Part shown: piece after piece, positions 1 through 64,000 of the stretch | Layout: each line of letters starts with the position of its first letter | Position numbering within the stretch: position 1 is the stretch's first letter | NCBI GenBank assembly: GCA_021774795.1 | Contig: JAJFIR010000031.1 | Location: forward strand, 248,001-312,000 | DNA length: 64,000 nt | Reading direction: 5' to 3' | Origin: Emcibacteraceae bacterium | Lineage (GTDB): Bacteria > Pseudomonadota > Alphaproteobacteria > Sphingomonadales > Emcibacteraceae | The notes under the pieces: model-generated | What the model was told of the DNA's origin: nothing | The model's input: only the letters and a program-made list of their open reading frames with translations | Database searches by the model: none | Translations under genes and position numbers: made by a program

Positions 1-441
1 CCGGTGTTCGATGTGAACGATGCCAATGCCGATCCAACATATTACGATTTCTTGGTCCTTGGAAGCCCGGTGATCTACCACAAGCTACTGATCCACAAGT
101 GGGTAAAGCGAAACCTGATCCGCATAAAGGCCAAACCAATAATCATGTTTACTGTATCCGGGGCTCCGGCCGGCCAAAAGCTGGATGGCTGGATTGCTGC
201 CAGCCTGCCGGGAGACTTCATCGCGCGGATGACCCATGTTGCGTTGCGCGGGAGACAAAACCCAAAGGATCTCCATTTCTACGACCGGATGATGCTGATC
301 ATCGGTGGATTGATAAACCCCGATCCCGTGGCACGTCGGGAAGAAATGGAGGGCTTTGACTTCATGGACAAAGCCAGCATCGCGCCAGTTGTGAAACTGG
401 TTCAGCAGTTCCAATCCACCGAACAGGACCCTCCGACATAG
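1..441 (+). CDS. Flavodoxin-like protein, 5' partial
   Basis: The reading frame is open from the first base, so the start lies outside the window and only the C-terminal part is seen (about 146 residues). The stretch YYDFLVLGSPVIYHKLL, followed by a KPIIMFTVSG strand, resembles the central strands of flavodoxin folds. HemG-type protoporphyrinogen oxidases and other FMN-dependent quinone reductases share this layout. The FMN phosphate loop would be upstream and cannot be checked. The specific substrate is unknown. Confidence in the fold is fair and in the reaction low. Confidence 0.6.
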   Translation, partial: PVFDVNDANADPTYYDFLVLGSPVIYHKLLIHKWVKRNLIRIKAKPIIMFTVSGAPAGQKLDGWIAASLPGDFIARMTHVALRGRQNPKDLHFYDRMMLIIGGLINPDPVARREEMEGFDFMDKASIAPVVKLVQQFQSTEQDPPT

Positions 442-640
442 GTCAGCTATTTTCATTAAGTTGGCTCGTGGAGTAACACCAAAGTGAACAAAACTCATCA
501 CCGCTAAATTTGCGCACACAAACCCGCCTTGCGTATTTAACATCAGACATCGTCACTACCATCCACGAAGGACGTCAACCTCTAAAATTAAATGCAGCCA
601 ATCTTCAAAAAAACAACAGCCCTACCTACAGACTGGATGA
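442..640. other. Non-coding gap before the BRCT pseudogene
   Basis: No convincing gene, RNA or terminator is visible. Upstream parts of the neighbouring BRCT pseudogene may once have extended into this stretch. The frame that continues into the pseudogene is closed by a TGA at 638-640, and nothing recognisable is left before it. Confidence 0.4.
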
Positions 641-1180
641 GACAGCGTCAGATGTATAATTTTATATTGCATCGATCTATCGGAAGTAAAATTTCTTCAA
701 ACCTGGTTAGTTCAGAATGGTGAGACCGACAATCCTGTAATTCTAAATTTACTCGATAAAATCTCCGCATTGCTGTTAGATGGTGTCCTCGATGATGAAG
801 AAGCAGGCAATCTATTTTCTATACTTCATCATATATCAAGAGAGAAAACGGAACTTGGAGAAATTGCAAAAACCACAAACCTTCCAATTTGTAAGCCTGC
901 TCCTCAAATAATTGTTAGTGAAAACTCTTTTTTGTTTACCGGCACATGTTTGTTCGGAACACGAAAAGATTGCCAAGAAGCAATATTGTCTCTGGGTGGA
1001 GTAAATGCGTCCAGTGTCACGAAAAAATTAGACTAACTGGTTTTGGGTACGTACGTTACAGAAAGTTGAGCGCATGAGAATTTCGGGCGAAAGATAGAGA
1101 AAGCGATGAAATATAGGGATGCTGGATCATCAATTTCAATAATCACTGAAGAGCACTGGCTTAAAGAATGTGGGCTATAA
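641..1180 (+). pseudogene. BRCT-domain protein pseudogene (two nonsense codons)
   Basis: One continuous frame encodes a recognisable BRCT-domain protein of the DNA-ligase-like type. The N-terminal part contains a DGVLDDEEA segment (residues read from about 770). The BRCT core begins FLFTGTCLFGTRKDCQEA and continues through GGVNASSVTKKLD. The frame is then broken by TAA at 1034-1036, where the family normally has Tyr, and by TGA at 1067-1069, where it normally has Trp before a His-Glu. After the second stop, the same frame still reads FGRKIEKAMKYRDAG and EEHWLKECGL and ends at 1178-1180. There is no frameshift. The start is lost. This is a recently inactivated gene, unless the stops are suppressed. 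Confidence 0.72.
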
Positions 1181-1424
1181 TCTGAAGAAATTCTAATACA
1201 ATGAGCCGCCTATTTACTTTTAGCTGTCCTTTATAAGAAAATCAGATATCCGTAGTTTTTTTGATCTCTCACGTTAGCCAATACGTAATTTGTATACAGG
1301 AAAACTAGCCGAGACTTTGGGTGAAATTGCCTCAAAACATGCAAATAATATGTTCTCTATCCGCTACTTCGCTGATATTAACTCCCTAGCTCTTTGATAG
1401 TTAAACACTATACTGATGGTCGTA
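1181..1424. other. Unassigned spacer between BRCT pseudogene and repeat array
   Basis: This stretch is AT-rich. A short open frame near 1291-1398 (containing ETLGEIASKHANNMFS) has no recognisable relatives, no good start and no ribosome site. I regard it as unexplained, possibly decayed coding sequence. Confidence 0.3.
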
Positions 1425-2162
1425 AAATTGACCTGGTTCGATGAAGAGTAGATGGTGGTGTAGCAAGGTACCACCGGCATAGTCTCAGTTGATCAAAAGT
1501 AGGTTTGAGAAGTTTGTGTAGTTTTTCCTTAGTTGACCTTGACGAGGTGTGAGAAGGCATCCCCGGCAAAATCTCAGATGAACATTAGTAGGTATGTGAA
1601 GTTTGTGTAACTTTTCCTCAACAAAACTTGACGAGGTGTGGGAAGGCACCTCCGGCACGGTCTCAGTTGATCAAGGGTAGGATTAGTAAGTTTGTGTAGT
1701 TTTTCCTTAGGTGACCTTGACGAGGTGTGGCAAGGCACCTCCGGCAGGGTCTCAGTTAACTAAGAATAGGTAGAGTCTGTTCCTTAGATGAACTTGACGA
1801 GGTGTGGAAAGGCACCTCCGGCAGGGTCTTAGGTGCTCAAGAACTGACAGGAGGTTATTAGTGTGGTTTTTCCTTAGGTGACCTTGACGGGGTGTAGCAA
1901 GGCACTTCCGGCAAGGTCTCAGTTGACTAAGAGTAGGTGAGGGTTTGTGGTAGCTTTTTCCTTAGGTAAACTTGACGAGGTGTAGCAAGGCACCTCCGGC
2001 ACAGTCTCAGGTGAGCAAAAAAGATATAGGTAGTTTTTTCTCTGTTGACCTTGACGAGGTGTGGGAAGGCACCTCCGGTAGGGTCTCAGTCGATAAGAGG
2101 TCACTAGTCCTCCATAGACCTCGACGAGGTGTGGGGAGATGCGAGGGGATGGTCTCTGGTGT
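1425..2162. repeat. Degenerate tandem array of nine hairpin units, period about 88 bp
   Basis: Nine copies of a GC-rich core (CTTGACGAGGTG, then TGGGAAGG, then CACCTCCGGC, then GGTCTCAG) occur at intervals of 71-90 bp. The inner stem 5' arms (GAGGTG or variants) start at 1455, 1544, 1633, 1722, 1799, 1889, 1977, 2056 and about 2126. Each pairs with CACCTC eight bases further on. In several units GACC before the core can also pair with GGTC after it. Linkers are AT-rich but related to one another (AGTTTGTGTAGTTTTTCCTTAG type), so this is a tandem repeat and not a spacer array. Unit 1 carries a compensatory A:T to T:A change in the stem (GTGGTG with TACCAC), and unit 6 keeps pairing through G:U pairs. 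No protein is encoded. The function is unknown. Confidence 0.85.
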
Positions 2163-2164
2163 TT

Positions 2165-2291
2165 TTCCCTGTTAAACAGGGAATTTACAGGGAAAAATGA
2201 TTATAAATGAAGAATTGGACAAGATTCGCTATAGAATACAGCTCAAACCAAGGCATAAAAAGAGATTTTCCCTAAATTCATAACAGGGAAA
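2165..2291. promoter_or_regulatory. Cluster of TTCCCTGT/ACAGGGAA palindromes upstream of wzi-like gene
   Basis: TTCCCTGT at 2165-2172 and ACAGGGAA at 2176-2183 form an eight-base-pair inverted repeat with a TAA loop. A further half-site, ACAGGGAA, lies at 2187-2194. A second inverted repeat, TTTCCCT at 2267-2273 and AGGGAAA at 2285-2291, follows about 100 bp before the capsule gene start. The same half-site recurs in both orientations. This suggests protein binding sites or paired hairpins rather than one terminator. No regulator gene is present in the window. Confidence 0.45.
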
Positions 2292-2388
2292 TATAACCCA
2301 ATAAACAGAGATCAAAGAGAAAATAACGATGTACATTTTTGAATATTAACTATATTAATCTTAAAAAACAGTTTGGACTTTCTTATTT

Positions 2389-3843
2389 ATGTTATTCAGA
2401 TTTATCATCGCCGCCATGGCAACCACCATTTTGTCTTCAAATGTTTCAGCCCAACAATGGGCACCGCCCGGAGATGCTAACTTACGACGCGATGTAGAAC
2501 TCTTAAAAACCTATAATATTATTCGTGGCCCATTAAATACTTGGCCTATTAGTTGGAAACAAATAACCAATAATATCAATGTGAATGGGGATAATTCATA
2601 TCCAACACATGTGATACGAGCTATTGATAGGGTTAAAAGAAAAATCCCCAACAAAGGATTTCGCGCTTCTGCAACCGCGCGCTACACAAATGAACCGAGC
2701 TTGGTACGTGGTTTCGGTGATAGCGCAAGATCAGATGCGGATTTGACAGTGGCCGCAGCCTTCACAGAAGAGAAAATTGAAGCCAACGTTTCTGTAAATT
2801 ATAGAGATAATGTTAGCAATAATCATGTTAATTTCGACAATTCTTACATAGCAACTCATTTAGGTAATTGGTCCTTATACGCTGGAGCAATAGACCGTTG
2901 GTGGGGACCAGGACAGGACAATACGTTATTATTAAGTACGAATGCTCGACCCATGATGTCTGCAGGGCTACGACGAAATGATCCTAAAGCATTTAAAAGT
3001 AAATGGCTTAGCTGGATTGGGCCATGGACCTGGGATATGTTTGTTGCCAATATGGGTGATGATCGAGTTATTTCTGATGCGTTGTTGGTGGGAATGCGAT
3101 TAGGGTTTGAACCTTTCAATAATTTTGAAGTTGGATTATCACGCACACTGCAGTTATGCGGAGAAGGCAGACCTTGTAATTTTAATTCATGGACTCAGGC
3201 TTTAATTGTTGTAGGGGATCTTGAAAATGGTGCAGTAGCAGTTGATCCAGGAAATCAATTGGCCAGTATTGACCTCTCTTACTCAATGAATTTCGGAAAT
3301 AAAAGTTTAAAGATTTATGCTGAAGGAACTGCTGAAGATGAAGTCTTAATCCCGACACAATATGGACGTCTGGTTGGCAGTACACTGGTTAGCCCTATTG
3401 GAAAGAACGGAGATAATTTAAGCCTTAATGTAGAACTAAGTGATACAAGCGCAGTCAAGTTCTTCTTTTTCGGCCAGCGCTTTCCTGGTTCATTATATAA
3501 TCATGCAAATTATAAAACAGGTCACCGTTTTGATAATAGAACTTTAGGCCATAGTTTGGATAGTGGTAGTAAACTGGCTTCAGTAACTGCTATTTATACT
3601 CACAGTGAAGGAGACAATTATCGGGTTACCTTCCGGAGTGCTACAATAAATTGGGAGGATGTTTCCAGAAATATTGTTAGCTCTGGACGCCAAAAATACC
3701 AAAGCCTAGAATTATCGGCTTCCAAATTGTTTAACTTTGGTTATTTAGAAGCCAATATGAGTTTTCAATCCAAGTCCGTTACGTTGACACAAGGAGTTCT
3801 ACCACGTTTTGTTGGTGGATTAACTTGGCGTATTAATATTTAA
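2389..3843 (+). CDS. Capsule assembly Wzi family outer-membrane protein
   Basis: The 484-residue product has a signal peptide (residues 1-21, cut after VSA) followed by the Wzi-like N-terminal segment with WAPPGDANLRRDVELL and later GPLNTWPISW. The rest is a long beta-rich barrel with an alternating hydrophobic pattern ending in TWRINI, typical of outer-membrane barrels. Length fits the family (about 480). Wzi proteins sit in the outer membrane and help anchor or organise capsule and exopolysaccharide at the surface. It is the first gene of the rightward half of the island, 10 bp before a glycosyltransferase. No wza/wzc export genes are seen nearby. The family assignment is good, but the exact role here is inferred. 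Confidence 0.82.
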   Translation: MLFRFIIAAMATTILSSNVSAQQWAPPGDANLRRDVELLKTYNIIRGPLNTWPISWKQITNNINVNGDNSYPTHVIRAIDRVKRKIPNKGFRASATARYTNEPSLVRGFGDSARSDADLTVAAAFTEEKIEANVSVNYRDNVSNNHVNFDNSYIATHLGNWSLYAGAIDRWWGPGQDNTLLLSTNARPMMSAGLRRNDPKAFKSKWLSWIGPWTWDMFVANMGDDRVISDALLVGMRLGFEPFNNFEVGLSRTLQLCGEGRPCNFNSWTQALIVVGDLENGAVAVDPGNQLASIDLSYSMNFGNKSLKIYAEGTAEDEVLIPTQYGRLVGSTLVSPIGKNGDNLSLNVELSDTSAVKFFFFGQRFPGSLYNHANYKTGHRFDNRTLGHSLDSGSKLASVTAIYTHSEGDNYRVTFRSATINWEDVSRNIVSSGRQKYQSLELSASKLFNFGYLEANMSFQSKSVTLTQGVLPRFVGGLTWRINI

Positions 3844-3853
3844 AAAACTGATT

Positions 3854-5074
3854 ATGAACATATTATATTTCCATCAACATTTTTCGACACCAAGTGGATC
3901 CAGCGGTACGCGCTCTTATGAAATGGCCCGCCGCCTGGTTGCTGCTGGACATAAAGTTACTGTGGTTTGCGGATCCCATATTGGCGGAACAACAGGATTA
4001 AATAATCAGTTTGTCAAAGGTAGGCGCACAGGAGTCATTGACGGAATTTGCATTATTGAATTTCAGCTCAATTATGCAAACCGCGATGGTTTCATAAAGA
4101 GAAGCTGGTTATTTCTATTATTTGCAATCAAAAGTATTAGCGTTGCTCTTTTTCAGAAAGCCGATCTGGTTTTTGCAACTTCTACCCCGCTGACTGCGGG
4201 AATACCGGGCATAGTCGCGCGCTGGATTAAAGGTACTCCTTTCATTTTTGAAGTACGTGATCTTTGGCCTGAGCTACCTAGAGAGATGAAAGTAATTACA
4301 AACCCTGTGATATTGAGTTTAATGAGCTTTTTAGAATGGTTAAGCTATAAGTCAGCACACCGACTAATTGGTTTGTCTCCTGGCATTGTTGAAGGAATAA
4401 TTCGACATAATATTGATGCGAACAAGGTAACACTTATTCCGAATGGTTGCGATCTAGATATTTTTGCATCAAAAGAAAATTCCTGGCGTCCAGCAGGAGT
4501 GACAGATGATGAGTTAATGGCCGTTTTTACGGGCACACATGGTATCGCAAACGGACTTGATGCGGTGCTTGATGTTTCAATTATTCTTAAAAACCGGTAC
4601 GCAAAAAAAATAAAAATAGTGTTAGTGGGTCAAGGTCGGGAAAAAGAAAAATTACGTAAGAGAGCGGCAGCAGAAAATCTCGACAATATAATATTTATGG
4701 ATCCTGTACCAAAGAATCGATTAGCAGGGTTAATGGCCAGCGCAGATGTTGGATTGCAAATCCTTGCTAATGTTCCCGCTTTTTATTACGGCACATCTCC
4801 CAATAAGTTTTTTGATTACTTGTCCTCCGGATTACCCGTTTTAACAAATTACCCAGGATGGGTAGCCGATCTGATCAGTGAGCATGAATGTGGTTTTGTC
4901 GTACCACCGGAAAACGCTAATGAATTTGCAAATGTGCTGATCTTGGCAAGTCAGAATAAAGAAATATTAACTAAGATGAGGCAAAATTCAAAAACACTTG
5001 CAGAAAAACACTTTGCAAGAGATAAGCTTGCAGATCAGTTCTTATGCTGGCTCGAGGGAGAAGATAAAAAGTAA
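3854..5074 (+). CDS. Glycosyltransferase family 4 (WbuB-like)
   Basis: This 406-residue protein has the two-lobed GT-B fold. The N-terminal lobe begins NILYFHQHFSTPSGSSGTRSYE, with the donor-independent GT4 pattern and FEVRDLWPELPREM near residue 135. The C-terminal lobe has FTGTHGIANGLD near residue 225 and GTSPNKFFDYLSSGLPVL near residue 315, the nucleotide-sugar binding region. It probably adds a sugar, often an N-acetylated amino or deoxy sugar in this family, to the lipid-linked repeat unit on the cytoplasmic face. It is probably co-transcribed with the Wzi gene. The acceptor and donor cannot be read from the sequence. Confidence 0.85.
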   Translation: MNILYFHQHFSTPSGSSGTRSYEMARRLVAAGHKVTVVCGSHIGGTTGLNNQFVKGRRTGVIDGICIIEFQLNYANRDGFIKRSWLFLLFAIKSISVALFQKADLVFATSTPLTAGIPGIVARWIKGTPFIFEVRDLWPELPREMKVITNPVILSLMSFLEWLSYKSAHRLIGLSPGIVEGIIRHNIDANKVTLIPNGCDLDIFASKENSWRPAGVTDDELMAVFTGTHGIANGLDAVLDVSIILKNRYAKKIKIVLVGQGREKEKLRKRAAAENLDNIIFMDPVPKNRLAGLMASADVGLQILANVPAFYYGTSPNKFFDYLSSGLPVLTNYPGWVADLISEHECGFVVPPENANEFANVLILASQNKEILTKMRQNSKTLAEKHFARDKLADQFLCWLEGEDKK

Positions 5075-5174
5075 TCCATGTCAACTAACTGTACCTCGTC
5101 AGAACAAGTTGGGCTAAATAAGTGTATTGCATAAGAGAGTGTTTTAGTTTCATTATAGTGAAGAAGGAACGAAG

Positions 5175-5315
5175 ATGACCCGTAAACATTCTATAAAATT
5201 CGGCAAGGCTGGGAAGTGTCGAGAAAACAGTTAAGGATATACACTGCGCTACCCGACGCAACTATGGTGAGGAAGAAAATATCCACATTCTCTCTGAAGA
5301 TAGCGCGGTGAGAGA
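5175..5315 (+). mobile_element. Remnant of IS3-family transposase OrfA N-terminus
   Basis: In the frame from about 5218, the residues VEKTVKDIHCATRRNYGEEE and then NIHILSEDSAVRE match the typical start of IS3-group OrfA proteins (TVKDI, RRATR, a Y-S-A-E-E-K-I-R-I block, then LRGE). An upstream ATG at 5175 starts a different frame that ends at 5234, so one frameshift separates the first codons. No OrfB, no terminal inverted repeats and no helix-turn-helix remain. The remnant abuts the truncated glycosyltransferase at 5316, which suggests the insertion sequence broke that gene and then decayed. Confidence 0.5.
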
Positions 5316-5546
5316 GGTATTATTACAACGGATGCGCCGGGATGTCGGGACACTGTAATTGATGGCGAAAATGGGTTTTTAGTGCCAATTAAAAGTGGTA
5401 ATTCTGTAGCAGATAAAATGATGGAATTTATTGAAAATACTGTTCGTGTAGAAGAAATGGGCATGAGTTCATACAAACTAGCGGTAGCAAATTATAACGT
5501 TCATGAAGTGAATGACACTATTTTAAAGCAGATGAAATTAATTTAA
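5316..5546 (+). pseudogene. C-terminal fragment of a GT4 glycosyltransferase
   Basis: From 5316 the frame reads GIITTDAPGCRDTVIDGENG and then FLVPIKSGNSVADKMMEFI, ending at TAA 5544-5546. This is the standard donor-binding C-terminal end of PglA/WbpT-like glycosyltransferases. Only about 76 residues survive, and there is no start codon or N-terminal lobe. The sequence immediately before it is the decayed transposase segment. The loss implies that the ancestral cluster encoded one more sugar-transfer step, presumably made redundant or supplied elsewhere. It is probably not translated. Confidence 0.75.
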
Positions 5547-5561
5547 TATGGGAATAATAAT

Positions 5562-6200
5562 ATGAAAATTGCTATTTTTGGCGCATCTGGGTTAGGACGG
5601 GAGGTTGCAGATATATGCGTGGAAATTGGATATACAGAAATAGTTTTCCTTGTGAAAGATGAAAATGAAAAATGTATATGGCCCAATGAGGTGTTAGTAG
5701 ATAATAAGGAAAATGTAGGTGACTTGCAAAAAAGAGGATTTGTTTTTGCTATTGGCATTGGCGATCCAAAAATTCGTAAAATTGTAGCAGAAAAACACGC
5801 AAATTTAAATTACCCAAATATTATTCATCCTACGGCTACTTTTGGTTTAAATCAGCGGAATGATATAGAAAAATCAAAAGGTATAGTTATTACCGCTGGT
5901 TGCAGAATTACGAACAATATTTCATTTGGTGATTTTGTTTTTGTGAATGTTAATGTTACAATTGGTCATGATTGTATCATTGAAAATTTTGTATCTTTTA
6001 TGACAAGTGCAACGATTTCAGGGAATGTGCATATTAAAAGGGGAGCGTATATTGGGTGCAATGCATCAATTATCCACGGCACTCCTGCGAATAAAATCGT
6101 TATTGGAACTTTTTCTACCATTGGAATTGGAGCTGTCGTTATTAAAAATATTAAAGATGAAATTACGGTTTATGGTAATCCAGCTAGAAAACTGATGTAA
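5562..6200 (+). CDS. PglD/NeuD-type sugar N- or O-acyltransferase
   Basis: The 212-residue protein starts MKIAIFGASGLGREVADI, the Rossmann-like N-terminal domain of the NeuD/PglD family. A left-handed beta-helix of hexapeptide repeats follows. His136, in IGHDC, aligns with the catalytic base of PglD. The end GNPARKLM is typical. PglD acylates the 4-amino group of a UDP-4-amino-6-deoxy sugar with acetyl-CoA, while NeuD modifies sialic acids. The next four genes make and reduce acyl-ACP, and a PglE-like aminotransferase and a PglC-like transferase lie close by. I therefore infer an amino-sugar N-acyltransferase that may take its acyl group from the dedicated carrier protein. Confidence 0.85.
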   Translation: MKIAIFGASGLGREVADICVEIGYTEIVFLVKDENEKCIWPNEVLVDNKENVGDLQKRGFVFAIGIGDPKIRKIVAEKHANLNYPNIIHPTATFGLNQRNDIEKSKGIVITAGCRITNNISFGDFVFVNVNVTIGHDCIIENFVSFMTSATISGNVHIKRGAYIGCNASIIHGTPANKIVIGTFSTIGIGAVVIKNIKDEITVYGNPARKLM

Positions 6201-6211
6201 GGATAGCTTCT

Positions 6212-7183
6212 GTGCCTAATATTACCCATATAGAAACTTATTATCCTAAGAAAATACTGAGTAATTATGATCTTGAGGATATTGACGATGGTTATGATGC
6301 TGAAAAAGTAACTAAAAAACTTGGCATTAGAAATAGGTTTGTTGTAGATAAAGAAACTGCTTTAGATTTGGCCGTTAGAGCCTGCGAGAAACTGGTAAAA
6401 AAAGTAGATGTTTCTTCGATTGATTATATAATCCTCTGTACTCAAAGCCCGGAATATTTTTTACCAACCACTGCATGCATTTTGCAGCATAAACTAGGAT
6501 TGAGTACGAACTGTGGTGCCTTTGACTTTAACCTAGGTTGTTCGGGCTACATATATGGTTTATCCCTTGCTAAAGGCTTGATTTGCTCAAACCAAGCAAA
6601 GAAGGTTCTTCTTGTAACTTCAGAGACTTACACTAAGCATATCAATCAGAAAGACGTGGCAAATAGAAGCATTTTTGGTGACGCTGCAACGGCAACCTTA
6701 ATCGAGTATTCCGAAGATGATAATTTAGGGGAATTTGTTGTTGGAACCGATGGAAGCGGGGCAGAACATTTGATAATAAAAAATGGAGGCTTAAAAAATC
6801 CCAATAAGGATGGTACGGACAATGATTACCTCTATATGAATGGTCCAGAAATATTTAATTTCACCATTAATTCTGTTCCTTCTCTGGTTCAAAAGATTTT
6901 GGATAGGAACGATCAGTGTGTTGATACGATTGATTATTCCGTTTTTCACCAAGCTAATGAATTTATGCTTAAACACCTACGTAAGAAATGCAAAATTCCC
7001 AAAGACAAATTTTATTTAAATATGAAGAATGTCGGAAATACTGTTTCATCGACAATACCAATTGGATTAAAAGCGGCTATGGAAGAAAAACTTATTAGGA
7101 ATAAAAATAAAGTATTGATTGTAGGCTTTGGTGTAGGCTATTCATATGGCGGAACTGTTATCACGCTAAATACTAAGGATTAA
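6212..7183 (+). CDS. 3-oxoacyl-ACP synthase III family protein (first copy)
   Basis: This 323-residue FabH-like enzyme has the full triad: Cys110 in NLGCSGYIYG, His246 in FHQANEFM and Asn276 in GNTVSST. KAS III enzymes condense an acyl-CoA starter with malonyl-ACP to give 3-oxoacyl-ACP. Translation starts at GTG 6212, with AAGGAT nine bases upstream and directly after the acyltransferase gene. The gene ends two bases before the carrier protein gene. It is not the housekeeping fabH, because it sits in a glycan cluster with its own carrier and reductase. The starter unit is unknown. Acetyl-CoA is the simplest guess. Confidence 0.88.
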   Translation: MPNITHIETYYPKKILSNYDLEDIDDGYDAEKVTKKLGIRNRFVVDKETALDLAVRACEKLVKKVDVSSIDYIILCTQSPEYFLPTTACILQHKLGLSTNCGAFDFNLGCSGYIYGLSLAKGLICSNQAKKVLLVTSETYTKHINQKDVANRSIFGDAATATLIEYSEDDNLGEFVVGTDGSGAEHLIIKNGGLKNPNKDGTDNDYLYMNGPEIFNFTINSVPSLVQKILDRNDQCVDTIDYSVFHQANEFMLKHLRKKCKIPKDKFYLNMKNVGNTVSSTIPIGLKAAMEEKLIRNKNKVLIVGFGVGYSYGGTVITLNTKD

Positions 7184-7185
7184 AA

Positions 7186-7416
7186 ATGACGAGAGATGAA
7201 TTCCTACTTGAATTAGCAGAGCTATTAGAAATTGATGAAGTATTACACATTGATACTTCTTTACAAGATATGGAGGAATTTGATTCTCTTGCAATAATGT
7301 CACTGATCGCTCTTATTGATGACAATTTTGATATGACTGTATCCGGCGAAAAGCTAGGTGAGTGTGGTACGGTTACAGATCTAATTGCTTTGATAGGGGA
7401 AGATAAATTTAAATAA
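7186..7416 (+). CDS. Dedicated acyl carrier protein
   Basis: This small acidic protein of 76 residues has the four-helix carrier pattern. The phosphopantetheine attachment serine is Ser34 in EEFDSLAIMSL. Its Shine-Dalgarno AAGGA lies inside the last codons of the preceding KAS III gene, so the two are translationally coupled. The sequence is clearly shorter and more divergent than housekeeping AcpP around the DSL motif (FDSLAI instead of the usual DSLDTVEL). This points to a specialised partner for the flanking synthases rather than to fatty-acid synthesis. Confidence 0.88.
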   Translation: MTRDEFLLELAELLEIDEVLHIDTSLQDMEEFDSLAIMSLIALIDDNFDMTVSGEKLGECGTVTDLIALIGEDKFK

Positions 7417-7439
7417 TTTTTTTTAACTGAGGCCTATCT

Positions 7440-8507
7440 ATGGCGTTTTTTAAATATAACAAAGCTATAATTTCAGGGATTACATCTTGTTATCCAGAAA
7501 ATGTAATAAAAAACATTTCTGCTTCTCCTGTGCTTACGGAGAAAGAAGCAGAGAAAATTATTTCTGTTACTGGAATTAGAGAACGTCGTTTTGCATCTGA
7601 TAATGTGTGCGCGTCAGATTTGTCATTTCAAGCCGCCGAAAATCTATTAAATGGCCTCGACATAGATCGTAATAGTATTGACGTATTAATATTTCTGTCA
7701 CAAACACCTGATTACCTTTCTGTTCCTGCAACATCTTGTATCCTTCAGGATAGGTTAGGTTTATCGACCGAGACGGCGGCATTTGATGTTGCGTTAGGTT
7801 GTTCTGGACTGGTATTCGCACTTTCTACTGCGTACTCATATGTTGAATCCGGGGCAAATAGAGTATTATTGCTGGTGGGGGAAACGATGAGCAGATTTAC
7901 ATCATTGCAAGATAAATCTACTGCTCTTTTATTTGGTGATGGTGCGGCAGCTATTTTAATTGAAAATTCAAAAGATCGCAGTGATAGTTATTTTTCTTTA
8001 AGGACAAATGGCTCAGGGGCTGACGCTATAAAAATCCCCAGCGGCGGATATCGTGATCCAGCCAATTCCGAGAACATTAAAGTCAAAAGATTTGACGATG
8101 GCAGTCTTCGATCTGGCCTAGATGTTGCCATGGATGGACTAAAAGTTTTCGACTTTACGATGAATGAAGTTGTAAAAAATATTAAATCAGTTTTGTCTTA
8201 TGCTGAAGTCACTATAGAAGATGTTGATATGTTTGCTTTTCACCAAGCTAATATGTTTATGCTTGATATGTTCGCTAAGAAGTTAAAAATACAAAAAAAA
8301 AGAATGCCTACATCCATTGAAAAATATGGAAATACGAGCACCGTTTCAATACCACTTACAATAACTGATGCTATGCAAAACAGAACAAACGCTATAGAAA
8401 ATACTATTATGTGTGGTTACGGAGCAGGATTGTCATGGGGATCAGCGTTGATTAATTTGGAAAACTGCAAATATTATGATCATATTGAATATAAGTTAAA
8501 ATTATGA
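7440..8507 (+). CDS. 3-oxoacyl-ACP synthase III family protein (second copy)
   Basis: The 355-residue FabH-like protein has an intact triad: Cys121 in ALGCSGLVFA, His268 in FHQANMFM and Asn298 in YGNTSTVS. It is related to but clearly distinct from the copy encoded just upstream, with an extra loop around residues 205-230. GAGG precedes the ATG at 7440. The final codons overlap the reductase start by 4 bp. Two active KAS III enzymes around one carrier could catalyse two successive condensations, work as a heterodimer, or split priming and transfer roles. The sequence does not decide between these. Confidence 0.87.
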   Translation: MAFFKYNKAIISGITSCYPENVIKNISASPVLTEKEAEKIISVTGIRERRFASDNVCASDLSFQAAENLLNGLDIDRNSIDVLIFLSQTPDYLSVPATSCILQDRLGLSTETAAFDVALGCSGLVFALSTAYSYVESGANRVLLLVGETMSRFTSLQDKSTALLFGDGAAAILIENSKDRSDSYFSLRTNGSGADAIKIPSGGYRDPANSENIKVKRFDDGSLRSGLDVAMDGLKVFDFTMNEVVKNIKSVLSYAEVTIEDVDMFAFHQANMFMLDMFAKKLKIQKKRMPTSIEKYGNTSTVSIPLTITDAMQNRTNAIENTIMCGYGAGLSWGSALINLENCKYYDHIEYKLKL

Positions 8508-9271
8508 GCTTTATTAACGATTTTAAACTTCATGATCAAAAAATTCTTATCACAGGCGCTTCTTCTGGATTAGGCCGAGAGATTGCCGTTGCATGTAGTG
8601 AAGTGGGCGCAAATGTAGCTTTGGTTGGGAGAAATGACGCAGCCCTCCAAGAAACTATGGCTTTGATGAAAAAAGGGGAACATTACAGTTACATATGTGA
8701 CGTTACGGATGGTTTTGCCTTAGGTGAATTATTTAATGCTATAAAGAATGATATGGGACCAATATCAGGTTTCGTGCATTCTGCCGGAATAGAACTTACT
8801 TTACCTTTAAAAGCGAACTCTATTGAAAAATATAGAAATATTTTGGATGTAAATTTGATAGCGGCCCTAGAATTAAGTCGTTATGTGGTGAAAAAGAAAT
8901 ACAGAGATGAAAAGGTAAGTATAATTTTTATCTCATCAATAATGGGGATAGTTGGGTCTCCTGCGCTAACGGCATACTCTGCTTCTAAAGGAGCACTTAT
9001 TGCGTCTTCTAGATCTGCTGCAATGGAATATGCCGACAAAGGTGTGCGATTTAATTGTATATCCCCAGGACATATAGATGGTACAAAAATGGCCTATGAA
9101 TTATTCGATAAGCTTTCACCAGAGGCTAAGAATGACCTAGTCTTAAAGCATCCATTGGGCTTAGGAAAACCTCGCGATGTTGGCAATGCAAGTGTGTTCT
9201 TACTGTCGAATGCATCCTCTTGGATTACGGGTATTAACTTGGTAGTTGATGGCGGGTATAGCGCCCAATAA
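8504..9271 (+). CDS. SDR-family reductase, probably 3-oxoacyl-ACP reductase
   Basis: This is a classical short-chain dehydrogenase of 255 residues. It has the cofactor loop TGASSGLG (residues 18-25), NAG-type SAG at 93-95, Ser145, and the catalytic Tyr158-x-x-x-Lys162 in YSASK. It overlaps the second KAS III gene by 4 bp and closes the rightward operon. By position it should reduce the 3-oxoacyl-ACP made by the synthases to 3-hydroxyacyl-ACP. A sugar-oxidoreductase role is possible, but FabG-like length and context favour the acyl role. The next gene on the other strand ends 11 bp away. Confidence 0.85.
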   Translation: MSFINDFKLHDQKILITGASSGLGREIAVACSEVGANVALVGRNDAALQETMALMKKGEHYSYICDVTDGFALGELFNAIKNDMGPISGFVHSAGIELTLPLKANSIEKYRNILDVNLIAALELSRYVVKKKYRDEKVSIIFISSIMGIVGSPALTAYSASKGALIASSRSAAMEYADKGVRFNCISPGHIDGTKMAYELFDKLSPEAKNDLVLKHPLGLGKPRDVGNASVFLLSNASSWITGINLVVDGGYSAQ

Positions 9272-9282
9272 ATTGGAGCTGA

Positions 9283-9951
9283 TTATTTTCTATTGCCAAA
9301 ATTTTCTTTATCAATTACCGGAATATTTGGAAATATTGAATATAAGACATTACTCTCAGGAAAAAAAACCACCCACACTGTGATAAACATTAGCATTATG
9401 TCACCGAAGAAACTTCTATTTCTCTTGTACCATAATTCAAGGGTTGTCTTTGCTGGGATGATTTCATTTTTGTAGCAATAATCATAACTCTGTGCATTTA
9501 ACAGAATTGTTTCTTCGTCGCGAAAAACGATAGATCCAATTCCTGTTATACCCGGTCTGAGGCCAATAAATACTTCTGCATATTCGTCAGGGTACCATGA
9601 ATGTACTTTAATCATTTGTGGCCTTGGACCCACAAAGCTCATTTTACCGAATAATATATCCAATAATTGTGGTATTTCATTTATTTTGGATTTCCGGAGG
9701 AAGCCCCCAAAAGGTAATATCCTGGGATCGTCTTTAAGTGTATAGCTTCCGCCTTCCATGTTTGGGCTATCTTCAAGCATGGAGGCGAATTTTGTTATTG
9801 TGAAAATTTTGTTGTCCAGTCCGATACGATCCTGACGGTAAAATATCTTATTTTCACCGGAGAAACGCAAAGCGATCACTACTGGAAGTAGGATTGGAGA
9901 AAGTATAATCAATAAGATTAGGGCTACAAAGAAATCAAAAAAGCGTTTCAT
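9283..9951 (-). CDS. PglC/WcaJ-type initiating sugar transferase
   Basis: The 222-residue monotopic phosphoglycosyl transferase has a hydrophobic N-terminal membrane hairpin (residues 4-27) and then the family core with YRQDRIG, ending in KINEIPQLLDILFGKMSFVG and then PRPQM. Enzymes of this kind transfer a sugar phosphate from a UDP sugar to undecaprenyl phosphate and start repeat-unit assembly at the inner membrane. In PglC the active site is an Asp-Glu pair. Here the equivalent pair reads Asn91-Glu92, which is unusual for a characterised enzyme. It is the last gene of the long leftward operon, 12 bp after the aminotransferase. Confidence 0.87.
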   Translation of the reverse strand: MKRFFDFFVALILLIILSPILLPVVIALRFSGENKIFYRQDRIGLDNKIFTITKFASMLEDSPNMEGGSYTLKDDPRILPFGGFLRKSKINEIPQLLDILFGKMSFVGPRPQMIKVHSWYPDEYAEVFIGLRPGITGIGSIVFRDEETILLNAQSYDYCYKNEIIPAKTTLELWYKRNRSFFGDIMLMFITVWVVFFPESNVLYSIFPNIPVIDKENFGNRK

Positions 9952-9963
9952 TCAAGATCCATA

Positions 9964-11181
9964 TTATTTATTAGCGACATTCATCACTTTCTTGATGGCG
10001 TTACACATTGCGTTCATTTCTTGGACGCTTAGCGTATGATGCACGGGAAACATAAAAGATGTTTCTCCTAAGGCGCGGGCGTTTGGTAAATAAGCTTCGG
10101 GTCGATAATTTTCGGGACCGTCGAATGCATTCTCAAGGTAAATTTCGGAGCAAGCTCCGTCGATTACCGGAACGCCTTCTGATCTTAATGCTTCACGAAC
10201 TTTGTCCCGATCCCATCCAACTCTTAAATTTTCAGGAACAATATAAGCGTAATATTTATAATAGACATGATTGCTCCCTTGATCGGGCAATGGCGTGCGA
10301 AATGAAGTAAATTCTTTAAAGCACTCGGTTAAAATATCGGCATTTCTTTTGCGAATTTCCAGCCACTGGTCTAATTTTCCCAGTTGGCAGACCCCTATGG
10401 ATGCCTGCATTTCAGTGAGACGCCAATTGGTGCCAAAACCTTCTGCCAACCACCTAAATCCCGGTGGGTGTTCATAATTATAAACTTTGTCATATCCTCT
10501 TCCATGATCTTTATATGACCAAGCTTTGTTCCAATAACTTTTGTTATTGGTAACCAGCATACCGCCTTCACCGCCTGTCGACATGATTTTATCCTGGCAA
10601 AATGAAAAGCTTCCAATATGACCAATGCTCCCTAAAGGGCGATTTTTATAAGTTGAGCCATGGGCCTGCGCACAATCTTCTATGATAAATAAATCATGTA
10701 TCTTAGCCAACTCCATTATTGGATCCATATCACATGGCCAACCAGCAAGATGTACAACTATTACGGCTTTTGTTTGAGAGGTTATTTTTTCCACGATTGT
10801 TTCAGCGCTCATATTACCGCTATCACAATCAACATCACAAAAAACAGGCCTTGCACCACAAACGACTATTGCGCTAACACTGGCAAAAAATGACCTCGAT
10901 GTTACGATTACTTCATCTTCTGGCTTGATATCAATGGCTTTTAGGGCAAGTTCCAGAGAGACGGTGCCGTTTGCAACTGCGACACCGTACTGCGCACCAC
11001 ATAACTTAGAAAATTTTTCTTCAAATTCTGCACATTTAGTCCCCCCCCAATAATTTACTTTACCGGACCGTAATACCTCCGCGACTGCGGCGATTTCATC
11101 TTCTTCGTAAACAGGCCAAGGTGAAAAAGATGTTCCACATGCCTTTGGGCCACCGTTAATCGCTAATTCGATTTGAGACAT
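9964..11181 (-). CDS. DegT/DnrJ/EryC1-family aminotransferase
   Basis: This PLP-dependent sugar aminotransferase of 405 residues has the internal aldimine lysine at Lys198 in CQDKIMSTGGEGG and the cofactor-stacking segment IIEDCAQAHG (Asp169). Family members such as PglE, WbpE and ArnB convert a 4-keto or 3-keto nucleotide sugar to the amino sugar, with glutamate as donor. Its neighbour is a PglC-like transferase, and a PglD-like acyltransferase lies nearby. A 4-amino-4,6-dideoxy sugar is therefore the likely product. The matching 4,6-dehydratase is not in this window. Confidence 0.9.
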   Translation of the reverse strand: MSQIELAINGGPKACGTSFSPWPVYEEDEIAAVAEVLRSGKVNYWGGTKCAEFEEKFSKLCGAQYGVAVANGTVSLELALKAIDIKPEDEVIVTSRSFFASVSAIVVCGARPVFCDVDCDSGNMSAETIVEKITSQTKAVIVVHLAGWPCDMDPIMELAKIHDLFIIEDCAQAHGSTYKNRPLGSIGHIGSFSFCQDKIMSTGGEGGMLVTNNKSYWNKAWSYKDHGRGYDKVYNYEHPPGFRWLAEGFGTNWRLTEMQASIGVCQLGKLDQWLEIRKRNADILTECFKEFTSFRTPLPDQGSNHVYYKYYAYIVPENLRVGWDRDKVREALRSEGVPVIDGACSEIYLENAFDGPENYRPEAYLPNARALGETSFMFPVHHTLSVQEMNAMCNAIKKVMNVANK

Positions 11182-11198
11182 TGATAATTCACCTATAA

Positions 11199-12194
11199 TT
11201 AATCTGCTGTTACGCCGTGCCCCTCAAAGACATTCTTGACATACCAGTCATAGGTCCGTGAAAGGCCGTCATCGAGGCTTACTGTTGATTGGTAGCCGGT
11301 AAGCGATATTGCCTTTGTCATGTCTGGACAGCGGCGCAAAACAGACCCTTCAGTTTCTGGCATAAAGGTTAACCCCTCACCAATGCTTGTGGCTTTAAGT
11401 ATACCATTGGCCAAAGTTTCCATATTGATCTCATTGTCGGTTGATCCTAAATTCAAGGAGATTCCCTCACATTCAGGGGTCAAAATAACCCTTTCCAATA
11501 GATCAACGGCATCTTCAATATAACAAAACGTCCGCTTGTGAGTGGGCGAATATACCTTTAAGGGCAAATCGTTACTTTCGAGGGTATGAGAGCGTTCAAG
11601 CAAGATAGGAATAACATGTGACATACCCATACGCGGCCCGTATACATTGTGGGGACGAATAATGGTGAAGGGCACCTTTGAGTGCTGGCACATAGCTTCG
11701 CCGTAAATTTTGGATAGCATATACGAGGTTCTTGGTTCGGATAGATTCGTAATTGCGAGTGGGGTGTCTTCAGGTGTTGGGATCGGTAGATCAAAATATT
11801 TTAATGTTCCTGCATAAATCTCACTGGTCGACGTAAATACGAGGCGGTTAAGATCATCCTGCAACTGTGCAAATTCAATAATATTTGACAACAACTCAAC
11901 ATTTTTTGTTAATACTTCATATGGACGTCCTAATACGTGGGGCACCCCAATAATTGCCGCGAAATGGTAAATTACATCATAATCTTTATCCAAGCGTTGA
12001 ATGAATGATTTATTGAGCAAATCTTCCTCAATCATTACGACGTTATCAAGCGCGAGAAACGCTGCTAAATCTGGATCTTTTGCTGCACGGGCAAAGTTAT
12101 CAAGCAGATGAATTTCGTGTCCGCTTTTGTTTAGTTTTTCTGCTAAATGAAGACCAATGAATCCGGCTCCACCTGTTATTAATATTTTACTCAT
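11199..12194 (-). CDS. NAD-dependent epimerase/dehydratase
   Basis: The 331-residue extended SDR has the NAD-binding loop GGAGFIG (residues 8-14) and catalytic Tyr158-x-x-x-Lys162 in SYMLSKIYGE. The pattern fits nucleotide-sugar epimerases, decarboxylases and reductases of the GalE/WbpP/UXS group. The adjacent dehydrogenase makes a UDP-hexuronic acid, so C4 or C5 epimerisation or decarboxylation of a uronic acid is reasonable. The start overlaps the dehydrogenase stop by 4 bp, so they are translationally coupled. The precise reaction is undetermined. Confidence 0.85.
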   Translation of the reverse strand: MSKILITGGAGFIGLHLAEKLNKSGHEIHLLDNFARAAKDPDLAAFLALDNVVMIEEDLLNKSFIQRLDKDYDVIYHFAAIIGVPHVLGRPYEVLTKNVELLSNIIEFAQLQDDLNRLVFTSTSEIYAGTLKYFDLPIPTPEDTPLAITNLSEPRTSYMLSKIYGEAMCQHSKVPFTIIRPHNVYGPRMGMSHVIPILLERSHTLESNDLPLKVYSPTHKRTFCYIEDAVDLLERVILTPECEGISLNLGSTDNEINMETLANGILKATSIGEGLTFMPETEGSVLRRCPDMTKAISLTGYQSTVSLDDGLSRTYDWYVKNVFEGHGVTAD

Positions 12195-13603
12195 TTAGTG
12201 CCTTTTCCTATGAATTGAATATCTACATTATTTTTCGCGCCGTCAAATATTTGCTTCTGTGTTAATACATTGTGAGCATCTAAAAACGTAACAGGATTTC
12301 CGTTTGACCAATCAAATAAATCAATGTCGCGATATTCTGCATGTTGAACTGCAAAAACCACAGCGTCGATGTTCTCTAAAGAAGGGAGCGTGTCATGCAC
12401 AGTTCTTTCTAGCTCTTCCCAATAATTGAGGAGTGGGTCATGAGCTACCACGGTTGCTCCTTCTTTCTCTGCCTCAATCACAAATGGTTCTGATGGTGAA
12501 TATCGTGTGTCACCAACATCCTGCAAATAACTGATACCTAATAACAAAATAATTTTACCTTCAAGATTGCCACCCAATTGGCTTTTAGCCTTGGCAAGAG
12601 CTTTCAAGGGCATTTGTTTGTTTGCAGAGACAGCGCTTTTGCAAAAAGGAAATTCCATACCTTCAATGCCAAAAAGCTCACGTGCTCCGATATCTACGAA
12701 ATGCGGATCTTTGGTTAAGCAATATCCTCCAACGCCAAAGCCAGGAAACCTAATATTGTTATGAGTAGGTCTCATCCTGATCGCGTCAAGTACCTGAAAT
12801 AGATCAACTCCAACCGCTTCAGCAAAACTTCCCCATTCTTGAATAAGCGCTATGTTAGCCGCGCGATAACTGTTTTCAAGTACCTTTGCCGTTTCGGAAG
12901 CTGTTGTCGAATGAAGCCGAGTTAACGGATAATTTTCGACATCTATTACATCTGATAGAAATGCCTCCGCTGCATCGGCTGCATCATCCGTTGCGCCTGA
13001 ATACACACGCCAAAACTTGACAATCGATTTATAGTAATTTTTCCCTGGCATGACGCGTTCGTATGAATGGGCAATCATTACGCTATCCCCATCAAGCCCT
13101 CTCTTCACCATAGATTCCCGTATTTCCGGAACTACTACTTTCTCACAAGTCCCCGGGGGAACGGTTGTTTCAATCAGGATCAATGTCCCGGGTTTTATTC
13201 TCGTTCCTACTGTTTTAAGCGCATTTCGAAAACCATCAAACGATGCTGTGTGTGTACCATCTTCTAGCTCAATAACATCCAAATGAATATCAACCACAAT
13301 AATATCAGCTCGCGAGTAAATAGCTGGATCTGAAGTCGCCTTAAGATTACCCCGATTTATTACCCTAGTAAATGCTTGTTCAAGATCGACATCATTGGTT
13401 ACAAGTGGAAGTTTTCCATTGTTGACGGCCGTAATTTTTTGTTCCCCAGCCCCGTTGGGTAGATCAACCCCAACTACATTATAGCAAGGTTCTCCATCTT
13501 TATCTTGCGCGTCTGCAACGGCGATTGCCATTGCCATGCCCACAAAACCAAGCCCCTGAACACTAACGATCGGCAGCTTTCGATTGAATAAAATTTCACT
13601 CAT
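12191..13603 (-). CDS. Nucleotide-sugar dehydrogenase (UDP-glucose/GDP-mannose dehydrogenase family)
   Basis: This three-domain enzyme of 470 residues has the NAD loop GLGFVGMAMA near residue 17, the central helix with Lys240 and Asn244 (ETAKVLENSYRA), and the catalytic Cys295 in GVGGYCLTKDP. Such enzymes perform a four-electron oxidation of a nucleotide hexose or N-acetylhexosamine to the uronic acid. The ExxxK region resembles the UDP-HexNAc branch (WbpA/WecC) more than UDP-glucose enzymes, but this is a weak judgement. Together with the coupled epimerase it would supply a uronic acid to the glycan. Confidence 0.87.
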   Translation of the reverse strand: MSEILFNRKLPIVSVQGLGFVGMAMAIAVADAQDKDGEPCYNVVGVDLPNGAGEQKITAVNNGKLPLVTNDVDLEQAFTRVINRGNLKATSDPAIYSRADIIVVDIHLDVIELEDGTHTASFDGFRNALKTVGTRIKPGTLILIETTVPPGTCEKVVVPEIRESMVKRGLDGDSVMIAHSYERVMPGKNYYKSIVKFWRVYSGATDDAADAAEAFLSDVIDVENYPLTRLHSTTASETAKVLENSYRAANIALIQEWGSFAEAVGVDLFQVLDAIRMRPTHNNIRFPGFGVGGYCLTKDPHFVDIGARELFGIEGMEFPFCKSAVSANKQMPLKALAKAKSQLGGNLEGKIILLLGISYLQDVGDTRYSPSEPFVIEAEKEGATVVAHDPLLNYWEELERTVHDTLPSLENIDAVVFAVQHAEYRDIDLFDWSNGNPVTFLDAHNVLTQKQIFDGAKNNVDIQFIGKGTK

Positions 13604-13690
13604 TGCAAATTTACCTAAAAGTTTCTCGCGTATATCTTGCCCAAATACAACACATTAACAACATAATAAATACAAATTCTGAATTATCTC

Positions 13691-15616
13691 TTAAATATCC
13701 TCATCTTCGATTTGTATTTTCGTAATTATTTTTGCGGTTCCATTAAGTTCACCGCGAACTTGTATAGAGGAACCTTGTTTTACCTGCAGATACTTTAAAG
13801 AATGGAAAGATTTTGTTTCACAATTTGATGTGAAATTTGTATCGGAGCTTAATTCAGTTCTTAAACCTGAGAACATCCAACAATTCGCACTTATTTTCTC
13901 TATTTTTTCGCCGCCTTCACCTAAATTCCACCTTAAACACCAATCTGTCGCAGGTCCTGAAAGTTTATCAATCACTTCGATATAATATTTATTCATATAC
14001 ACAATGCGACTATGTATATTCTTACGATAGTCGACATACTTGCAAGTTATTGAAGTGAACCTTTGGTCACCTGATACCGACCATTCCCCCCTCAGCCAAC
14101 TACCGAACAAAAACCGACCTATAACCGGCATTTGGTCTTTACCATCAAACTGAACAGTATTATGCCCAACAACCCCCTTAAAGGAATTTAATAAAGACTG
14201 ATCGCCAGAAGAATAACTGTAGGTACCTGCATCAATTAATATATTCTTTCCCTTAGACCAAAGATCAAAATGCATTGCATCAGAATGTGCGGGCCTATCC
14301 TTATAATAAGGTAATCTGAATAAAAACCAAGTATTGTCATCATTTTGGGAAACCGCTATATAATATCCACCAATCGGAAACAATTTAGATACCCTTTTTT
14401 TAATGGCATATTCTGATTTCTTAATGTCACCCAAAAGCCATTTTGCGTGATCATCCCATTCGCCCGCCTCATAGTATGTTTTTCCGTGGAACACTAAACC
14501 TGATAGCTGAACAATTGACTTGAAATTTCTGTATTTTGAAACACCATAGTTTAAGATGTGTGCACCATCATTGCCTCCCATGTTAGGAACGTCTCCGCTT
14601 AATGGATCGGTAAACCAGAACAACCAATCAGACGCAGCTTTTAATTTTGAATACATCTGATTACTGAATGCTTGCATTTTAAGATGTCTACGCCAGATTT
14701 CACAGAAACAAAATACATCTAACATTATTCTATGATACACTGGGGAATGCTGCGAGAAAGAACCATCAGAATAAATCAAATTATCACAAGCCCATTCAAG
14801 TAAACGATTGCCTTTCTCAATACTCTTTCGTGCAAATTTTTGTTGTCGATCAGTAAGATCATTTTTACTCAACAACCAAGACCCACCGACATATAAAGCC
14901 ACGGCCTCACTGGTTAAATGATTATTTCTTTGTGCTTGAGCATAGTATGTTGTTGAAATAATGCGCTCGAGATGATGTTCAACAAATTCGACACAACGTG
15001 GCTGACATGATTGAGTCTCATTTAGAATTTTCAAAGTTGAAATAAAATGCAGTAGACGAATAGAAGTCTCTTGTGCACACTTCCACTGTATACCTTGGTT
15101 CGGTGGGTTCTCAGCACACCAATTATTTATCCAGTTATTTAAAGTGGTCAAGTACTTCTGATTATTGGTCAGAATATATGCTTGACCTAGAGTCGGCGCC
15201 CAAGTGAAACGCGATGCCTCCCACAGTATTTTTACATCCGAGTTGGTGAAACCGAATTCGTCTATATCGGCCCAATGATTTTTATTATAATAATATTTTC
15301 GATTAATGGGGTCGAAAAACCACTCAGGATATTGTTCGAAGTGATAATCAAAATGAGAAAAATATTGTAATGTTCCTGCAACGAGGTTATTGGCTTTGGT
15401 GACTATATTTTGCGAAGAACATAAATTATCAGGACTTATTCTTTTCTCGTTTCCTAAGATAAAATTATCGCTAGCTTTAAAGCTTTTAATTTTGAGTGCT
15501 CTTTGATAATGACCTACTTTGTGAAGCGATCGATATACCAATATGCGTACAATACTTCCCACACCCAGTCGAATGAGTGTGGTTAGAAATAGCTTAATTC
15601 GCTCAAAACGGATCAA
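13691..15616 (-). CDS. Heparinase II/III family protein
   Basis: The 641-residue protein has an alpha/alpha-toroid half (about residues 80-360, with RNNHLTSEAVAL near 225) and a beta-sandwich half carrying the family signature DAMHFDLWSKGKNILIDAG and then TYSY near residue 465. No export signal is obvious, although the first 30 residues are basic and hydrophobic. Family members cleave uronic-acid-containing chains by beta-elimination. The cluster encodes uronic acid synthesis, so it may trim or release the polymer. Alternatively, it may be one of the heparinase-like proteins of unknown role common in exopolysaccharide clusters. It ends 87 bp before the dehydrogenase start. Confidence 0.82.
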   Translation of the reverse strand: MIRFERIKLFLTTLIRLGVGSIVRILVYRSLHKVGHYQRALKIKSFKASDNFILGNEKRISPDNLCSSQNIVTKANNLVAGTLQYFSHFDYHFEQYPEWFFDPINRKYYYNKNHWADIDEFGFTNSDVKILWEASRFTWAPTLGQAYILTNNQKYLTTLNNWINNWCAENPPNQGIQWKCAQETSIRLLHFISTLKILNETQSCQPRCVEFVEHHLERIISTTYYAQAQRNNHLTSEAVALYVGGSWLLSKNDLTDRQQKFARKSIEKGNRLLEWACDNLIYSDGSFSQHSPVYHRIMLDVFCFCEIWRRHLKMQAFSNQMYSKLKAASDWLFWFTDPLSGDVPNMGGNDGAHILNYGVSKYRNFKSIVQLSGLVFHGKTYYEAGEWDDHAKWLLGDIKKSEYAIKKRVSKLFPIGGYYIAVSQNDDNTWFLFRLPYYKDRPAHSDAMHFDLWSKGKNILIDAGTYSYSSGDQSLLNSFKGVVGHNTVQFDGKDQMPVIGRFLFGSWLRGEWSVSGDQRFTSITCKYVDYRKNIHSRIVYMNKYYIEVIDKLSGPATDWCLRWNLGEGGEKIEKISANCWMFSGLRTELSSDTNFTSNCETKSFHSLKYLQVKQGSSIQVRGELNGTAKIITKIQIEDEDI

Positions 15617-15628
15617 TTATATTCCTTG

Positions 15629-17764
15629 CTACTTTTTTGTAAGTTGAGCCCATGCTTTCACGCTGGCTCGCGACACTTCCATAATTTCCTTAAACGGTAT
15701 CGGAGCACCTATTCCAGTAACTATTCCATCAACAAACGCTTTCGAACAATTTTCCTGCCCCTTGTCTTGAGAAAATGTGCTTCGTCTGACTGAGGCTCCA
15801 TATCCTTTGAGCTTTCTAAAATTATTCAAAACAAAAATTTTACCTCCCTGAAACACATCTATACGTTCTTTTGGAAAGCTCTGATGCCCATTTGCAAAAT
15901 AATGAATGGTTGCAATTGACCCATTCTCAAAATTAACAGTAATTGTTGCAGTGTCATTGCAATTTTGCACACCATCAGGTTTTTTCATACTAGTCGCCAT
16001 CACATCAGCAATAGAAGATCCTGCTAAATTAAGAGCTATATCGATAAAATGGCACGCTTCACCAATAATTCGCCCACCTCCAATATCAGGATCTTGATAC
16101 CATAAATCAGCTGGAATATATCCTGCGTTACATGTGTAAACTATGCTTAATGGCTCATCTGATATGGAAATTTGCTGCTTTAACGTTTTCATTAATGGTG
16201 CAAAACGTCTATTGAACCCCACCATCAACGAGGGGCCTGAACCATTTTCATGAGCTTTATTGTAAGCTTCTTCGATATCATCCAGATCGCCATCAGTTAA
16301 CGCGAGGGGCTTCTCAACAAACACATTCTTACCTGCCTCAAGGGCTTGAATTACAAAACGTGCATGAGTGTTATGTTGTGTTGTGACTAATACCGTATTG
16401 ATCTGATCATCTTTGATAATAATGTCACTGTCGGTTGTGTTTAACTCAAACCCGAATTTTTTCCCATAATGGGCTCCCGACACGCCTTGAGAGCTAGCTA
16501 TAGTTTTAAAATATGCGGCAGTTTTGCTAAAAGCAGGTAAAAGAGTTCTTCCTGCATAATTGCCCGCACCAATTGCTCCTATAATAGGGTCTGCATCACT
16601 ATAAGATTTTTCATTACAATTTAATCCAACAGTTTGAGAATGAATTTTCTCTTTATTCTCGTTATATTGAATGAATACACCCAGTACGTTTTTGTCTTCC
16701 AATAATAGGTCGTAAGCTTTAGATGCTTCATCTATATTAAATGAACCACTTTTTAAATTGTCCGCGATGATCTGTCGCTGAGATAACATATCCAATACTG
16801 CCTCAAAATTTCTTTGAGAAGTCCACCGGACAAATCCTATAGGATAGTCATTTCCCTGATCTTCATAAAAGGAATCATATCGACCTGGTCCGTAAGCAGA
16901 AGAAACTTGGAATGTCAGTTCTTTCTCGTAGAAATCAGCGCGTCGCAGCTCTAGACCTGTTACTCCAACCATGACAATGCGCCCACGTTTTCTGCACATA
17001 GTGGCCGCTTGGTGTACTGGCTCGCTACTTTTGGTTGACGCCGTTATAACAACTCCGTCCACCCCTCGTCCTTTACTAAAGTATTCGCCTGCAGCAATAG
17101 GATCTTCGCCGGCACCGAGATTAACTGTTTCAACGCCAAAAGAATTTGCCAATTCAAGTTTATTTGCATCAAAATCCAACCCCAGAACACAACACCCATT
17201 CGCTTTTAATATTTGTGCGGCCATTAAACCAATAAGTCCCAAACCAATAACAACGAAACATTCTCCAATGGTTGGTTGAGCTAATCTAACTCCCTGAAGC
17301 GCTATGGCGCCAACCACTGTGAAAGCTGCGTCCTCATCACTCACAGAATCTGGGACTTTCGCACACATATGTTTGGGCACACAAACAACTTCAGCATGTG
17401 GCCCGTTAGAGACAACACGGTCCCCAACAACAAAGCCGTTTACGCCAGTTCCAAACTCTAAAACAACACCGACATTTGAGTACCCCATCGGCATTGGTTG
17501 ATCCAATTTCGATTTAACTGCATCAACAGTGGTCAATAAACCGTCAGTTTTAATTTTATTAAGAACCATATTTACCTTTTCAGGTTGTTGGCGCGCTTTT
17601 TCAAGGTAACTCGATCTACCAAAGTCAACAAGCATACGTTCCGTACCTGCTGAAATAAGTGAATTTGTCGATTGAACCAATAAGTGTCCCGCCTTGCATC
17701 GCGGGCGGGGCACCTCGGCAGTATCACTACTGCCAGTCGATAGATTTTGCAAAATTTGTTTCAT
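15629..17764 (-). CDS. Bi-domain oxidoreductase (zinc-type ADH plus Gfo/Idh/MocA)
   Basis: This natural fusion has 711 residues. The N-terminal part (about 1-370) is a medium-chain alcohol-dehydrogenase-like domain with its nucleotide loop VIGLGLIGLMAAQ near 170. The C-terminal part begins IGAIGAGNYAGRTLLPAF near 393 and has EKPLALT near 490, as in Gfo/Idh/MocA sugar oxidoreductases. The fusion occurs repeatedly beside heparinase II/III-like genes in glycan clusters, as here, with only 12 bp between them. Two linked redox sites suggest a keto-sugar passed between domains. The substrate is unknown. Confidence 0.88.
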   Translation of the reverse strand: MKQILQNLSTGSSDTAEVPRPRCKAGHLLVQSTNSLISAGTERMLVDFGRSSYLEKARQQPEKVNMVLNKIKTDGLLTTVDAVKSKLDQPMPMGYSNVGVVLEFGTGVNGFVVGDRVVSNGPHAEVVCVPKHMCAKVPDSVSDEDAAFTVVGAIALQGVRLAQPTIGECFVVIGLGLIGLMAAQILKANGCCVLGLDFDANKLELANSFGVETVNLGAGEDPIAAGEYFSKGRGVDGVVITASTKSSEPVHQAATMCRKRGRIVMVGVTGLELRRADFYEKELTFQVSSAYGPGRYDSFYEDQGNDYPIGFVRWTSQRNFEAVLDMLSQRQIIADNLKSGSFNIDEASKAYDLLLEDKNVLGVFIQYNENKEKIHSQTVGLNCNEKSYSDADPIIGAIGAGNYAGRTLLPAFSKTAAYFKTIASSQGVSGAHYGKKFGFELNTTDSDIIIKDDQINTVLVTTQHNTHARFVIQALEAGKNVFVEKPLALTDGDLDDIEEAYNKAHENGSGPSLMVGFNRRFAPLMKTLKQQISISDEPLSIVYTCNAGYIPADLWYQDPDIGGGRIIGEACHFIDIALNLAGSSIADVMATSMKKPDGVQNCNDTATITVNFENGSIATIHYFANGHQSFPKERIDVFQGGKIFVLNNFRKLKGYGASVRRSTFSQDKGQENCSKAFVDGIVTGIGAPIPFKEIMEVSRASVKAWAQLTKK

Positions 17765-17861
17765 AGTATCGAAGACAATCCTTTATATTATAATCGAGTG
17801 TTTCTTTTGTTGAATTATTAGACGTCATTTATTAATTTTTTGTCTATTTACAAATCGTTCT

Positions 17862-18737
17862 CTAATCATAAATAGTGTTATTCAGTTTGGCCTGTTTTTG
17901 TATTTCATTTGTTAGTTCATTGGCATCTAATGAAAAAAAGGGGTTTATAAAATAATTATATATGTTCCAATGGGTTTTATTCACATATCGTCGAACAAAC
18001 CTTTCAGGATTTGCAGCTGTCACGATGCTCATATCATGAACCGTAGTAGACACTTGATGAGCCTCCCCATCATAATCTAAACACTCTTTTACATATCGTT
18101 CTGAACTATTCGTTTTTAACGGAAACCCATCCGGATCTAAATCTTCACTCAGATGTACGTATGATACGTACCTCATAGGTACACCTATACCAATTATTTT
18201 TGGCATATATTGTAACAATTTTGCGTATGGGCTTTCTTGATCGTAACTATATTTTGAATACTGATGCGTCTTAAAAACCTCATCGGGAATTGCACCAACT
18301 GATGCCACAGATTTGATCGGATGCACACTTCTAATGGCATCAGGGTGCTTTCTTACAGCCTCTGCTAATGCACCTGTGCCGGACCGTGTTTTCCGTACAT
18401 CAAATTTTCTGCTATCCAACATCGTATCTTTGGAAGGGCGAACAGCAAATGTAGGTGCAGATACACTACCTTCCTTACCCACAATTTCGAGCATTAAATG
18501 CAATGCTTCTTCACTTGAAAATGTTACGTTCATCATAGCGAGTGAACCATGGACAAACAAATGATCTCCCATCTCTATTTTCAATTTTTCTACCAAAATT
18601 TCTTGAAAACGAACTTCTGTAATGGGCGGTAAATTTAATGCCAATTTTTTCCTGAAGTTATATTCCCATCTCTTAACTTTCTTCTTTGTTTCCGCGCTAA
18701 ATATCGGCGTTAATATTTTTCTGATAAAAATTCTCAT
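17862..18737 (-). CDS. AAC(3)-family N-acetyltransferase-like protein
   Basis: I place the start at ATG 18735-18737 (MRIFIRKIL). The longer open frame only reads through the upstream gene. The 291-residue product has the AAC(3) fold pattern, with GDHLFVHGSLAMMNV near residue 57 and later GTGALAEAVRKHP and HPIKSVASVG. Family members transfer acetyl from acetyl-CoA to amino groups of sugars. In polysaccharide clusters they are thought to act on amino sugars rather than antibiotics. The gene follows a deacetylase gene with a 1 bp gap, suggesting a remove-then-reacylate pair. Confidence 0.82.
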   Translation of the reverse strand: MRIFIRKILTPIFSAETKKKVKRWEYNFRKKLALNLPPITEVRFQEILVEKLKIEMGDHLFVHGSLAMMNVTFSSEEALHLMLEIVGKEGSVSAPTFAVRPSKDTMLDSRKFDVRKTRSGTGALAEAVRKHPDAIRSVHPIKSVASVGAIPDEVFKTHQYSKYSYDQESPYAKLLQYMPKIIGIGVPMRYVSYVHLSEDLDPDGFPLKTNSSERYVKECLDYDGEAHQVSTTVHDMSIVTAANPERFVRRYVNKTHWNIYNYFINPFFSLDANELTNEIQKQAKLNNTIYD

Positions 18738-18738
18738 T

Positions 18739-19794
18739 TTAGAACCTAGCGAATTTTCGGCTGTAGGAAGAAATCGTTTCGTATGAAATATTGTAATCCA
18801 ACCTATCAAGTTCTGAGAACAATATATGCAAATCATCATTAAAATAACCTGATTTAGAATGGCCAATAAGCATTATCGGAACATTCGTTATCTTTCCATC
18901 AATATCCTTCATATATTTTACAATCATAGCAATGATTGTTTCTGAGGTAAGATTATTGAAATCAGCGAAATAATAATCTCGCGACAGTATCCTCCTCAAC
19001 TTACCAAAAATATTTAAATTTCGTTCAGCTATTCTCGTTTTGTAAAATCGATTGCTAATTTTTCTCATCATAGAATATTTATAATTTTTATATTTGAACG
19101 CAGCTAGAAAAGCCTTAACTCCCAAGATAGGAAATTCCAGCAAATCTCCTTTTTCATCATTCTGTTGTATGCTTTTCGAAAACTTCCAAAACGGCTTTGT
19201 ATCGGGGTACACACGATAATCGAATTTACCATAAATTGCGTCACTATGCGCCTGCATGACAACTGAGGAATCTACCTTGAGGCCAGTTTTTCTCATTACA
19301 TCTGAAAACTGCTGGTGATCTCCAATTGTTAATGCACCAGCCCTAAATGCTATACATTCATAATCAGGATTGATAGATCTAAGTTCATTTTCAAGAAACT
19401 CTTTTCCTGTTTTCAATATTTGAATTTGATCCTCATACTGTAACTGCGAAATATCAAACAGTTCTAGATCTAGTTTTACACATCCTTCCGAAGAGATTTT
19501 TGCATTAAACCAAGTAGGATGATAATGCAATTGTACATCGTGCCCTCTCCTAACTAGATTTTTTATTTGCATTAGTATTTGATCATTAGCCTCACCGAGT
19601 TTTGGGAACCTATCGCGGTGTTTATCGTAGAATAAAAACTGCCCCATCTCTATAAAACATGTGATATGAGCACCATGCAATTCACAAACATCCATCAAAT
19701 GATTTGTCGGGATTATTTGTTCTCGATTTACATCTCCAGAGCCGTCGCCGAACAGTTCATAATCAATCGATATCATTAAGCTTAGCGTTTTCAT
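18739..19794 (-). CDS. Polysaccharide deacetylase-like protein
   Basis: The 351-residue protein has the NodB-fold opening SLMISIDYELFGDG (metal-binding Asp region) and HDVQLHYHPTWF near residue 110, with paired histidines typical of the metal site. Members remove acetyl groups from amino sugars. There is no signal peptide, so it may act on a cytoplasmic lipid-linked or nucleotide intermediate. It is tightly coupled to the downstream AAC(3)-like gene. About 135 bp of AT-rich DNA with no gene separates it from the methyltransferase. Confidence 0.78.
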   Translation of the reverse strand: MKTLSLMISIDYELFGDGSGDVNREQIIPTNHLMDVCELHGAHITCFIEMGQFLFYDKHRDRFPKLGEANDQILMQIKNLVRRGHDVQLHYHPTWFNAKISSEGCVKLDLELFDISQLQYEDQIQILKTGKEFLENELRSINPDYECIAFRAGALTIGDHQQFSDVMRKTGLKVDSSVVMQAHSDAIYGKFDYRVYPDTKPFWKFSKSIQQNDEKGDLLEFPILGVKAFLAAFKYKNYKYSMMRKISNRFYKTRIAERNLNIFGKLRRILSRDYYFADFNNLTSETIIAMIVKYMKDIDGKITNVPIMLIGHSKSGYFNDDLHILFSELDRLDYNISYETISSYSRKFARF

Positions 19795-19928
19795 AATATT
19801 GTCTTTTATATTTTTATCGGTTCAAAAATAACCACTTAATCCAATAAATTGTTGTATACAATTCGTTCTCACAAAAAAATTATTCATCTAACAAACTTTT
19901 TTGTCGGGTGAAAAAATAAATTGTGATG

Positions 19929-20606
19929 TCAATTTTTCTCAAAAATATAGAAATCGGCAAATGACCCTGTATCAGCATCGTAATCATATGGGTATTTATT
20001 TGGCACATATTTACGAAGCGTCCAATTTACCTTGTTACTCTCAATCCAATTTGTGAATTTTCTATGTTTTACATGAGCCAATTGATCCTCCGGGTTTTCA
20101 TCGGTATTGGAGGCATAAATTATCACGAACTTCTCGGATGAACTGAAAAGCCTGTTCATATACTCATTAAATATGCGATCTTCAATTAAATGATATATAA
20201 CATCCAAAGAAAGTGTAAGCTGAGCTTCTTCTCCACTATACTCACTCACTAAATTAAATTTCTTCGACTCATCATCTTTAAAAATCTCGCGACAGAGTTT
20301 TACCGCGGTCGAACTAACATCAAAGCCTTTATAGTTGGGATACCTAGCTAGTTTTAATTGATTTCCATCACCAGATCCGTATTCAATAACAGTTGAAATG
20401 CCATTTTCTTGGACGAAGCTATTCAGTAATTCTGCCTTAAATACTGCGAGTTTATTATATGATCCGTCACCTGAATTATCACCTGCTTTATATCGCTCGA
20501 TCCAGTATTTCTCTGAGTTCTCAAATGATTGGATAGGATTAAATTTACGATATACATATCTCGCCATTACGTTAATAATCGGAATTTTTTTTAAAGTTCT
20601 TTTCAT
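19929..20606 (-). CDS. Class I SAM-dependent methyltransferase
   Basis: This small methyltransferase of 225 residues has motif I VIEYGSGDGNQLKL near residue 72 and a downstream TLSLDVIYHLIEDR segment, the usual motif IV position in this family. Similar proteins lie in many O-antigen and exopolysaccharide clusters and probably methylate a sugar. No lipid or DNA-binding elements are visible. The acceptor is unknown. It starts 24 bp after the chain-length gene stop in the leftward operon. Confidence 0.78.
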   Translation of the reverse strand: MKRTLKKIPIINVMARYVYRKFNPIQSFENSEKYWIERYKAGDNSGDGSYNKLAVFKAELLNSFVQENGISTVIEYGSGDGNQLKLARYPNYKGFDVSSTAVKLCREIFKDDESKKFNLVSEYSGEEAQLTLSLDVIYHLIEDRIFNEYMNRLFSSSEKFVIIYASNTDENPEDQLAHVKHRKFTNWIESNKVNWTLRKYVPNKYPYDYDADTGSFADFYIFEKN

Positions 20607-20629
20607 TTAATTCTTTCCAAAATTCTTAT

Positions 20630-21541
20630 TTATGTTTGTGTTCTGGTTTGCAGATGATCTGTAATAATCCCCAATAACGCGCCAAAAAATACGGCAATAA
20701 TTGTTGTCATAATTAAAACTAACACAGGTGATGGCGATACTGGATTTATTGACCTTATCGGTAGATCAAACGGTTGTCCGGAATAGTGCTTGCCGGACAT
20801 AGCCATCATTCGTTGTTTTTCTTGACTAGAAAGTATATCTATAAGCGCCTGTCTATATTCTATAATTTTTACGTCTTTAAGCTTATTTTCTATATATTCT
20901 ATATTGTCATTGGTGTTAATCAGAGCGCGTTGTCTTAATGTACTATCACTGATAGAATGAATTGACTGAAGAATTTTTATACCTAACTCAGGATTTTTGG
21001 TTTGCAAAGACAACGTCTCAATCGAATTATCCGCATTCTTATTAATCACTATATTGTTTTCTAAAAATTCATGCATCCTCAACGATCCTGGTTTTTCCCA
21101 AGTTATGGATTGAATACCAATTATTTTTTTCAGCAGATCTTTAACTTTTTTTATGAAATTGTCTGGCTCAACCCACTGATTACGTTTTTTGTCCCACTCA
21201 TTTTCAAAAATATATTTCATTATATCTTCGTCTTCGGACAAGGTTTGCGCGGTTTCAAAGTTATGCACACCTGCAAGATACAAACTAAAATTATTACCTT
21301 CCGCGCCCAACGTGACGCCCGTCAGCATACTCAAATTATTTAAACCACTTGATACTGCATCATTCTTCTCCTCGACCGGGTACACCTTTAAGCTAACCGA
21401 ATACAGGGGAGTAGCGGTGTGCAAATATAATAATGAAATTGGCAACAAAACAAGCAGAAAAATAAGCATTAGCTTTCGCTGATTCCAAATAATCATAGAT
21501 AACTCCCATAGGGAAGGCTCGTGATTATTATTCCTGTCCAT
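20630..21541 (-). CDS. Wzz-type chain length determinant protein
   Basis: The 303-residue protein has two membrane helices, one near residues 30-50 (MLIFLLVLLPISLLYLH) and one near 272-292 (VLVLIMTTIIAVFFGALLG), with a long periplasmic, coiled-coil-prone region between. The NPVSPSPVLVL motif before the second helix is a proline-rich element typical of Wzz/PCP proteins. These proteins set polymer length together with Wzy. There is no C-terminal tyrosine-kinase domain, so this is the short PCP1-like form. It sits directly downstream of the Wzy gene, as expected. Confidence 0.87.
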   Translation of the reverse strand: MDRNNNHEPSLWELSMIIWNQRKLMLIFLLVLLPISLLYLHTATPLYSVSLKVYPVEEKNDAVSSGLNNLSMLTGVTLGAEGNNFSLYLAGVHNFETAQTLSEDEDIMKYIFENEWDKKRNQWVEPDNFIKKVKDLLKKIIGIQSITWEKPGSLRMHEFLENNIVINKNADNSIETLSLQTKNPELGIKILQSIHSISDSTLRQRALINTNDNIEYIENKLKDVKIIEYRQALIDILSSQEKQRMMAMSGKHYSGQPFDLPIRSINPVSPSPVLVLIMTTIIAVFFGALLGIITDHLQTRTQT

Positions 21542-21611
21542 AACTCTTTCAATCCTAGATTTTTTAATGTTATAATCGCTTATACAATTAACGTATTGTT
21601 ACTTCAACAAG

Positions 21612-22925
21612 CTAATATTCTAATTTTGACCTATGCGCAGCGAGTTCGGACACCATCGCATAGAGGTGTAATAAAATAGACATAAAAAGTGTAGTGAGAA
21701 TTGCAGCATATAATGCGCCTCTACCTATCATTATACACGACATTGCAATTGCAACATAACCTACCGCTAGTCGGATACCGCCTTCTCTAGATAAAATAAA
21801 TTGTACGTAGTGCCTAACTCCCGCCAAAAGCAACGACCAACACCAGAATAGAGGCCCTGAATCCGCGAAAATAGACCCAGGTAAAGTTGGATGCATTGTC
21901 GCATTGAGTGTGCCGTTAAATGCCCAAAACATAACATACTCAAAATCATCTGGCTTTATGCCGCCAGAAAATGAGCTCGGCAACCAGAACAGAAGCGTTC
22001 GTAAAAAATATTGCATTTTTCCAAATTCAGTTACCGCGCTGTATTTTTCAATAAAGTCGTAATAAACACCTCGGACAAAAAATTCTCCAATTCCGCTAAG
22101 TACTTCAAAAACATCAAATCCCGCAACCAACAGTTCCAATCTCTCATCTAAAGAGCCTGAATTTCTCAGTAATTTTGAAATTGAAAAAATTAATACACCC
22201 CCAAGGATACCCAACGCGACAATCGATATTTTTTTGTAAGCTCGCACATCCCAAAAATAAACAAAATACAAAAATGCACACAGCAAAATTTGAACCAAGT
22301 TTTGACGCGTTCCTCCTACACCAAAAAAAATAGCTGTAAGAAGCACCGACAATAATATCGCCAAAAATTTCCGATTGACTACAGCGAGCCACAAAATAAT
22401 GCCAATATAAAGCTTAGGTAATCCCTGAACTAAAAAAGTCAAATACGCTGGAACCGTATCGCGGGCCTCTACAAACCCTAATGAAAATACTCGACCACCA
22501 AACATTCTATATAATATAAACACACCGAATAAAGTTAAACCTATCAAGCCAACAACAAATAGTACTCCTTTCTCGTCATTACTTTTTATTCTTTGTAAGT
22601 CAACTTTTCTCAGTGGTAATGCAAATTCGAAAATCAAACCACCAATATAATATACAAAAATGAAGAATAAGAAATATAGAAGAGCACTCATGATTGTTTC
22701 GAGATTATAACTATGAGTACTGCCAAGATACTCGAAGGCCATCCTTTGCTGTAAAATATCAAAAAATGTTGGCAAAAAGTAGATAGCCACTACCGCACCC
22801 CACATATAGATAAAAGGATTATTTTGCTGCCAATCTTTTTTGACATTTAGATAAAGAATGTAAGTTGTTATAATAAAAATAAGCAGTGTGATTAACAACT
22901 GAAAAGTAGTATTAAAAAAATCCAT
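21612..22925 (-). CDS. O-antigen polymerase-like membrane protein (Wzy)
   Basis: This 437-residue, very hydrophobic protein has about eleven predicted membrane segments and a large periplasmic loop near residues 260-340. There is no strong sequence signature, as usual for Wzy. The assignment rests on topology, a family resemblance to oligosaccharide repeat-unit polymerases (motif region FGVGGTRQNLVQ near 200) and position between Wzz and the glycan-modifying genes. Wzy joins lipid-linked repeat units at the periplasmic face. An O-antigen ligase cannot be fully excluded. Confidence 0.75.
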   Translation of the reverse strand: MDFFNTTFQLLITLLIFIITTYILYLNVKKDWQQNNPFIYMWGAVVAIYFLPTFFDILQQRMAFEYLGSTHSYNLETIMSALLYFLFFIFVYYIGGLIFEFALPLRKVDLQRIKSNDEKGVLFVVGLIGLTLFGVFILYRMFGGRVFSLGFVEARDTVPAYLTFLVQGLPKLYIGIILWLAVVNRKFLAILLSVLLTAIFFGVGGTRQNLVQILLCAFLYFVYFWDVRAYKKISIVALGILGGVLIFSISKLLRNSGSLDERLELLVAGFDVFEVLSGIGEFFVRGVYYDFIEKYSAVTEFGKMQYFLRTLLFWLPSSFSGGIKPDDFEYVMFWAFNGTLNATMHPTLPGSIFADSGPLFWCWSLLLAGVRHYVQFILSREGGIRLAVGYVAIAMSCIMIGRGALYAAILTTLFMSILLHLYAMVSELAAHRSKLEY

Positions 22926-22979
22926 ATTCTGTCTCAGTCAGGAAAAATATTTTTCTATTTATTCAACTTATAACATGCC

Positions 22980-23501
22980 TTATCTGTCACAATCGAATAC
23001 TTTTCTTTCATGCTCAATAATTTGTTCTTCAGTAAAACGCATCCTGATTTTTTTTGCCGGTACGCCGCCGTAAATTCCATAGGGCACCACATCACTTGAA
23101 ACTACAGACCCTGCCGCGATAATTGCTCCCCTTCCAATAGTAACGCCAGTTAATATAACTGAGGAACCGCCTATCCAAACATCATCACCAATCTTAACAT
23201 GAGGATCCATGTGGTTCTCATCCTTAACAATACGCGTCATTAGGACTCCCACTCGATCAAAAATGTGGTTGCCGCCATAAACATGAACACCTGGACCAAA
23301 CATTACGTGGGAACCAATATTAATTCGTGAGTGAGTTGTTCTAAACCACGCCTTACCTCCTATAAACACATCATCACCAATAGTTATTGTTTCATATGAG
23401 AATACAGAGTTTAATGGATCAAAAACAACATTACAGCCGCAATTACGAAACTTTTTACGAGAATAATACATCATAATTTTTCTAATAATTTTCAGAACCA
23501 T
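22980..23501 (-). CDS. Hexapeptide-repeat O-acetyltransferase (LbH)
   Basis: The 173-residue left-handed beta-helix protein of the CatB/NodL/WbbJ group contains DDVWIGGSSVILTGVTIGRG and the typical end GGVPAKKIRMRF. It also has the loop with HVYGGNHIFDR that carries the probable catalytic His. It likely O-acetylates a sugar of the repeat unit using acetyl-CoA. Its start lies directly next to the stop of the glycosyltransferase gene upstream, so the two may be translated together and modify the same residue. Confidence 0.85.
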   Translation of the reverse strand: MVLKIIRKIMMYYSRKKFRNCGCNVVFDPLNSVFSYETITIGDDVFIGGKAWFRTTHSRINIGSHVMFGPGVHVYGGNHIFDRVGVLMTRIVKDENHMDPHVKIGDDVWIGGSSVILTGVTIGRGAIIAAGSVVSSDVVPYGIYGGVPAKKIRMRFTEEQIIEHERKVFDCDR

Positions 23502-24617
23502 TCACTTATTCTCATTCTTCTTAGTTAATATATCTCTATATGATTTATATATGATCGGTGATGCATCATAATGCTCAGTATTATCAACCACACTATTCTT
23601 ATTCTTTATTAGAGCTTCTTCTACTAATTTCGAAAAACCTTCATAATCATCCGCATCACATAATGTCGCTCCAGGAAAGCGTTCACACACATCGGAAGCA
23701 ACCACTGGCACGCCCAACAATATGGCATCAGCTATCGCAATGCCCCAACTATCAACACTTGTAGGGCGCAGATATGCTTGAGAGGCTGCCAAAGCGGAGA
23801 GAAAAACCTTTTCAGGTTGATGAAAATAAAAGAGAACATTATCTTTATCTTCAATAAGATCCCTTAATTCACCTAAATAAGTCATATCCTGGTGTTGACC
23901 GTAAAAAAAGAACATAGCCGCGGTATCGGGATGGTTATTCACAAAATTTATTGTGTATTCAAAATTATATGTTTTTGAAACGTGGCCAGATGAAATGACA
24001 ATATCCTCATATTTCTCCGCCAAATTTTTGTGTTCTCGATCAAGAAATTCTGATGCCCCCAACTTTGGTGGTATTTGAGGTTTTATACTTTTAATTTTAC
24101 TACCTTCAACATCCAGTAAATTATAGAGTTTGACATGATCATCGCATAAGGAAAAAAATAGGTCAGTGCGCCGCGCACCGAGCTTAATTAGAAGTTTGAG
24201 AATTCTAGGCGTTTTTAAATAACGCTCGTGCTGCTGCCCATTATGCAATATCACAACAAATTTTTTGTTTAGTTTCGGTAAAAGCGCTAAAGCCGCCAAT
24301 GAGGTTAGACTGGAGTAATTAAAATGAACAAGAAGACTATTCGAAATTACAGTCATCATAAAAACCCATAAATGCTTTAACAATCTGTTTCTGGGTGCAA
24401 CTCTTATTCTTTTCGCAAGGTTAGGTTCTTTTGCTCCATAATCCATAACGTCTAAGACATCAAATTCTACTTTTTCTCCTATCGCATTAACCAGACGCCC
24501 AAGGAATACAGACACTCCACCACTGGGTCTTGGCAAACCGCCAACTAATAGTACTTTGATTTTTCTCTGCGCACTCGCACCTAAAACTTTTTTAGTCATT
24601 TTTTTAAATACCATCAA
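23502..24617 (-). CDS. Glycosyltransferase, GT-B type (GT1/GT4-like)
   Basis: This 371-residue protein has a basic N-terminus, then KVLLVGGLPRPSGGVSVFLG (donor-free lobe opening near 22). The C-terminal lobe has LRPTSVDSWGIAIADAIL near residue 300 and GVPVVASDVCERFPG, the usual nucleotide-sugar binding segment of GT4 enzymes. It is one of two intact GT-B transferases in the island. With the initiating transferase, this supports a repeat unit of at least three sugars unless enzymes are encoded elsewhere. Confidence 0.82.
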   Translation of the reverse strand: MMVFKKMTKKVLGASAQRKIKVLLVGGLPRPSGGVSVFLGRLVNAIGEKVEFDVLDVMDYGAKEPNLAKRIRVAPRNRLLKHLWVFMMTVISNSLLVHFNYSSLTSLAALALLPKLNKKFVVILHNGQQHERYLKTPRILKLLIKLGARRTDLFFSLCDDHVKLYNLLDVEGSKIKSIKPQIPPKLGASEFLDREHKNLAEKYEDIVISSGHVSKTYNFEYTINFVNNHPDTAAMFFFYGQHQDMTYLGELRDLIEDKDNVLFYFHQPEKVFLSALAASQAYLRPTSVDSWGIAIADAILLGVPVVASDVCERFPGATLCDADDYEGFSKLVEEALIKNKNSVVDNTEHYDASPIIYKSYRDILTKKNENK

Positions 24618-24669
24618 AATTGGTTAATTCGTTTACCTATTTTGCAAAGCCAGAGCTCAAAAATTCAGA

Positions 24670-25920
24670 TCACGACAATTGTTCATGATTTTCTTCTCTA
24701 TCTTGGTTCCCAAATAAGTAAGCCGCAACTGCGACAATAAAGACGGCAACACAAGCGGCAAAAAACCACTGAGATACTTCCACTGCTGACTTAGCGATCA
24801 ATGCTGAGGCAATAAGTCCTATAACGCACCATAGACCTGACATTGCATAAAGTATCTTATAATTTCTCCTCGCTATAAAACTTTGCATCAATGGAGTACT
24901 AATTACCGTAAAGCAAGCAGCGCCTATTAGGAATAAAAATATAGTTCTATTTATCATCGTTATTTCAAAGTTGTACAGTTCTAATATAATATTTAATCCA
25001 AAATATGTACAGGCCGTGAATACCACGCATATTAATGAGTAAAGACACAAAATTTTTATAATTATTCGCGGATTGTTATCGTTATCATTTTTAACAAATA
25101 AAGGGATGAATACATATCCCAATAGCGCGGGAATAATTAACATCAATGAATACCATTGATAGCCCAAATTGAATATAGCCAATTCAGAAACTGAATACTC
25201 TCTAGCCACTATGGACACGCATCCATATATCGAAATCATCCAAACCAATGTATATCCAGTGAAAGGCAACTGCTTGCTTAGTATTTCTCCAATTACTTTA
25301 AAGCCAAAATCGAAAAAGTATTTAAAATTATTGATCAATGAACTGACCAAAACAAGCAAAACCAATGCCATCCCTAAAAACAACATGCAGGAGGAGTAAT
25401 ATCTTGGAAGATTATCTGGATTATCACCCGTTAAGCTGTAGAAACTAACTACACTTACTAAGATAACTTGCGTAAATACAAAACCCGACACGGATCTGAA
25501 CCTACCACATGCATATAATATGGCTTGAGTTGCCTGAATTAGAAGAAGCCCAGTTGTTAGCTTTCCCAACATCCAAATATCCATGTTAAGTGGAATTAGG
25601 TCGGTCAATCGCATCAACAAAACACACCCCGCAAAACTTACTATTCCAAGTAAAATCACGAACATCGAAATGTGAACTACTTCTTTGTGAAAGTCTTCTG
25701 AATTATTTTGCAGGGTGATGGCTAACGAGGTCATAATAGCGGGAGCTATACCCAATGCACATACAGCAGAAATCGTGTTCGCAGTTACCAACAAAAACGT
25801 GAAATGAGCAAACGCTACTTCACCAGAAAATATTGAAACAAAATATGAAAGAACTATCGGTAGAGATCTCTGCAGCAACCCGTTAAAAACGGTTACACTA
25901 CCTGATTTTACAATTGACAT
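24670..25920 (-). CDS. Wzx-type oligosaccharide flippase
   Basis: The 416-residue membrane protein has about twelve hydrophobic helices and an overall pattern of the polysaccharide transporter (PST/MATE-like) superfamily. It starts SIVKSGSVTVFNGLLQRSLP, as in many Wzx proteins, and is followed by long alternating helices. It would flip the completed lipid-linked unit to the periplasm for Wzy. It is the first gene of the leftward operon, so the operon promoter should lie in the 288 bp upstream. That stretch shows only AT-rich DNA to me. Confidence 0.82.
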   Translation of the reverse strand: MSIVKSGSVTVFNGLLQRSLPIVLSYFVSIFSGEVAFAHFTFLLVTANTISAVCALGIAPAIMTSLAITLQNNSEDFHKEVVHISMFVILLGIVSFAGCVLLMRLTDLIPLNMDIWMLGKLTTGLLLIQATQAILYACGRFRSVSGFVFTQVILVSVVSFYSLTGDNPDNLPRYYSSCMLFLGMALVLLVLVSSLINNFKYFFDFGFKVIGEILSKQLPFTGYTLVWMISIYGCVSIVAREYSVSELAIFNLGYQWYSLMLIIPALLGYVFIPLFVKNDNDNNPRIIIKILCLYSLICVVFTACTYFGLNIILELYNFEITMINRTIFLFLIGAACFTVISTPLMQSFIARRNYKILYAMSGLWCVIGLIASALIAKSAVEVSQWFFAACVAVFIVAVAAYLFGNQDREENHEQLS

Positions 25921-26208
25921 ATATATCGTCCGAAATTCTATATTATCATATTGATAATATATCTAGTAGTTTGTTGGAACCAAATAATTACAGTATTCTG
26001 TGGTACAATAAAACTCGTTTTCGATCAAGTACCTAGACATTTCGTAAACCTAGCACCTAACTAAAATATACGTTGAAAATTACATTAAATAGATTTTACG
26101 TCAACTTAACCAGGTGATCCTTAATTTACTCCAAGCCTATAACAAAAACCACTGGACTTCTTTCACGATTGGAGCAGTACTGTTTTTAAACAATAGAAAG
26201 ACAGCATT
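25921..26208. other. Divergent intergenic region, presumed operon promoter
   Basis: This AT-rich DNA lies between the leftward polysaccharide operon and the rightward DUF2924 gene. It must contain promoters in both directions, but I see no convincing consensus sequence, operator palindrome or attachment-site repeat. Confidence 0.35.
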
Positions 26209-26613
26209 ATGGATAATTTTAAAAGTGATAGAGAGAAGTTAATATCAGACTGGAAAAGAATATATAAATCGACACCACCCAAAGGCCTCAGTCGTCATAC
26301 ATTGGAACTTGCCAAAGAATATAGTAAGCAGGCACAAAAGACGGGCCGACTGCCTAAAAACACCGTCAAACAACTTATCAAAATAGCCAAAATGGGCAAG
26401 AACGAGGTAGAACCTTCGTCATTATCAAATCTTGCAAAGCCGGGAGCGCGGTTAATACGAGAGTGGCATGGGCAAACTTTTGTGGTTGATATATTGGAGA
26501 GTGGCTATCTTTGGCAGGAGAGGATTTATAAATCACTCACACAGATCGCCCGTGAAATTACAGGCACAAATTGGTCGGGGCCGAGGTTCTTTGGCCTCAG
26601 GCATAGAAGATAA
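26209..26613 (+). CDS. DUF2924 protein, partner of the serine recombinase
   Basis: The 134-residue basic protein has the family pattern LIREWHGQTFVVDILESGYL and then IYKSLTQIAREITGTNWSGPRF FGL. The DUF2924 family is strongly linked in alphaproteobacteria to large serine recombinases, as here, where the recombinase starts 10 bp later. It may help DNA binding or regulate the recombinase. Its biochemical function is not established. The pair is transcribed opposite to the flanking glycan genes, marking a foreign unit. Confidence 0.85.
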   Translation: MDNFKSDREKLISDWKRIYKSTPPKGLSRHTLELAKEYSKQAQKTGRLPKNTVKQLIKIAKMGKNEVEPSSLSNLAKPGARLIREWHGQTFVVDILESGYLWQERIYKSLTQIAREITGTNWSGPRFFGLRHRR

Positions 26614-26623
26614 GGTACAGAGC

Positions 26624-28249
26624 ATGACACAAAAACAATTGAAAGTCGCTGTTTATACTCGCAAATCTACGGAATATGGACTCGAGCAAGAATTCAATAG
26701 TTTAGCAGCGCAGCGAGAGGCTGCCGAGGCCTATATTAAGAGCCAAAAATCAGAAGGATGGGTGCTCGTTGGTCGAAGCTATGATGATGGCGGCATTTCA
26801 GGAGGAACAATGGAACGTCCAGCCCTTAAGCGCATTCTTGAAGACGTGGAGGCAGGTCGCGTCGATATCATCGTTGTGTATAAAGTTGATCGGCTCACAA
26901 GATCCCTTTCTGATTTTGCCCGTATAATTGATAGACTAGATGAAGCTGACGCGTCTTTTGTCTCTGTCACACAGCAATTTAACACCTCAAACAGCATGGG
27001 AAGACTTACTCTTAATGTGCTTCTGTCTTTTGCCCAGTTTGAGCGCGAAGTAACTTCAGAGCGCATCCGGGATAAAATAGAGGCGTCCCGGAAACGTGGC
27101 ATGTGGATGGGCGGAACGGTGCCACTTGGTTATGATAATTATGATAAGAAACTCATTATAAATGAAGAAGAAGCGAAGACTATTCTAGCTATATTTGACG
27201 CTTACCTTGAAAAAGGAACCGTTAGAGAAGCGCTTCACACTATCAACTACCAAGGTTATAGAACTAAGAAGCAAAAAGGGCAACGACCCGGTGGTCTCAA
27301 ATTTAGTGAAGGTCATTTTTACAATATTCTAAAAAACCCCCTCTTTATTGGCAAAGTAAGACATAACGGGAAGATATTCGAAGGTGTACATGAGCCGATC
27401 ATCGACATGGACACGTGGGGTAAAGTTCAGAACCAGATCGAAGAAAACAAAGTTAACAGAAAAATTGGCAAAAACTTTTCCTATCCGAGTTTGTTAACTG
27501 GCTTGCTTTACACTTCAGATGATGAAAGATTGTCGCCATCTCACTGCTCAAAAAAAGGCGTTCGTAGTCGTTACTATATCACAAAACCAACTAAGCCAAA
27601 CCAATCCCCAACATCTTATCCTGCTTTACAATTCGAAGATGCTGTCAGAAACACATTGATCAACTGGTTATGTGATGAAACTGAACATCAAGAGCCTAAA
27701 TACACATCGTGCCGGGAACTAAGAACGAGCATTGCAGAAGAGATCAAAAATGGTGTGCCGCACAAACAAAAGGGCCATATTCAATCTCTTTTGAAGAAAG
27801 TCATTATTTCACAAACAAAAATATCCTTGACCGTAAATAGATCATTTTTATTAACCAATGATCATATGGTTGATGAAAAACATTTAAATATTGAAATAGC
27901 GGTTCAAATTCGAAAATGTACAAAACATACAAAAATAGTTATTCCCAGCGGCACACAGGCTATACAAAAACTGGATGCAAAACTAATTACCCTGATCGCC
28001 AAAGCTCATCTCTGGGCAAAAGACCTTCAGTCTGGCAAATATTCGACAATGACCGAGCTTGCCAAAAAGCATAATGTCAACAAAGCAGACCTCGGAAAAC
28101 AAGTCCGTCTCGCCTACCTCTCACCAGATATCATCACGTCGATAATGGAAGGCCGTCAGCCAGCAACACTTAAAGCAACTCAGCTTCGCAAATTGAGTAA
28201 TTTACCTATTGACTGGTTAGAACAACGCAAGCTGCTCCATTTTATATAA
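26624..28249 (+). CDS. Serine recombinase (resolvase/invertase type, large)
   Basis: I place the start at ATG 26624. The open frame is longer only because it reads through the DUF2924 gene. The 541-residue enzyme has the catalytic-domain pattern VAVYTRKSTEYGLEQEFNSL with nucleophile Ser15, and the VYKVDRLTRSLSDFARI helix near 86. These are followed by the Recombinase domain (LGYDNYDKKLIINEEEA onward, about 165-260) and a poorly conserved C-terminal region. The zinc-ribbon cysteines of phage integrases are not evident. Such recombinases catalyse insertion, inversion or excision at short sites. Its neighbours are not phage genes. Confidence 0.88.
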   Translation: MTQKQLKVAVYTRKSTEYGLEQEFNSLAAQREAAEAYIKSQKSEGWVLVGRSYDDGGISGGTMERPALKRILEDVEAGRVDIIVVYKVDRLTRSLSDFARIIDRLDEADASFVSVTQQFNTSNSMGRLTLNVLLSFAQFEREVTSERIRDKIEASRKRGMWMGGTVPLGYDNYDKKLIINEEEAKTILAIFDAYLEKGTVREALHTINYQGYRTKKQKGQRPGGLKFSEGHFYNILKNPLFIGKVRHNGKIFEGVHEPIIDMDTWGKVQNQIEENKVNRKIGKNFSYPSLLTGLLYTSDDERLSPSHCSKKGVRSRYYITKPTKPNQSPTSYPALQFEDAVRNTLINWLCDETEHQEPKYTSCRELRTSIAEEIKNGVPHKQKGHIQSLLKKVIISQTKISLTVNRSFLLTNDHMVDEKHLNIEIAVQIRKCTKHTKIVIPSGTQAIQKLDAKLITLIAKAHLWAKDLQSGKYSTMTELAKKHNVNKADLGKQVRLAYLSPDIITSIMEGRQPATLKATQLRKLSNLPIDWLEQRKLLHFI

Positions 28250-28379
28250 ATACACCTCATTTCCTTTATAAGTTATGATCAATAATCCTCTTCTTTTCAG
28301 CATAATTTTGATATATGCTTAAAAAAATTTATGGTCTAACAAACTAAGTTAAAAATATGGCGCCCTAAAATAAAAACAA

Positions 28380-28568
28380 GTGAAGGATATTATAAAGTTG
28401 ACAGGCAAGGATTTAAATGACAATCAATTTAATAATAATCCAAAAGAAATGACGGATGATGAACTTTTAAAATGGGCGAGTGAAAAGACCATACTTACCC
28501 ACAAGAGTCGTATAATACTTTTTTGCATTATTTTATCGATTATTGCTTTTGTTTATTTAATAATATGA
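28380..28568 (+). CDS. Small hypothetical membrane protein
   Basis: A GTG-started frame of 62 residues ends in one strongly hydrophobic helix (IILFCIILSIIAFVYLII) after an acidic, Asn-rich N-terminal part. It follows the recombinase by 130 bp on the same strand. There is no family I recognise and no strong ribosome site, so this may be a real small membrane protein of the inserted unit or chance. Support is weak. Confidence 0.35.
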   Translation: MKDIIKLTGKDLNDNQFNNNPKEMTDDELLKWASEKTILTHKSRIILFCIILSIIAFVYLII

Positions 28569-28659
28569 AAAGAAAAAACCTTACTTTGAGTTGAAACGGC
28601 ATCTAATAAGTAGATGTTAGAGATTAAAACTAAGACAAACTGCTGTACAGGTCTCAGGG

Positions 28660-28890
28660 TTAAACCACTTCAATACCCTCTTCGTAAAATAAGTAAATTG
28701 CTCGCTGACTAGGAAGAGCAACGGCGCTTACTGCATTTTTTGGGACTTCATATGGGCTCTCAATGCCAGGGAAGTTTTTAAGATCACCAGCACGAACTTT
28801 TTTGTAAAGGCCTTTTATGTCTTACACTTCACAAGCTGCTATTGGTGTATCAACAAAAATGTCTATAAATTCATATCTTTTACCCACGTT
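28660..28890 (-). pseudogene. Remnant of adenylylsulfate kinase (CysC)
   Basis: Read on the minus strand, the frame gives YEFIDIFVDTPIAACEV, then an in-frame TAA, then [20 protein letters not shown] and ESPYEVP. These are the hallmark C-terminal sequences of APS kinases (FVDTPLEVCE, DPKGLYKKARAG, NFTGIDSPYE). The nucleotide-binding P-loop half is missing, and the remaining part carries one stop. APS kinase makes PAPS, the sulfate donor for sulfated glycans. The remnant suggests the island once included sulfation genes. It lies directly downstream of the CDP-alcohol transferase gene. Confidence 0.75.
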
Positions 28891-28908
28891 AAACCAATTT
28901 ATCCATAT

Positions 28909-30063
28909 TCAATTGTCTTTACCAATACGAATAATTGAGCGAGCATTGACGATGATTGCAAAATTCCACATGACTAACCCTCCAACAAGTAAATCTACTA
29001 TTAATCCGGCGTACCCGCATATACCAAGCACGGCGAAAACTAGCGCAAATGTATCTCTTTTCATAAAATAATTGAGAAAATTACCACTCTTTAGCAAGAC
29101 TTTATTTTTGCCAATTTTCTTTCTTATGACAATGCTTAGTATGTCAAAACTGCCGCCGCCAGGACCAAAATACAAAATAATATACATGAGTCCCGTCCCC
29201 GTAAGCATCAGGGTTAAGATAATTGCGCCTTTTACTAAATATTCATCTCCTAAAACATCCGATAAGGCATATATTAGTCCAAACATAAATATAAAATTAG
29301 TAATCATATCTATCGTAGTATCAAGCATCGCGCCTCGTCGCGTGGATTGAAACTTAACACGGGCGATTTCACCATCTATTCCATCGACTATCGACGTTAC
29401 GTGAAATAAGAAACACCCCCACCCAATACCTATCTTTTCAGCAAAAATTAAAGCTGAGAGCATTACCAACGCGAACAGCGCTGTAACACCCGTTAGATAA
29501 GCCGGAGTAACAGAATAATCCGACAATACGCTGCTAAAGACAGTTGAGATTGGTCTGTTCAAATGTTTAGAAACTAAACCATCTGTAGGCTTTAAAAGAA
29601 ATTTAAAGAGGCGTTTTTTCGCCTCCACCAAGTTATCAACATCCACTTTAAAAATAAAAAACGGATTTATCTGGAAAATATCTTTTTCATCGAAATCTTG
29701 ATCTAAAGTTCCCTTTGAAACCAGTACATTATTGTTGTAGGGACTTTTTATAACCCCTAATTCGGAATCAAGAAAAGTTTGCAAAACATCGTTATGAAAA
29801 ATGAAGCCATCTTCTATAATAATCGTATCATCAGAAATAGTTTCGTCCAACAATCGTACCTGTTGAACCTCACCCTCTTTTTCATTTGAAAACTCTGTAT
29901 ACGGATCAAACCTCTGGCCCTTAGGGTCAAAAATAAATACATCTTCAATCCCGACAGCAATCAATCCTTTGACCAACCGGCTTCTAACACTCATCGAGGC
30001 GATAACACAGTTACCGTCGTCTTTGGCCATAATAATTGCTTTTTTTACTTTGGGAAAATTCAA
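28909..30063 (-). CDS. CDP-alcohol phosphatidyltransferase with degenerate N-terminal NTP-transferase-like domain
   Basis: This 384-residue protein has two parts. Residues 1-150 resemble a shortened nucleotidyltransferase fold (AIIMAKDDGN, GIEDVFIFDPKG) but lack the usual Gly-rich nucleotide signature. Residues 155-380 are a multi-helix membrane domain with the CDP-alcohol transferase signature (Asp227, Asp230, Gly231, Ala-Arg 234-235, Gly244, Asp248, Asp252). The LKPTDGLVSKHLNRPIST junction is like that of bifunctional IPCT/DIPP synthases, which join inositol phosphates. It may condense CDP-activated inositol or glycerol with a phosphorylated alcohol. The product is uncertain. Confidence 0.78.
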   Translation of the reverse strand: MNFPKVKKAIIMAKDDGNCVIASMSVRSRLVKGLIAVGIEDVFIFDPKGQRFDPYTEFSNEKEGEVQQVRLLDETISDDTIIIEDGFIFHNDVLQTFLDSELGVIKSPYNNNVLVSKGTLDQDFDEKDIFQINPFFIFKVDVDNLVEAKKRLFKFLLKPTDGLVSKHLNRPISTVFSSVLSDYSVTPAYLTGVTALFALVMLSALIFAEKIGIGWGCFLFHVTSIVDGIDGEIARVKFQSTRRGAMLDTTIDMITNFIFMFGLIYALSDVLGDEYLVKGAIILTLMLTGTGLMYIILYFGPGGGSFDILSIVIRKKIGKNKVLLKSGNFLNYFMKRDTFALVFAVLGICGYAGLIVDLLVGGLVMWNFAIIVNARSIIRIGKDN

Positions 30064-30098
30064 GAATTGATACCTTATTGTATGAAAATATTATTCTG

Positions 30099-31580
30099 TC
30101 ATCGTTCCGAGAATTTATTATTAATTAATTTAATAAAATAACCGTAGGACAGGTATATCATCAATCCCCCGACAACACCGAACACTATACTGAACGCAGG
30201 AGAAATATCCAGAACGTTATTTATCAAAAACAAATAAACATATAAGATTATACACCCGCCGACCGAAACTAGAATCGAGCTGTTTAAAGGCAGCACTCTA
30301 TAGATTCGTTTCATTAGATAAAGTTGAATAAAAGATCTTAAACCATATGATATTGCCATTGAAAGCCCTGCTCCCAAAATCCCAAATTCTGGTATTAACA
30401 AATAACATAAAACTACATGAATCAAGAGCGTAATTGTCGAGATATAGAAATTAGTAGTAGGCTTTTTATTCAGAAAAATTAACTCTGATAACCCGAATGC
30501 ACCTGATACCACAACCGAACTTATCAATAGAAGTAACGTTAAAGATGCATTTGGTTCTTCAATATCAAATAATAACAATATTTCATCCCCATAGAATAAA
30601 AGGAGCGTAAAAATCATCGATTGAATCCAAAAAATTAGATTGCTGACCCGTGCTAACTCATTCGCCACATTTGATAAATTCTCTATTTTTATCGAATTAG
30701 CAATTACAGGTTCCAAAATTGGATCAAAACTTTGTTTAATTTTTTTAACGATGGTAATTATCTGCAGACAAATTCCATATATTCCAAGCATTTCTGGCAT
30801 TGTAAGTACTGCCAAAAAATAAATATCTACACGTAACATTAACACCATCAGCAAATCGTCTATTGCAACTGGGAAAGAGCGCTTCAAAATTGTACCAAAT
30901 TCAATAAAATATGGATTGGACCGAAAATTTAGACGGAAACTATCAAACGCTATCGTCTTCCAATATATATAGATAGTATAACAAAACACGCTAATATTCA
31001 TAAGCCAATAGGCGATAAATAACCCATATTCAGAGAAGCCAGCGTAAAAAAATATCACGGATAATATAGTTAATGAATATGGTTCAATTATCGATTTCGC
31101 CGCGACTTCATAACGAACAATTTTGACTGCTCTAGTTGCGGTCAGTAATATTTCAGCCACGCTATATAACAATGATGTTGGAAGTAAAATTAGCAGACCG
31201 GACAACATCGGGTCGCTGATTGTCTCCCCAAAAAAACTATGAAGAATATAGATCGAGGTTAATACGACAAAGCCAATCGATATGCTTAGTATAATAGCGA
31301 CAATTATAATATTATTTAATTTTTCTCTACCAACACTAATAGTTGGATCATCTAGGAATTGGAATAGTGAGCGCTTAAACCCAAACAAAAATACAACCGT
31401 TAAAGTTTCCACACATGTGACAGCAAAAAGATATTGCCCGAAGTTTTCTTTTCCATAAAGAAACGCCACCACAAATAAAAAAGGAAGCCTCGCTCCCAAC
31501 CTAATTACGAATCCAGAAAAATTTGCCAGAGCACTGTTTTTTACAATATCAAAATTGTTGCTCTTTAATTTATGATCCAT
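30099..31580 (-). CDS. Second polysaccharide flippase (PST/MATE-like)
   Basis: A 493-residue membrane protein with about fourteen helices starts MDHKLKSNNFDIVKNSALAN, typical of Wzx/RfbX-type flippases. I choose ATG 31578-31580, because the 20 earlier in-frame codons lie in a DNA segment (31611 onward) that is duplicated 996 bp to the right and belongs to the tRNA flank. The gene is separate from the first flippase operon and ends 35 bp before the CDP-alcohol transferase start. It may export a different lipid-linked glycan. Confidence 0.8.
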   Translation of the reverse strand: MDHKLKSNNFDIVKNSALANFSGFVIRLGARLPFLFVVAFLYGKENFGQYLFAVTCVETLTVVFLFGFKRSLFQFLDDPTISVGREKLNNIIIVAIILSISIGFVVLTSIYILHSFFGETISDPMLSGLLILLPTSLLYSVAEILLTATRAVKIVRYEVAAKSIIEPYSLTILSVIFFYAGFSEYGLFIAYWLMNISVFCYTIYIYWKTIAFDSFRLNFRSNPYFIEFGTILKRSFPVAIDDLLMVLMLRVDIYFLAVLTMPEMLGIYGICLQIITIVKKIKQSFDPILEPVIANSIKIENLSNVANELARVSNLIFWIQSMIFTLLLFYGDEILLLFDIEEPNASLTLLLLISSVVVSGAFGLSELIFLNKKPTTNFYISTITLLIHVVLCYLLIPEFGILGAGLSMAISYGLRSFIQLYLMKRIYRVLPLNSSILVSVGGCIILYVYLFLINNVLDISPAFSIVFGVVGGLMIYLSYGYFIKLINNKFSER

Positions 31581-31610
31581 TTTTATTAAATACCAACCTG
31601 TTGACAAAAA

Positions 31611-31850
31611 AGAGGTCACTTTTAAGTTCCACAGAGACATTCGGTTGTTTTACAAAATAATTATCAGAAAGCGTGTCTCTCTGACCTCCGTTTTAGCTAA
31701 GTATAAACCACAAGCTATTGAAATATATAAACTTCTATCTTGGCACGAAAATTACACTATTTACTCTTCTATAGATGGTGGAGCCGCAAACAAGTAGAAC
31801 TTTTAACCTCCCTCAAATGAAATCGAGAAACCATCTAGAATATTTGTTAG
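31611..31850 (-). repeat. Decayed copy of tRNA-Val and its 3' flank (left copy of direct repeat)
   Basis: Sequence from 31611 to about 31850 aligns without net gap to 32607-32846, at a constant offset of 996 bp. The match includes CACTTTTAAG, GAGACATTCGG, a GTCTCT segment, TTGAAATATA, and TGGTGG at the tRNA 3' end. The tRNA part (31776-31850) has lost most acceptor and arm pairing, so it is a pseudo-tRNA. The copy overlaps the region just upstream of the second flippase gene. Confidence 0.8.
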
Positions 31851-31914
31851 TCATAATAAGTTGACCATCTTCTTAATTTATTTTATACTGATTACTCAAT
31901 AAGGAATATATATT

Positions 31915-32166
31915 ATGGAACTGGTCAATATTGCAAATTTAAAATCTCACTTATCGGATGTGATTGCAAAAGTTAATAAAACTGGGAAAGCTGTTATAAT
32001 AGGCAAATACGGTAAACCTATTGCGAAAATTATTCCTTTTTCGGAAGATAAAAAACCGCGATCACTGGGCTTCGGCAAACACCTAACCATGACTGAAACT
32101 TCCAATTTACAAAATCAAGTTGACCAACCGACAGATAGTGAAACATTAAAGGATTTCTATCGGTGA
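31915..32166 (+). CDS. Phd/YefM-type antitoxin
   Basis: The 83-residue protein begins MELVNIANLKSHLSDVIAKV and continues GKAVIIGKYGKPIAKI, the standard Phd/YefM fold that binds DNA and neutralises a partner toxin. AAGGA precedes the ATG at a good distance. The stop overlaps the PIN-domain gene by 4 bp, typical of VapC-type operons. Antitoxins of this type usually repress their own promoter. A matching operator palindrome is not obvious here. Confidence 0.9.
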   Translation: MELVNIANLKSHLSDVIAKVNKTGKAVIIGKYGKPIAKIIPFSEDKKPRSLGFGKHLTMTETSNLQNQVDQPTDSETLKDFYR

Positions 32167-32555
32167 AATTAATTTTGGATAGCTGCGCATTTATTGACAT
32201 AGCCATAAACGCTCCCACTTTAACCCAAGACGCAATATCCGCGTATCAAAGTAATGATAATGAATTGTTCCTAAGTGTCGCATCCGTTTGGGAATTAGGA
32301 TTAAAAAGATCTCTCGGCAAACTGGATTTTGATATTACTGGCGCCATCGAATTGCTATCACAGAATGGTATATTTATTCTTGACATTACCCTGCCAATTT
32401 GTCTCCTGGTAAATGAATTACCATATCACCATAAAGACCCGTTTGACCGTATCATCATCGCAACCGCCAGAATTAATGATACAGGAATAATTACATCTGA
32501 TTCCATCTTAAAAAAATATGGAGTGGAAACAATTAATTCTAGAGATGCTATCTAG
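32163..32555 (+). CDS. PIN-domain toxin (VapC-like)
   Basis: The 130-residue PIN protein has an acidic active site: Asp6 in LILDSCAFI, Glu44 in VWELGLK, the Asp in HHKDPFDRIII and the Asp in TSDSILKKYG. It is a likely magnesium-dependent RNase. Translation starts at GTG 32163 inside the last codons of the antitoxin. The family variant with WELGLK and HKDPFDR is the common chromosomal type. The pair sits between two copies of a tRNA flank, as for small addiction modules carried on islands. Confidence 0.9.
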   Translation: MKLILDSCAFIDIAINAPTLTQDAISAYQSNDNELFLSVASVWELGLKRSLGKLDFDITGAIELLSQNGIFILDITLPICLLVNELPYHHKDPFDRIIIATARINDTGIITSDSILKKYGVETINSRDAI

Positions 32556-32606
32556 GAAATCTCGTGAAATGAAATTTTCCTCTCGTGAAGAGATTAATTA
32601 CAAAAC

Positions 32607-32846
32607 AGAGGGCACTTTTAAGAACAGACGAGACATTCGGTGGTTTTACAATCTAATTACCAAAAAGCGCGTCTCTGTGACCTTCGATTTAGGGAAGTAT
32701 GAAGCACAACCCATTGAAATATAAATACTTCTCTTGTTACGAGAAAATTATAATACATTATCAATTATAAATGGTGGGCGGTACAAGGGTCGAACTTGTG
32801 ACCTCCTCGATGTCAACGAGGCACTCTACCACTGAGCTAACCGCCC
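32607..32846 (-). repeat. Right copy of 240 bp direct repeat (intact tRNA-Val plus flank)
   Basis: This copy matches 31611-31850 at a constant offset of 996 bp. It contains the whole functional tRNA and about 165 bp of 3' flank. A small inverted repeat (GAGAC/GTCTC) within the flank may act as a tRNA terminator or processing element. The segment between the copies carries only the toxin-antitoxin pair. Confidence 0.8.
32772..32846 (-). tRNA. tRNA-Val (anticodon GAC)
   Basis: The minus strand gives a complete cloverleaf. The acceptor GGGCGGT pairs with ACCGCCC, followed by A and an encoded CCA (32772-32774). The anticodon stem CCTCG/CGAGG encloses the loop TTGACAT with anticodon GAC. The T arm is ACAAG TTCGACC CTTGT. 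Encoded CCA and perfect stems support a functional valine tRNA. Confidence 0.96.
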
Positions 32847-32864
32847 ACGCAGGGTAGAAATGGT

Positions 32865-32892
32865 GTTATACTTAATTTAAGAGAAGAAGCAA
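32865..32892 (-). promoter_or_regulatory. Probable sigma-70 promoter of tRNA-Val
   Basis: On the minus strand, TTGCTT (32887-32892) and TATAAC (32865-32870) are separated by 16 bp and lie about 20 bp before the mature tRNA 5' end at 32846. Position and both hexamers fit a housekeeping promoter. This is inferred from consensus only. Confidence 0.5.
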
Positions 32893-32979
32893 GTCCAATC
32901 ATAATTCAAATCAATTATTTTATTCATGGAACATTAAGGGACAATTTGGTAGGTTGTTTTATTACAAAGGAAGAAAATT

Positions 32980-33579
32980 ATGAATAGAATTGTAAAATTA
33001 GGCGGCTTATTCTTGGCATTGTTTATGCTCACAAATTGTTCATCAACAACGAAGAGCAACGTGACACGCTTTCATCAGTTACCAATCCCAAATGGCCAAT
33101 CGATAGAAGTGATCGCAATGGACCCGACATTGCAACAAAGCATTGAATTTGGGGCATATGCAGAAATGGTTGGTCAAAAATTGGGCGTACATGGTTATGC
33201 TGCGCCTTCAGGAAATGCGACAAACTATATCGCGGAGATTTCCTATAATATTCGCCCCCTTAGAGACACCATAGTAGAGGACCGCTCGCCGGTATCTGTC
33301 GGTGTTGGTGTCGGCAGCGGCGGACGCCGAGGCACATCAATGGGAGTAGGTGTTTCAACGGGATTTGGATCATCCAGTTCAAAAGTGGAATATGTGAGCG
33401 TTCTAAATCTGAACATTATCCGCCTGAGTGATGGCAGCCGACTTTATGAAGGACGCGTCGAAAATCTTGGCCGAAACCAGAATTTAGCGCAAGTGATGCC
33501 TATTTTAGTTGAGGCTTTATTTCAAAACTTCCCCGGCGAAAGCGGCACTTCAGATACCGTCGAGCACTCTGCCAACTAA
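32980..33579 (+). CDS. DUF4136-like lipoprotein
   Basis: The 199-residue protein has a lipoprotein signal (MNRIVKLGGLFLALFMLTNC, lipobox LTNC, Cys20). The middle contains a Gly/Ser-rich stretch around residues 107-135, and the following segment VLNLNIIRLSDGSRLYEGRV is typical of DUF4136 proteins. These are periplasmic or outer-membrane lipoproteins of unknown function. AAGGA precedes the ATG. It is the first gene of the core region after the tRNA. Confidence 0.82.
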   Translation: MNRIVKLGGLFLALFMLTNCSSTTKSNVTRFHQLPIPNGQSIEVIAMDPTLQQSIEFGAYAEMVGQKLGVHGYAAPSGNATNYIAEISYNIRPLRDTIVEDRSPVSVGVGVGSGGRRGTSMGVGVSTGFGSSSSKVEYVSVLNLNIIRLSDGSRLYEGRVENLGRNQNLAQVMPILVEALFQNFPGESGTSDTVEHSAN

Positions 33580-33596
33580 AAATACTGGAACAATAA

Positions 33597-34223
33597 ATGA
33601 TTTCTTTAAAAGAGAAGCCTGACACTTGTGATCGACTGCCTGCGAGTAATCCGTCTATGGAAACACTTGATTTAATGATGTCAAGGCGTTCGCTTACCGT
33701 TAAAGACATGGTCGAACCCGGTCCAGATACAGATCAAGTTGAACAGCTCCTCATCATAGGCGCTCGGGTACCCGATCATAAAAAACAAGTCCCTTGGCGC
33801 TTTCTAACTATTCAAGGTGATGCACGCGCAAAAATAGGTGAAAAATTACGCGAGGTTTTTGCCAAACACAATCCGGATGCAAGCAGCGATATCCTGAATT
33901 TTGAGGAAAACCGTTTCATGCGCGCCCCATTGATTATTGCTGTAATTTCAACCGCCACACCGGACAATGAAAAAGTGCCTGAATGGGAGCAAATATTAAC
34001 GGCTGGTGCCGTGTGTCAAAATATTTTAATTGCGGCTAATGCAATGGGTTTTGCCGCCCAATGGCTGTCGGAATGGTATGCGTATGACGCGGAAATTTTA
34101 TCATCGTTCCATCTTTCGAAAAAAGAAAGAATTGCCGGTTTTATTTATATCGGATCGCCGGGAAAAGAGCCTGCTGAAAGAGGACGCCCGGATATTAACG
34201 AGATTACGCAAGAATGGACCTAA
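33597..34223 (+). CDS. Nitroreductase family protein (YdjA-like)
   Basis: The 208-residue FMN reductase has the RRSLTVKDM opening (residues 30-38), in which RRS is the usual FMN-phosphate contact. It continues with VPDHKKQVPWRF and ends with FIYIGSPGKEPAERGRP. The short form lacking an insert matches the YdjA group. It would use NAD(P)H and FMN, but the natural substrate is not known. Its stop overlaps the stop of the convergent PAS gene. The lipoprotein gene ends 17 bp upstream. Confidence 0.87.
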   Translation: MISLKEKPDTCDRLPASNPSMETLDLMMSRRSLTVKDMVEPGPDTDQVEQLLIIGARVPDHKKQVPWRFLTIQGDARAKIGEKLREVFAKHNPDASSDILNFEENRFMRAPLIIAVISTATPDNEKVPEWEQILTAGAVCQNILIAANAMGFAAQWLSEWYAYDAEILSSFHLSKKERIAGFIYIGSPGKEPAERGRPDINEITQEWT

Positions 34224-34675
34224 TAAAAATGATGTCCAACTAATATCTTGTTTACATTTTCACCGTCATCGGCGAGGGGCAGAATAATAAAGGATGTGTT
34301 TACATATTCTTTATTAATATTTCCCAAATTTTTCGTTACATAATATGGTTTTCTGCTGTCCACACACCACATAAGACGCTTAATCGCTTCTTTGTGTTCC
34401 GGATATAAATTCATAGTCTTACCGGTATGTTCACCATAAACATTTGTACATTCTGTGCCGATTAGCCGAAATATAATGGATTTGTCAACCACATCAAAAT
34501 CAAGTATCATGAGGGTCGGCAACATATGTTTCAATTCATGAACATGAATGTCCCGTCGTGCCGGCATAGCACGATCGCCTTTCACCTTCAGCCAGTAATT
34601 ATAAAGTTCAGTCTGTAGAGGATTAGTAAAGTCGTCGTCGTTGAAATTTAGAAATAAGTTTGTATTTTCGTTCAT
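34220..34675 (-). CDS. PAS-domain protein (PAS_5 family)
   Basis: This single PAS-type domain of 151 residues has YNYWLKVKGDRAMPARRDI near 25 and FRLIGTECTNVYG near 70, typical of the alphaproteobacterial PAS_5 family. No output domain is fused. Ligand and partner are unknown. The family is usually encoded in housekeeping regions. It is convergent with the nitroreductase gene, with stops sharing bases. Confidence 0.85.
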   Translation of the reverse strand: MNENTNLFLNFNDDDFTNPLQTELYNYWLKVKGDRAMPARRDIHVHELKHMLPTLMILDFDVVDKSIIFRLIGTECTNVYGEHTGKTMNLYPEHKEAIKRLMWCVDSRKPYYVTKNLGNINKEYVNTSFIILPLADDGENVNKILVGHHFY

Positions 34676-34750
34676 TATATTAAACCATATCTGTATGGCC
34701 GCCTCTTTATTATAATATATAATTGATGATTAAATTGCGTATGCAGGATT

Positions 34751-36340
34751 TTATACGAGTTGTTCCTTGGTCTTAAGAAATTTTAATTCCGGGTTGTCTT
34801 CTTTTGCCTTATCTAGTCGCCAGGCATTACGCGCCAGAAATACAGGTGAACCATTATGATCTTCCGCCATATTCGCTTTGTTACTATCTACAAAATTTTT
34901 CAACAAAAACGGATCATCCGCCTCAACCCACAATGCCGTATAAAGTGAAGTGGCTTCAAACCGGCACGGTACATCATATTCAGTACGAATACGGTCCGCC
35001 ATTACTTCAAATTGCAACATACCCACAACACCGACATACCATTCAGCGCCAATTACCGGCTTGAAAACCCTGGCAGCACCTTCTTCGGCTAGTTGATGCA
35101 GGGCGCGCGACAGATGTTTTGCCCTCATCGGATCCTCAGGGCGCACGGTTTGGATATATTCCGGCGCAAAGCTGGGAATACCTGTAAATCTTAAATTTTC
35201 ACCTTCAGTAAGGCTATCTCCGATACGTAGATTGCCATGATTGGGAATGCCAATGATATCGCCGGGCCACGCTTCTTCCGCTAGCTTACGGTCTTGGGCC
35301 AAAAATAATACCGGATTATGTAAATTTACTAATTTTTCGCTGCGAACATGTTTGAGCTTCATACCGCGCTTAAACTTTCCAGATACCATTCTGAAAAATG
35401 CGATGCGGTCACGGTGTTTAGGATCCATATTCGCTTGAATTTTAAATACAAACCCGCTGACTTTTGTTTCATATGCATCGACATCTCGCAATGTGGTAGC
35501 ATATTGGCCCGGTTTTGGCGCATATTTAGTGAGGCCATCAAGCAGCTCTCTAACCCCAAAAGTATTAATGGCACTGCCAAAAAAGACCGGAGTCAACGTG
35601 CCATCGAGATAATCTTGTTCATTGAACTCCGGACATAATTCGCGCACCATTTGTACTTCTTCGCGTAATTTTTCAAGCAAGTCGCTTCGAATTAATTTTT
35701 CCAGTTTTGGATCATTAATACCTTCGCACACAACACCTTCATCAGGTACATCGCCTTTGCTTTTTTCTATTAAAATTAGACGGTCATTGATAAGATCATA
35801 GCAACCTTTGAAATCCCTTCCCATCCCAATAGGCCACGTGGCGGGTGCAATATCGAGTGCCAATTTATCAGCCAAATTATCCAGCAAATCAAAAGGGTCT
35901 AAAGATTCCCTATCCATTTTATTAAAAAATGAAATTACTGGCATATCACGAAGGCGACATACTTCAAATAGCTTTTGCGTTTGCCCTTCTACGCCTTTCG
36001 CAGAATCCAGAACCATTACAGCACTATCTACGGCCGTTAAAACACGGTATGTGTCTTCAGAGAAATCTTCATGTCCAGGCGTATCAAGCAGATTAAACAT
36101 CCGCTTATTATACTCAAATGACATTACGGAAGAGGCAACCGAAATACCACGTTCTTGCTCAACTTTCATCCAATCAGATCGGGCGCGCCTTCGGTCACCG
36201 CGCGCTTTAACTTCTCCCGCCAATTGAATGGCGCCACCAAATAGAAGTAATTTTTCTGTTAATGTTGTTTTACCAGCATCGGGATGGGCAATTATCGCAA
36301 ACGTTTTGCGTCGATCGACTTCGTTATCTAAAACGGACAT
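34751..36340 (-). CDS. prfC: Peptide chain release factor 3
   Basis: The 529-residue translational GTPase has the P-loop AHPDAGKT (residues 18-25), GISVASS (switch I), DTPGHEDF (switch II) and NKMD. It also has RF3-specific stretches such as ARGDRRRARSDWM and the C-terminal domain with FEVMADRIRTEYDVPC. It removes RF1/RF2 from ribosomes after peptide release. Length matches the E. coli protein. A rho-independent terminator upstream insulates it from the Sel1-like gene. Confidence 0.97.
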   Translation of the reverse strand: MSVLDNEVDRRKTFAIIAHPDAGKTTLTEKLLLFGGAIQLAGEVKARGDRRRARSDWMKVEQERGISVASSVMSFEYNKRMFNLLDTPGHEDFSEDTYRVLTAVDSAVMVLDSAKGVEGQTQKLFEVCRLRDMPVISFFNKMDRESLDPFDLLDNLADKLALDIAPATWPIGMGRDFKGCYDLINDRLILIEKSKGDVPDEGVVCEGINDPKLEKLIRSDLLEKLREEVQMVRELCPEFNEQDYLDGTLTPVFFGSAINTFGVRELLDGLTKYAPKPGQYATTLRDVDAYETKVSGFVFKIQANMDPKHRDRIAFFRMVSGKFKRGMKLKHVRSEKLVNLHNPVLFLAQDRKLAEEAWPGDIIGIPNHGNLRIGDSLTEGENLRFTGIPSFAPEYIQTVRPEDPMRAKHLSRALHQLAEEGAARVFKPVIGAEWYVGVVGMLQFEVMADRIRTEYDVPCRFEATSLYTALWVEADDPFLLKNFVDSNKANMAEDHNGSPVFLARNAWRLDKAKEDNPELKFLKTKEQLV

Positions 36341-36350
36341 AAATTATTCT

Positions 36351-36389
36351 CAAAATAAAAAAGCTCTTAAACTCGCCGGAATTTAAGAG
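36351..36389 (-). terminator. Rho-independent terminator between the Sel1-like gene and prfC
   Basis: On the minus strand the stem CTCTTAAA/TTTAAGAG (arms 36382-36389 and 36364-36371) is followed by a CTTTTTTATTTT run. It lies after the small Sel1-like gene and before prfC, so prfC should have its own promoter here. Confidence 0.7.
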
Positions 36390-36433
36390 TTGCGCTGTCA
36401 TAAGTACAGCTTTATTTTCTATTTTCAGCTAAA

Positions 36434-36811
36434 TTATTCTATACCAAATTCAACAAGAGCGCGTGCCGCGTCTTCCCTGCCGTTTCTTAGTGCTTCTAGT
36501 AGCCATATTTTGGCACGATACAAATCTTTATCAACCCCTTCGCCATATGCGTATAATAATCCCGTTACCAGTTGCGCATCCTTAAAACCAAGATTGGCGA
36601 GAGGTATACATATTGCATATGCGACTTCAAAATCAGACCTCGCAAAGGCTTCCAGGCAGCGTGATTGTTTGGCTTCATAATAGACAAAATCAATCTGTTT
36701 ATTTTCAATGTCTGTGGGAATTATTGAGTGATGCGAAGCAGAGGCCTGTGAAGTCATAGTGGTCGCTAAAAAAACTATATACAAACACATCGCAACATAA
36801 GACTTCAACAT
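36434..36811 (-). CDS. Sel1-like repeat protein, secreted
   Basis: I choose the inner ATG at 36811, which places a clean signal peptide (MLKSYVAMCLYIVFLATTMT, cut after ASA) at the N-terminus. The remaining about 100 residues contain one to two TPR/Sel1-like helices: FEVAYAICIPLANLGFKDAQ and then LLYAYGEGVDKDLYRAKIWL. It is probably a periplasmic protein-interaction module. The precise role is unknown. Confidence 0.75.
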   Translation of the reverse strand: MLKSYVAMCLYIVFLATTMTSQASASHHSIIPTDIENKQIDFVYYEAKQSRCLEAFARSDFEVAYAICIPLANLGFKDAQLVTGLLYAYGEGVDKDLYRAKIWLLEALRNGREDAARALVEFGIE

Positions 36812-36841
36812 AGTACTCGGCCCCTCTAAAGAGATAAACAT

Positions 36842-37081
36842 ACATATTAACTTTTTAGTAATACTTCACATCAAATAAAGCAAAACACATGCCAAACATA
36901 AATACTTATTATTTTTCAGTTAGTTAAATGATATTTCTTAAAATAAGGAACGCAAAAATCGTTACCGATGTAAAATTACTTTACACTATTTAGCCTATTG
37001 TACCATATTAGGAAAAAACTTGGATTTGAAGATCAGGCGCGTTATGCTGCGTGATATGCAGAGCTCAAATTGAGAGAAATA
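36842..37081. other. AT-rich intergenic stretch, nothing recognised
   Basis: This stretch lies between divergently transcribed genes. It must hold a promoter for each side. I see no strong consensus, palindrome or RNA. Confidence 0.3.
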
Positions 37082-37201
37082 ATGAGTAAATTTCACCGTA
37101 ATAAAAAAAAGAAGCCGCAAGAGGCAAAAGATAAACGACTGATCATCATTCTCATCCTCGCTGCAGTCGTAACAATTGCTTTTTTATCGGCTATTTCATA
37201 G
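37082..37201 (+). CDS. Small hydrophobic protein (39 aa)
   Basis: ATG at 37082 is preceded by GAGAGA. The product has a strongly basic N-terminus (MSKFHRNKKKKPQEAKDKR) and then one membrane helix (LIIILILAAVVTIAFLSAIS). This tail-anchored layout is a common small bacterial membrane protein type. The ORF is compact and faces away from ppdK. Its function is unknown, but the composition is unlike random sequence. Confidence 0.6.
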   Translation: MSKFHRNKKKKPQEAKDKRLIIILILAAVVTIAFLSAIS

Positions 37202-37284
37202 AGTTACTATTGAAATCTGGATTTCAGAACATCGAAGAAACTTTATTACGCCCCTTTGATAGATATGATGGACATATGTTCTTC

Positions 37285-39942
37285 TTATCTTAGAGCGGCC
37301 TGTGCCGCTGCCAGGCGGGCAATAGGCACCCGATAAGGCGAACATGAAACATAATCAAGACCGTTAATGTGACAAAATTCGACTGATGACGGATCACCGC
37401 CATGTTCACCACATATGCCAATTTTCAAGCCTGGTTTTGTCTTGCGACCACGTTCTACACCAATTATTACAAGCTCCCCAACGCCGTCTTGATCAAGACT
37501 TACAAACGGGTCTTGATCATAAATATCTGCTTTTAGATAATCATTCAAAAAATAAGCACTGTCATCTCGGCTTATACCGTATGTAGTTTGAGTTAGATCG
37601 TTAGTACCGAAACTAAAGAAATCTGCTTCATTGGCAATCTCTCCAGCTTGCAGTGCCGCACGCGGCAACTCGATCATCGTTCCCACCATATAGTCAAGCT
37701 TTATACCAGATTTCTCGATAATATCCTCCGCCAGATCGCAAATTAATTTTCGCAATATTTCAAGCTCTTTCCTTGTTCCTACGAGAGGCACCATTATTTC
37801 CGGCACTACTGCTTCGCCGAGTGTTTTTGAAACTTCAAGTGCCGCTTCAATTATCGCACGCGTCTGCATTTCGTATATTTCAGGATATGATATACCTAAT
37901 CGACAACCCCGATGTCCAAGCATTGGATTAAATTCATGAAGTTCTTCTGCGCGACGTTTTAAAAATGCCATATCAACATTCATTACCTTCGCTACGTCAA
38001 CAAAATCTTCATCGGTATGGGGGAGGAATTCATGCAACGGCGGATCAAGCAGCCTTACGGTAACGGGAAGTCCCTTCATGATGGTAAAAAGTTCGATAAA
38101 ATCTTCGCGCTGAACGGGTAGTAATTTTTCAAGTGCTGCCCGTCGTCCGGTTTCATCTTCTGACATAATCATTTGGCGCACATTGATAATACGGTCCGCA
38201 TCAAAAAACATATGTTCTGTGCGGCTCAGCCCAATTCCTTCTGCGCCAAACTCCCGCGCCGCTGATGCATCCAGTGGTGTTTCAGCATTTGTTCGAACAT
38301 TTAATAGACGCACATTATCTGCCCAGCCCATGAGTTCGTTAAAATGCCCGCCGAGCTCCGGTTTAATGGTCGCAACTTCGCCGGACATAACTTCGCCGTT
38401 ACCGCCATCTATTGTAACAATTTCATGTTTATTGATGGTTCTACCAGCAACAGTAATTGTGCCCTGCGACATATCAATATAAAGTGCTCCCGCGCCGGAA
38501 ACGCAGGGCCGACCCATACCACGGGCAACCACAGCAGCGTGCGAAGTCATGCCACCACGACTGGTTAAAATACCGCACGCTGCATGCATTCCGTGAATAT
38601 CTTCTGGGCTTGTTTCAATACGCACGAGGATGACGCTCTTCCCATCTTTGGAAAGTTCTTCTGCTTCGTCGGCATTAAATACAACCATTCCACTCGCTGC
38701 ACCCGGTGATGCGGGAAGACCTTTCGTTAGCACATCCCGATTTGCTTCGGGATCAAGTGTCGGATGCAGCAACTGATCAAGCGCGCCCGGATCAACACGA
38801 AGCAAGGCTTCCTCTTTGGTAATAATATTGTCATGAACCATTTCCACAGCAATCTTAAGAGCTGCCGGTGCGGTTCTTTTACCGCTGCGGGTCTGTAAAA
38901 TCCAGAGCTTTCTTTGCTGTACGGTGAATTCAATATCCTGCATATCCCGGTAGTGGGCTTCCAGTTTTTGAAAGACACTCGCCAATTCATTATATACTTC
39001 GGGCATACTTTCTTCCATGGAAGGTATATTGGCACCCGCTGCCTCACGCGAAGACTTTGTTAAATACTGAGGCGTGCGAATACCAGCAACCACATCCTCG
39101 CCCTGGGCATTTATCAGATATTCACCATAATAAGCATTTTCGCCAGTCGATGGGTCGCGCGTAAATGCAACACCTGTCGCACAGTCATCACCCATATTTC
39201 CAAAAACCATCGATTGAACATTAACCGCCGTACCCCATGTATGAGGTATATTATGAAGACGGCGGTATACCATTGCTCTCTCGATCATCCATGATCCAAA
39301 TACAGCATCGATAGCACCCCAAAGCTGTTCATTAACGTCTTGCGGAAACGGGTGCCCAAGCTCTTCTTCGGTTTTTTCTTTAAAGGCTTTACTTAACGCT
39401 TTCCAATCTTCGGCTTCAAGTTCGGTATCAAGGACGACGCCATTTTCTTCTTTATGGATTTCCAATAACTCTTCGAAAAGGTAATGTTCAACACCAAGCA
39501 CCACATCCGAATACATTTGTATGAACCGGCGGTAGCTATCATAAGCAAAACGTTCATCTCCACTTTTTTTCGCCAGTGCCTTAACAGTGATATCATTTAA
39601 ACCAAGGTTTAAGACAGTGTCCATCATACCCGGCATTGAAACCCGCGCACCTGAACGAACGGAAACAAGAAGTGGATTTTCTTCATCACCAAACTTCGCG
39701 CCAACCGTCTTTTCAATAATCGATATGGAGGCACTTACTTGCTGTGCTAAATCGGAAGGGTAGGTATTATTATTATCATAAAATGCGGTACATACTTCAG
39801 TGGTAATCGTAAAGCCTGGTGGGACAGGCAATTCTAAATTTGACATTTCAGCTAAATTTGCGCCCTTACCGCCCAGCAAATTTTTCATGGATGCTTCGCC
39901 TTCAGCCGATCCATCACCGAAATTGTAAACCCACTTATTCAT
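37285..39942 (-). CDS. ppdK: Pyruvate, phosphate dikinase
   Basis: The 885-residue three-domain enzyme starts with the nucleotide-binding domain containing GGKGANLAEM. The phosphohistidine domain is in the middle (GGMTSHAAVVARGMGRPCVS, catalytic His near residue 460). The PEP/pyruvate domain is at the end, with the catalytic Cys motif GICGEHGGDPSS near 830. It interconverts ATP, Pi and pyruvate with AMP, PPi and PEP. It follows glyS by 7 bp, an arrangement common in alphaproteobacteria. Length and motifs are complete. Confidence 0.97.
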   Translation of the reverse strand: MNKWVYNFGDGSAEGEASMKNLLGGKGANLAEMSNLELPVPPGFTITTEVCTAFYDNNNTYPSDLAQQVSASISIIEKTVGAKFGDEENPLLVSVRSGARVSMPGMMDTVLNLGLNDITVKALAKKSGDERFAYDSYRRFIQMYSDVVLGVEHYLFEELLEIHKEENGVVLDTELEAEDWKALSKAFKEKTEEELGHPFPQDVNEQLWGAIDAVFGSWMIERAMVYRRLHNIPHTWGTAVNVQSMVFGNMGDDCATGVAFTRDPSTGENAYYGEYLINAQGEDVVAGIRTPQYLTKSSREAAGANIPSMEESMPEVYNELASVFQKLEAHYRDMQDIEFTVQQRKLWILQTRSGKRTAPAALKIAVEMVHDNIITKEEALLRVDPGALDQLLHPTLDPEANRDVLTKGLPASPGAASGMVVFNADEAEELSKDGKSVILVRIETSPEDIHGMHAACGILTSRGGMTSHAAVVARGMGRPCVSGAGALYIDMSQGTITVAGRTINKHEIVTIDGGNGEVMSGEVATIKPELGGHFNELMGWADNVRLLNVRTNAETPLDASAAREFGAEGIGLSRTEHMFFDADRIINVRQMIMSEDETGRRAALEKLLPVQREDFIELFTIMKGLPVTVRLLDPPLHEFLPHTDEDFVDVAKVMNVDMAFLKRRAEELHEFNPMLGHRGCRLGISYPEIYEMQTRAIIEAALEVSKTLGEAVVPEIMVPLVGTRKELEILRKLICDLAEDIIEKSGIKLDYMVGTMIELPRAALQAGEIANEADFFSFGTNDLTQTTYGISRDDSAYFLNDYLKADIYDQDPFVSLDQDGVGELVIIGVERGRKTKPGLKIGICGEHGGDPSSVEFCHINGLDYVSCSPYRVPIARLAAAQAALR

Positions 39943-39949
39943 TTTTATT

Positions 39950-42001
39950 TCAACCTTCTATTTTAGAAAAATCGACAACCAAATTCATGGTTGTTCTGAT
40001 ATTCGATAATAATTTTAATCTGTTGATACGCACATTTTCTTCTTCACTATTCACCGTAACCTTGTCAAAAAAACCATCTATTGGAATTCTGAGTGACGAT
40101 AACGCTCTCATCGCACCAACAAGATCCTCGTCTATCATTGACTTTTGTACGTCTCGATTAACATTTGAAAGGACATCATTTAGTGTCTTTTCTTCTACCA
40201 TTTCTAACAGCTCAACCTTAACAATTCCCTGATATTGGGTAGCATTTTTCTTTTCTTCTGCTTTTAAGATATTTGCGGCTCTTTTATAACCTGCAAGTAA
40301 ATTTTCACCATCATCCGAGTTTAAAAAATCTTGCAGAGCTTTAGCTTTAGAAATAAGTTTTACGAAATCCCAGTCAAATTCTGCACCAATAATATCATGA
40401 GAGATACCAGCATCTTTACAGTAAACTTTCAGCCTGTCCCAAAAGAAATTCCGGAGTTCCGATAAACATTCATCCTCGTCGACTTCTAACATACCATGTA
40501 GCTGGATCGATCTGCGAATTGGAAATTCCATATTAATTCGCACTTCATTTTCCAATATAAGCCTGATTATTCCCAGCGCGGCGCGGCGTAAAGCAAAAGG
40601 GTCTTTCGATCCCGTTGGTTTTTCATTGATGGCAAAGAAGCCCGTTAAAATATCAATCTTATCCGCAAGAGCTACAACAACACTCACAGGTTCAGATGGA
40701 CAAGCATCGCTTGGACCTTTGGGTGAATATTGATCAGCGATGGCATTTGCAACTTCCGTATCCAATCCCTCAGCCAAAGCAAAATATTTACCCATTAACC
40801 CTTGCAGTTCAGGGCACTCATCAACCATTCCAGTAACAAGATCGGATTTCGATAAACGCGCTGCAAGTTTTACATTTTTAACCTCCGCATTTATAAATTC
40901 TGCTAGATATCCAGATAGTTCCGTTAAGCGTTTGACGCGCGCCCCAACGGTACCAAGCTTAGCGTGAAAAATTATATCATTAAGTGCTGGTATTCGATCT
41001 TCTAGTTTGGTCTTTAAATCCTGATCCCAGAAAAATTTAGTATCACTTAAACGTGCTCTTAAAACTCGCTGATTTCCATCAATAATTTTAATGCCTTGAT
41101 CGTTAGTAACCATATTCGAGACAAATATGAATTTATTAGCAAGGTTTCCGTTATCATCTTTCAGTGAAAAATATTTCTGATGCGTTCGCATAGCAGATGT
41201 AAGGGCTTCCGGCGGAACATCTAAAAATTCAGTGTCGAATTCACCTATCATCACCTGTGGGTATTCTGCGAGTCCAGCAACTTCTGCAAGTAAAGCATCG
41301 TCAGTAACCATGTGCAGTCCTGCATCACGGGCAAGCTTTTCAGCATCATTTCCAATTTTTTCAATACGGTCGTTTCGATCCAAAACCACAAATGCTTTCT
41401 CAAGCTTATTTCTGTAATTTGCGAATGACGATACTTCAATTTCGTCAGGTGCCATAAACTGATGGCCATATGTTTTATTGTTTGATGCTATATTGCCAAG
41501 GTTAAATTGAACGATAATACCGTCTAAAATGCAAAGGATATTATGTATTGGGCGCACCCAACGTAGCGATCCCGCACCCCAACGTTGAGACTTTGCCCAA
41601 GGGAAATTGCGAATTATGTCGGGTACTGCTTCACTTATTATTTCACTAGCGTTTCGCCCTTTTTGATCGATTATCGCATATAAAAACGTACCTTTTTTAT
41701 CTTCGCGTTCAACCAATTCTTCTCGACTTACGCCTGCTCCTCTTATAAATCCTTCTATAGCCTTTTCAGGCGCATCGCTTCGCGGACCGCGACGTTCCTC
41801 GCTGATATCTTGCTGCACTGTCACGAGGCTATCAATATGAAGGGTTAGTCGGCGCGCGGTAACATAACTATTTACCTCACCGAACTCAAGTAAAGCATCC
41901 GTCAGTTTATCTGTAACCAAATGTTTTAAATCAACTGACGCTTTTTCCTGCATGCGTGCGGGTATCTCTTCTGAAAAAATCTCAAGGAGAAATTCAGCCA
42001 T
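39950..42001 (-). CDS. glyS: Glycyl-tRNA synthetase beta subunit
   Basis: The 683-residue beta chain begins MAEFLLEIFSEEIPARMQ, the typical start. It has the ERRGPRSDAP segment near 90, the HD-like middle region and the C-terminal anticodon-binding part. It pairs with the alpha chain encoded immediately upstream (the stop and start are adjacent). The two-gene alpha2beta2 type is standard in proteobacteria. The gene is complete. Confidence 0.96.
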   Translation of the reverse strand: MAEFLLEIFSEEIPARMQEKASVDLKHLVTDKLTDALLEFGEVNSYVTARRLTLHIDSLVTVQQDISEERRGPRSDAPEKAIEGFIRGAGVSREELVEREDKKGTFLYAIIDQKGRNASEIISEAVPDIIRNFPWAKSQRWGAGSLRWVRPIHNILCILDGIIVQFNLGNIASNNKTYGHQFMAPDEIEVSSFANYRNKLEKAFVVLDRNDRIEKIGNDAEKLARDAGLHMVTDDALLAEVAGLAEYPQVMIGEFDTEFLDVPPEALTSAMRTHQKYFSLKDDNGNLANKFIFVSNMVTNDQGIKIIDGNQRVLRARLSDTKFFWDQDLKTKLEDRIPALNDIIFHAKLGTVGARVKRLTELSGYLAEFINAEVKNVKLAARLSKSDLVTGMVDECPELQGLMGKYFALAEGLDTEVANAIADQYSPKGPSDACPSEPVSVVVALADKIDILTGFFAINEKPTGSKDPFALRRAALGIIRLILENEVRINMEFPIRRSIQLHGMLEVDEDECLSELRNFFWDRLKVYCKDAGISHDIIGAEFDWDFVKLISKAKALQDFLNSDDGENLLAGYKRAANILKAEEKKNATQYQGIVKVELLEMVEEKTLNDVLSNVNRDVQKSMIDEDLVGAMRALSSLRIPIDGFFDKVTVNSEEENVRINRLKLLSNIRTTMNLVVDFSKIEG

Positions 42002-42883
42002 TTATTCGCCCTCACCAATTGATTTTAGATAAGCTTCACAGCACGTCTTCGCCAGCGTTCGTACCCTGCCTATATAAGCTTGGCGCTCAGTGACACTAAT
42101 CACGCCACGTGAATCCAGAAGATTGAATATATGCGACGCTTTTATGCATTGGTCATATGCTGGCAATGGATAGATACCACGAGTAAGAATGGACTTACAT
42201 TCAGCTTCAGCATTATCAAAATGTTTAAAAAGGATATCAGTGTCTGCAATTTCAAAGTTATAGGCCGAAAACTCCTGCTCATTTTGCAAGAAAATTTCTC
42301 CGTATTTTACGCCTTCGTTATTCCAAGCGAGATCATATACATTATCAATGCCTTGAATATACATTGCCAACCGCTCTAGCCCGTATGTGAGTTCACCCAT
42401 AACCGGTTTGCAATCATAGCCGCCCACCTGCTGAAAATAAGTAAATTGACTCACTTCCATGCCGTCACACCAGACTTCCCATCCCAGGCCCCAGGCACCA
42501 AGTGTGGGACTTTCCCAGTCATCTTCAACAAACCGAATGTCATGCTCTGAGCTATCAATACCTAATATTTCCAGGCTTTTTAAGTAAAGTTCCTGAATAT
42601 TTTGAGGAGAGGGTTTTAACACGGTTTGAAACTGGTAATAATGTTGCAGCCTGTTTGGATTTTTCCCGTAACGTCCGTCAGTAGGTCGGCGGCACGGCTG
42701 AACATATGCTGCTTTCCAAGGCTTGCTTCCAAGTGATCTCAATGTAGTGGCAGGATGAAATGTGCCTGCGCCAACTTCCAGGTCATAAGACTGTAGAATA
42801 ACGCATCCTTGATCCGCCCAAAAATGTTGTAAATTCAAAATCAGATTTTGGAAACTATTGTCAACTTTCTGAGCAACACCCAT
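42002..42883 (-). CDS. glyQ: Glycyl-tRNA synthetase alpha subunit
   Basis: I choose ATG at 42883 ([12 protein letters not shown]), because the conserved family start is [19 protein letters not shown] just after it. An upstream ATG would add 24 residues not found in the family. The catalytic core is intact, with [16 protein letters not shown] and later [20 protein letters not shown]. It forms the alpha2beta2 enzyme with glyS. A GAAAG run lies about 12 bp before the chosen start. Confidence 0.95.
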
Positions 42884-43068
42884 CGGATCGTTTCTTTCGC
42901 ATAAAATATCTGTAAAATCTGGAAGAAAACTACCGAGCGCACTCCCCAAGGTCAAGGGTTGAAATAATATTTAAGTTAAACTAGAGTGTCAGTTAGTTTT
43001 CAGGACGAGTTAGCCTTTGGTTAACCATAAAATTTACTAATGTTTTCAATACACTAACAAATACCGAT

Positions 43069-44115
43069 ATGGGACAATCATCAGTGGCCGAAAAACTCAA
43101 AAGAACCATATTGCTGATCGTCAAATATATTGGCCTGTTTCACGTTGCGAAATTTTTTTACAGAAAAAGAATCCGTATTCTATGCTACCACGGATTTAGC
43201 TTAAGAAACGAAGAACAGTTTGCACCAGGTTTATTCATCAAGCCGGAAATTCTTGATCAAAGAATGAAATTTTTGCGAGATAAAGGATTTAATGTCATTA
43301 CTTTGGACGAAGCCTATGAAGCGGTATCAACCAATAATATTGCTGATAATTCCGTCGTGATCACGATTGATGATGGCTTTTACAGTACATATTTAAAAGC
43401 GTTACCAATATTCAAGAAATATAATCTGCCTGTAACGCTTTATCTGACATCTTATTATTTCGATAAAAAGTGTCCTATTTATCCGCTAACGGTCGATTAT
43501 ATGTTCTGGAATACAAGCAAAAGACAAGTCAATTTGGCAAATCTCGGATATAAAGAACTGGCAAATTATACAAACGTTATTACCCATGCTGACGACACCG
43601 TTATTTATAGCGAGGAGGTATTTGAACTTGGCCTTAAAATGGAAAATAACGAACAAAGAATTGACCTTTTGAGAAAATTAGGTGAAGAGCTCGACCAGGA
43701 TTATGACGACTTAAATGAAAGCCGAATTCTAAATTTAATGAATAAAAAGGAACTAAAGGAATGTGTCGATAGTGGCATGGATATAGAACTTCATACCCAC
43801 CGACATCGTTTTCCAAACGATAGCGTAATTGCTGAGCAGGAGATTATCGACAATAAGCAACTGATTAATCCTTATTTAAAGAAACCAATGAGCCATTTTT
43901 GCTATCCCAGCGGCATTTGGGTAAGTGAGCTATGGCCAGTTCTGGATAAACAGAATATAAAAACCTCAACAACATGCGACAATGGGCTTATCACACCTGA
44001 GACCCCCTACCACGCGTGGAGCCGTTTTCTTGATAGCGCGCGCATTTCGCAATTGAATTTTGAATCCGAACTTTACGGATTTAATGAATTTACACGGAAG
44101 ATACGCGGAAATTAA
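43069..44115 (+). CDS. Polysaccharide deacetylase (NodB-like), second copy
   Basis: This 348-residue enzyme has the signature VVITIDDGFYSTYLKALPIF (Asp-Asp near 102) and ELHTHRHRF near 245, giving the metal-binding Asp-His-His set. The N-terminal CYHGF segment is like that of other xylanase/chitin deacetylase proteins. It may act on cell-wall or exported polysaccharide. It stands alone, divergent from glyQ, outside the island. It has no clear signal peptide, but a hydrophobic helix near residues 12-27 may anchor it. Confidence 0.85.
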   Translation: MGQSSVAEKLKRTILLIVKYIGLFHVAKFFYRKRIRILCYHGFSLRNEEQFAPGLFIKPEILDQRMKFLRDKGFNVITLDEAYEAVSTNNIADNSVVITIDDGFYSTYLKALPIFKKYNLPVTLYLTSYYFDKKCPIYPLTVDYMFWNTSKRQVNLANLGYKELANYTNVITHADDTVIYSEEVFELGLKMENNEQRIDLLRKLGEELDQDYDDLNESRILNLMNKKELKECVDSGMDIELHTHRHRFPNDSVIAEQEIIDNKQLINPYLKKPMSHFCYPSGIWVSELWPVLDKQNIKTSTTCDNGLITPETPYHAWSRFLDSARISQLNFESELYGFNEFTRKIRGN

Positions 44116-44121
44116 AAATGC

Positions 44122-44976
44122 CTATAGTCCAAACCTTCCCCACTCGCTTCTGGTTTCGATGGTTTTAAGAACATCGTCCGCGAGAGTTACTTCAGGACTA
44201 CGCATCCCAAGCATGCCTTTTAAGAAGCTTTTTTCTTCGCGTATCCGCTTAAATTTAACGTCATCACCAAGCTTCTCTTTCATAGTAGAGCGCATGTCTC
44301 CGACACCATCTATTAGTCCCAATTTTACGGATTCTTCACCGTTCCAGACCTGACCAGAGAAAATTGTCTTTTGAACTCCTGTTAATTTATCGCCGCGCGC
44401 TTCTTTAACGAAAGCTTTGAAAAAATCATGAACCTCCTTTAGAAGGTTTTTCATCATTTTTACATCTTTTTCAACTTCCGGCTTAAATGGATCCATCAGT
44501 GATTTACTTTCGCCTGCTGTATAAACCCGCCGTTCAATACCCAACTTTTCGATAGCAGCAGGATAGCCAAATCCGGCGTTAATAACGCCAACGCTTCCTA
44601 CTATAGAGGCCTTATGAGCAAAAATCTCTTCTCCCGCGAGAGCAAGCATATAACCACCAGACGCGGCGACATCTTCCGCAAACGCATACACCGGAATTTC
44701 TTTTTCTTTCGAAAGTTCACGAATGCGCATCACGATTAATTCTGATTGCACCGGTGACCCACCAGGAGAATTAATAGCAAGTGCCACAGCCTTTACGTTA
44801 TAAATATCAAAGGCGGAAGTAATTTTCTCTTCCAAATTCGCGAGATTAATAGCGTTACTAAAACGACCGGATGTCCCGATTACACCTTCAAGAGGTAATA
44901 CAGCCACAACCGGCGCAGGATTGGCAAAAGCATCAATTGGTAGTTTAGAGATTAAATTTCTCAGAATTTTCTTCAT
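44122..44976 (-). CDS. S49-family signal peptide peptidase-like protease (SohB/SppA)
   Basis: The 284-residue S49 peptidase has the short SohB-like layout. The nucleophile is Ser106 in DVAASGGYMLALAG, and the general base is Lys158 in GESKSLMDPF. The first 30 residues form a membrane-near segment. Such enzymes cut membrane-bound peptides. The gene follows the trmN6-like gene by 12 bp. Confidence 0.9.
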   Translation of the reverse strand: MKKILRNLISKLPIDAFANPAPVVAVLPLEGVIGTSGRFSNAINLANLEEKITSAFDIYNVKAVALAINSPGGSPVQSELIVMRIRELSKEKEIPVYAFAEDVAASGGYMLALAGEEIFAHKASIVGSVGVINAGFGYPAAIEKLGIERRVYTAGESKSLMDPFKPEVEKDVKMMKNLLKEVHDFFKAFVKEARGDKLTGVQKTIFSGQVWNGEESVKLGLIDGVGDMRSTMKEKLGDDVKFKRIREEKSFLKGMLGMRSPEVTLADDVLKTIETRSEWGRFGL

Positions 44977-44988
44977 GAATTTTCTTCT

Positions 44989-45750
44989 TTATTTTGAAAT
45001 GTCTAATTCTTTAGCATGCCGTAATATATCTTCAGCAGCAGCAGTGTATTTTCCATCAGATTTATGCACGATGAGACCAGATTTCAAGGTTAAATGACCA
45101 TTTCCATCTTTTTGTGCCCGAATTATCACTCTTTTTGCATCATTTTCAACTTTTGAATAGAATGGATAAACAATTACTGAACCTGTTTTGATATTTAATG
45201 CTGTCAGTATATCATCCATACGATCAGCTTTATGAATTACCGTTAGATACCCTTTCGGACGCACCATCCTAACGCACCGTTCTATCCAGACTTTCAAATC
45301 CGTCAATTCTTCACCAAATGCAACACTTTTTGATTTATGAGATGATTTAGAAATTTTGCCCTTTTCATAATAGGGCGGATTGCTAACCACATGATGGTAG
45401 TAATTTGCCGGGCATTCTTGAACATCACCGAATATATCGCCTTCGAAATATTCGGTAAACTGATCATAACCATTACTAATCGCATTTTCGCGCGCTAACG
45501 TGATGAGTTCGGGTTGGATTTCAATACCATGCAATATGTTATTGGTGGCTTCTTCACCCATTCTGGCCGCCAAGCAAGATAGTATTCCACCGGTTCCTGC
45601 CCCCATATCCAATATCCGTTGATTGCGCCTCAAAGATATGGCAGCAGCAAGGAATACACTGTCACTGGTTACGCGGTACCCTTTTTTGGGTTGTTTTAAA
45701 GTCAAGCGCCCGGCCAGAAATTCATCCATAGAGTGAACCATGCCGGTCAT
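44989..45750 (-). CDS. tRNA1(Val) A37 N6-methyltransferase-like protein (TrmN6)
   Basis: The 253-residue methyltransferase has motif I LDMGAGTGG (47-55), NPPYYEKG (124-131) and the family-typical start with QPKKGYRVTSDSVFLAA. NPPY proteins of this class methylate adenine N6 in tRNA. It overlaps the upstream DUF2007 gene by 4 bp, the usual alphaproteobacterial pairing. Exact tRNA specificity is inferred. Confidence 0.88.
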   Translation of the reverse strand: MTGMVHSMDEFLAGRLTLKQPKKGYRVTSDSVFLAAAISLRRNQRILDMGAGTGGILSCLAARMGEEATNNILHGIEIQPELITLARENAISNGYDQFTEYFEGDIFGDVQECPANYYHHVVSNPPYYEKGKISKSSHKSKSVAFGEELTDLKVWIERCVRMVRPKGYLTVIHKADRMDDILTALNIKTGSVIVYPFYSKVENDAKRVIIRAQKDGNGHLTLKSGLIVHKSDGKYTAAAEDILRHAKELDISK

Positions 45751-45974
45751 AATTCTATATCTACATCGTTCGCGATACTGCTCTCGCGAATCAGTCTTAC
45801 TGCTTTTGTGTGTTTATTTTGCTCAACCATTACTCTGCTCTGAATGGCACCTATCCCCCCGCCCCAAAGACTTGCATGTGCCCCAAGCACAACAAATTCA
45901 ATATCTTCGCTGCCAAGAAGCGCAGAAACCCTTGAGATTATGACCGGGTTGTCGCTGAACAATAGGTCTTTCAC
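45747..45974 (-). CDS. DUF2007 protein
   Basis: I choose GTG at 45974, because AAGGA lies about 10 bases upstream and the DUF2007 family begins at this point (VKDLLFSDNPVIISRVSALL). A TTG 48 bp earlier would add residues without family support. About 75 residues. The family is small and of unknown function, often called putative signal transducing. It overlaps the methyltransferase gene. Confidence 0.85.
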   Translation of the reverse strand: MKDLLFSDNPVIISRVSALLGSEDIEFVVLGAHASLWGGGIGAIQSRVMVEQNKHTKAVRLIRESSIANDVDIEL

Positions 45975-46057
45975 AATAAATTGATCCTTTTTTGTATGGT
46001 TTATTGTTTGTCTTCTTGCCAATATGGGTAGAGATGACTATTTTGCGATAATGATTT

Positions 46058-47119
46058 ATGTACCCAAACATAACAAACCACAATAGGAAAAGAAAAGTGG
46101 GCCTTGTAATAAATTTTGAAGACGAAAAGAAAGACAAAGGGGCGACTGCACTTGCAACACTCCTTGATCTTGTTAATGACGATTTGGAAAAGGTAAATCA
46201 AACGATAATTCTCAAGATGCAAAGCCCCGTTGCTTTAATACCGCAGCTCGCGGGACATCTTATCGCGTCTGGTGGAAAAAGACTGCGTCCTATGCTCACT
46301 TTAGCCGCCAGCCGTTTATGCGGTTATGAAGGTGATCGCCACATTCACCTGGCAACTTGCGTTGAATTTATACATTCCGCTACTCTTCTACATGATGATG
46401 TTGTGGATAAAAGTGATCTTCGCCGCGGTGAAGACACCGCCAACGCTATATGGGGCAATAAAGCAAGTGTGCTTGTTGGTGATTTTTTATTCAGCCGTTC
46501 GTTCGAACTAATGGTCGAAGACGGTTCATTGGAAGTGTTACGCATTTTATCCAGCGCATCATCCGTTATTGCAGAGGGCGAAGTATTACAGCTGGTGACG
46601 GCAAATGATACTGATACAACTGAACACGCCTATATGGAAGTTATATGCGCTAAAACAGCGGCTCTTTTCGCCGCCGCTTGTGAAATAGGCGGTGTTATTG
46701 CTGAACGCCCTGCATCCGAATGTGAAGCACTCATGAGTTACGGCAAAAACCTGGGTATTATTTTTCAGCTAATTGATGATGTACTTGATTATTCGGCAGA
46801 GCAAAAAACACTTGGTAAATCAGTTGGTGATGATTTCCAGGAAGGTAAAATTACATTACCAATTGTTTTGGCATTTAGACGCGGAACCGATGAAGAACGG
46901 GTTTTTTGGAAACGTACAATGGAAGACCTTGATCAACATGAAGGCGACCTTGAGCATGCCATTGAATTGATGAAACGTCATAGCGCACTCAGCGACACCA
47001 CACAACGGGCGCGGCACTATGGTGCTATCGCTTGCGATGCATTGGCTATCTTTCCTGATAACGACTTTCGTAAGGCACTTACGGGGATCGTCGATTTCTG
47101 CATTAACAGAGCATACTAA
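46058..47119 (+). CDS. ispB: Polyprenyl diphosphate synthase (octaprenyl-type)
   Basis: The 353-residue trans-prenyltransferase has both aspartate-rich motifs: DDVVD at 113-117 (within LLHDDVVDKSDLRRG) and DDVLD at 240-244. SGGKRLRPML precedes the first. It extends isoprenoid chains to make the ubiquinone side chain. ATG at 46058 gives an N-terminal extension of about 25 residues. GTG at 46097 has a better AGGA site and is possible. The MBL-fold gene follows 2 bp later. Confidence 0.92.
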   Translation: MYPNITNHNRKRKVGLVINFEDEKKDKGATALATLLDLVNDDLEKVNQTIILKMQSPVALIPQLAGHLIASGGKRLRPMLTLAASRLCGYEGDRHIHLATCVEFIHSATLLHDDVVDKSDLRRGEDTANAIWGNKASVLVGDFLFSRSFELMVEDGSLEVLRILSSASSVIAEGEVLQLVTANDTDTTEHAYMEVICAKTAALFAAACEIGGVIAERPASECEALMSYGKNLGIIFQLIDDVLDYSAEQKTLGKSVGDDFQEGKITLPIVLAFRRGTDEERVFWKRTMEDLDQHEGDLEHAIELMKRHSALSDTTQRARHYGAIACDALAIFPDNDFRKALTGIVDFCINRAY

Positions 47120-47121
47120 CG

Positions 47122-48018
47122 TTGAGAGATTTTTCACCTCCATATGGTGAAATAGAAATTATGTCGCCTTGCGTACGAAGGATAACCGCACCAAACCCAG
47201 CTCCTTATACATTTAAAGGTACCGGAACTTATATAGTTGGTCACGACCATGTTGCAGTAATTGATCCCGGACCAAATATTAAATCACATATTAATGCCAT
47301 TCTGGATGCTCTTGCCAGCGAAACGATAACTCATATTTTAATTACCCATAACCATAAAGATCATTCCCCTGCGGCTAAACCATTAGCATTGGCCACAAAT
47401 GCAAAAATATATGCATATGATGTGGGCGAACAAAAATATTCAAGTGATGATATTGAAGAAGGGCTGGATAGAGACTTCAAGCCAGATGTTATCTTAAATG
47501 ATGGCGAAATTATCGAGGGATCAAATTGGACAATGAAAGTTATTCACACGCCCGGGCATCTCTCAAATCATGTTTGCTATGCACTAAACGAAGAAAAAGC
47601 ATTATTTACCGGTGATCATATTATGGGGTGGTCGACGACCATCGTTTCACCGCCTGACGGAAATATGGAAGATTATCTGAATAGTTTGGAAAAACTAACC
47701 ACGCGCGATGATGAAATATATTATCCCACGCACGGCTGGCCAATTGATAAACCTCAGCAATTCGTACGCCATCTAATTGATCACCGGCTTTCGAGAGAGC
47801 AGCATATAATATCGGCAATAAATTCCGGTGCTCAGAATGTTAACCAAATGGTCAGATATATTTACACTAACATCACTGAAAATCTACATATAGCCGCGTC
47901 AAGATCAGTATATGCGCACCTTATTAGGATGGTAAATAACGGACATGTTTGCTGTGACGAAACACCCAAAGAAACATCAAAATATTATATAGGGGTACAA
48001 AAGAGGCCCGCGCTCTAA
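47122..48018 (+). CDS. MBL-fold metallo-hydrolase (LACTB2-like)
   Basis: The 298-residue metallo-beta-lactamase-fold protein has the metal motif H-N-H-K-D-H (76-81) in ILITHNHKDHSPAA, GDHIMGWSTT near 160 and HGWP near 205. A winged-helix-like C-terminal part follows, as in LACTB2 RNases/thiolesterases. The first residues RDFSPPYGEIE are family-conserved, which supports the TTG at 47122. Translation is coupled to the prenyl synthase gene. The substrate is unknown. Confidence 0.85.
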   Translation: MRDFSPPYGEIEIMSPCVRRITAPNPAPYTFKGTGTYIVGHDHVAVIDPGPNIKSHINAILDALASETITHILITHNHKDHSPAAKPLALATNAKIYAYDVGEQKYSSDDIEEGLDRDFKPDVILNDGEIIEGSNWTMKVIHTPGHLSNHVCYALNEEKALFTGDHIMGWSTTIVSPPDGNMEDYLNSLEKLTTRDDEIYYPTHGWPIDKPQQFVRHLIDHRLSREQHIISAINSGAQNVNQMVRYIYTNITENLHIAASRSVYAHLIRMVNNGHVCCDETPKETSKYYIGVQKRPAL

Positions 48019-48051
48019 GGAGTACAGACCTTAATTTGCAATCAACCGTTT

Positions 48052-48555
48052 TTAGTGAAGCTTGGCGTCCAACTTTTCAGTGCTAGTATTAATCAACGCC
48101 TCGTGGTCAGCGTCTCTTAAATTAGCTTCAATAAGGTCGCGAGCAGCAGTTGTCGCAACAGTAATAGTCAAAGATTTAATTTCTTTTAATGCTGTTGCCT
48201 CCGCTTGGGTAATTTTTTGTTCCGCAATTTCACTGCGTCTGGCAGCCATTTCTTTGATATTTGCTTTGCTTTCAGAAATCATATTTTTGACTTCTGCCTC
48301 AGCATTTTTCATAAGTTCCGCCGCTTGCTTTTCAGCAGCATGTTGGTCTCTTTCGTATTTTGCAAGAAGTGCTACCGCTTCTTCACGAAGTTTTCGCGCA
48401 TTCTCCAACTGATCTTCGATCTCTTGTGAACGATCATCCAACATTTTAGCAAAAATAGCCGGGATTTTCTTCCATATGATCAATAAGAAGAAAAGCGTTA
48501 CTGCAAGCGAAACCCATGTGGCAGGGTCAGCAAAAAAGGATACATGTTCTTCCAT
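48052..48555 (-). CDS. atpF: ATP synthase F0 subunit b
   Basis: The 167-residue subunit has one N-terminal membrane helix (residues 10-28) followed by a long charged coiled coil (MLDDRSQEIEDQLENARKLR and onward). It forms the peripheral stalk with the b' subunit encoded immediately upstream, sharing one base at the junction. F0 is complete here. The F1 genes are not in the window, as in other alphaproteobacteria. Confidence 0.92.
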   Translation of the reverse strand: MEEHVSFFADPATWVSLAVTLFFLLIIWKKIPAIFAKMLDDRSQEIEDQLENARKLREEAVALLAKYERDQHAAEKQAAELMKNAEAEVKNMISESKANIKEMAARRSEIAEQKITQAEATALKEIKSLTITVATTAARDLIEANLRDADHEALINTSTEKLDAKLH

Positions 48556-49058
48556 CAGCTTTTCCCCTTACCGATAGTTTCAGTTTTCTTGGCAATCGCT
48601 TTCGAAACATCTTTTTTATCAAGTTTAAGACCGGCTATATGTGAAACGATATCACAACAGACTTCTGTCGCCACAGTGCGAACATCACCAAGAGCCTTTT
48701 CTTTCGCCGCATCAATCCTGCTCTGCGCTTCATCAGCCTTGGCGTTAAGTCCATCTGATAATTTTTGATACTCAGCGTCAGCATATGCCTTTAGCTCTTC
48801 CCGTTTATTTAAAACAACAACTGCCGCGTTATGGCGCGCTTCTTCCTGGGATTTTTCATATGCCAATCGAGCCGCTTCTGCTTTGGCTTGCAAAGCTTCC
48901 GCTTCGCCTAAGTCATAGGCAATTTTGTCCTGACGTTTTTTTAGAACATCTGAAATTTTTGGTGCCGCGCTATAGGTTATAAAGAAATAAAGTACACCGA
49001 ATATTACGAATAACCAAAATATCTGAGGCATAAATACCGCTGGGTCTAATTGTGGCAT
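48555..49058 (-). CDS. ATP synthase F0 subunit b'
   Basis: This 167-residue b-like chain is recognised by the early PQIFWLFVIFGVLYFFITY helix and the KISDVLKKRQDKIAYDL coiled coil. The presence of both b and b' is typical of alphaproteobacteria and cyanobacteria. A perfect AAGGAGG ribosome site precedes the start. A hairpin lies just upstream of that site. Confidence 0.92.
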   Translation of the reverse strand: MPQLDPAVFMPQIFWLFVIFGVLYFFITYSAAPKISDVLKKRQDKIAYDLGEAEALQAKAEAARLAYEKSQEEARHNAAVVVLNKREELKAYADAEYQKLSDGLNAKADEAQSRIDAAKEKALGDVRTVATEVCCDIVSHIAGLKLDKKDVSKAIAKKTETIGKGKS

Positions 49059-49069
49059 GGTTTCCTCCT

Positions 49070-49088
49070 TGATCCGATTATGGGATCA
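49070..49088 (-). promoter_or_regulatory. Hairpin before the atpF' ribosome site
   Basis: On the minus strand TGATCC and GGATCA form a six-base-pair stem with a seven-base loop, directly before AAGGAGG. Placed between atpE and atpF', it may protect the atpE message or tune b' translation. No T-tract follows, so it is not a terminator. Confidence 0.4.
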
Positions 49089-49114
49089 GGCCTGTGTTTA
49101 ATAATTTAAGCTTA

Positions 49115-49372
49115 TTATACGAACAGGATAATGAAGGCGATAACCAAACCAAATAGGCCTGTTGCTTCTGCGAGTGCGAAACCAAGCATGGCTTGTCCAA
49201 AAACCGGACCGGCTGCTGAAGGATTGCGAATAGCGGCAGAAACATAATTACCAAAAATAACACCGATACCAACACCGGCACCGATAAGTGCAGTACATGC
49301 AAGGCCAGCACCGATATAACGAGCAGCTTGAATATCAGCATTTGCTGCGAGAGTTGCGATTTCCATTTCCAT
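49115..49372 (-). CDS. atpE: ATP synthase F0 subunit c
   Basis: The 85-residue hairpin proteolipid has two membrane helices joined by a polar loop (AIRNPSAAG). The ion-binding acid is Glu69 in the second helix, GFALAEATGLFGL. The Gly/Ala-rich first helix is typical of the ring subunit. Ring size cannot be judged here. It is encoded between subunits a and b'. Confidence 0.95.
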   Translation of the reverse strand: MEMEIATLAANADIQAARYIGAGLACTALIGAGVGIGVIFGNYVSAAIRNPSAAGPVFGQAMLGFALAEATGLFGLVIAFIILFV

Positions 49373-49432
49373 TTTATTTTTCCTTTAATTATAGAAAGTT
49401 CAATTTAATTAATATTATTATCCCTCCTATGC

Positions 49433-50182
49433 CTAATGCATATGAAGAGCATCGTTCAAATAAAGACAAGTTAATATTGCAAACACATATGCTTGCAAAC
49501 ATGCGACAAGCAATTCAAGCCCCGTTAACGCCACAATGAACGCAAACGGCAACACCGAACCAGCCGCTAAAACACCACCCAAAGCACCAAGACTTACAAC
49601 AAAACCACCGAACACCTGAAGCATTGTATGTCCCGCAACCATATTGGCAAACAGACGTACAGAAAGACTAATGGGGCGTGACAAGTAAGATATGATTTCA
49701 ATCGGGACAAGAATAAGCATTAAATACCAGGGGGCACCGTGCGGCACAAAGAAACCCAAAAATTTAAATCCGTGAGTAGCAAAGCCAATTAGCGTAACGC
49801 CAATAAAGACAAAAAATGCCATGGCAAATGTAACGGCAATATGGCTGGTAAAAGTGAATGGATGCAGCCAAGGCACCATACCAATTAAATTCGCGGCTAA
49901 AATAAACATAAATAATGTAAATATAAACGGAAAATATTTACGGCCGTCTACCCCCGCAGTATCACCAACCATTTTAGCAATAAATTCGTAGCACATTTCT
50001 ACGCCCGACTGCCATCGTCCTGGTACAAGAGCTTTCTTACGCATGCCACCAATCATAAAAATCATGATTACAACGAGCGTTGCTAACATAGCCCCTGCTG
50101 AATTTGTAAATGAAATATCGTATCCTGCCACTTGTAAAGGAACAGTATTCGTGATTATAAACTGGTCGAGCGGGCCTGCCAC
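49433..50182 (-). CDS. atpB: ATP synthase F0 subunit a
   Basis: The 249-residue membrane protein has the essential arginine in ISLSVRLFANMVAGH near residue 170 and the TGLELLVACLQAYVFAILTC segment near the end. Family length and both signature helices are intact. It forms the proton path against the c ring. It follows the small atpI-like gene by 20 bp. Confidence 0.96.
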   Translation of the reverse strand: MAGPLDQFIITNTVPLQVAGYDISFTNSAGAMLATLVVIMIFMIGGMRKKALVPGRWQSGVEMCYEFIAKMVGDTAGVDGRKYFPFIFTLFMFILAANLIGMVPWLHPFTFTSHIAVTFAMAFFVFIGVTLIGFATHGFKFLGFFVPHGAPWYLMLILVPIEIISYLSRPISLSVRLFANMVAGHTMLQVFGGFVVSLGALGGVLAAGSVLPFAFIVALTGLELLVACLQAYVFAILTCLYLNDALHMH

Positions 50183-50201
50183 TGTATTTTCCCTCTATTG
50201 T

Positions 50202-50555
50202 TTATTCATCATCTTCATCATGCGTACTTTCAGGCATCAATTGCTTTGCAGCACGCATAACATTCATAATTCCTGCTGCGGCACCGATGATGATAAATAC
50301 GATCATCAGCCACGGCTTCGTATTAAAAAGCTGGTCTAAATACCAACCCGCGAATACACCAATCAACAATCCCGCTATTAATTCGGCCACAAGTCGTGTG
50401 GCAATACCGTATGTTGTTGCTTCGTTTAACCCGCCTTTAGAAGTTTCAGGCTCATTTGCCTTACGGGCCGCACTCACTCGGGTGCCTAAATCGTCCAAAT
50501 TTGCTTTCATCTCATCTGACTTATTTTTATCGTCAGTCAAGCTAAGCTCCTTCAT
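50202..50555 (-). CDS. atpI: AtpI/AtpZ-like protein
   Basis: The small membrane protein has two helices (LVAELIAGLLIGVFAGWYLD and WLMIVFIIIGAAAGIMNVM) after a charged N-terminal part, typical of the AtpI/AtpZ family that helps c-ring assembly. I choose ATG 50553-50555. A TTG 21 bases earlier is also in frame and has a weak AAGG site. It is the first gene of the F0 operon. The 190 bp upstream hold its promoter. Confidence 0.85.
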   Translation of the reverse strand: MKELSLTDDKNKSDEMKANLDDLGTRVSAARKANEPETSKGGLNEATTYGIATRLVAELIAGLLIGVFAGWYLDQLFNTKPWLMIVFIIIGAAAGIMNVMRAAKQLMPESTHDEDDE

Positions 50556-50746
50556 TAGATCGGATCGATAAACCAAAAAAGAATACCTTACACCACACCC
50601 TTAAAATTGAGTGCAACATAGTTTCAGACGCGTAAGCTGTCAAGCACCAAAAAACTCTCATTCTCAACCTATTTTTATATCGTTAAGTTATTGAAATTAA
50701 ATAATTTATATTAACAGATATTTTAATGTATTCTTATGATAAAATA

Positions 50747-53700
50747 TTAAACGTTTTCAAACTGAGAATCTTGTATCCGGTCACGGATTTTTTCGGCACT
50801 TTCCAAATCAACAGAAACCAGTTGGGACACCCCTCTTTCTGCCATAGTTACGCCGAATAAACGGTTCATACGGCTCATGCTGATAGCGTTATGTGTAACA
50901 ATTAGAAAACGCGTCGAAGTATTTTTATTCATTTCATCCAAAAGATCACAAAACCGTTCGACGTTCGCATCATCAAGCGATGCATCAACTTCGTCAAGCA
51001 CGCAGATGGGAGAAGGATTGGTCATAAATACGGCAAATATTAAAGAAAGCGCGGTAAGGGCTTGCTCACCGCCACTAAGCAAGCCTAAATTCTGCATTTT
51101 TTTGCCTGGTGGACTAGCCATAATTTCAAGTCCGGCGTCAAGCGGATCATCTGATTCAGTAAGTTCAAGATAAGCGTCTCCGCCACCAAACAATGTCGTG
51201 AACAAGCTTTTAAAGTGATCATTAACTTCATCAAATGCTTTAAGCATTCTTGCCCGACCTTCGCGATTTAGACCAGATATCGCTCTATTCAATCTTGTTA
51301 TCGCTTCTTCAAGCTCTTCGCGTTCTTTTACCGAAGAAGACAATTGGTCCGCAATTTCTTCGAGTTCCGTTTCCGCCCTCAAATTAACAGCGCCTAGCCT
51401 TTCTCGTTCAATTTTAAGTCTCTCCAGCTTATGATGCGCCATCTCTTCATCGGGTAATTCCTGATCATCTTTAAGTTCAGTCATCGCATAAAGTTGAGTT
51501 GGTTCGCAGTCAAATTCCTCTTGAATACGTCGGTTTAGGTTTTCTTTTTGCTCATTAAATTGTTCAAGATTAGTTTCCAGACGAACTTTTTGTTCTCGTG
51601 CTTCACTAACCCTTGTTTGAACTTCCTGCATTTCCCGATCTTTTCGAGCAAGCCCTTCTTCTGCTTCGGATAGTTTTATTGCTGCGGCCTTACGCTGCGA
51701 ACCCGCTTCATCAATCATAATATTTAATTTGCGACGTTCTAAAACAATCTCTCCAGGTCTGTTTTCAAGTGTCGTTAGCTCTTTATTTGTTTCGTCTTTT
51801 CGAATGGAAAGATTTTCCAAATGGGATTTTACATTTCTGATACGCACTTTCCAGTTATCATACTCTGACTTTATTTGCTCGAGACGATTTAGCCGCATCT
51901 CGCTTTGGTTATAATGACTATCGTGTGTTATCCGCGCCTCAGAGAATTCTTGTCTTTTTACTTCGACAATTTCACGGTTTTTACTTATATCCGTTTCTAG
52001 ATCGACAGTTCCCGGGAGTTTTTCAAGATTTTCCATAGCTGCTTTGTAACGAACATTTTGATCCGCAATATCCTGAACTATATGCGCCTGACGATCTTTA
52101 AGCGCACTTTCTTCCGATTGGTGGCGCGCCGCAAGTTTCTCGGCCTCCGTAAGTTCTCTACGCGCTTCAATCGCATCTTCGTCTGCTTTACGCCATTCAT
52201 CACGGGCCGCGTGGCTCTTAATTTTAACTGCTGCTAAATCTTCCTGAATTTTTGCATGTACATCACGTGTTTTTTTAACATCATTTTCTTTATCAGAAAA
52301 ATCACCAATTAACTTCTCCAATCTGTTTTTCTGAGCCAAACGAATGGCCGCTCCTGACGGGGCATCTGGCGATATGCATAAACCGTCCCAACGCCACACA
52401 CCGCCCGCCATAGTGGTTAATCGCTGCCCGGGCTTAAGGTTTTCTAACAATTCAAGCGCATCTTTTTCCGAACTCACAACACCAATTTGGCTCAAACGGC
52501 GTTTTAACAAAGACGGCGCTTTTACAAACTTTTCAAGGGATTCTATACCTTTTGGAAAAACATTCTTACCCGTAAGAGGCGGAAGGTCGCGCCAATGCAC
52601 CGCATCCGTCTTATTATCGCTAGCATCCAAATCACTGTCCAGGGCGGCTCCCAGTGCGGTTTCATATCCTTTAGTGACCGATAATTTTTCAAGAAGTGGC
52701 ACTCCTGTATCATCAAAATCAGTACTTAATACTTCTTCAAGTGCCTCTTTTTCTGCCTTAAGACGAGCGAGCTTACCCTCACAGGCTTGCAAATTGTTAC
52801 GCGCTTCTTGTTCGATTTGCTGGATAGATTGACGCTCATCTTCAGCTTCATTGAACTCCAGACGCATTTTTGTAATCTGCTGCTCGGCTGCTTTTAATTT
52901 TTTTTCTGCTCCCGTCAAAGACTGTGTGAACAAATTATTATTTTCAAGCTTTGAGAGCCGCTCTTCAATAGTAATTTTTTGGTCTTCTAAGCTCTGAATT
53001 TGCTCAGTGCGTTCTTCGATCTCGCGGCTATAATTCAAACGGTCAGCATTACGTCCAGCCTGTTGCCCCATCAATTCCTCAAGAACTAGTTCTGCTGATA
53101 ACGTTTCGGCTTGCCTTAATTCAAGAATCTCAGCTAATTGTTCAATATTTCCAGATGTATTTGCTATTTCATCTTCAATCAGCTTCTTTTCAATTTCCAA
53201 TCGTTCGCTTGTTGCTGATGAATCTTTGACAACTTCATTCTCACGTATTTCATCCTGGGATATTTGTTCAAGAAGTGTTTGTAATTTATTTTGAGTCTCA
53301 ACCAATCTTTGCTCTTCGCCGTCAAGACCATCCCGGTCCACTGTAATTCTATGAAGTTTGGCCGACTGCTCTGCTTCAGTTTGGCGTAAGTCCGGTAATT
53401 TCGCCGCTAAAATTGCTTGTTCTTTGCTAAGTTTCGCAAGTTCCGTTGTTACTTTCGCTACAATTAACGCAACTGCTGTTTCGGACTGCGAAGTATCACT
53501 TATGTTTTGCTGAATATTTTTCCACTCAATATATAGGAGTAAGGATTGTAGTTTGCGTATCTCAGCGGCAACATTTTTATAGCGGGTAGCTTGGCGAGCC
53601 TGTGATTTGAGGTTACGAATCTGATCTTGAAGTCCAATTTCAACATCACCAAGTCGCGTAAGATTTTTATTGGCACTCCTAAGCTTACTTTCCGCTTCCT

Positions 53701-54232
53701 TACGTCTAGAGTGAAGGCCGCTAATGCCAGCGGCTTCTTCAAGTATTGCACGTCTTTCTTTCGGCTTAGCACTAATCAAGGAACCAATTCGGCCTTGACT
53801 GACAAGCGACGGTGAATGAGCACCGGTTGACGCATCAGCGAACATTAACTTAATATCTTTTCCGCGAATCTCCTGCCCGTTCATCCGGTAAGCCGACCCG
53901 CTATCGCGCTCGATTCTACGGGATATTTCAAGGTTTAGTTCGTCATTAAATGCGGCTGGCGCAGTCCGGTCTTCGTTATCAAGACTTAAGGTTACTTCCG
54001 CCAGATTTCGAGCAGGACGTGACGAGGTACCAGCAAAAATAACGTCGTCCATACCATTTCCGCGCATGCTTTTGGCGGAATTTTCCCCCATAACCCATCT
54101 CAGAGCTTCAAGCAGGTTTGATTTTCCACAACCGTTTGGTCCGACGACTCCGGTTAACCCTGACTCAATTATCAGCTCAGTAGGATCTACAAAAGATTTA
54201 AATCCGGATAACCTAAGTCGCGTGAAATGCAA
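50747..54232 (-). CDS. smc: Chromosome segregation SMC protein
   Basis: The 1161-residue SMC has the Walker A GPNGCGKSNLLEALRW (residues 33-48), two long coiled coils around a hinge near residues 520-660, the ABC signature LLSGGEQALTALSLIF near 1045 and Walker B PICVLDEVDASLDD. The hinge is short, as in other alphaproteobacterial SMC proteins. It works with ScpA/ScpB in chromosome compaction, and those genes are not in the window. Its start is 26 bp from the upstream DsbA-like gene's stop. Confidence 0.97.
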   Translation of the reverse strand: MHFTRLRLSGFKSFVDPTELIIESGLTGVVGPNGCGKSNLLEALRWVMGENSAKSMRGNGMDDVIFAGTSSRPARNLAEVTLSLDNEDRTAPAAFNDELNLEISRRIERDSGSAYRMNGQEIRGKDIKLMFADASTGAHSPSLVSQGRIGSLISAKPKERRAILEEAAGISGLHSRRKEAESKLRSANKNLTRLGDVEIGLQDQIRNLKSQARQATRYKNVAAEIRKLQSLLLYIEWKNIQQNISDTSQSETAVALIVAKVTTELAKLSKEQAILAAKLPDLRQTEAEQSAKLHRITVDRDGLDGEEQRLVETQNKLQTLLEQISQDEIRENEVVKDSSATSERLEIEKKLIEDEIANTSGNIEQLAEILELRQAETLSAELVLEELMGQQAGRNADRLNYSREIEERTEQIQSLEDQKITIEERLSKLENNNLFTQSLTGAEKKLKAAEQQITKMRLEFNEAEDERQSIQQIEQEARNNLQACEGKLARLKAEKEALEEVLSTDFDDTGVPLLEKLSVTKGYETALGAALDSDLDASDNKTDAVHWRDLPPLTGKNVFPKGIESLEKFVKAPSLLKRRLSQIGVVSSEKDALELLENLKPGQRLTTMAGGVWRWDGLCISPDAPSGAAIRLAQKNRLEKLIGDFSDKENDVKKTRDVHAKIQEDLAAVKIKSHAARDEWRKADEDAIEARRELTEAEKLAARHQSEESALKDRQAHIVQDIADQNVRYKAAMENLEKLPGTVDLETDISKNREIVEVKRQEFSEARITHDSHYNQSEMRLNRLEQIKSEYDNWKVRIRNVKSHLENLSIRKDETNKELTTLENRPGEIVLERRKLNIMIDEAGSQRKAAAIKLSEAEEGLARKDREMQEVQTRVSEAREQKVRLETNLEQFNEQKENLNRRIQEEFDCEPTQLYAMTELKDDQELPDEEMAHHKLERLKIERERLGAVNLRAETELEEIADQLSSSVKEREELEEAITRLNRAISGLNREGRARMLKAFDEVNDHFKSLFTTLFGGGDAYLELTESDDPLDAGLEIMASPPGKKMQNLGLLSGGEQALTALSLIFAVFMTNPSPICVLDEVDASLDDANVERFCDLLDEMNKNTSTRFLIVTHNAISMSRMNRLFGVTMAERGVSQLVSVDLESAEKIRDRIQDSQFENV

Positions 54233-54258
54233 TTCTACCCCTTCTCTTTATTCACCAA

Positions 54259-55062
54259 TTAATTGAGTTCAGCATCGATCGCTCTTTCTATCGATTCATA
54301 ATCATTGCCTGCCACTTTTTCATTTACAATGATAGTTGGCGTGGCGTTAATCTTATACTTAGCAATTCCGTCTTGCTGTACCGCAAAAATATATTCACCA
54401 ATTGCCTGATTATTGAAACATGAGTCAATTTTCTTCTTATTCATACCCACTTGACGTGCAATTTTTTGTACTTCGTTCATCGTATATTCCACAAACATTG
54501 TTCCCGCCGTTTGTTGGTCATGTATCGCTGCTAATCTTTGATATTCTCCTACATCATACCATAATGTTTGTCGGGTAAATAGAGCGTCCATAAACGTAAA
54601 GTAGCGGCTTTCCGGAACACAGCGCGTCAATGAAGTTACCTGTGCATCCACGCCGTTAAGTAAAAAGCTTCTTACAATTATTTTGACTTTACCGGTATCA
54701 ACATATTTTTCTTTAATTCTCGGCAATACTTGCGTGTGAAAATTCGCGCAATGATTACAAGTCAATGAAGCATATTCAATAAGTTCCACCGGAGCATTTT
54801 TATCACCAATAATCATGTCGTAATTTAAAAACCCTGCATCACTGGCAGGTTCTGCCACCGCATCAGTTGAAGACGATGCTTCTTCCTGGGCCGCCCCGCC
54901 TGCCTGTGCAGTTTGGACATTCGCTGCCGAGGTTTCAATCATTTCTTCAGCTTTTACTTCTTCAGAGTTTTCTGAACAATTTGATAAAGAAAGAACAAAA
55001 AATACTGAAAGTATAATTTTGGAATTACGAGCAAATTTTCGCTTATATAGTTGTTTTAACAT
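54259..55062 (-). CDS. DsbA-like thioredoxin-fold lipoprotein
   Basis: The 267-residue protein has a lipoprotein signal with lipobox SLSNC (Cys29), then an Ala/Glu/Ser-rich linker of about 50 residues and a DsbA-type domain. The active site is C102-N-H-C105 in LTCNHCANFH. The cis-Pro region reads INATPTIIVNEKV. It is membrane-anchored in the periplasm and may oxidise or isomerise disulfides. Pairing with smc is common in alphaproteobacteria. Confidence 0.88.
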   Translation of the reverse strand: MLKQLYKRKFARNSKIILSVFFVLSLSNCSENSEEVKAEEMIETSAANVQTAQAGGAAQEEASSSTDAVAEPASDAGFLNYDMIIGDKNAPVELIEYASLTCNHCANFHTQVLPRIKEKYVDTGKVKIIVRSFLLNGVDAQVTSLTRCVPESRYFTFMDALFTRQTLWYDVGEYQRLAAIHDQQTAGTMFVEYTMNEVQKIARQVGMNKKKIDSCFNNQAIGEYIFAVQQDGIAKYKINATPTIIVNEKVAGNDYESIERAIDAELN

Positions 55063-55143
55063 TATTCACCTACAATATATTGTTATTAATATAAAAATGA
55101 ATTCTCTGACAAATCAAGCTAAGAATGACAAAGAAATTAACTT

Positions 55144-55713
55144 TTATGGTTTCTGGTTATTATTAATGCGCCCACTTCCATGACCGCGCCGCGTAAAACG
55201 CTTGGTTTGCTTTACTTTCTGATTTTTTCTTGTACCAACTAATTCAGCACCCACGGCAAATAAACTTGCCCGAAGTTTGTCATCTTTTATCGCTGACAGC
55301 GATTCTGATAACCGTTTTTTTTGAGAATCACTAAGAATCGGTTTAATATAATTTCGGCTGACATTCTTTCCTTGCACAGGACCATGGCGAAAAATCAGAC
55401 GTTCGACAGCTTTATATCCATAATAGGAATTGATGCGGTCAATTACAATCGGCTCCAGGTGCTGCATTTCAGGCGCATAACTGCCGTCTACACGAATATG
55501 CAGGACACCTGCCCGGCCATCACTTTGTTCATTATTTTTTGGTAGAGCAAGACGCTCAGGCAAACTTGAACGAGCAAGGACAGACCCAACAATCTCGTGC
55601 CAGTGAAGTAGAATATCACTTTTTGCAAAACCAAATCGACGAAATGCACGATTATTAATTCCTCGTGCAAGATCAGAGATCGACCTAGTTTTGTATGTTC
55701 TTTTCTCAGCCAT
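55144..55713 (-). CDS. DciA/DUF721-like protein
   Basis: The 189-residue protein has the DUF721 pattern (WHEIVGSVLARSSLPERLAL, then VDGSYAPEMQHLEPIVIDRI and a conserved YYGYKAVERLIFRHGP). Members act as DciA helicase operator proteins. The basic C-terminal tail (KQTKRFTRRGHGSGR) fits DNA contact. It is divergent from mutY. Confidence 0.85.
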   Translation of the reverse strand: MAEKRTYKTRSISDLARGINNRAFRRFGFAKSDILLHWHEIVGSVLARSSLPERLALPKNNEQSDGRAGVLHIRVDGSYAPEMQHLEPIVIDRINSYYGYKAVERLIFRHGPVQGKNVSRNYIKPILSDSQKKRLSESLSAIKDDKLRASLFAVGAELVGTRKNQKVKQTKRFTRRGHGSGRINNNQKP

Positions 55714-55862
55714 ACAATCTATCTTAACGATTATTGCTGTCCCAGGATAGAAAAATTGATGTCAAAAATAAGACTTTTGATTAATATCCAACGATTTCAC
55801 GGCTGGATTTAACAATATAGTATTGTATAGTTCTTGATAAGAATCACTAGAACAGGTTGAAT

Positions 55863-56960
55863 ATGGATAGCAGTATTGGGAATACTGAAAAAAAAGATGA
55901 GCTCGTTGATGCGTTGCTTGATTGGTATGATCATAATGCACGCACGCTTCCATGGCGCATATCACCCGAAGATAAAATTGGTGGCATCAATTCCGACCCC
56001 TATCACGTGTGGCTCAGTGAAATTATGTTACAGCAGACCACTGTCATTACCGTCATTCCCTATTTTGAGAAGTTTATCGAAGAATGGCCAACTGTTGAAA
56101 AAATGGCTGCGGCGGAACTGGATGATATCCTTACAGCATGGGCGGGGTTAGGGTATTATGCGCGGGCCAGAAATTTATATAAATGCGCCCAGTATGTTTG
56201 CCATGAGCTAGACGGAAAATTCCCGGATAATTATGAAGATTTAATAAAATTGCCGGGCATAGGTACCTATACTGCTGCTGCTATTTCTGCGATTGTATAT
56301 GACCAACCGGAAACAGTTATTGACGGTAATGTCGAAAGGGTAATTTCAAGATTATTTAATATTTCAACACCACTGCCGGAATCAAGGCCAGAAATTCGCA
56401 CTTACGCTGAGAAATTAACCCCCAACCATAGACCGGGTGATTACGCTCAAGCGCTTATGGATTTAGGTGCCACTATTTGTACTTCCCGCGCCTTAAAATG
56501 TGACGTTTGCCCACTGGAAGATGAATGTAGCTCAAGAGCACTTGGTACTGCAGAAGATCTACCCGTTCGCAAAAACAAAAAAGTCAGACCAACCAGACGA
56601 GGGTATGCGTTTTGGGCTGAATATGATGGAAAGGTATGGCTGCGAAAGCGGCCGGAAAAAGGTCTTCTGGGCGGCATGATGGAGGTACCATCTGATGAAT
56701 GGGCACCGAGCAACAGCTGGGAAAACATACCTTCACCTCGTATCCCTATTATTGCCAATTGGGAAATATTACCCGGTATGGTGCGCCACACATTTACACA
56801 TTTTCATCTGGAACTTAAAATAATCCGTCTCGACCTTGAAGAAACAATCAACCTTCAGGAAGGAGAATGGTGTGCCGTTGAAAATAGAGATTACTATGCT
56901 CTTCCAACCGTAATGAAAAAGATATTTACCCATGTGGGTCAACCTTTACTGGATTTATAA
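55863..56960 (+). CDS. mutY: A/G-specific adenine glycosylase
   Basis: The 365-residue enzyme has the helix-hairpin-helix GIGTYTAAAI near 135, the catalytic aspartate in VIDGNVERVISR, and an iron-sulfur site with four cysteines (CTSRALKCDVCPLEDEC). The C-terminal NUDIX-like 8-oxoG recognition domain (EKGLLGGMMEVPSDEW) follows. I choose ATG 55863 rather than the TTG 6 bases before it. It removes adenine mispaired with 8-oxoguanine. Confidence 0.95.
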   Translation: MDSSIGNTEKKDELVDALLDWYDHNARTLPWRISPEDKIGGINSDPYHVWLSEIMLQQTTVITVIPYFEKFIEEWPTVEKMAAAELDDILTAWAGLGYYARARNLYKCAQYVCHELDGKFPDNYEDLIKLPGIGTYTAAAISAIVYDQPETVIDGNVERVISRLFNISTPLPESRPEIRTYAEKLTPNHRPGDYAQALMDLGATICTSRALKCDVCPLEDECSSRALGTAEDLPVRKNKKVRPTRRGYAFWAEYDGKVWLRKRPEKGLLGGMMEVPSDEWAPSNSWENIPSPRIPIIANWEILPGMVRHTFTHFHLELKIIRLDLEETINLQEGEWCAVENRDYYALPTVMKKIFTHVGQPLLDL

Positions 56961-56962
56961 AA

Positions 56963-57574
56963 ATGCTAACACTTCACGATAATACTGAATCAGGTAATGC
57001 CTATAAAGTCCGTCTTCTATTAGCGCTTCTGAAACTTGATTTTGAAACCATACAATATGACGTTGTCGGTGGCGCAACCCGTACAAAAAAATATCTTAGC
57101 GAAATTAATAAGAATGGCCGCATACCGGTGTTGCAGTTTGAAGATGGAAGGTGTCTTGCGGAATCAAACGCCATTATTTATTACATGGCTCAAAATACGA
57201 AATATTTCCCCACCGATGCATGGCAGCAAGCCAAGCTAATGGAGTGGATGTTTTTTGAACAATATTCCCACGAGCCGTTTGTAGCGGTAGCTAAGTATAT
57301 TTTAACGATGCTTCCAGCGGACACGCCGCGCCGCACGGAAATTCCAACCCTTCATGAAAAAGGATATGCCGCATTGCAAATCATGGAAGATCATCTGGCC
57401 GAAAATAGTTATTTGGTTGGTGACCATCTTAGCGTTGCCGATATTGCCCTTTATGCCTATAGTCATAAAGCTCATATGGGGGAGTTTGACATGTCGCGTT
57501 TTCCTGCGATTGATCGCTGGTTTAAAAGAATTGAAAGCGAAGACAATTATCTGGAGATGTATAATGACAACTAA
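56963..57574 (+). CDS. Glutathione S-transferase family protein
   Basis: The 203-residue protein starts with a thioredoxin-like domain (TLHDNTESGNAYKVRLLLAL, then NGRIPVLQFEDGRCLAESNA, the cis-Pro and Glu-Ser GSH-binding pair). The helical C-terminal domain follows with VGDHLSVADIALYAY. The gene lies 2 bp after mutY and overlaps the next gene by 11 bp. The substrate is unknown. Confidence 0.9.
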   Translation: MLTLHDNTESGNAYKVRLLLALLKLDFETIQYDVVGGATRTKKYLSEINKNGRIPVLQFEDGRCLAESNAIIYYMAQNTKYFPTDAWQQAKLMEWMFFEQYSHEPFVAVAKYILTMLPADTPRRTEIPTLHEKGYAALQIMEDHLAENSYLVGDHLSVADIALYAYSHKAHMGEFDMSRFPAIDRWFKRIESEDNYLEMYNDN

Positions 57575-57965
57575 CAAAATCCATGGCGCCCAATGCATGT
57601 GCGGCGACATAACAATGGAGGCAACTGGCCCTGCGAATTATGTGGAATATTGCCACTGTAAATGGTGCCAACAATCCGCTGGCTCCAGTTATATTTTATG
57701 GGTTGTGTTCAATAAAGAAAACGTGAAAGTCACATCCGGCGAACTCAGCTACTATCAATCCAGTCCTGATTTAAAACGTGGTTTCTGTGCTAACTGTGGT
57801 TCAACGATGGCCGTCAGAACTAATAAATGTTTCGACATTGCCCTTGGTGTAATGGATCATCCGGATGATTTTGAAATTACCCAGCACATCTGGACCAAAC
57901 GCGCCCTTAAGCATATGAATTTAGATGATGATCTACCCAAATACGATGAAAGCGGGCCTGGCTAA
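57564..57965 (+). CDS. GFA-family (CENP-V/glutathione-dependent formaldehyde-activating-like) protein
   Basis: The real start is ATG 57564. The longer frame only reads the GST gene in another phase. The 133-residue protein has the zinc-binding pattern CMCGD, CHCKWCQQSAG and CANCGSTM. This is the GFA/Mss4 fold. It probably binds zinc and handles a thiol adduct. It is translationally coupled to the GST gene and convergent with the M16 gene, sharing 4 bp at the ends. Confidence 0.9.
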   Translation: MTTNKIHGAQCMCGDITMEATGPANYVEYCHCKWCQQSAGSSYILWVVFNKENVKVTSGELSYYQSSPDLKRGFCANCGSTMAVRTNKCFDIALGVMDHPDDFEITQHIWTKRALKHMNLDDDLPKYDESGPG

Positions 57966-59218
57966 TAAAGGTCTGAAATTATTTCGTGATCATCAAGGTT
58001 ATCAAGAGGACCAATGGCCCCCAAGCTTAACCGACTATTTGTGAGTAGCCGTTTGGCACATTTCTTTACCGCCGCAACATCAACCCGACTAATTTTATCG
58101 AGTACTTCTTCGCGCGACACATGACGCCCGAAAATCATTTGCTGACGCCCGAGCTGTTCCATTCTGCTGGTTGTGCTTTCAAGCGACATCAAAATTCCTG
58201 CCTTAATTTGGGCTACGGCGCGGGCAACTTCCTCATCACTTACATATTCAGTCATTTTGTGAAATTCATTTGCGATTACAGGAACAAGTTCTTCAACCTG
58301 ATCGGGACCGGTGCCTGCATGGACGGCAAATGTACCCCCATCCACATAAGAACCCATATAAGAATAAACTGAATATACTAATCCTCTTTTTTCCCGCACT
58401 TCCTGAAAGAGCCGTGAAGACATACCGCCACCATAAATCATCGACATAACCTGAGACGTATAATAATCAGGATCGTTGAAAGATATACCATCAAAGCCGA
58501 ATAGAAGGTTAACCTGTTCTAAATCGCGTTCCAGTCGTTTTTCGCCGCCGCTATATACGGCCTTTTGCTTTTTGGCAGCACGTGTTTGCTTAAGCCCATC
58601 AAAATGATCGGAAACCATATTTACGAATTCATCATGGTCCAAATTTCCCGCAGCAACGATAGCCATTTGCTCTGCCCTGTAATGATTTTTCATATAATTT
58701 GCCAAATCATTACGGTCAAAACCGTTTACAAGGTCAATGGTACCAAGAATAGGTCGTCCCATCGGTTGCGCTGGATAGGCAGCCGATTGCAACAGATCAA
58801 ACACAACGTCATCGGGCGTATCTTCTGCCTGGCCAATTTCTTGAATGATGACACCGCGTTCACGTTCAAGTTCTTCTTCACTGAATGTAGAATTTTGTAA
58901 TATGTCGCCTAAGACATCCACCCCTAATTCCAAGTCCTCTTTAAGCAACCTCGCGTAATAAGTCGTGTGTTCGCGTGACGTATAAGCGTTTAGGTAACCA
59001 CCAACATTCTCCACCTCTTCCGCGATATCGAGCGCCGTACGCCTTTTGGTGCCTTTGAAGGCCATATGTTCAAGCATATGGGAAAGGCCGTTTTCCGGTT
59101 GTTCCTCAAATCGGCTACCGACATCCACCCACGCGCCGACTGTCACCGTTTCCACATGTGATAACTTATCGCTTACAACACGCAATCCATTTTTTAGCGT
59201 CGTTGTCTGAACGCTCAT
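57962..59218 (-). CDS. M16-family zinc peptidase
   Basis: The 418-residue protein has the inverted metal motif H47-x-x-E50-H51 (GLSHMLEHMAFKGT), a second Glu near residue 125 region and the R/Y pair typical of the C-terminal half (SRLFQEVREKRGLVYSVYSY). This is the alphaproteobacterial mitochondrial-processing-peptidase-like group. Its start overlaps the thrC stop by 4 bp. Substrates are unknown. Confidence 0.92.
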   Translation of the reverse strand: MSVQTTTLKNGLRVVSDKLSHVETVTVGAWVDVGSRFEEQPENGLSHMLEHMAFKGTKRRTALDIAEEVENVGGYLNAYTSREHTTYYARLLKEDLELGVDVLGDILQNSTFSEEELERERGVIIQEIGQAEDTPDDVVFDLLQSAAYPAQPMGRPILGTIDLVNGFDRNDLANYMKNHYRAEQMAIVAAGNLDHDEFVNMVSDHFDGLKQTRAAKKQKAVYSGGEKRLERDLEQVNLLFGFDGISFNDPDYYTSQVMSMIYGGGMSSRLFQEVREKRGLVYSVYSYMGSYVDGGTFAVHAGTGPDQVEELVPVIANEFHKMTEYVSDEEVARAVAQIKAGILMSLESTTSRMEQLGRQQMIFGRHVSREEVLDKISRVDVAAVKKCAKRLLTNSRLSLGAIGPLDNLDDHEIISDLY

Positions 59219-60603
59219 AAATTTTCCAGAATGTATTTTTTGAGCGAGTCGAGATCATTTGGTAAAATGTCAAATTTTTCCGGACGTTCAAACAAATCTG
59301 CCATATGGGGTGGTAGTTCGGGATGGATACCCGTTACTTCCTCTACCGCCTTCGGGAACTTGGCAGGGTGGGCGGTACTTAAAGACACCATTGGAACTTC
59401 TTTATTGCTCCGGTTCTTACGCGCCGCATTAACACCGACGGCGGTGTGCGGGTCGATTACCTGACCACCCGTTTTAAGAACGTCAGCTATGGTTTCTTTT
59501 GTATCATCTTCAGAAACCCGATGTGCATTAAAACTATTCTTTGCGAGACTTAAACAGTCTTCGGAAATATTAAATTGCCCGCTTTGCTTTAAATTATCCA
59601 TCAAGTGTCGGACTTTTGAACCATTGCTATCATGAAGATTAAATAGAAGTCGCTCAAAATTGCTTGAGACTTGTATATCCATACTTGGGCTTATTGTAGG
59701 AATAGTTTCCCCAATCTTATATTCACCGTTCGATAGCGTACGCGATAATATGTCATTTACATTGGTTGCCACGATCAGTTGATCAACTGGTAATCCCATT
59801 TGTTTTGCAACATATCCCGCATATACGTCACCAAAGTTTCCTGTCGGTACGCTGAATGATACTTTGCGCGCAGGTGCGCCAATCGAGACGGCAGATGTAA
59901 AATAATATACGATCTGCGCCATAACGCGCGCCCAATTAATACTGTTCACAGCGGATAAATTAATTTTATCTCGAAATTCCAGATCGTTGAACAACGCTTT
60001 GACCATAGCCTGACAATCGTCAAAGTCCCCCTCAACAGCAATGTTAAAGACGTTATCCTCTATTACCGTAGTCATCTGTTTACGCTGCACATCCGAAACG
60101 CGACCTTTTGGGTGTAACATAAATATGTTAGCACGTTCCCTGCCGCGTACGCAGTCTATCGCCGCTGATCCCGTATCGCCGGAAGTGGCGCCGACAATTG
60201 TTATTTTCTCGCCCCGTTTGTCTAAAACAAAATTAAATAAATGACCGAGAAGCTGCAATGCAACATCTTTAAATGCCAATGTAGGTCCGTGAAATAATTC
60301 CAGTATCCATTCGTTACTATCAAGCTGAGTAAGCGGTACGATAGCGTCATGCCTGAAGCTCGAATAAGCCTTTTCGATTATTTTCTTGAATTCTTCCGCT
60401 GGAATTTCGGGACAGACATATGGGGACATAACTATAAAAGCAATTTCCTGATATGATTTTCCAACCATGGATTCAATATCATCAACCGAAAGAGTTGGCC
60501 AAAATTCGGGTAAGTATAATCCGCCGTCCGTCGCCAGACCGGTTAATAATACCTCTTCAAAATTCAATGTTGGCGCTTCACCGCGCGTGCTTATATATTT
60601 CAC
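59215..60603 (-). CDS. thrC: Threonine synthase
   Basis: The 462-residue PLP enzyme has the cofactor lysine at Lys112 (GPTLAFKDVALQ), the phosphate loop GATSGDTGSAAI near 165 and the serine-rich late motif SLSTAHPAKFP. It converts O-phosphohomoserine to threonine. The longer proteobacterial type is seen. A short TTAGCG/CGCTAA hairpin sits in the 80 bp upstream, with no T-run. Confidence 0.96.
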   Translation of the reverse strand: MKYISTRGEAPTLNFEEVLLTGLATDGGLYLPEFWPTLSVDDIESMVGKSYQEIAFIVMSPYVCPEIPAEEFKKIIEKAYSSFRHDAIVPLTQLDSNEWILELFHGPTLAFKDVALQLLGHLFNFVLDKRGEKITIVGATSGDTGSAAIDCVRGRERANIFMLHPKGRVSDVQRKQMTTVIEDNVFNIAVEGDFDDCQAMVKALFNDLEFRDKINLSAVNSINWARVMAQIVYYFTSAVSIGAPARKVSFSVPTGNFGDVYAGYVAKQMGLPVDQLIVATNVNDILSRTLSNGEYKIGETIPTISPSMDIQVSSNFERLLFNLHDSNGSKVRHLMDNLKQSGQFNISEDCLSLAKNSFNAHRVSEDDTKETIADVLKTGGQVIDPHTAVGVNAARKNRSNKEVPMVSLSTAHPAKFPKAVEEVTGIHPELPPHMADLFERPEKFDILPNDLDSLKKYILENL

Positions 60604-60683
60604 TTTAACCGTCCTTTGAGCCGTACATTTTCCGCAACAGACATTAGCGATCTTCCGCTAACATGCAAGCCTTTACGTCGCAG

Positions 60684-61394
60684 TTATATTTCTTTTCTGG
60701 TAATATGGGCAATAAAATAGATTCCAAGTAATACTATCGCTAAACCGTACCAGGTTAAAGCATAGTCAAGATGGTTATTAACAATGTTAAGTTCTGTTCG
60801 CCCTGCAACGGGATAGGATCTATCACCTTCTTTTTTTGCCGCAAATAAAAACATCGGAAAAACGTTCTTCAGATTTTTTGCAGCCATCATTTCGTTAACA
60901 TCACCATAAAACCAGTTATTGGTATCTGGCTCATTTGCGGGGCCGTACCATAATTTTGTCCACGGTTTTCTTAATAGCCCGGTGATAATTATCTGCCCCT
61001 TTACCAGAGTATCAGTTCGATCAGACTGGCTCTTCATTTGCTCATGAACCCAACCACGGTTAACAATTATAATACGGCCATCACCTAGCGTAAATGGCGT
61101 GTATAGATCATATCCCGGCTCACCATTTGGCCCAACACTATACATTGTCATTTCTTGATAATGGTCGAAAATACCGGACGCCGATACCGAAACATATTCA
61201 AGATCATCCGGCTGGGTGGACTGTGTGGGTAATGAAACCGGTGCCATTTCAACCCTACTTTTCAATTTTTCTATAAGACCCAACTTCCAATCTAACCTTT
61301 CCACTTGCCAATTACCCAATAGGATAAGGCACATTAACAATGGAATGGTCATCAATGTCGGCCAAAGACGTGGTTTAAATTTATATGTGAGCAT
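60684..61394 (-). CDS. SURF1 family cytochrome oxidase assembly protein
   Basis: The 236-residue protein has two membrane helices, near residues 12-28 and 208-230, with the GNWQVERLDWKLGLIEKLKS start and NRGWVHEQMK near 130, a family hallmark. It assists heme a insertion or assembly of cytochrome c oxidase. It is the last gene of the oxidase block. Confidence 0.92.
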   Translation of the reverse strand: MLTYKFKPRLWPTLMTIPLLMCLILLGNWQVERLDWKLGLIEKLKSRVEMAPVSLPTQSTQPDDLEYVSVSASGIFDHYQEMTMYSVGPNGEPGYDLYTPFTLGDGRIIIVNRGWVHEQMKSQSDRTDTLVKGQIIITGLLRKPWTKLWYGPANEPDTNNWFYGDVNEMMAAKNLKNVFPMFLFAAKKEGDRSYPVAGRTELNIVNNHLDYALTWYGLAIVLLGIYFIAHITRKEI

Positions 61395-61400
61395 CGCTCA

Positions 61401-61778
61401 TTAATCCAATTTACCTTCACGGGCTTTATACAAGTACTGCATTGCCACCATCAACCCTTTGGCAGGTCGCAACAAACCGATTGAACCTCCAATAATAACT
61501 GGGGCCCAAATAAGCGCATGAAGCCATAATGGTGGGCGGTATCTTACTTCAACCACGAGCGCAAGACCAACAACAATAAAACCCATAATAAGAATTATAA
61601 ACACAGCGGGGCCATCGCCCGAATCAAATTCTGAATAATCCAGCTCACATGTTTCACATGCGGGGGTAAAATCAAGGAAACCCTTATATAGCTTCCCTAC
61701 TCCACATCTTGGACAACGACACCCCAGCCCCGCTTTTACCGGCGAGACTGGAGTGTCAGAATTCTCATCCTGTGGCAA
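61401..61778 (-). CDS. DUF983 protein
   Basis: The 125-residue protein has two CxxC pairs (CRCPRCGVGKLYKG, then CETCELDY), probably zinc-binding, followed by two membrane helices. It always lies between coxIII and SURF1 in alphaproteobacteria, suggesting a role in oxidase biogenesis. The function is not established. Confidence 0.9.
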   Translation of the reverse strand: MPQDENSDTPVSPVKAGLGCRCPRCGVGKLYKGFLDFTPACETCELDYSEFDSGDGPAVFIILIMGFIVVGLALVVEVRYRPPLWLHALIWAPVIIGGSIGLLRPAKGLMVAMQYLYKAREGKLD

Positions 61779-61784
61779 GATTAT

Positions 61785-62582
61785 TTAACCTGTGATACCA
61801 ACATAAATACAAAAGAATAGCACGAGCCAAACAACATCAACAAAATGCCAATACCATGCCGCCGCTTCAAAACCAAAATGATGGTCTGCCTTGAAATGGC
61901 CAACGTAACCCCGCAGCAGATTGACTGTCAGGAAGATGGTACCAATTAATACGTGAAAGCCGTGAAAGCCAGTGGCCATGTAGAAAGTAGAACTATAAAT
62001 TCCATCTTCAAATCCAAATGTCGCGTGCGTATATTCATAAGCCTGTATTCCGGTAAATGCTGCCCCTAAAAGAATAGTATAAAGAAGCATTTGTTTAAAC
62101 ATTGCGCGGTCACCTTCAACAAGTGAATGATGGGCCCATGTTACAGTACAACCTGAAAGAAGAAGAACCAATGTATTCACAAGCGGTAAATGCCACGGAT
62201 CAAGTGTTTCAATTCCTTCGGGCGGCCAAACAAAATTAATCGCTTCTGTCGGGAAAACACTGGCGTTAAAGAATGCCCAAAACCACGCTATAAAAAACAT
62301 AACTTCTGAAACAATGAATAAGAACATGCCATAGCGAAGGCCGAGTTGCACTATTGGTTTATGATGGCCATCGTATTCACCTTCCTTAATAACATCCCCC
62401 CACCAGCTATAAGCGCCAAAAATTATCAGCAACGCGCCGACGATTAGCACCCAACTCGTATCAAAATGCATATACATAATACCACCAAGGAATAAAACGA
62501 ATGCAGCGAATGCACAGAATATTGGCCAAGGACTTGGATCTACCAAGTGGTAGTTATGGTTTGGTGCGTGTGAATCTGACAT
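61785..62582 (-). CDS. ctaE: Cytochrome c oxidase subunit III
   Basis: The 265-residue protein has seven membrane helices and typical segments such as HHKPIVQLGLRYGMFLFIVS near 80, TWAHHSLVEGD and the C-terminal AAWYWHFVDVVWLVLFFCIY. It is the third core subunit of the aa3-type oxidase. Subunits I and II are not in the window and would lie beyond the right edge. Confidence 0.97.
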   Translation of the reverse strand: MSDSHAPNHNYHLVDPSPWPIFCAFAAFVLFLGGIMYMHFDTSWVLIVGALLIIFGAYSWWGDVIKEGEYDGHHKPIVQLGLRYGMFLFIVSEVMFFIAWFWAFFNASVFPTEAINFVWPPEGIETLDPWHLPLVNTLVLLLSGCTVTWAHHSLVEGDRAMFKQMLLYTILLGAAFTGIQAYEYTHATFGFEDGIYSSTFYMATGFHGFHVLIGTIFLTVNLLRGYVGHFKADHHFGFEAAAWYWHFVDVVWLVLFFCIYVGITG

Positions 62583-62610
62583 AAATTGTTCCTTTTATAT
62601 CTACATATAT

Positions 62611-63177
62611 CTATTCAAATTGTTTATTATAATCTTCTGACTGGAAAAACGTATATGAAAGCGTCATTTCCTTAATCTCATCCACGTCTTCGTCTTCGTC
62701 GAATTCCGGATCAATATAAAAGCTAACCGCCATATCAACTTCCTCGCCTGGCTGTAATGTTTGCTCGGTAAAGCAAAAACACGCGATTTTGTTAAAATAA
62801 TAAGCGGTTTTAAATGGAGTCACATTAAAGGTTGCAACGCCGGTTATCGGTTCATCACTATTATTAACAGCCTTATAAAAGATCAGGGCTTCTTCACCTA
62901 CTCTTACTTTTACTCTTCTTTGCACCGGTTTGAAATACCAAGGCAGTTTTCCGTTAACGTCCGCATTAAATAAAACTGTCACTTCACGATCAAGAATCAT
63001 ACTTTCATCCGGCGCATATTCCGCTTTTCCAGTCGTGCCGCCTATACCTGTTGCCTGACAAAACATTTGATATAAAGGAACTGAGGCAACTACGAGCATC
63101 GCCATTGAGAATAAAATCCCAAGTGTAAAAAATAATGTTTTCGTGTTCGCATTTCTGGTTTGTACCGACATGGTCAT
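62611..63177 (-). CDS. ctaG: Cytochrome c oxidase assembly protein CtaG/Cox11
   Basis: The 188-residue protein has one N-terminal helix (residues 15-38), a beta domain and the copper-binding CFCF motif (NKIACFCFTEQTL near residue 131). It delivers copper to the CuB centre. The 5' end is coupled to the small CoxF-like ORF upstream. Confidence 0.95.
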   Translation of the reverse strand: MTMSVQTRNANTKTLFFTLGILFSMAMLVVASVPLYQMFCQATGIGGTTGKAEYAPDESMILDREVTVLFNADVNGKLPWYFKPVQRRVKVRVGEEALIFYKAVNNSDEPITGVATFNVTPFKTAYYFNKIACFCFTEQTLQPGEEVDMAVSFYIDPEFDEDEDVDEIKEMTLSYTFFQSEDYNKQFE

Positions 63178-63182
63178 TGCAG

Positions 63183-63302
63183 TTACACTACTCCTAATTT
63201 AACGAGAGTGATAACAAAGAATAGTAAAACCAAGCCGCCGAGAATGGCCGCCATCGCGTAATTTCGACCCGCTCTTTTCTTGTGTTCTTCATGAAGTGGC
63301 AT
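63183..63302 (-). CDS. Small CoxF-like membrane protein (39 aa)
   Basis: A 39-residue frame has a charged start (MPLHEEHKKRAGRNYAMAAI) and one membrane helix (LGGLVLLFFVITLVKLGVV). It lies exactly between ctaB and ctaG, the position of the small CoxF protein in alphaproteobacteria, with no gap to ctaB and 5 bp to ctaG. It is easy to miss by length cut-offs but strongly supported by context. Confidence 0.85.
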   Translation of the reverse strand: MPLHEEHKKRAGRNYAMAAILGGLVLLFFVITLVKLGVV

Positions 63303-64000
63303 TTAAAAAACCTTCTCTGTTAAGTTTTCTATTCCAAGTACGGCAAAAAGCGCAAATAGATAGAAAATAGAAAAGAAAAAAACCTTTTTAGCACTACCAC
63401 TATTTTCCTCGACAGTGGATTTATCGCTCAGCAGGGCAAATGAAAGCCAAATGAACATCCCGCCCAATAGCGCCGCAGTAGCCGCATAGAGTTCTCCCGC
63501 AAAGTTAAAGTACCAAGGCAATAAGGTAATAGGGACCATGGCAATTGTGTATAACATGATTTGCCTTTTCGTTGCGGTTTCACCGCTAACGACGGGTAAC
63601 ATAGGAATACCGGCATTGGCATAATCTTTACAGGCGTATAGCGACAGTGCCCAAAAATGCGGCGGTGTCCACATAAATATAATAGCAAACAAAACGGCAC
63701 TCTCTATGCTTACACTTCCGGTAACAGCCGCCCATGCCACCATCGGCGGAAAGGCACCTGATGCGCCGCCAATAACGATATTTTGTGCGGTACGTCTTTT
63801 AAGCCACATCGTGTAAACAACCACATAAAAAAGAATAGTAACCAACAGTAATACTGCTGCCACAACGTTGACCATCAATCCCATTATAAGTACGGACGCA
63901 ACCGAAAGAGCAACGCCGAAATGAAGTGCTGATTGTGCATCGATGCGCCCAGAAGGAATAGGCCTATCGGCAGTTCGCCTCATTTTGGCATCAATATCTG
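63303..64000 (-). CDS. ctaB: Heme o synthase (protoheme IX farnesyltransferase), 5' partial
   Basis: The frame is open to the right edge, so the start is outside. The visible part reads DIDAKMRRTADRPIPSGRI, the conserved UbiA-type segment after the second Asp-rich motif, and has about six membrane helices with FMWTPPHFWALSLYACKDYA. It farnesylates heme b to heme o. It is the upstream gene of the visible oxidase operon. Confidence 0.95.
   Translation of the reverse strand, partial: DIDAKMRRTADRPIPSGRIDAQSALHFGVALSVASVLIMGLMVNVVAAVLLLVTILFYVVVYTMWLKRRTAQNIVIGGASGAFPPMVAWAAVTGSVSIESAVLFAIIFMWTPPHFWALSLYACKDYANAGIPMLPVVSGETATKRQIMLYTIAMVPITLLPWYFNFAGELYAATAALLGGMFIWLSFALLSDKSTVEENSGSAKKVFFFSIFYLFALFAVLGIENLTEKVF

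Follow-up and report, generated by a model that had tools for sequence, protein, structure and literature searches.

What would a compact run of two ketosynthases, a carrier protein, a reductase and a sugar acyltransferase contribute to a polysaccharide locus? This question is raised by five plus-strand genes at positions 5562-9271 of the window, i.e., the whole 64,000-nucleotide stretch of an Emcibacteraceae contig that was analysed. In our view the five genes probably serve a surface-polysaccharide locus as its acyl cassette, acting on a 4-amino sugar. This view is based on observed gene content and order, catalytic residues, recurrence, the substrate residue of an aminotransferase, presence or absence within the genus and altered CoA-site residues, from which we infer what reactions take place and in which order, how long the chain is and which sugar receives it. 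The features concerned are as follows.

5322..5546, plus strand: C-terminal remnant of a GT4 glycosyltransferase (PF00534, 2.9e-6, profile positions 120-166 of 172)
5562..6200, plus strand: PglD/NeuD-like sugar N-acyltransferase, left-handed beta-helix (PF17836, PglD_N, 7e-12)
6212..7183, plus strand: KS1, KAS III-type ketosynthase of the KS1 clade (PF08541/PF08545)
7186..7416, plus strand: dedicated acyl carrier protein, ACP (PF00550, PP-binding, 1e-7)
7440..8507, plus strand: KS2, KAS III-type ketosynthase of the KS2a clade (PF08541/PF08545)
8504..9271, plus strand: SDR, predicted FabG-like 3-oxoacyl-ACP reductase (PF13561, adh_short_C2, 8e-53)
9283..9951, minus strand: PglC-like phosphoglycosyl transferase (PF02397, 8e-50)
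9964..11181, minus strand: DegT-family sugar aminotransferase, PglE-like (444 bits to 7l7x, which is Pcryo_0638)
11199..12194, minus strand: extended SDR with the motif TSTSEIY...YMLSK (PF01370, 3e-40; best NCBIfam model LegB, 121 bits against a cut-off of 475)
12191..13603, minus strand: nucleotide-sugar 6-dehydrogenase (TIGR03026, 226.9 bits, above the cut-off of 189.8)
17862-18866: AAC(3)-like protein
22980-23501: hexapeptide protein

The tight operon proposed by the sequence-only reading is borne out to the base by the ORF coordinates, the Pfam matches and the catalytic residues, which on inspection are intact across all five products: the genes run in the order PglD-like, KS1, ACP, KS2, SDR, separated by gaps of 11, 2 and 23 bp and then joined by a 4-bp overlap. 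The PglC-like and PglE-like genes that it had placed nearby indeed lie directly downstream of the SDR gene, on the minus strand. With Wzi, Wzz, glycosyltransferases and PglC in the surroundings, the setting is that of a Wzx/Wzy-type polysaccharide locus, and these flanks rule out a secondary-metabolite locus.

The individual products fit such an assignment, and their folds are settled by sequence together with relatives of solved structure. The ACP, whose gene is among six sites in the genome with a PP-binding match, carries its phosphopantetheine serine in a DSL motif (residues 33-35), and the SDR shows GASSGLG and, as the YxxxK motif (158-162), YSASK; NCBIfam FabG models score it at 140-159 bits, below cut-off. 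The ACP_syn_III_C matches of the two ketosynthases reach 5e-25 and 4e-25. The PglD-like protein exceeds the Pfam cut-off for PF17836 and stays below the curated cut-off of TIGR03570 (NeuD/PglD/VioB acetyltransferase; 152.9 versus 160.8 bits); it retains His135, shares this residue and a GTPxxKxxIG insertion with Pcryo_0637 and 4m9c, and is 57-59% identical to the PglD of the same locus in relatives. Furthermore, a chance assembly can be excluded, because Bacteroidota and one gammaproteobacterium have the five-gene set too, and an Oligoflexales genome has KS1-ACP-KS2.

How might these proteins work together? KS1, KS2 and the SDR would assemble a short 3-hydroxyacyl group bound to the dedicated ACP: one synthase would make acetoacetyl-ACP for reduction by the SDR, the other would add two carbons to the 3-hydroxybutyryl chain, and a second reduction would yield 3,5-dihydroxyhexanoyl. 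The PglD-like enzyme would then hand this group from the ACP to the amine at C4 of a UDP-4-amino sugar, and the PglC-like enzyme would load the sugar phosphate, with its acyl group, onto undecaprenyl phosphate. Movement of a 3-hydroxyacyl group from ACP to a 4-amino sugar by the PglD-like enzyme, as the sequence-only reading had it, is supported by published precedents (PMC3927599; PMC6519341). Its description of the module as self-contained was overstated, as it depends on genes outside it for malonyl-ACP loading, phosphopantetheinylation and a 4,6-dehydratase.

The mechanism is in fact already known from two systems, of which the present locus is a further example. In Pseudomonas syringae, vioS/acp/vioR/vioB, with one KAS, give N-3-hydroxybutyryl viosamine, and mutants in vioA, vioB, vioT and vioR lose N-(3-hydroxy-1-oxobutyl)-viosamine, the 3-hydroxybutyryl group in viosamine-type systems being backed by both mutants and mass spectrometry (PMC3927599). 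The P. syringae viosamine island (vioA/vioB/vioS/vioR/acp) and orfA-orfE of P. aeruginosa PAK, for whose island one KAS III homologue is listed, share with our locus the KAS III, ACP, reductase, PglD/VioB-type acyltransferase and aminotransferase (PMC3927599); they differ from it in having one KAS III rather than two, a dTDP sugar, and a flagellin glycan in place of a polysaccharide locus. The second system, Flavobacterium psychrophilum wfpC (KAS)-wfpD (ACP)-wfpE (KAS)-wfpF (reductase)-wfpG (PglD homologue), was published in 2019, and NMR placed 3,5-dihydroxyhexanoyl on N4 of Qui2NAc4N in the O-polysaccharide (PMC6519341). Likened by gene content, wfpB-wfpG and pglE/pglF match our locus in two synthases, ACP, reductase, PglD and PglC homologues and PglE, whereas here PglD comes first and PglC and PglE are convergent. 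Given wfpC-wfpG and the 25 paired-synthase loci that we found in several phyla, the earlier supposition that the paired KAS III set is distinctive is not supported. A flagellar-locus ketosynthase (L153) was examined as a candidate VioS and set aside, and a literature search on 8VR2 and on V. cholerae O100 gene content returned nothing useful.

The length of the acyl chain depends on what the two synthases do. The genome holds three KAS III in total: KS1, KS2, and one on another contig (C34), which clusters with housekeeping FabH in the tree. KS1 and KS2 share 38% identity and belong to separate clades, ruling out a recent tandem duplication, and both have a complete Cys/His/Asn triad, ruling out a PqsB/PqsC-like pairing in which one partner is dead. 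Among the sequences in our tree, the KS2a clade is seen outside this genome only in Bacteroidota. Different clades are combined in 19 of the 25 paired loci and KS1 is never paired with another KS1; compared with shuffled pairings, the mixing of clades is only modestly in excess (p = 0.023, calculated on the first 19 pairs, between which there is some dependence). Since two-clade pairs are thus usual, KS1 and KS2 are probably not redundant; and with two apparently non-redundant synthases, six-carbon 3,5-dihydroxyhexanoyl is at least as likely as 3-hydroxybutyryl, which on its own is probably too narrow a reading. We would give 3,5-dihydroxyhexanoyl roughly even chances, and the suggested correspondence of two synthases with six carbons draws on a single published example of either type.

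Both synthases are also altered at the CoA site. Trp32, Arg36 and Arg249 (E. coli FabH numbering) are absent from all 119 module synthases, KS1 and KS2 included, and kept in all of the 25 KAS III, housekeeping and other, that served for comparison. In KS1, W32, R36, R151 and R249 are replaced by K, K, V and F, and in KS2, W32, R36 and R249 by K, V and F; the fabH model TIGR00747 scores the two at 233 and 234, below its cut-off of 292. The missing residues raise a concrete biochemical question, namely that of the starter unit, and they lend themselves to the chief alternative, a 3-hydroxybutyryl (C4) product. In that case one synthase would make acetoacetyl-ACP and the other would be redundant or provide the starter, e.g., acetyl-ACP formed by decarboxylation of malonyl-ACP, given that the FabH CoA-site residues are lost in both. 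On N4 of QuiNAc4N, (S)-3-hydroxybutanoyl has been reported in far more glycans than has dihydroxyhexanoyl (PMC8074265; PMC10609480); 3,5-dihydroxyhexanoyl is reported on the QuiN4N of V. cholerae O3 and O100 (PMC8074265). Single-synthase clusters exist as well, such as PglC-ACP-KS2a-SDR-PglD-PglE-PglF (L194). Nevertheless, the mixed-clade pairing without any KS1-KS1 pair, the two intact triads and the six-carbon group borne by the published paired system of F. psychrophilum (PMC6519341) all speak against a C4 product, which we regard as a possible but somewhat doubtful outcome.

Another short acyl group from a branched or different starter, e.g., 3-hydroxy-3-methylbutyryl, appears unlikely. 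In one Shewanella polysaccharide, Qui4N bears either 3-hydroxy-3-methylbutyrate or 3-hydroxybutyrate, according to the medium (PMC3210612), and FabH Phe87 is replaced by Leu and Val in our two synthases, both of which would suit such a starter; the operon, however, has no starter-supply gene, unlike the AMP-ligase variants of the cassette in Parabacteroides and in genome G996.

It seems more improbable still that the PglD-like enzyme only acetylates while KS1-ACP-KS2-SDR serves a small molecule or a different acyltransferase, e.g., the AAC(3)-like or the hexapeptide protein: PglD adjoins PglC without the four genes in relatives, but here it heads the operon, it accompanies KS/ACP/SDR across unrelated phyla, and in P. 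syringae the acylated sugar disappears when vioB or vioR is mutated (PMC3927599). Psychrobacter cryohalolentis Pcryo_0637, which belongs to this acyltransferase type and has the GTPxxKxxIG insertion as well, uses acetyl-CoA, and no acyl-building genes are described beside Pcryo_0638/Pcryo_0637 (PMC8040287). As PglD stands without the cassette in relatives, the enzyme here may still prefer acetyl-CoA.

Which sugar, then, would receive the 3-hydroxyacyl group? The PglE-like aminotransferase is about 52% identical to Pcryo_0638, which points to UDP-Qui2NAc4N, the product of that enzyme, whose Gln183 contacts the 2-acetamido group (PMC8040287). The equivalents of Gln183 and Lys185 are conserved (FSFCQDK), and in the alignment the uracil-stacking Phe335 and Tyr229 are replaced by Ile and Phe. 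Judged by sequence, UDP-2-acetamido-4-amino-2,4,6-trideoxy-D-glucose (UDP-Qui2NAc4N) is most likely the product. The dehydratase step is less clear. F. psychrophilum has PglF, whereas a PF02719 search of our assembly (58 contigs, 99.5% complete) found no PglF-type UDP-GlcNAc 4,6-dehydratase, so that we rejected a supply from elsewhere in the genome; the sole strong match is PseB, within a flagellin/pseudaminic-acid locus. The extended SDR at 11199-12194 is a possible yet uncertain 4,6-dehydratase of the pathway; a search for homologues of it led to one other genome, where the gene context was uninformative. Its TSE motif is that of dehydratases and decarboxylases, so a GalE-type epimerase is only a possible identity of this protein. 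The 6-dehydrogenase of the same minus-strand operon probably serves another sugar.

The comparison with a congener (L219) deserves attention. It keeps GT4-PglD, PglC (85% identical) and PglE (80%), while KS1-ACP-KS2-SDR is absent from the same spot, PglD and PglC lying 4 bp apart; the GT4 remnant is missing from its GT4-PglD junction. With the four genes present or absent within one genus and the rest of the pathway conserved, this is a natural pair in which to ask whether the synthases predict the chain. Serotypes of O-antigens and capsules depend in part on which N-acyl groups the amino sugars carry, and if synthase count and clade predict the acyl chain, the side chain becomes readable from the genome. 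The absence of the cassette in a congener, the Pcryo_0638-like aminotransferase, the lost CoA-site residues and the two-clade pairing are what is new here. More speculatively, the two synthases may form a two-step, carrier-only mini-polyketide line, in which, without the CoA-site residues, they would take acyl groups from their cognate ACP instead of CoA and perform one condensation each; the number of synthases in such cassettes would set the length (one for C4, two for C6) of the acyl group on surface amino sugars, and cassettes would be exchanged as units.

Related arrangements in Bacteroidota vary around this theme. The identical order PglD-KS-ACP-KS-SDR occurs in L130, L131 and L133, and in L133 the run is followed by a PglE 52% identical to ours; L130-L133 have KS2b where our locus has KS1. 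In two further loci (L196 and L197), consecutive KS1-ACP-KS2a genes separate PglC from SDR-PglD-PglE; unlike ours, these loci carry an extra Rieske oxygenase, which in some paired clusters of one Bacteroidota genus (L196) could be another route to a hydroxyl group.

The five open reading frames delineated in the sequence-only reading were recovered at exactly its positions, each with Pfam and NCBIfam matches:

5562-6200, forward, PglD_N/NeuD-like hexapeptide acyltransferase
6212-7183, forward, KAS III (KS1)
7186-7416, forward, PP-binding acyl carrier protein (ACP)
7440-8507, forward, KAS III (KS2)
8504-9271, forward, FabG-like SDR

They are separated by 11, 2 and 23 bp, and the last two overlap by 4 bp. 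Cys112, His244 and Asn274 (E. coli FabH numbering) are retained in both KS1 and KS2, as are the serine of the ACP, the YxxxK of the SDR and the histidine of the PglD-like protein. The genome encodes one further KAS III (contig C34), which groups with housekeeping FabH.

That reading took the operon for a self-contained acyl-building module with a distinctive gene set; its observation held and its interpretation was supported in part, and the five-gene set is a known kind of system. The viosamine island of P. syringae pv. tabaci comprises vioS (KAS III), acp, vioR (3-oxoacyl-ACP reductase), vioB and vioA, N-(3-hydroxy-1-oxobutyl) viosamine is lost in vioA, vioB, vioT or vioR mutants, and P. aeruginosa PAK carries homologues (PMC3927599). 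In F. psychrophilum, wfpC and wfpE each encode a 3-ketoacyl-ACP synthase, the two being different, wfpD encodes the ACP and wfpF the reductase, and wfpG and wfpB encode homologues of PglD and PglC, alongside pglE and pglF; its O-polysaccharide bears 3,5-dihydroxyhexanoyl at N4 of 2-acetamido-4-amino-2,4,6-trideoxy-D-glucose (Qui2NAc4N), and its authors proposed synthesis of the acyl group on ACP and transfer by WfpG (PMC6519341). The idea, paired synthases included, had therefore already been published in substance (PMC3927599, PMC6519341).

Gene content, integrity, order, recurrence and presence or absence of these genes were observed directly. By our scheme, acetoacetyl-ACP would be formed and reduced, a second condensation and reduction would yield 3,5-dihydroxyhexanoyl-ACP, and the PglD-like enzyme would move the acyl group to UDP-Qui2NAc4N before PglC acts. 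Synthase number may set chain length, a prediction drawn from one published set with a single synthase (C4) and one with two (C6). This rule is testable, and the gene clusters of V. cholerae O3 and O100 would bear on it, given the 3,5-dihydroxyhexanoyl reported on their QuiN4N (PMC8074265). Caution is warranted, because in some Bacteroidota clusters a Rieske oxygenase could add a hydroxyl by another route; none lies near the cassette (KS1, ACP, KS2 and SDR) in the window.

The KS1 scan returned 29 loci from several phyla, and mapping the window proteins onto these and Bacteroidota genomes revealed both one-synthase and two-synthase sets. The order is PglC-PglD-KS-ACP-KS2-SDR in L130 and L131, and the same followed by PglE (52% identical to the window's) in L133 (Bacteroidota). 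Within one Bacteroidota genus, one- and two-synthase cassettes occupy the same slot: PglC-ACP-KS2a-SDR-PglD-PglE-PglF in L194, and PglC-KS1-ACP-KS2a-(Rieske oxygenase)-SDR-PglD-PglE in L196 and L197. In four paired Bacteroidota clusters a Rieske-type ring-hydroxylating oxygenase, which may further hydroxylate the acyl chain, adjoins KS2 and SDR:

L196, 7516-8601, Rieske-type oxygenase (Pfam)
L197, 7401-8480, Rieske-type oxygenase (likeness to that of L196)
L136, 7705-8790, Rieske-type oxygenase (sequence likeness)
L137, 8040-9128, Rieske-type oxygenase (sequence likeness)

In variant cassettes L164, L165 and L223 an AMP-binding ligase adjoins a single KAS III, ACP and SDR, and a starter acid may be loaded straight onto the ACP. 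In plasmid records of Parabacteroides distasonis, an annotated acetyltransferase occurs together with ACPs, an AMP-binding protein, KAS III and SDR.

Trees built from 111 and 149 sequences split the synthases of such cassettes from housekeeping FabH and sort them into KS1 and KS2 groups with moderate support (0.95 and 0.90; 0.76 and 0.55, respectively); the larger tree also places five KS from flagellar loci in the KS1 group. The window's KS2 falls in subgroup KS2a (support 0.96), otherwise only Bacteroidota among the sequences compared. Different groups are combined in 19 of 25 paired loci (p = 0.023 against shuffling, for the first 19 pairs treated without regard to relatedness), and KS1 + KS1 or KS2a + KS2a pairing never occurs among the 25. 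Trp32, Arg36 and Arg249 (E. coli FabH) are present in 0/119 module synthases, whereas 25/25 housekeeping and other KAS III keep them; the five flagellar-locus KS, counted separately, lack them too. The catalytic triad is intact in all module synthases except three, one a partial sequence. In FabH, Trp32 and Arg36 are active-site residues at the CoA end, and Arg249 is a CoA/ACP contact, so their loss suggests a different acyl donor. In each of two paired clusters, one KAS III-like partner (L190 466; L192 2501) has Ala replacing the catalytic Cys and resembles a chain-length-factor or PqsB-type partner.

The operon lies in a surface polysaccharide locus with further glycosyltransferases, and a convergent operon lies eleven bases past the SDR stop:

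9283-9951, reverse, PglC-like (convergent operon)
9964-11181, reverse, DegT aminotransferase (convergent operon)
11199-12194, reverse, extended SDR, TSTSEIY motif (convergent operon)
12191-13603, reverse, nucleotide-sugar dehydrogenase (convergent operon)
2389-3843, Wzi
3854-5074, GT4
20630-21541, Wzz
21612-22925, putative Wzy, membrane protein (Pfam-negative; assigned from length and position)
24670-25920, putative Wzx, membrane protein

Adjoining the putative Wzx gene, within the polysaccharide locus, is a large serine recombinase (Resolvase and Recombinase domains; 26468-28249, forward), a possible route for cassette exchange. A CDP-alcohol phosphatidyltransferase domain protein (28909-30063, reverse) adjoins a flippase-like protein (30099-31640) in this region.

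The acceptor is likely UDP-Qui2NAc4N, because the aminotransferase matches Pcryo_0638 (7l7x; 444 bits), which was shown to make this sugar nucleotide (PMC8040287), Gln183, holding the 2-acetamido group there, is conserved, and the PglD-like protein has a GTPxxKxxIG insertion in common with Pcryo_0637, the acetyltransferase partner. No PglF-type dehydratase was found in the assembly, where PF02719 gives one strong match, a PseB-like gene adjoining flagellin and pseudaminic-acid-type genes. The extended SDR, predicted to be a dehydratase or decarboxylase, may catalyse the 4,6-dehydration that PglF would otherwise perform. Elsewhere in the genome (L148; contig C46: 45000-64000), flagellin genes flank a set of pseudaminic-acid-type genes that would serve a separate flagellin glycan.

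Within the order, KS1 matches at E <= 1e-50 occur in 3/198 genomes: the window's own, G1015 (L222; KS1-ACP-KS-SDR-PglD-like) and G996 (L223; SDR-AMP ligase-KS2-ACP-SDR). In the congener G1007 (L219), a useful natural comparison, GT4-PglD converges with PglC, PglE, the extended SDR and dehydrogenase (identities to the window: PglD 57%, PglC 85%, PglE 80%, extended SDR 93%, dehydrogenase 79%); none of KS1, ACP, KS2 and SDR lies between its PglD and PglC, which are 4 bp apart, and DNA similarity (76%) starts at 9293 and runs onward. PglD likewise adjoins PglC, with the four cassette genes missing, in G1016 (L221) and G959 (L224). Such a pattern could reflect insertion in this genome or loss in its relatives; we favour insertion, because the distribution is sporadic and KS2 is Bacteroidota-like. 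PglD is no outlier among relatives (57-62% pairwise, similarly low GC3) and was therefore probably resident. Between GT4 and PglD, an in-frame C-terminal GT4 remnant (5322-5546, forward), missing at the congener's junction, marks further rearrangement next to PglD.
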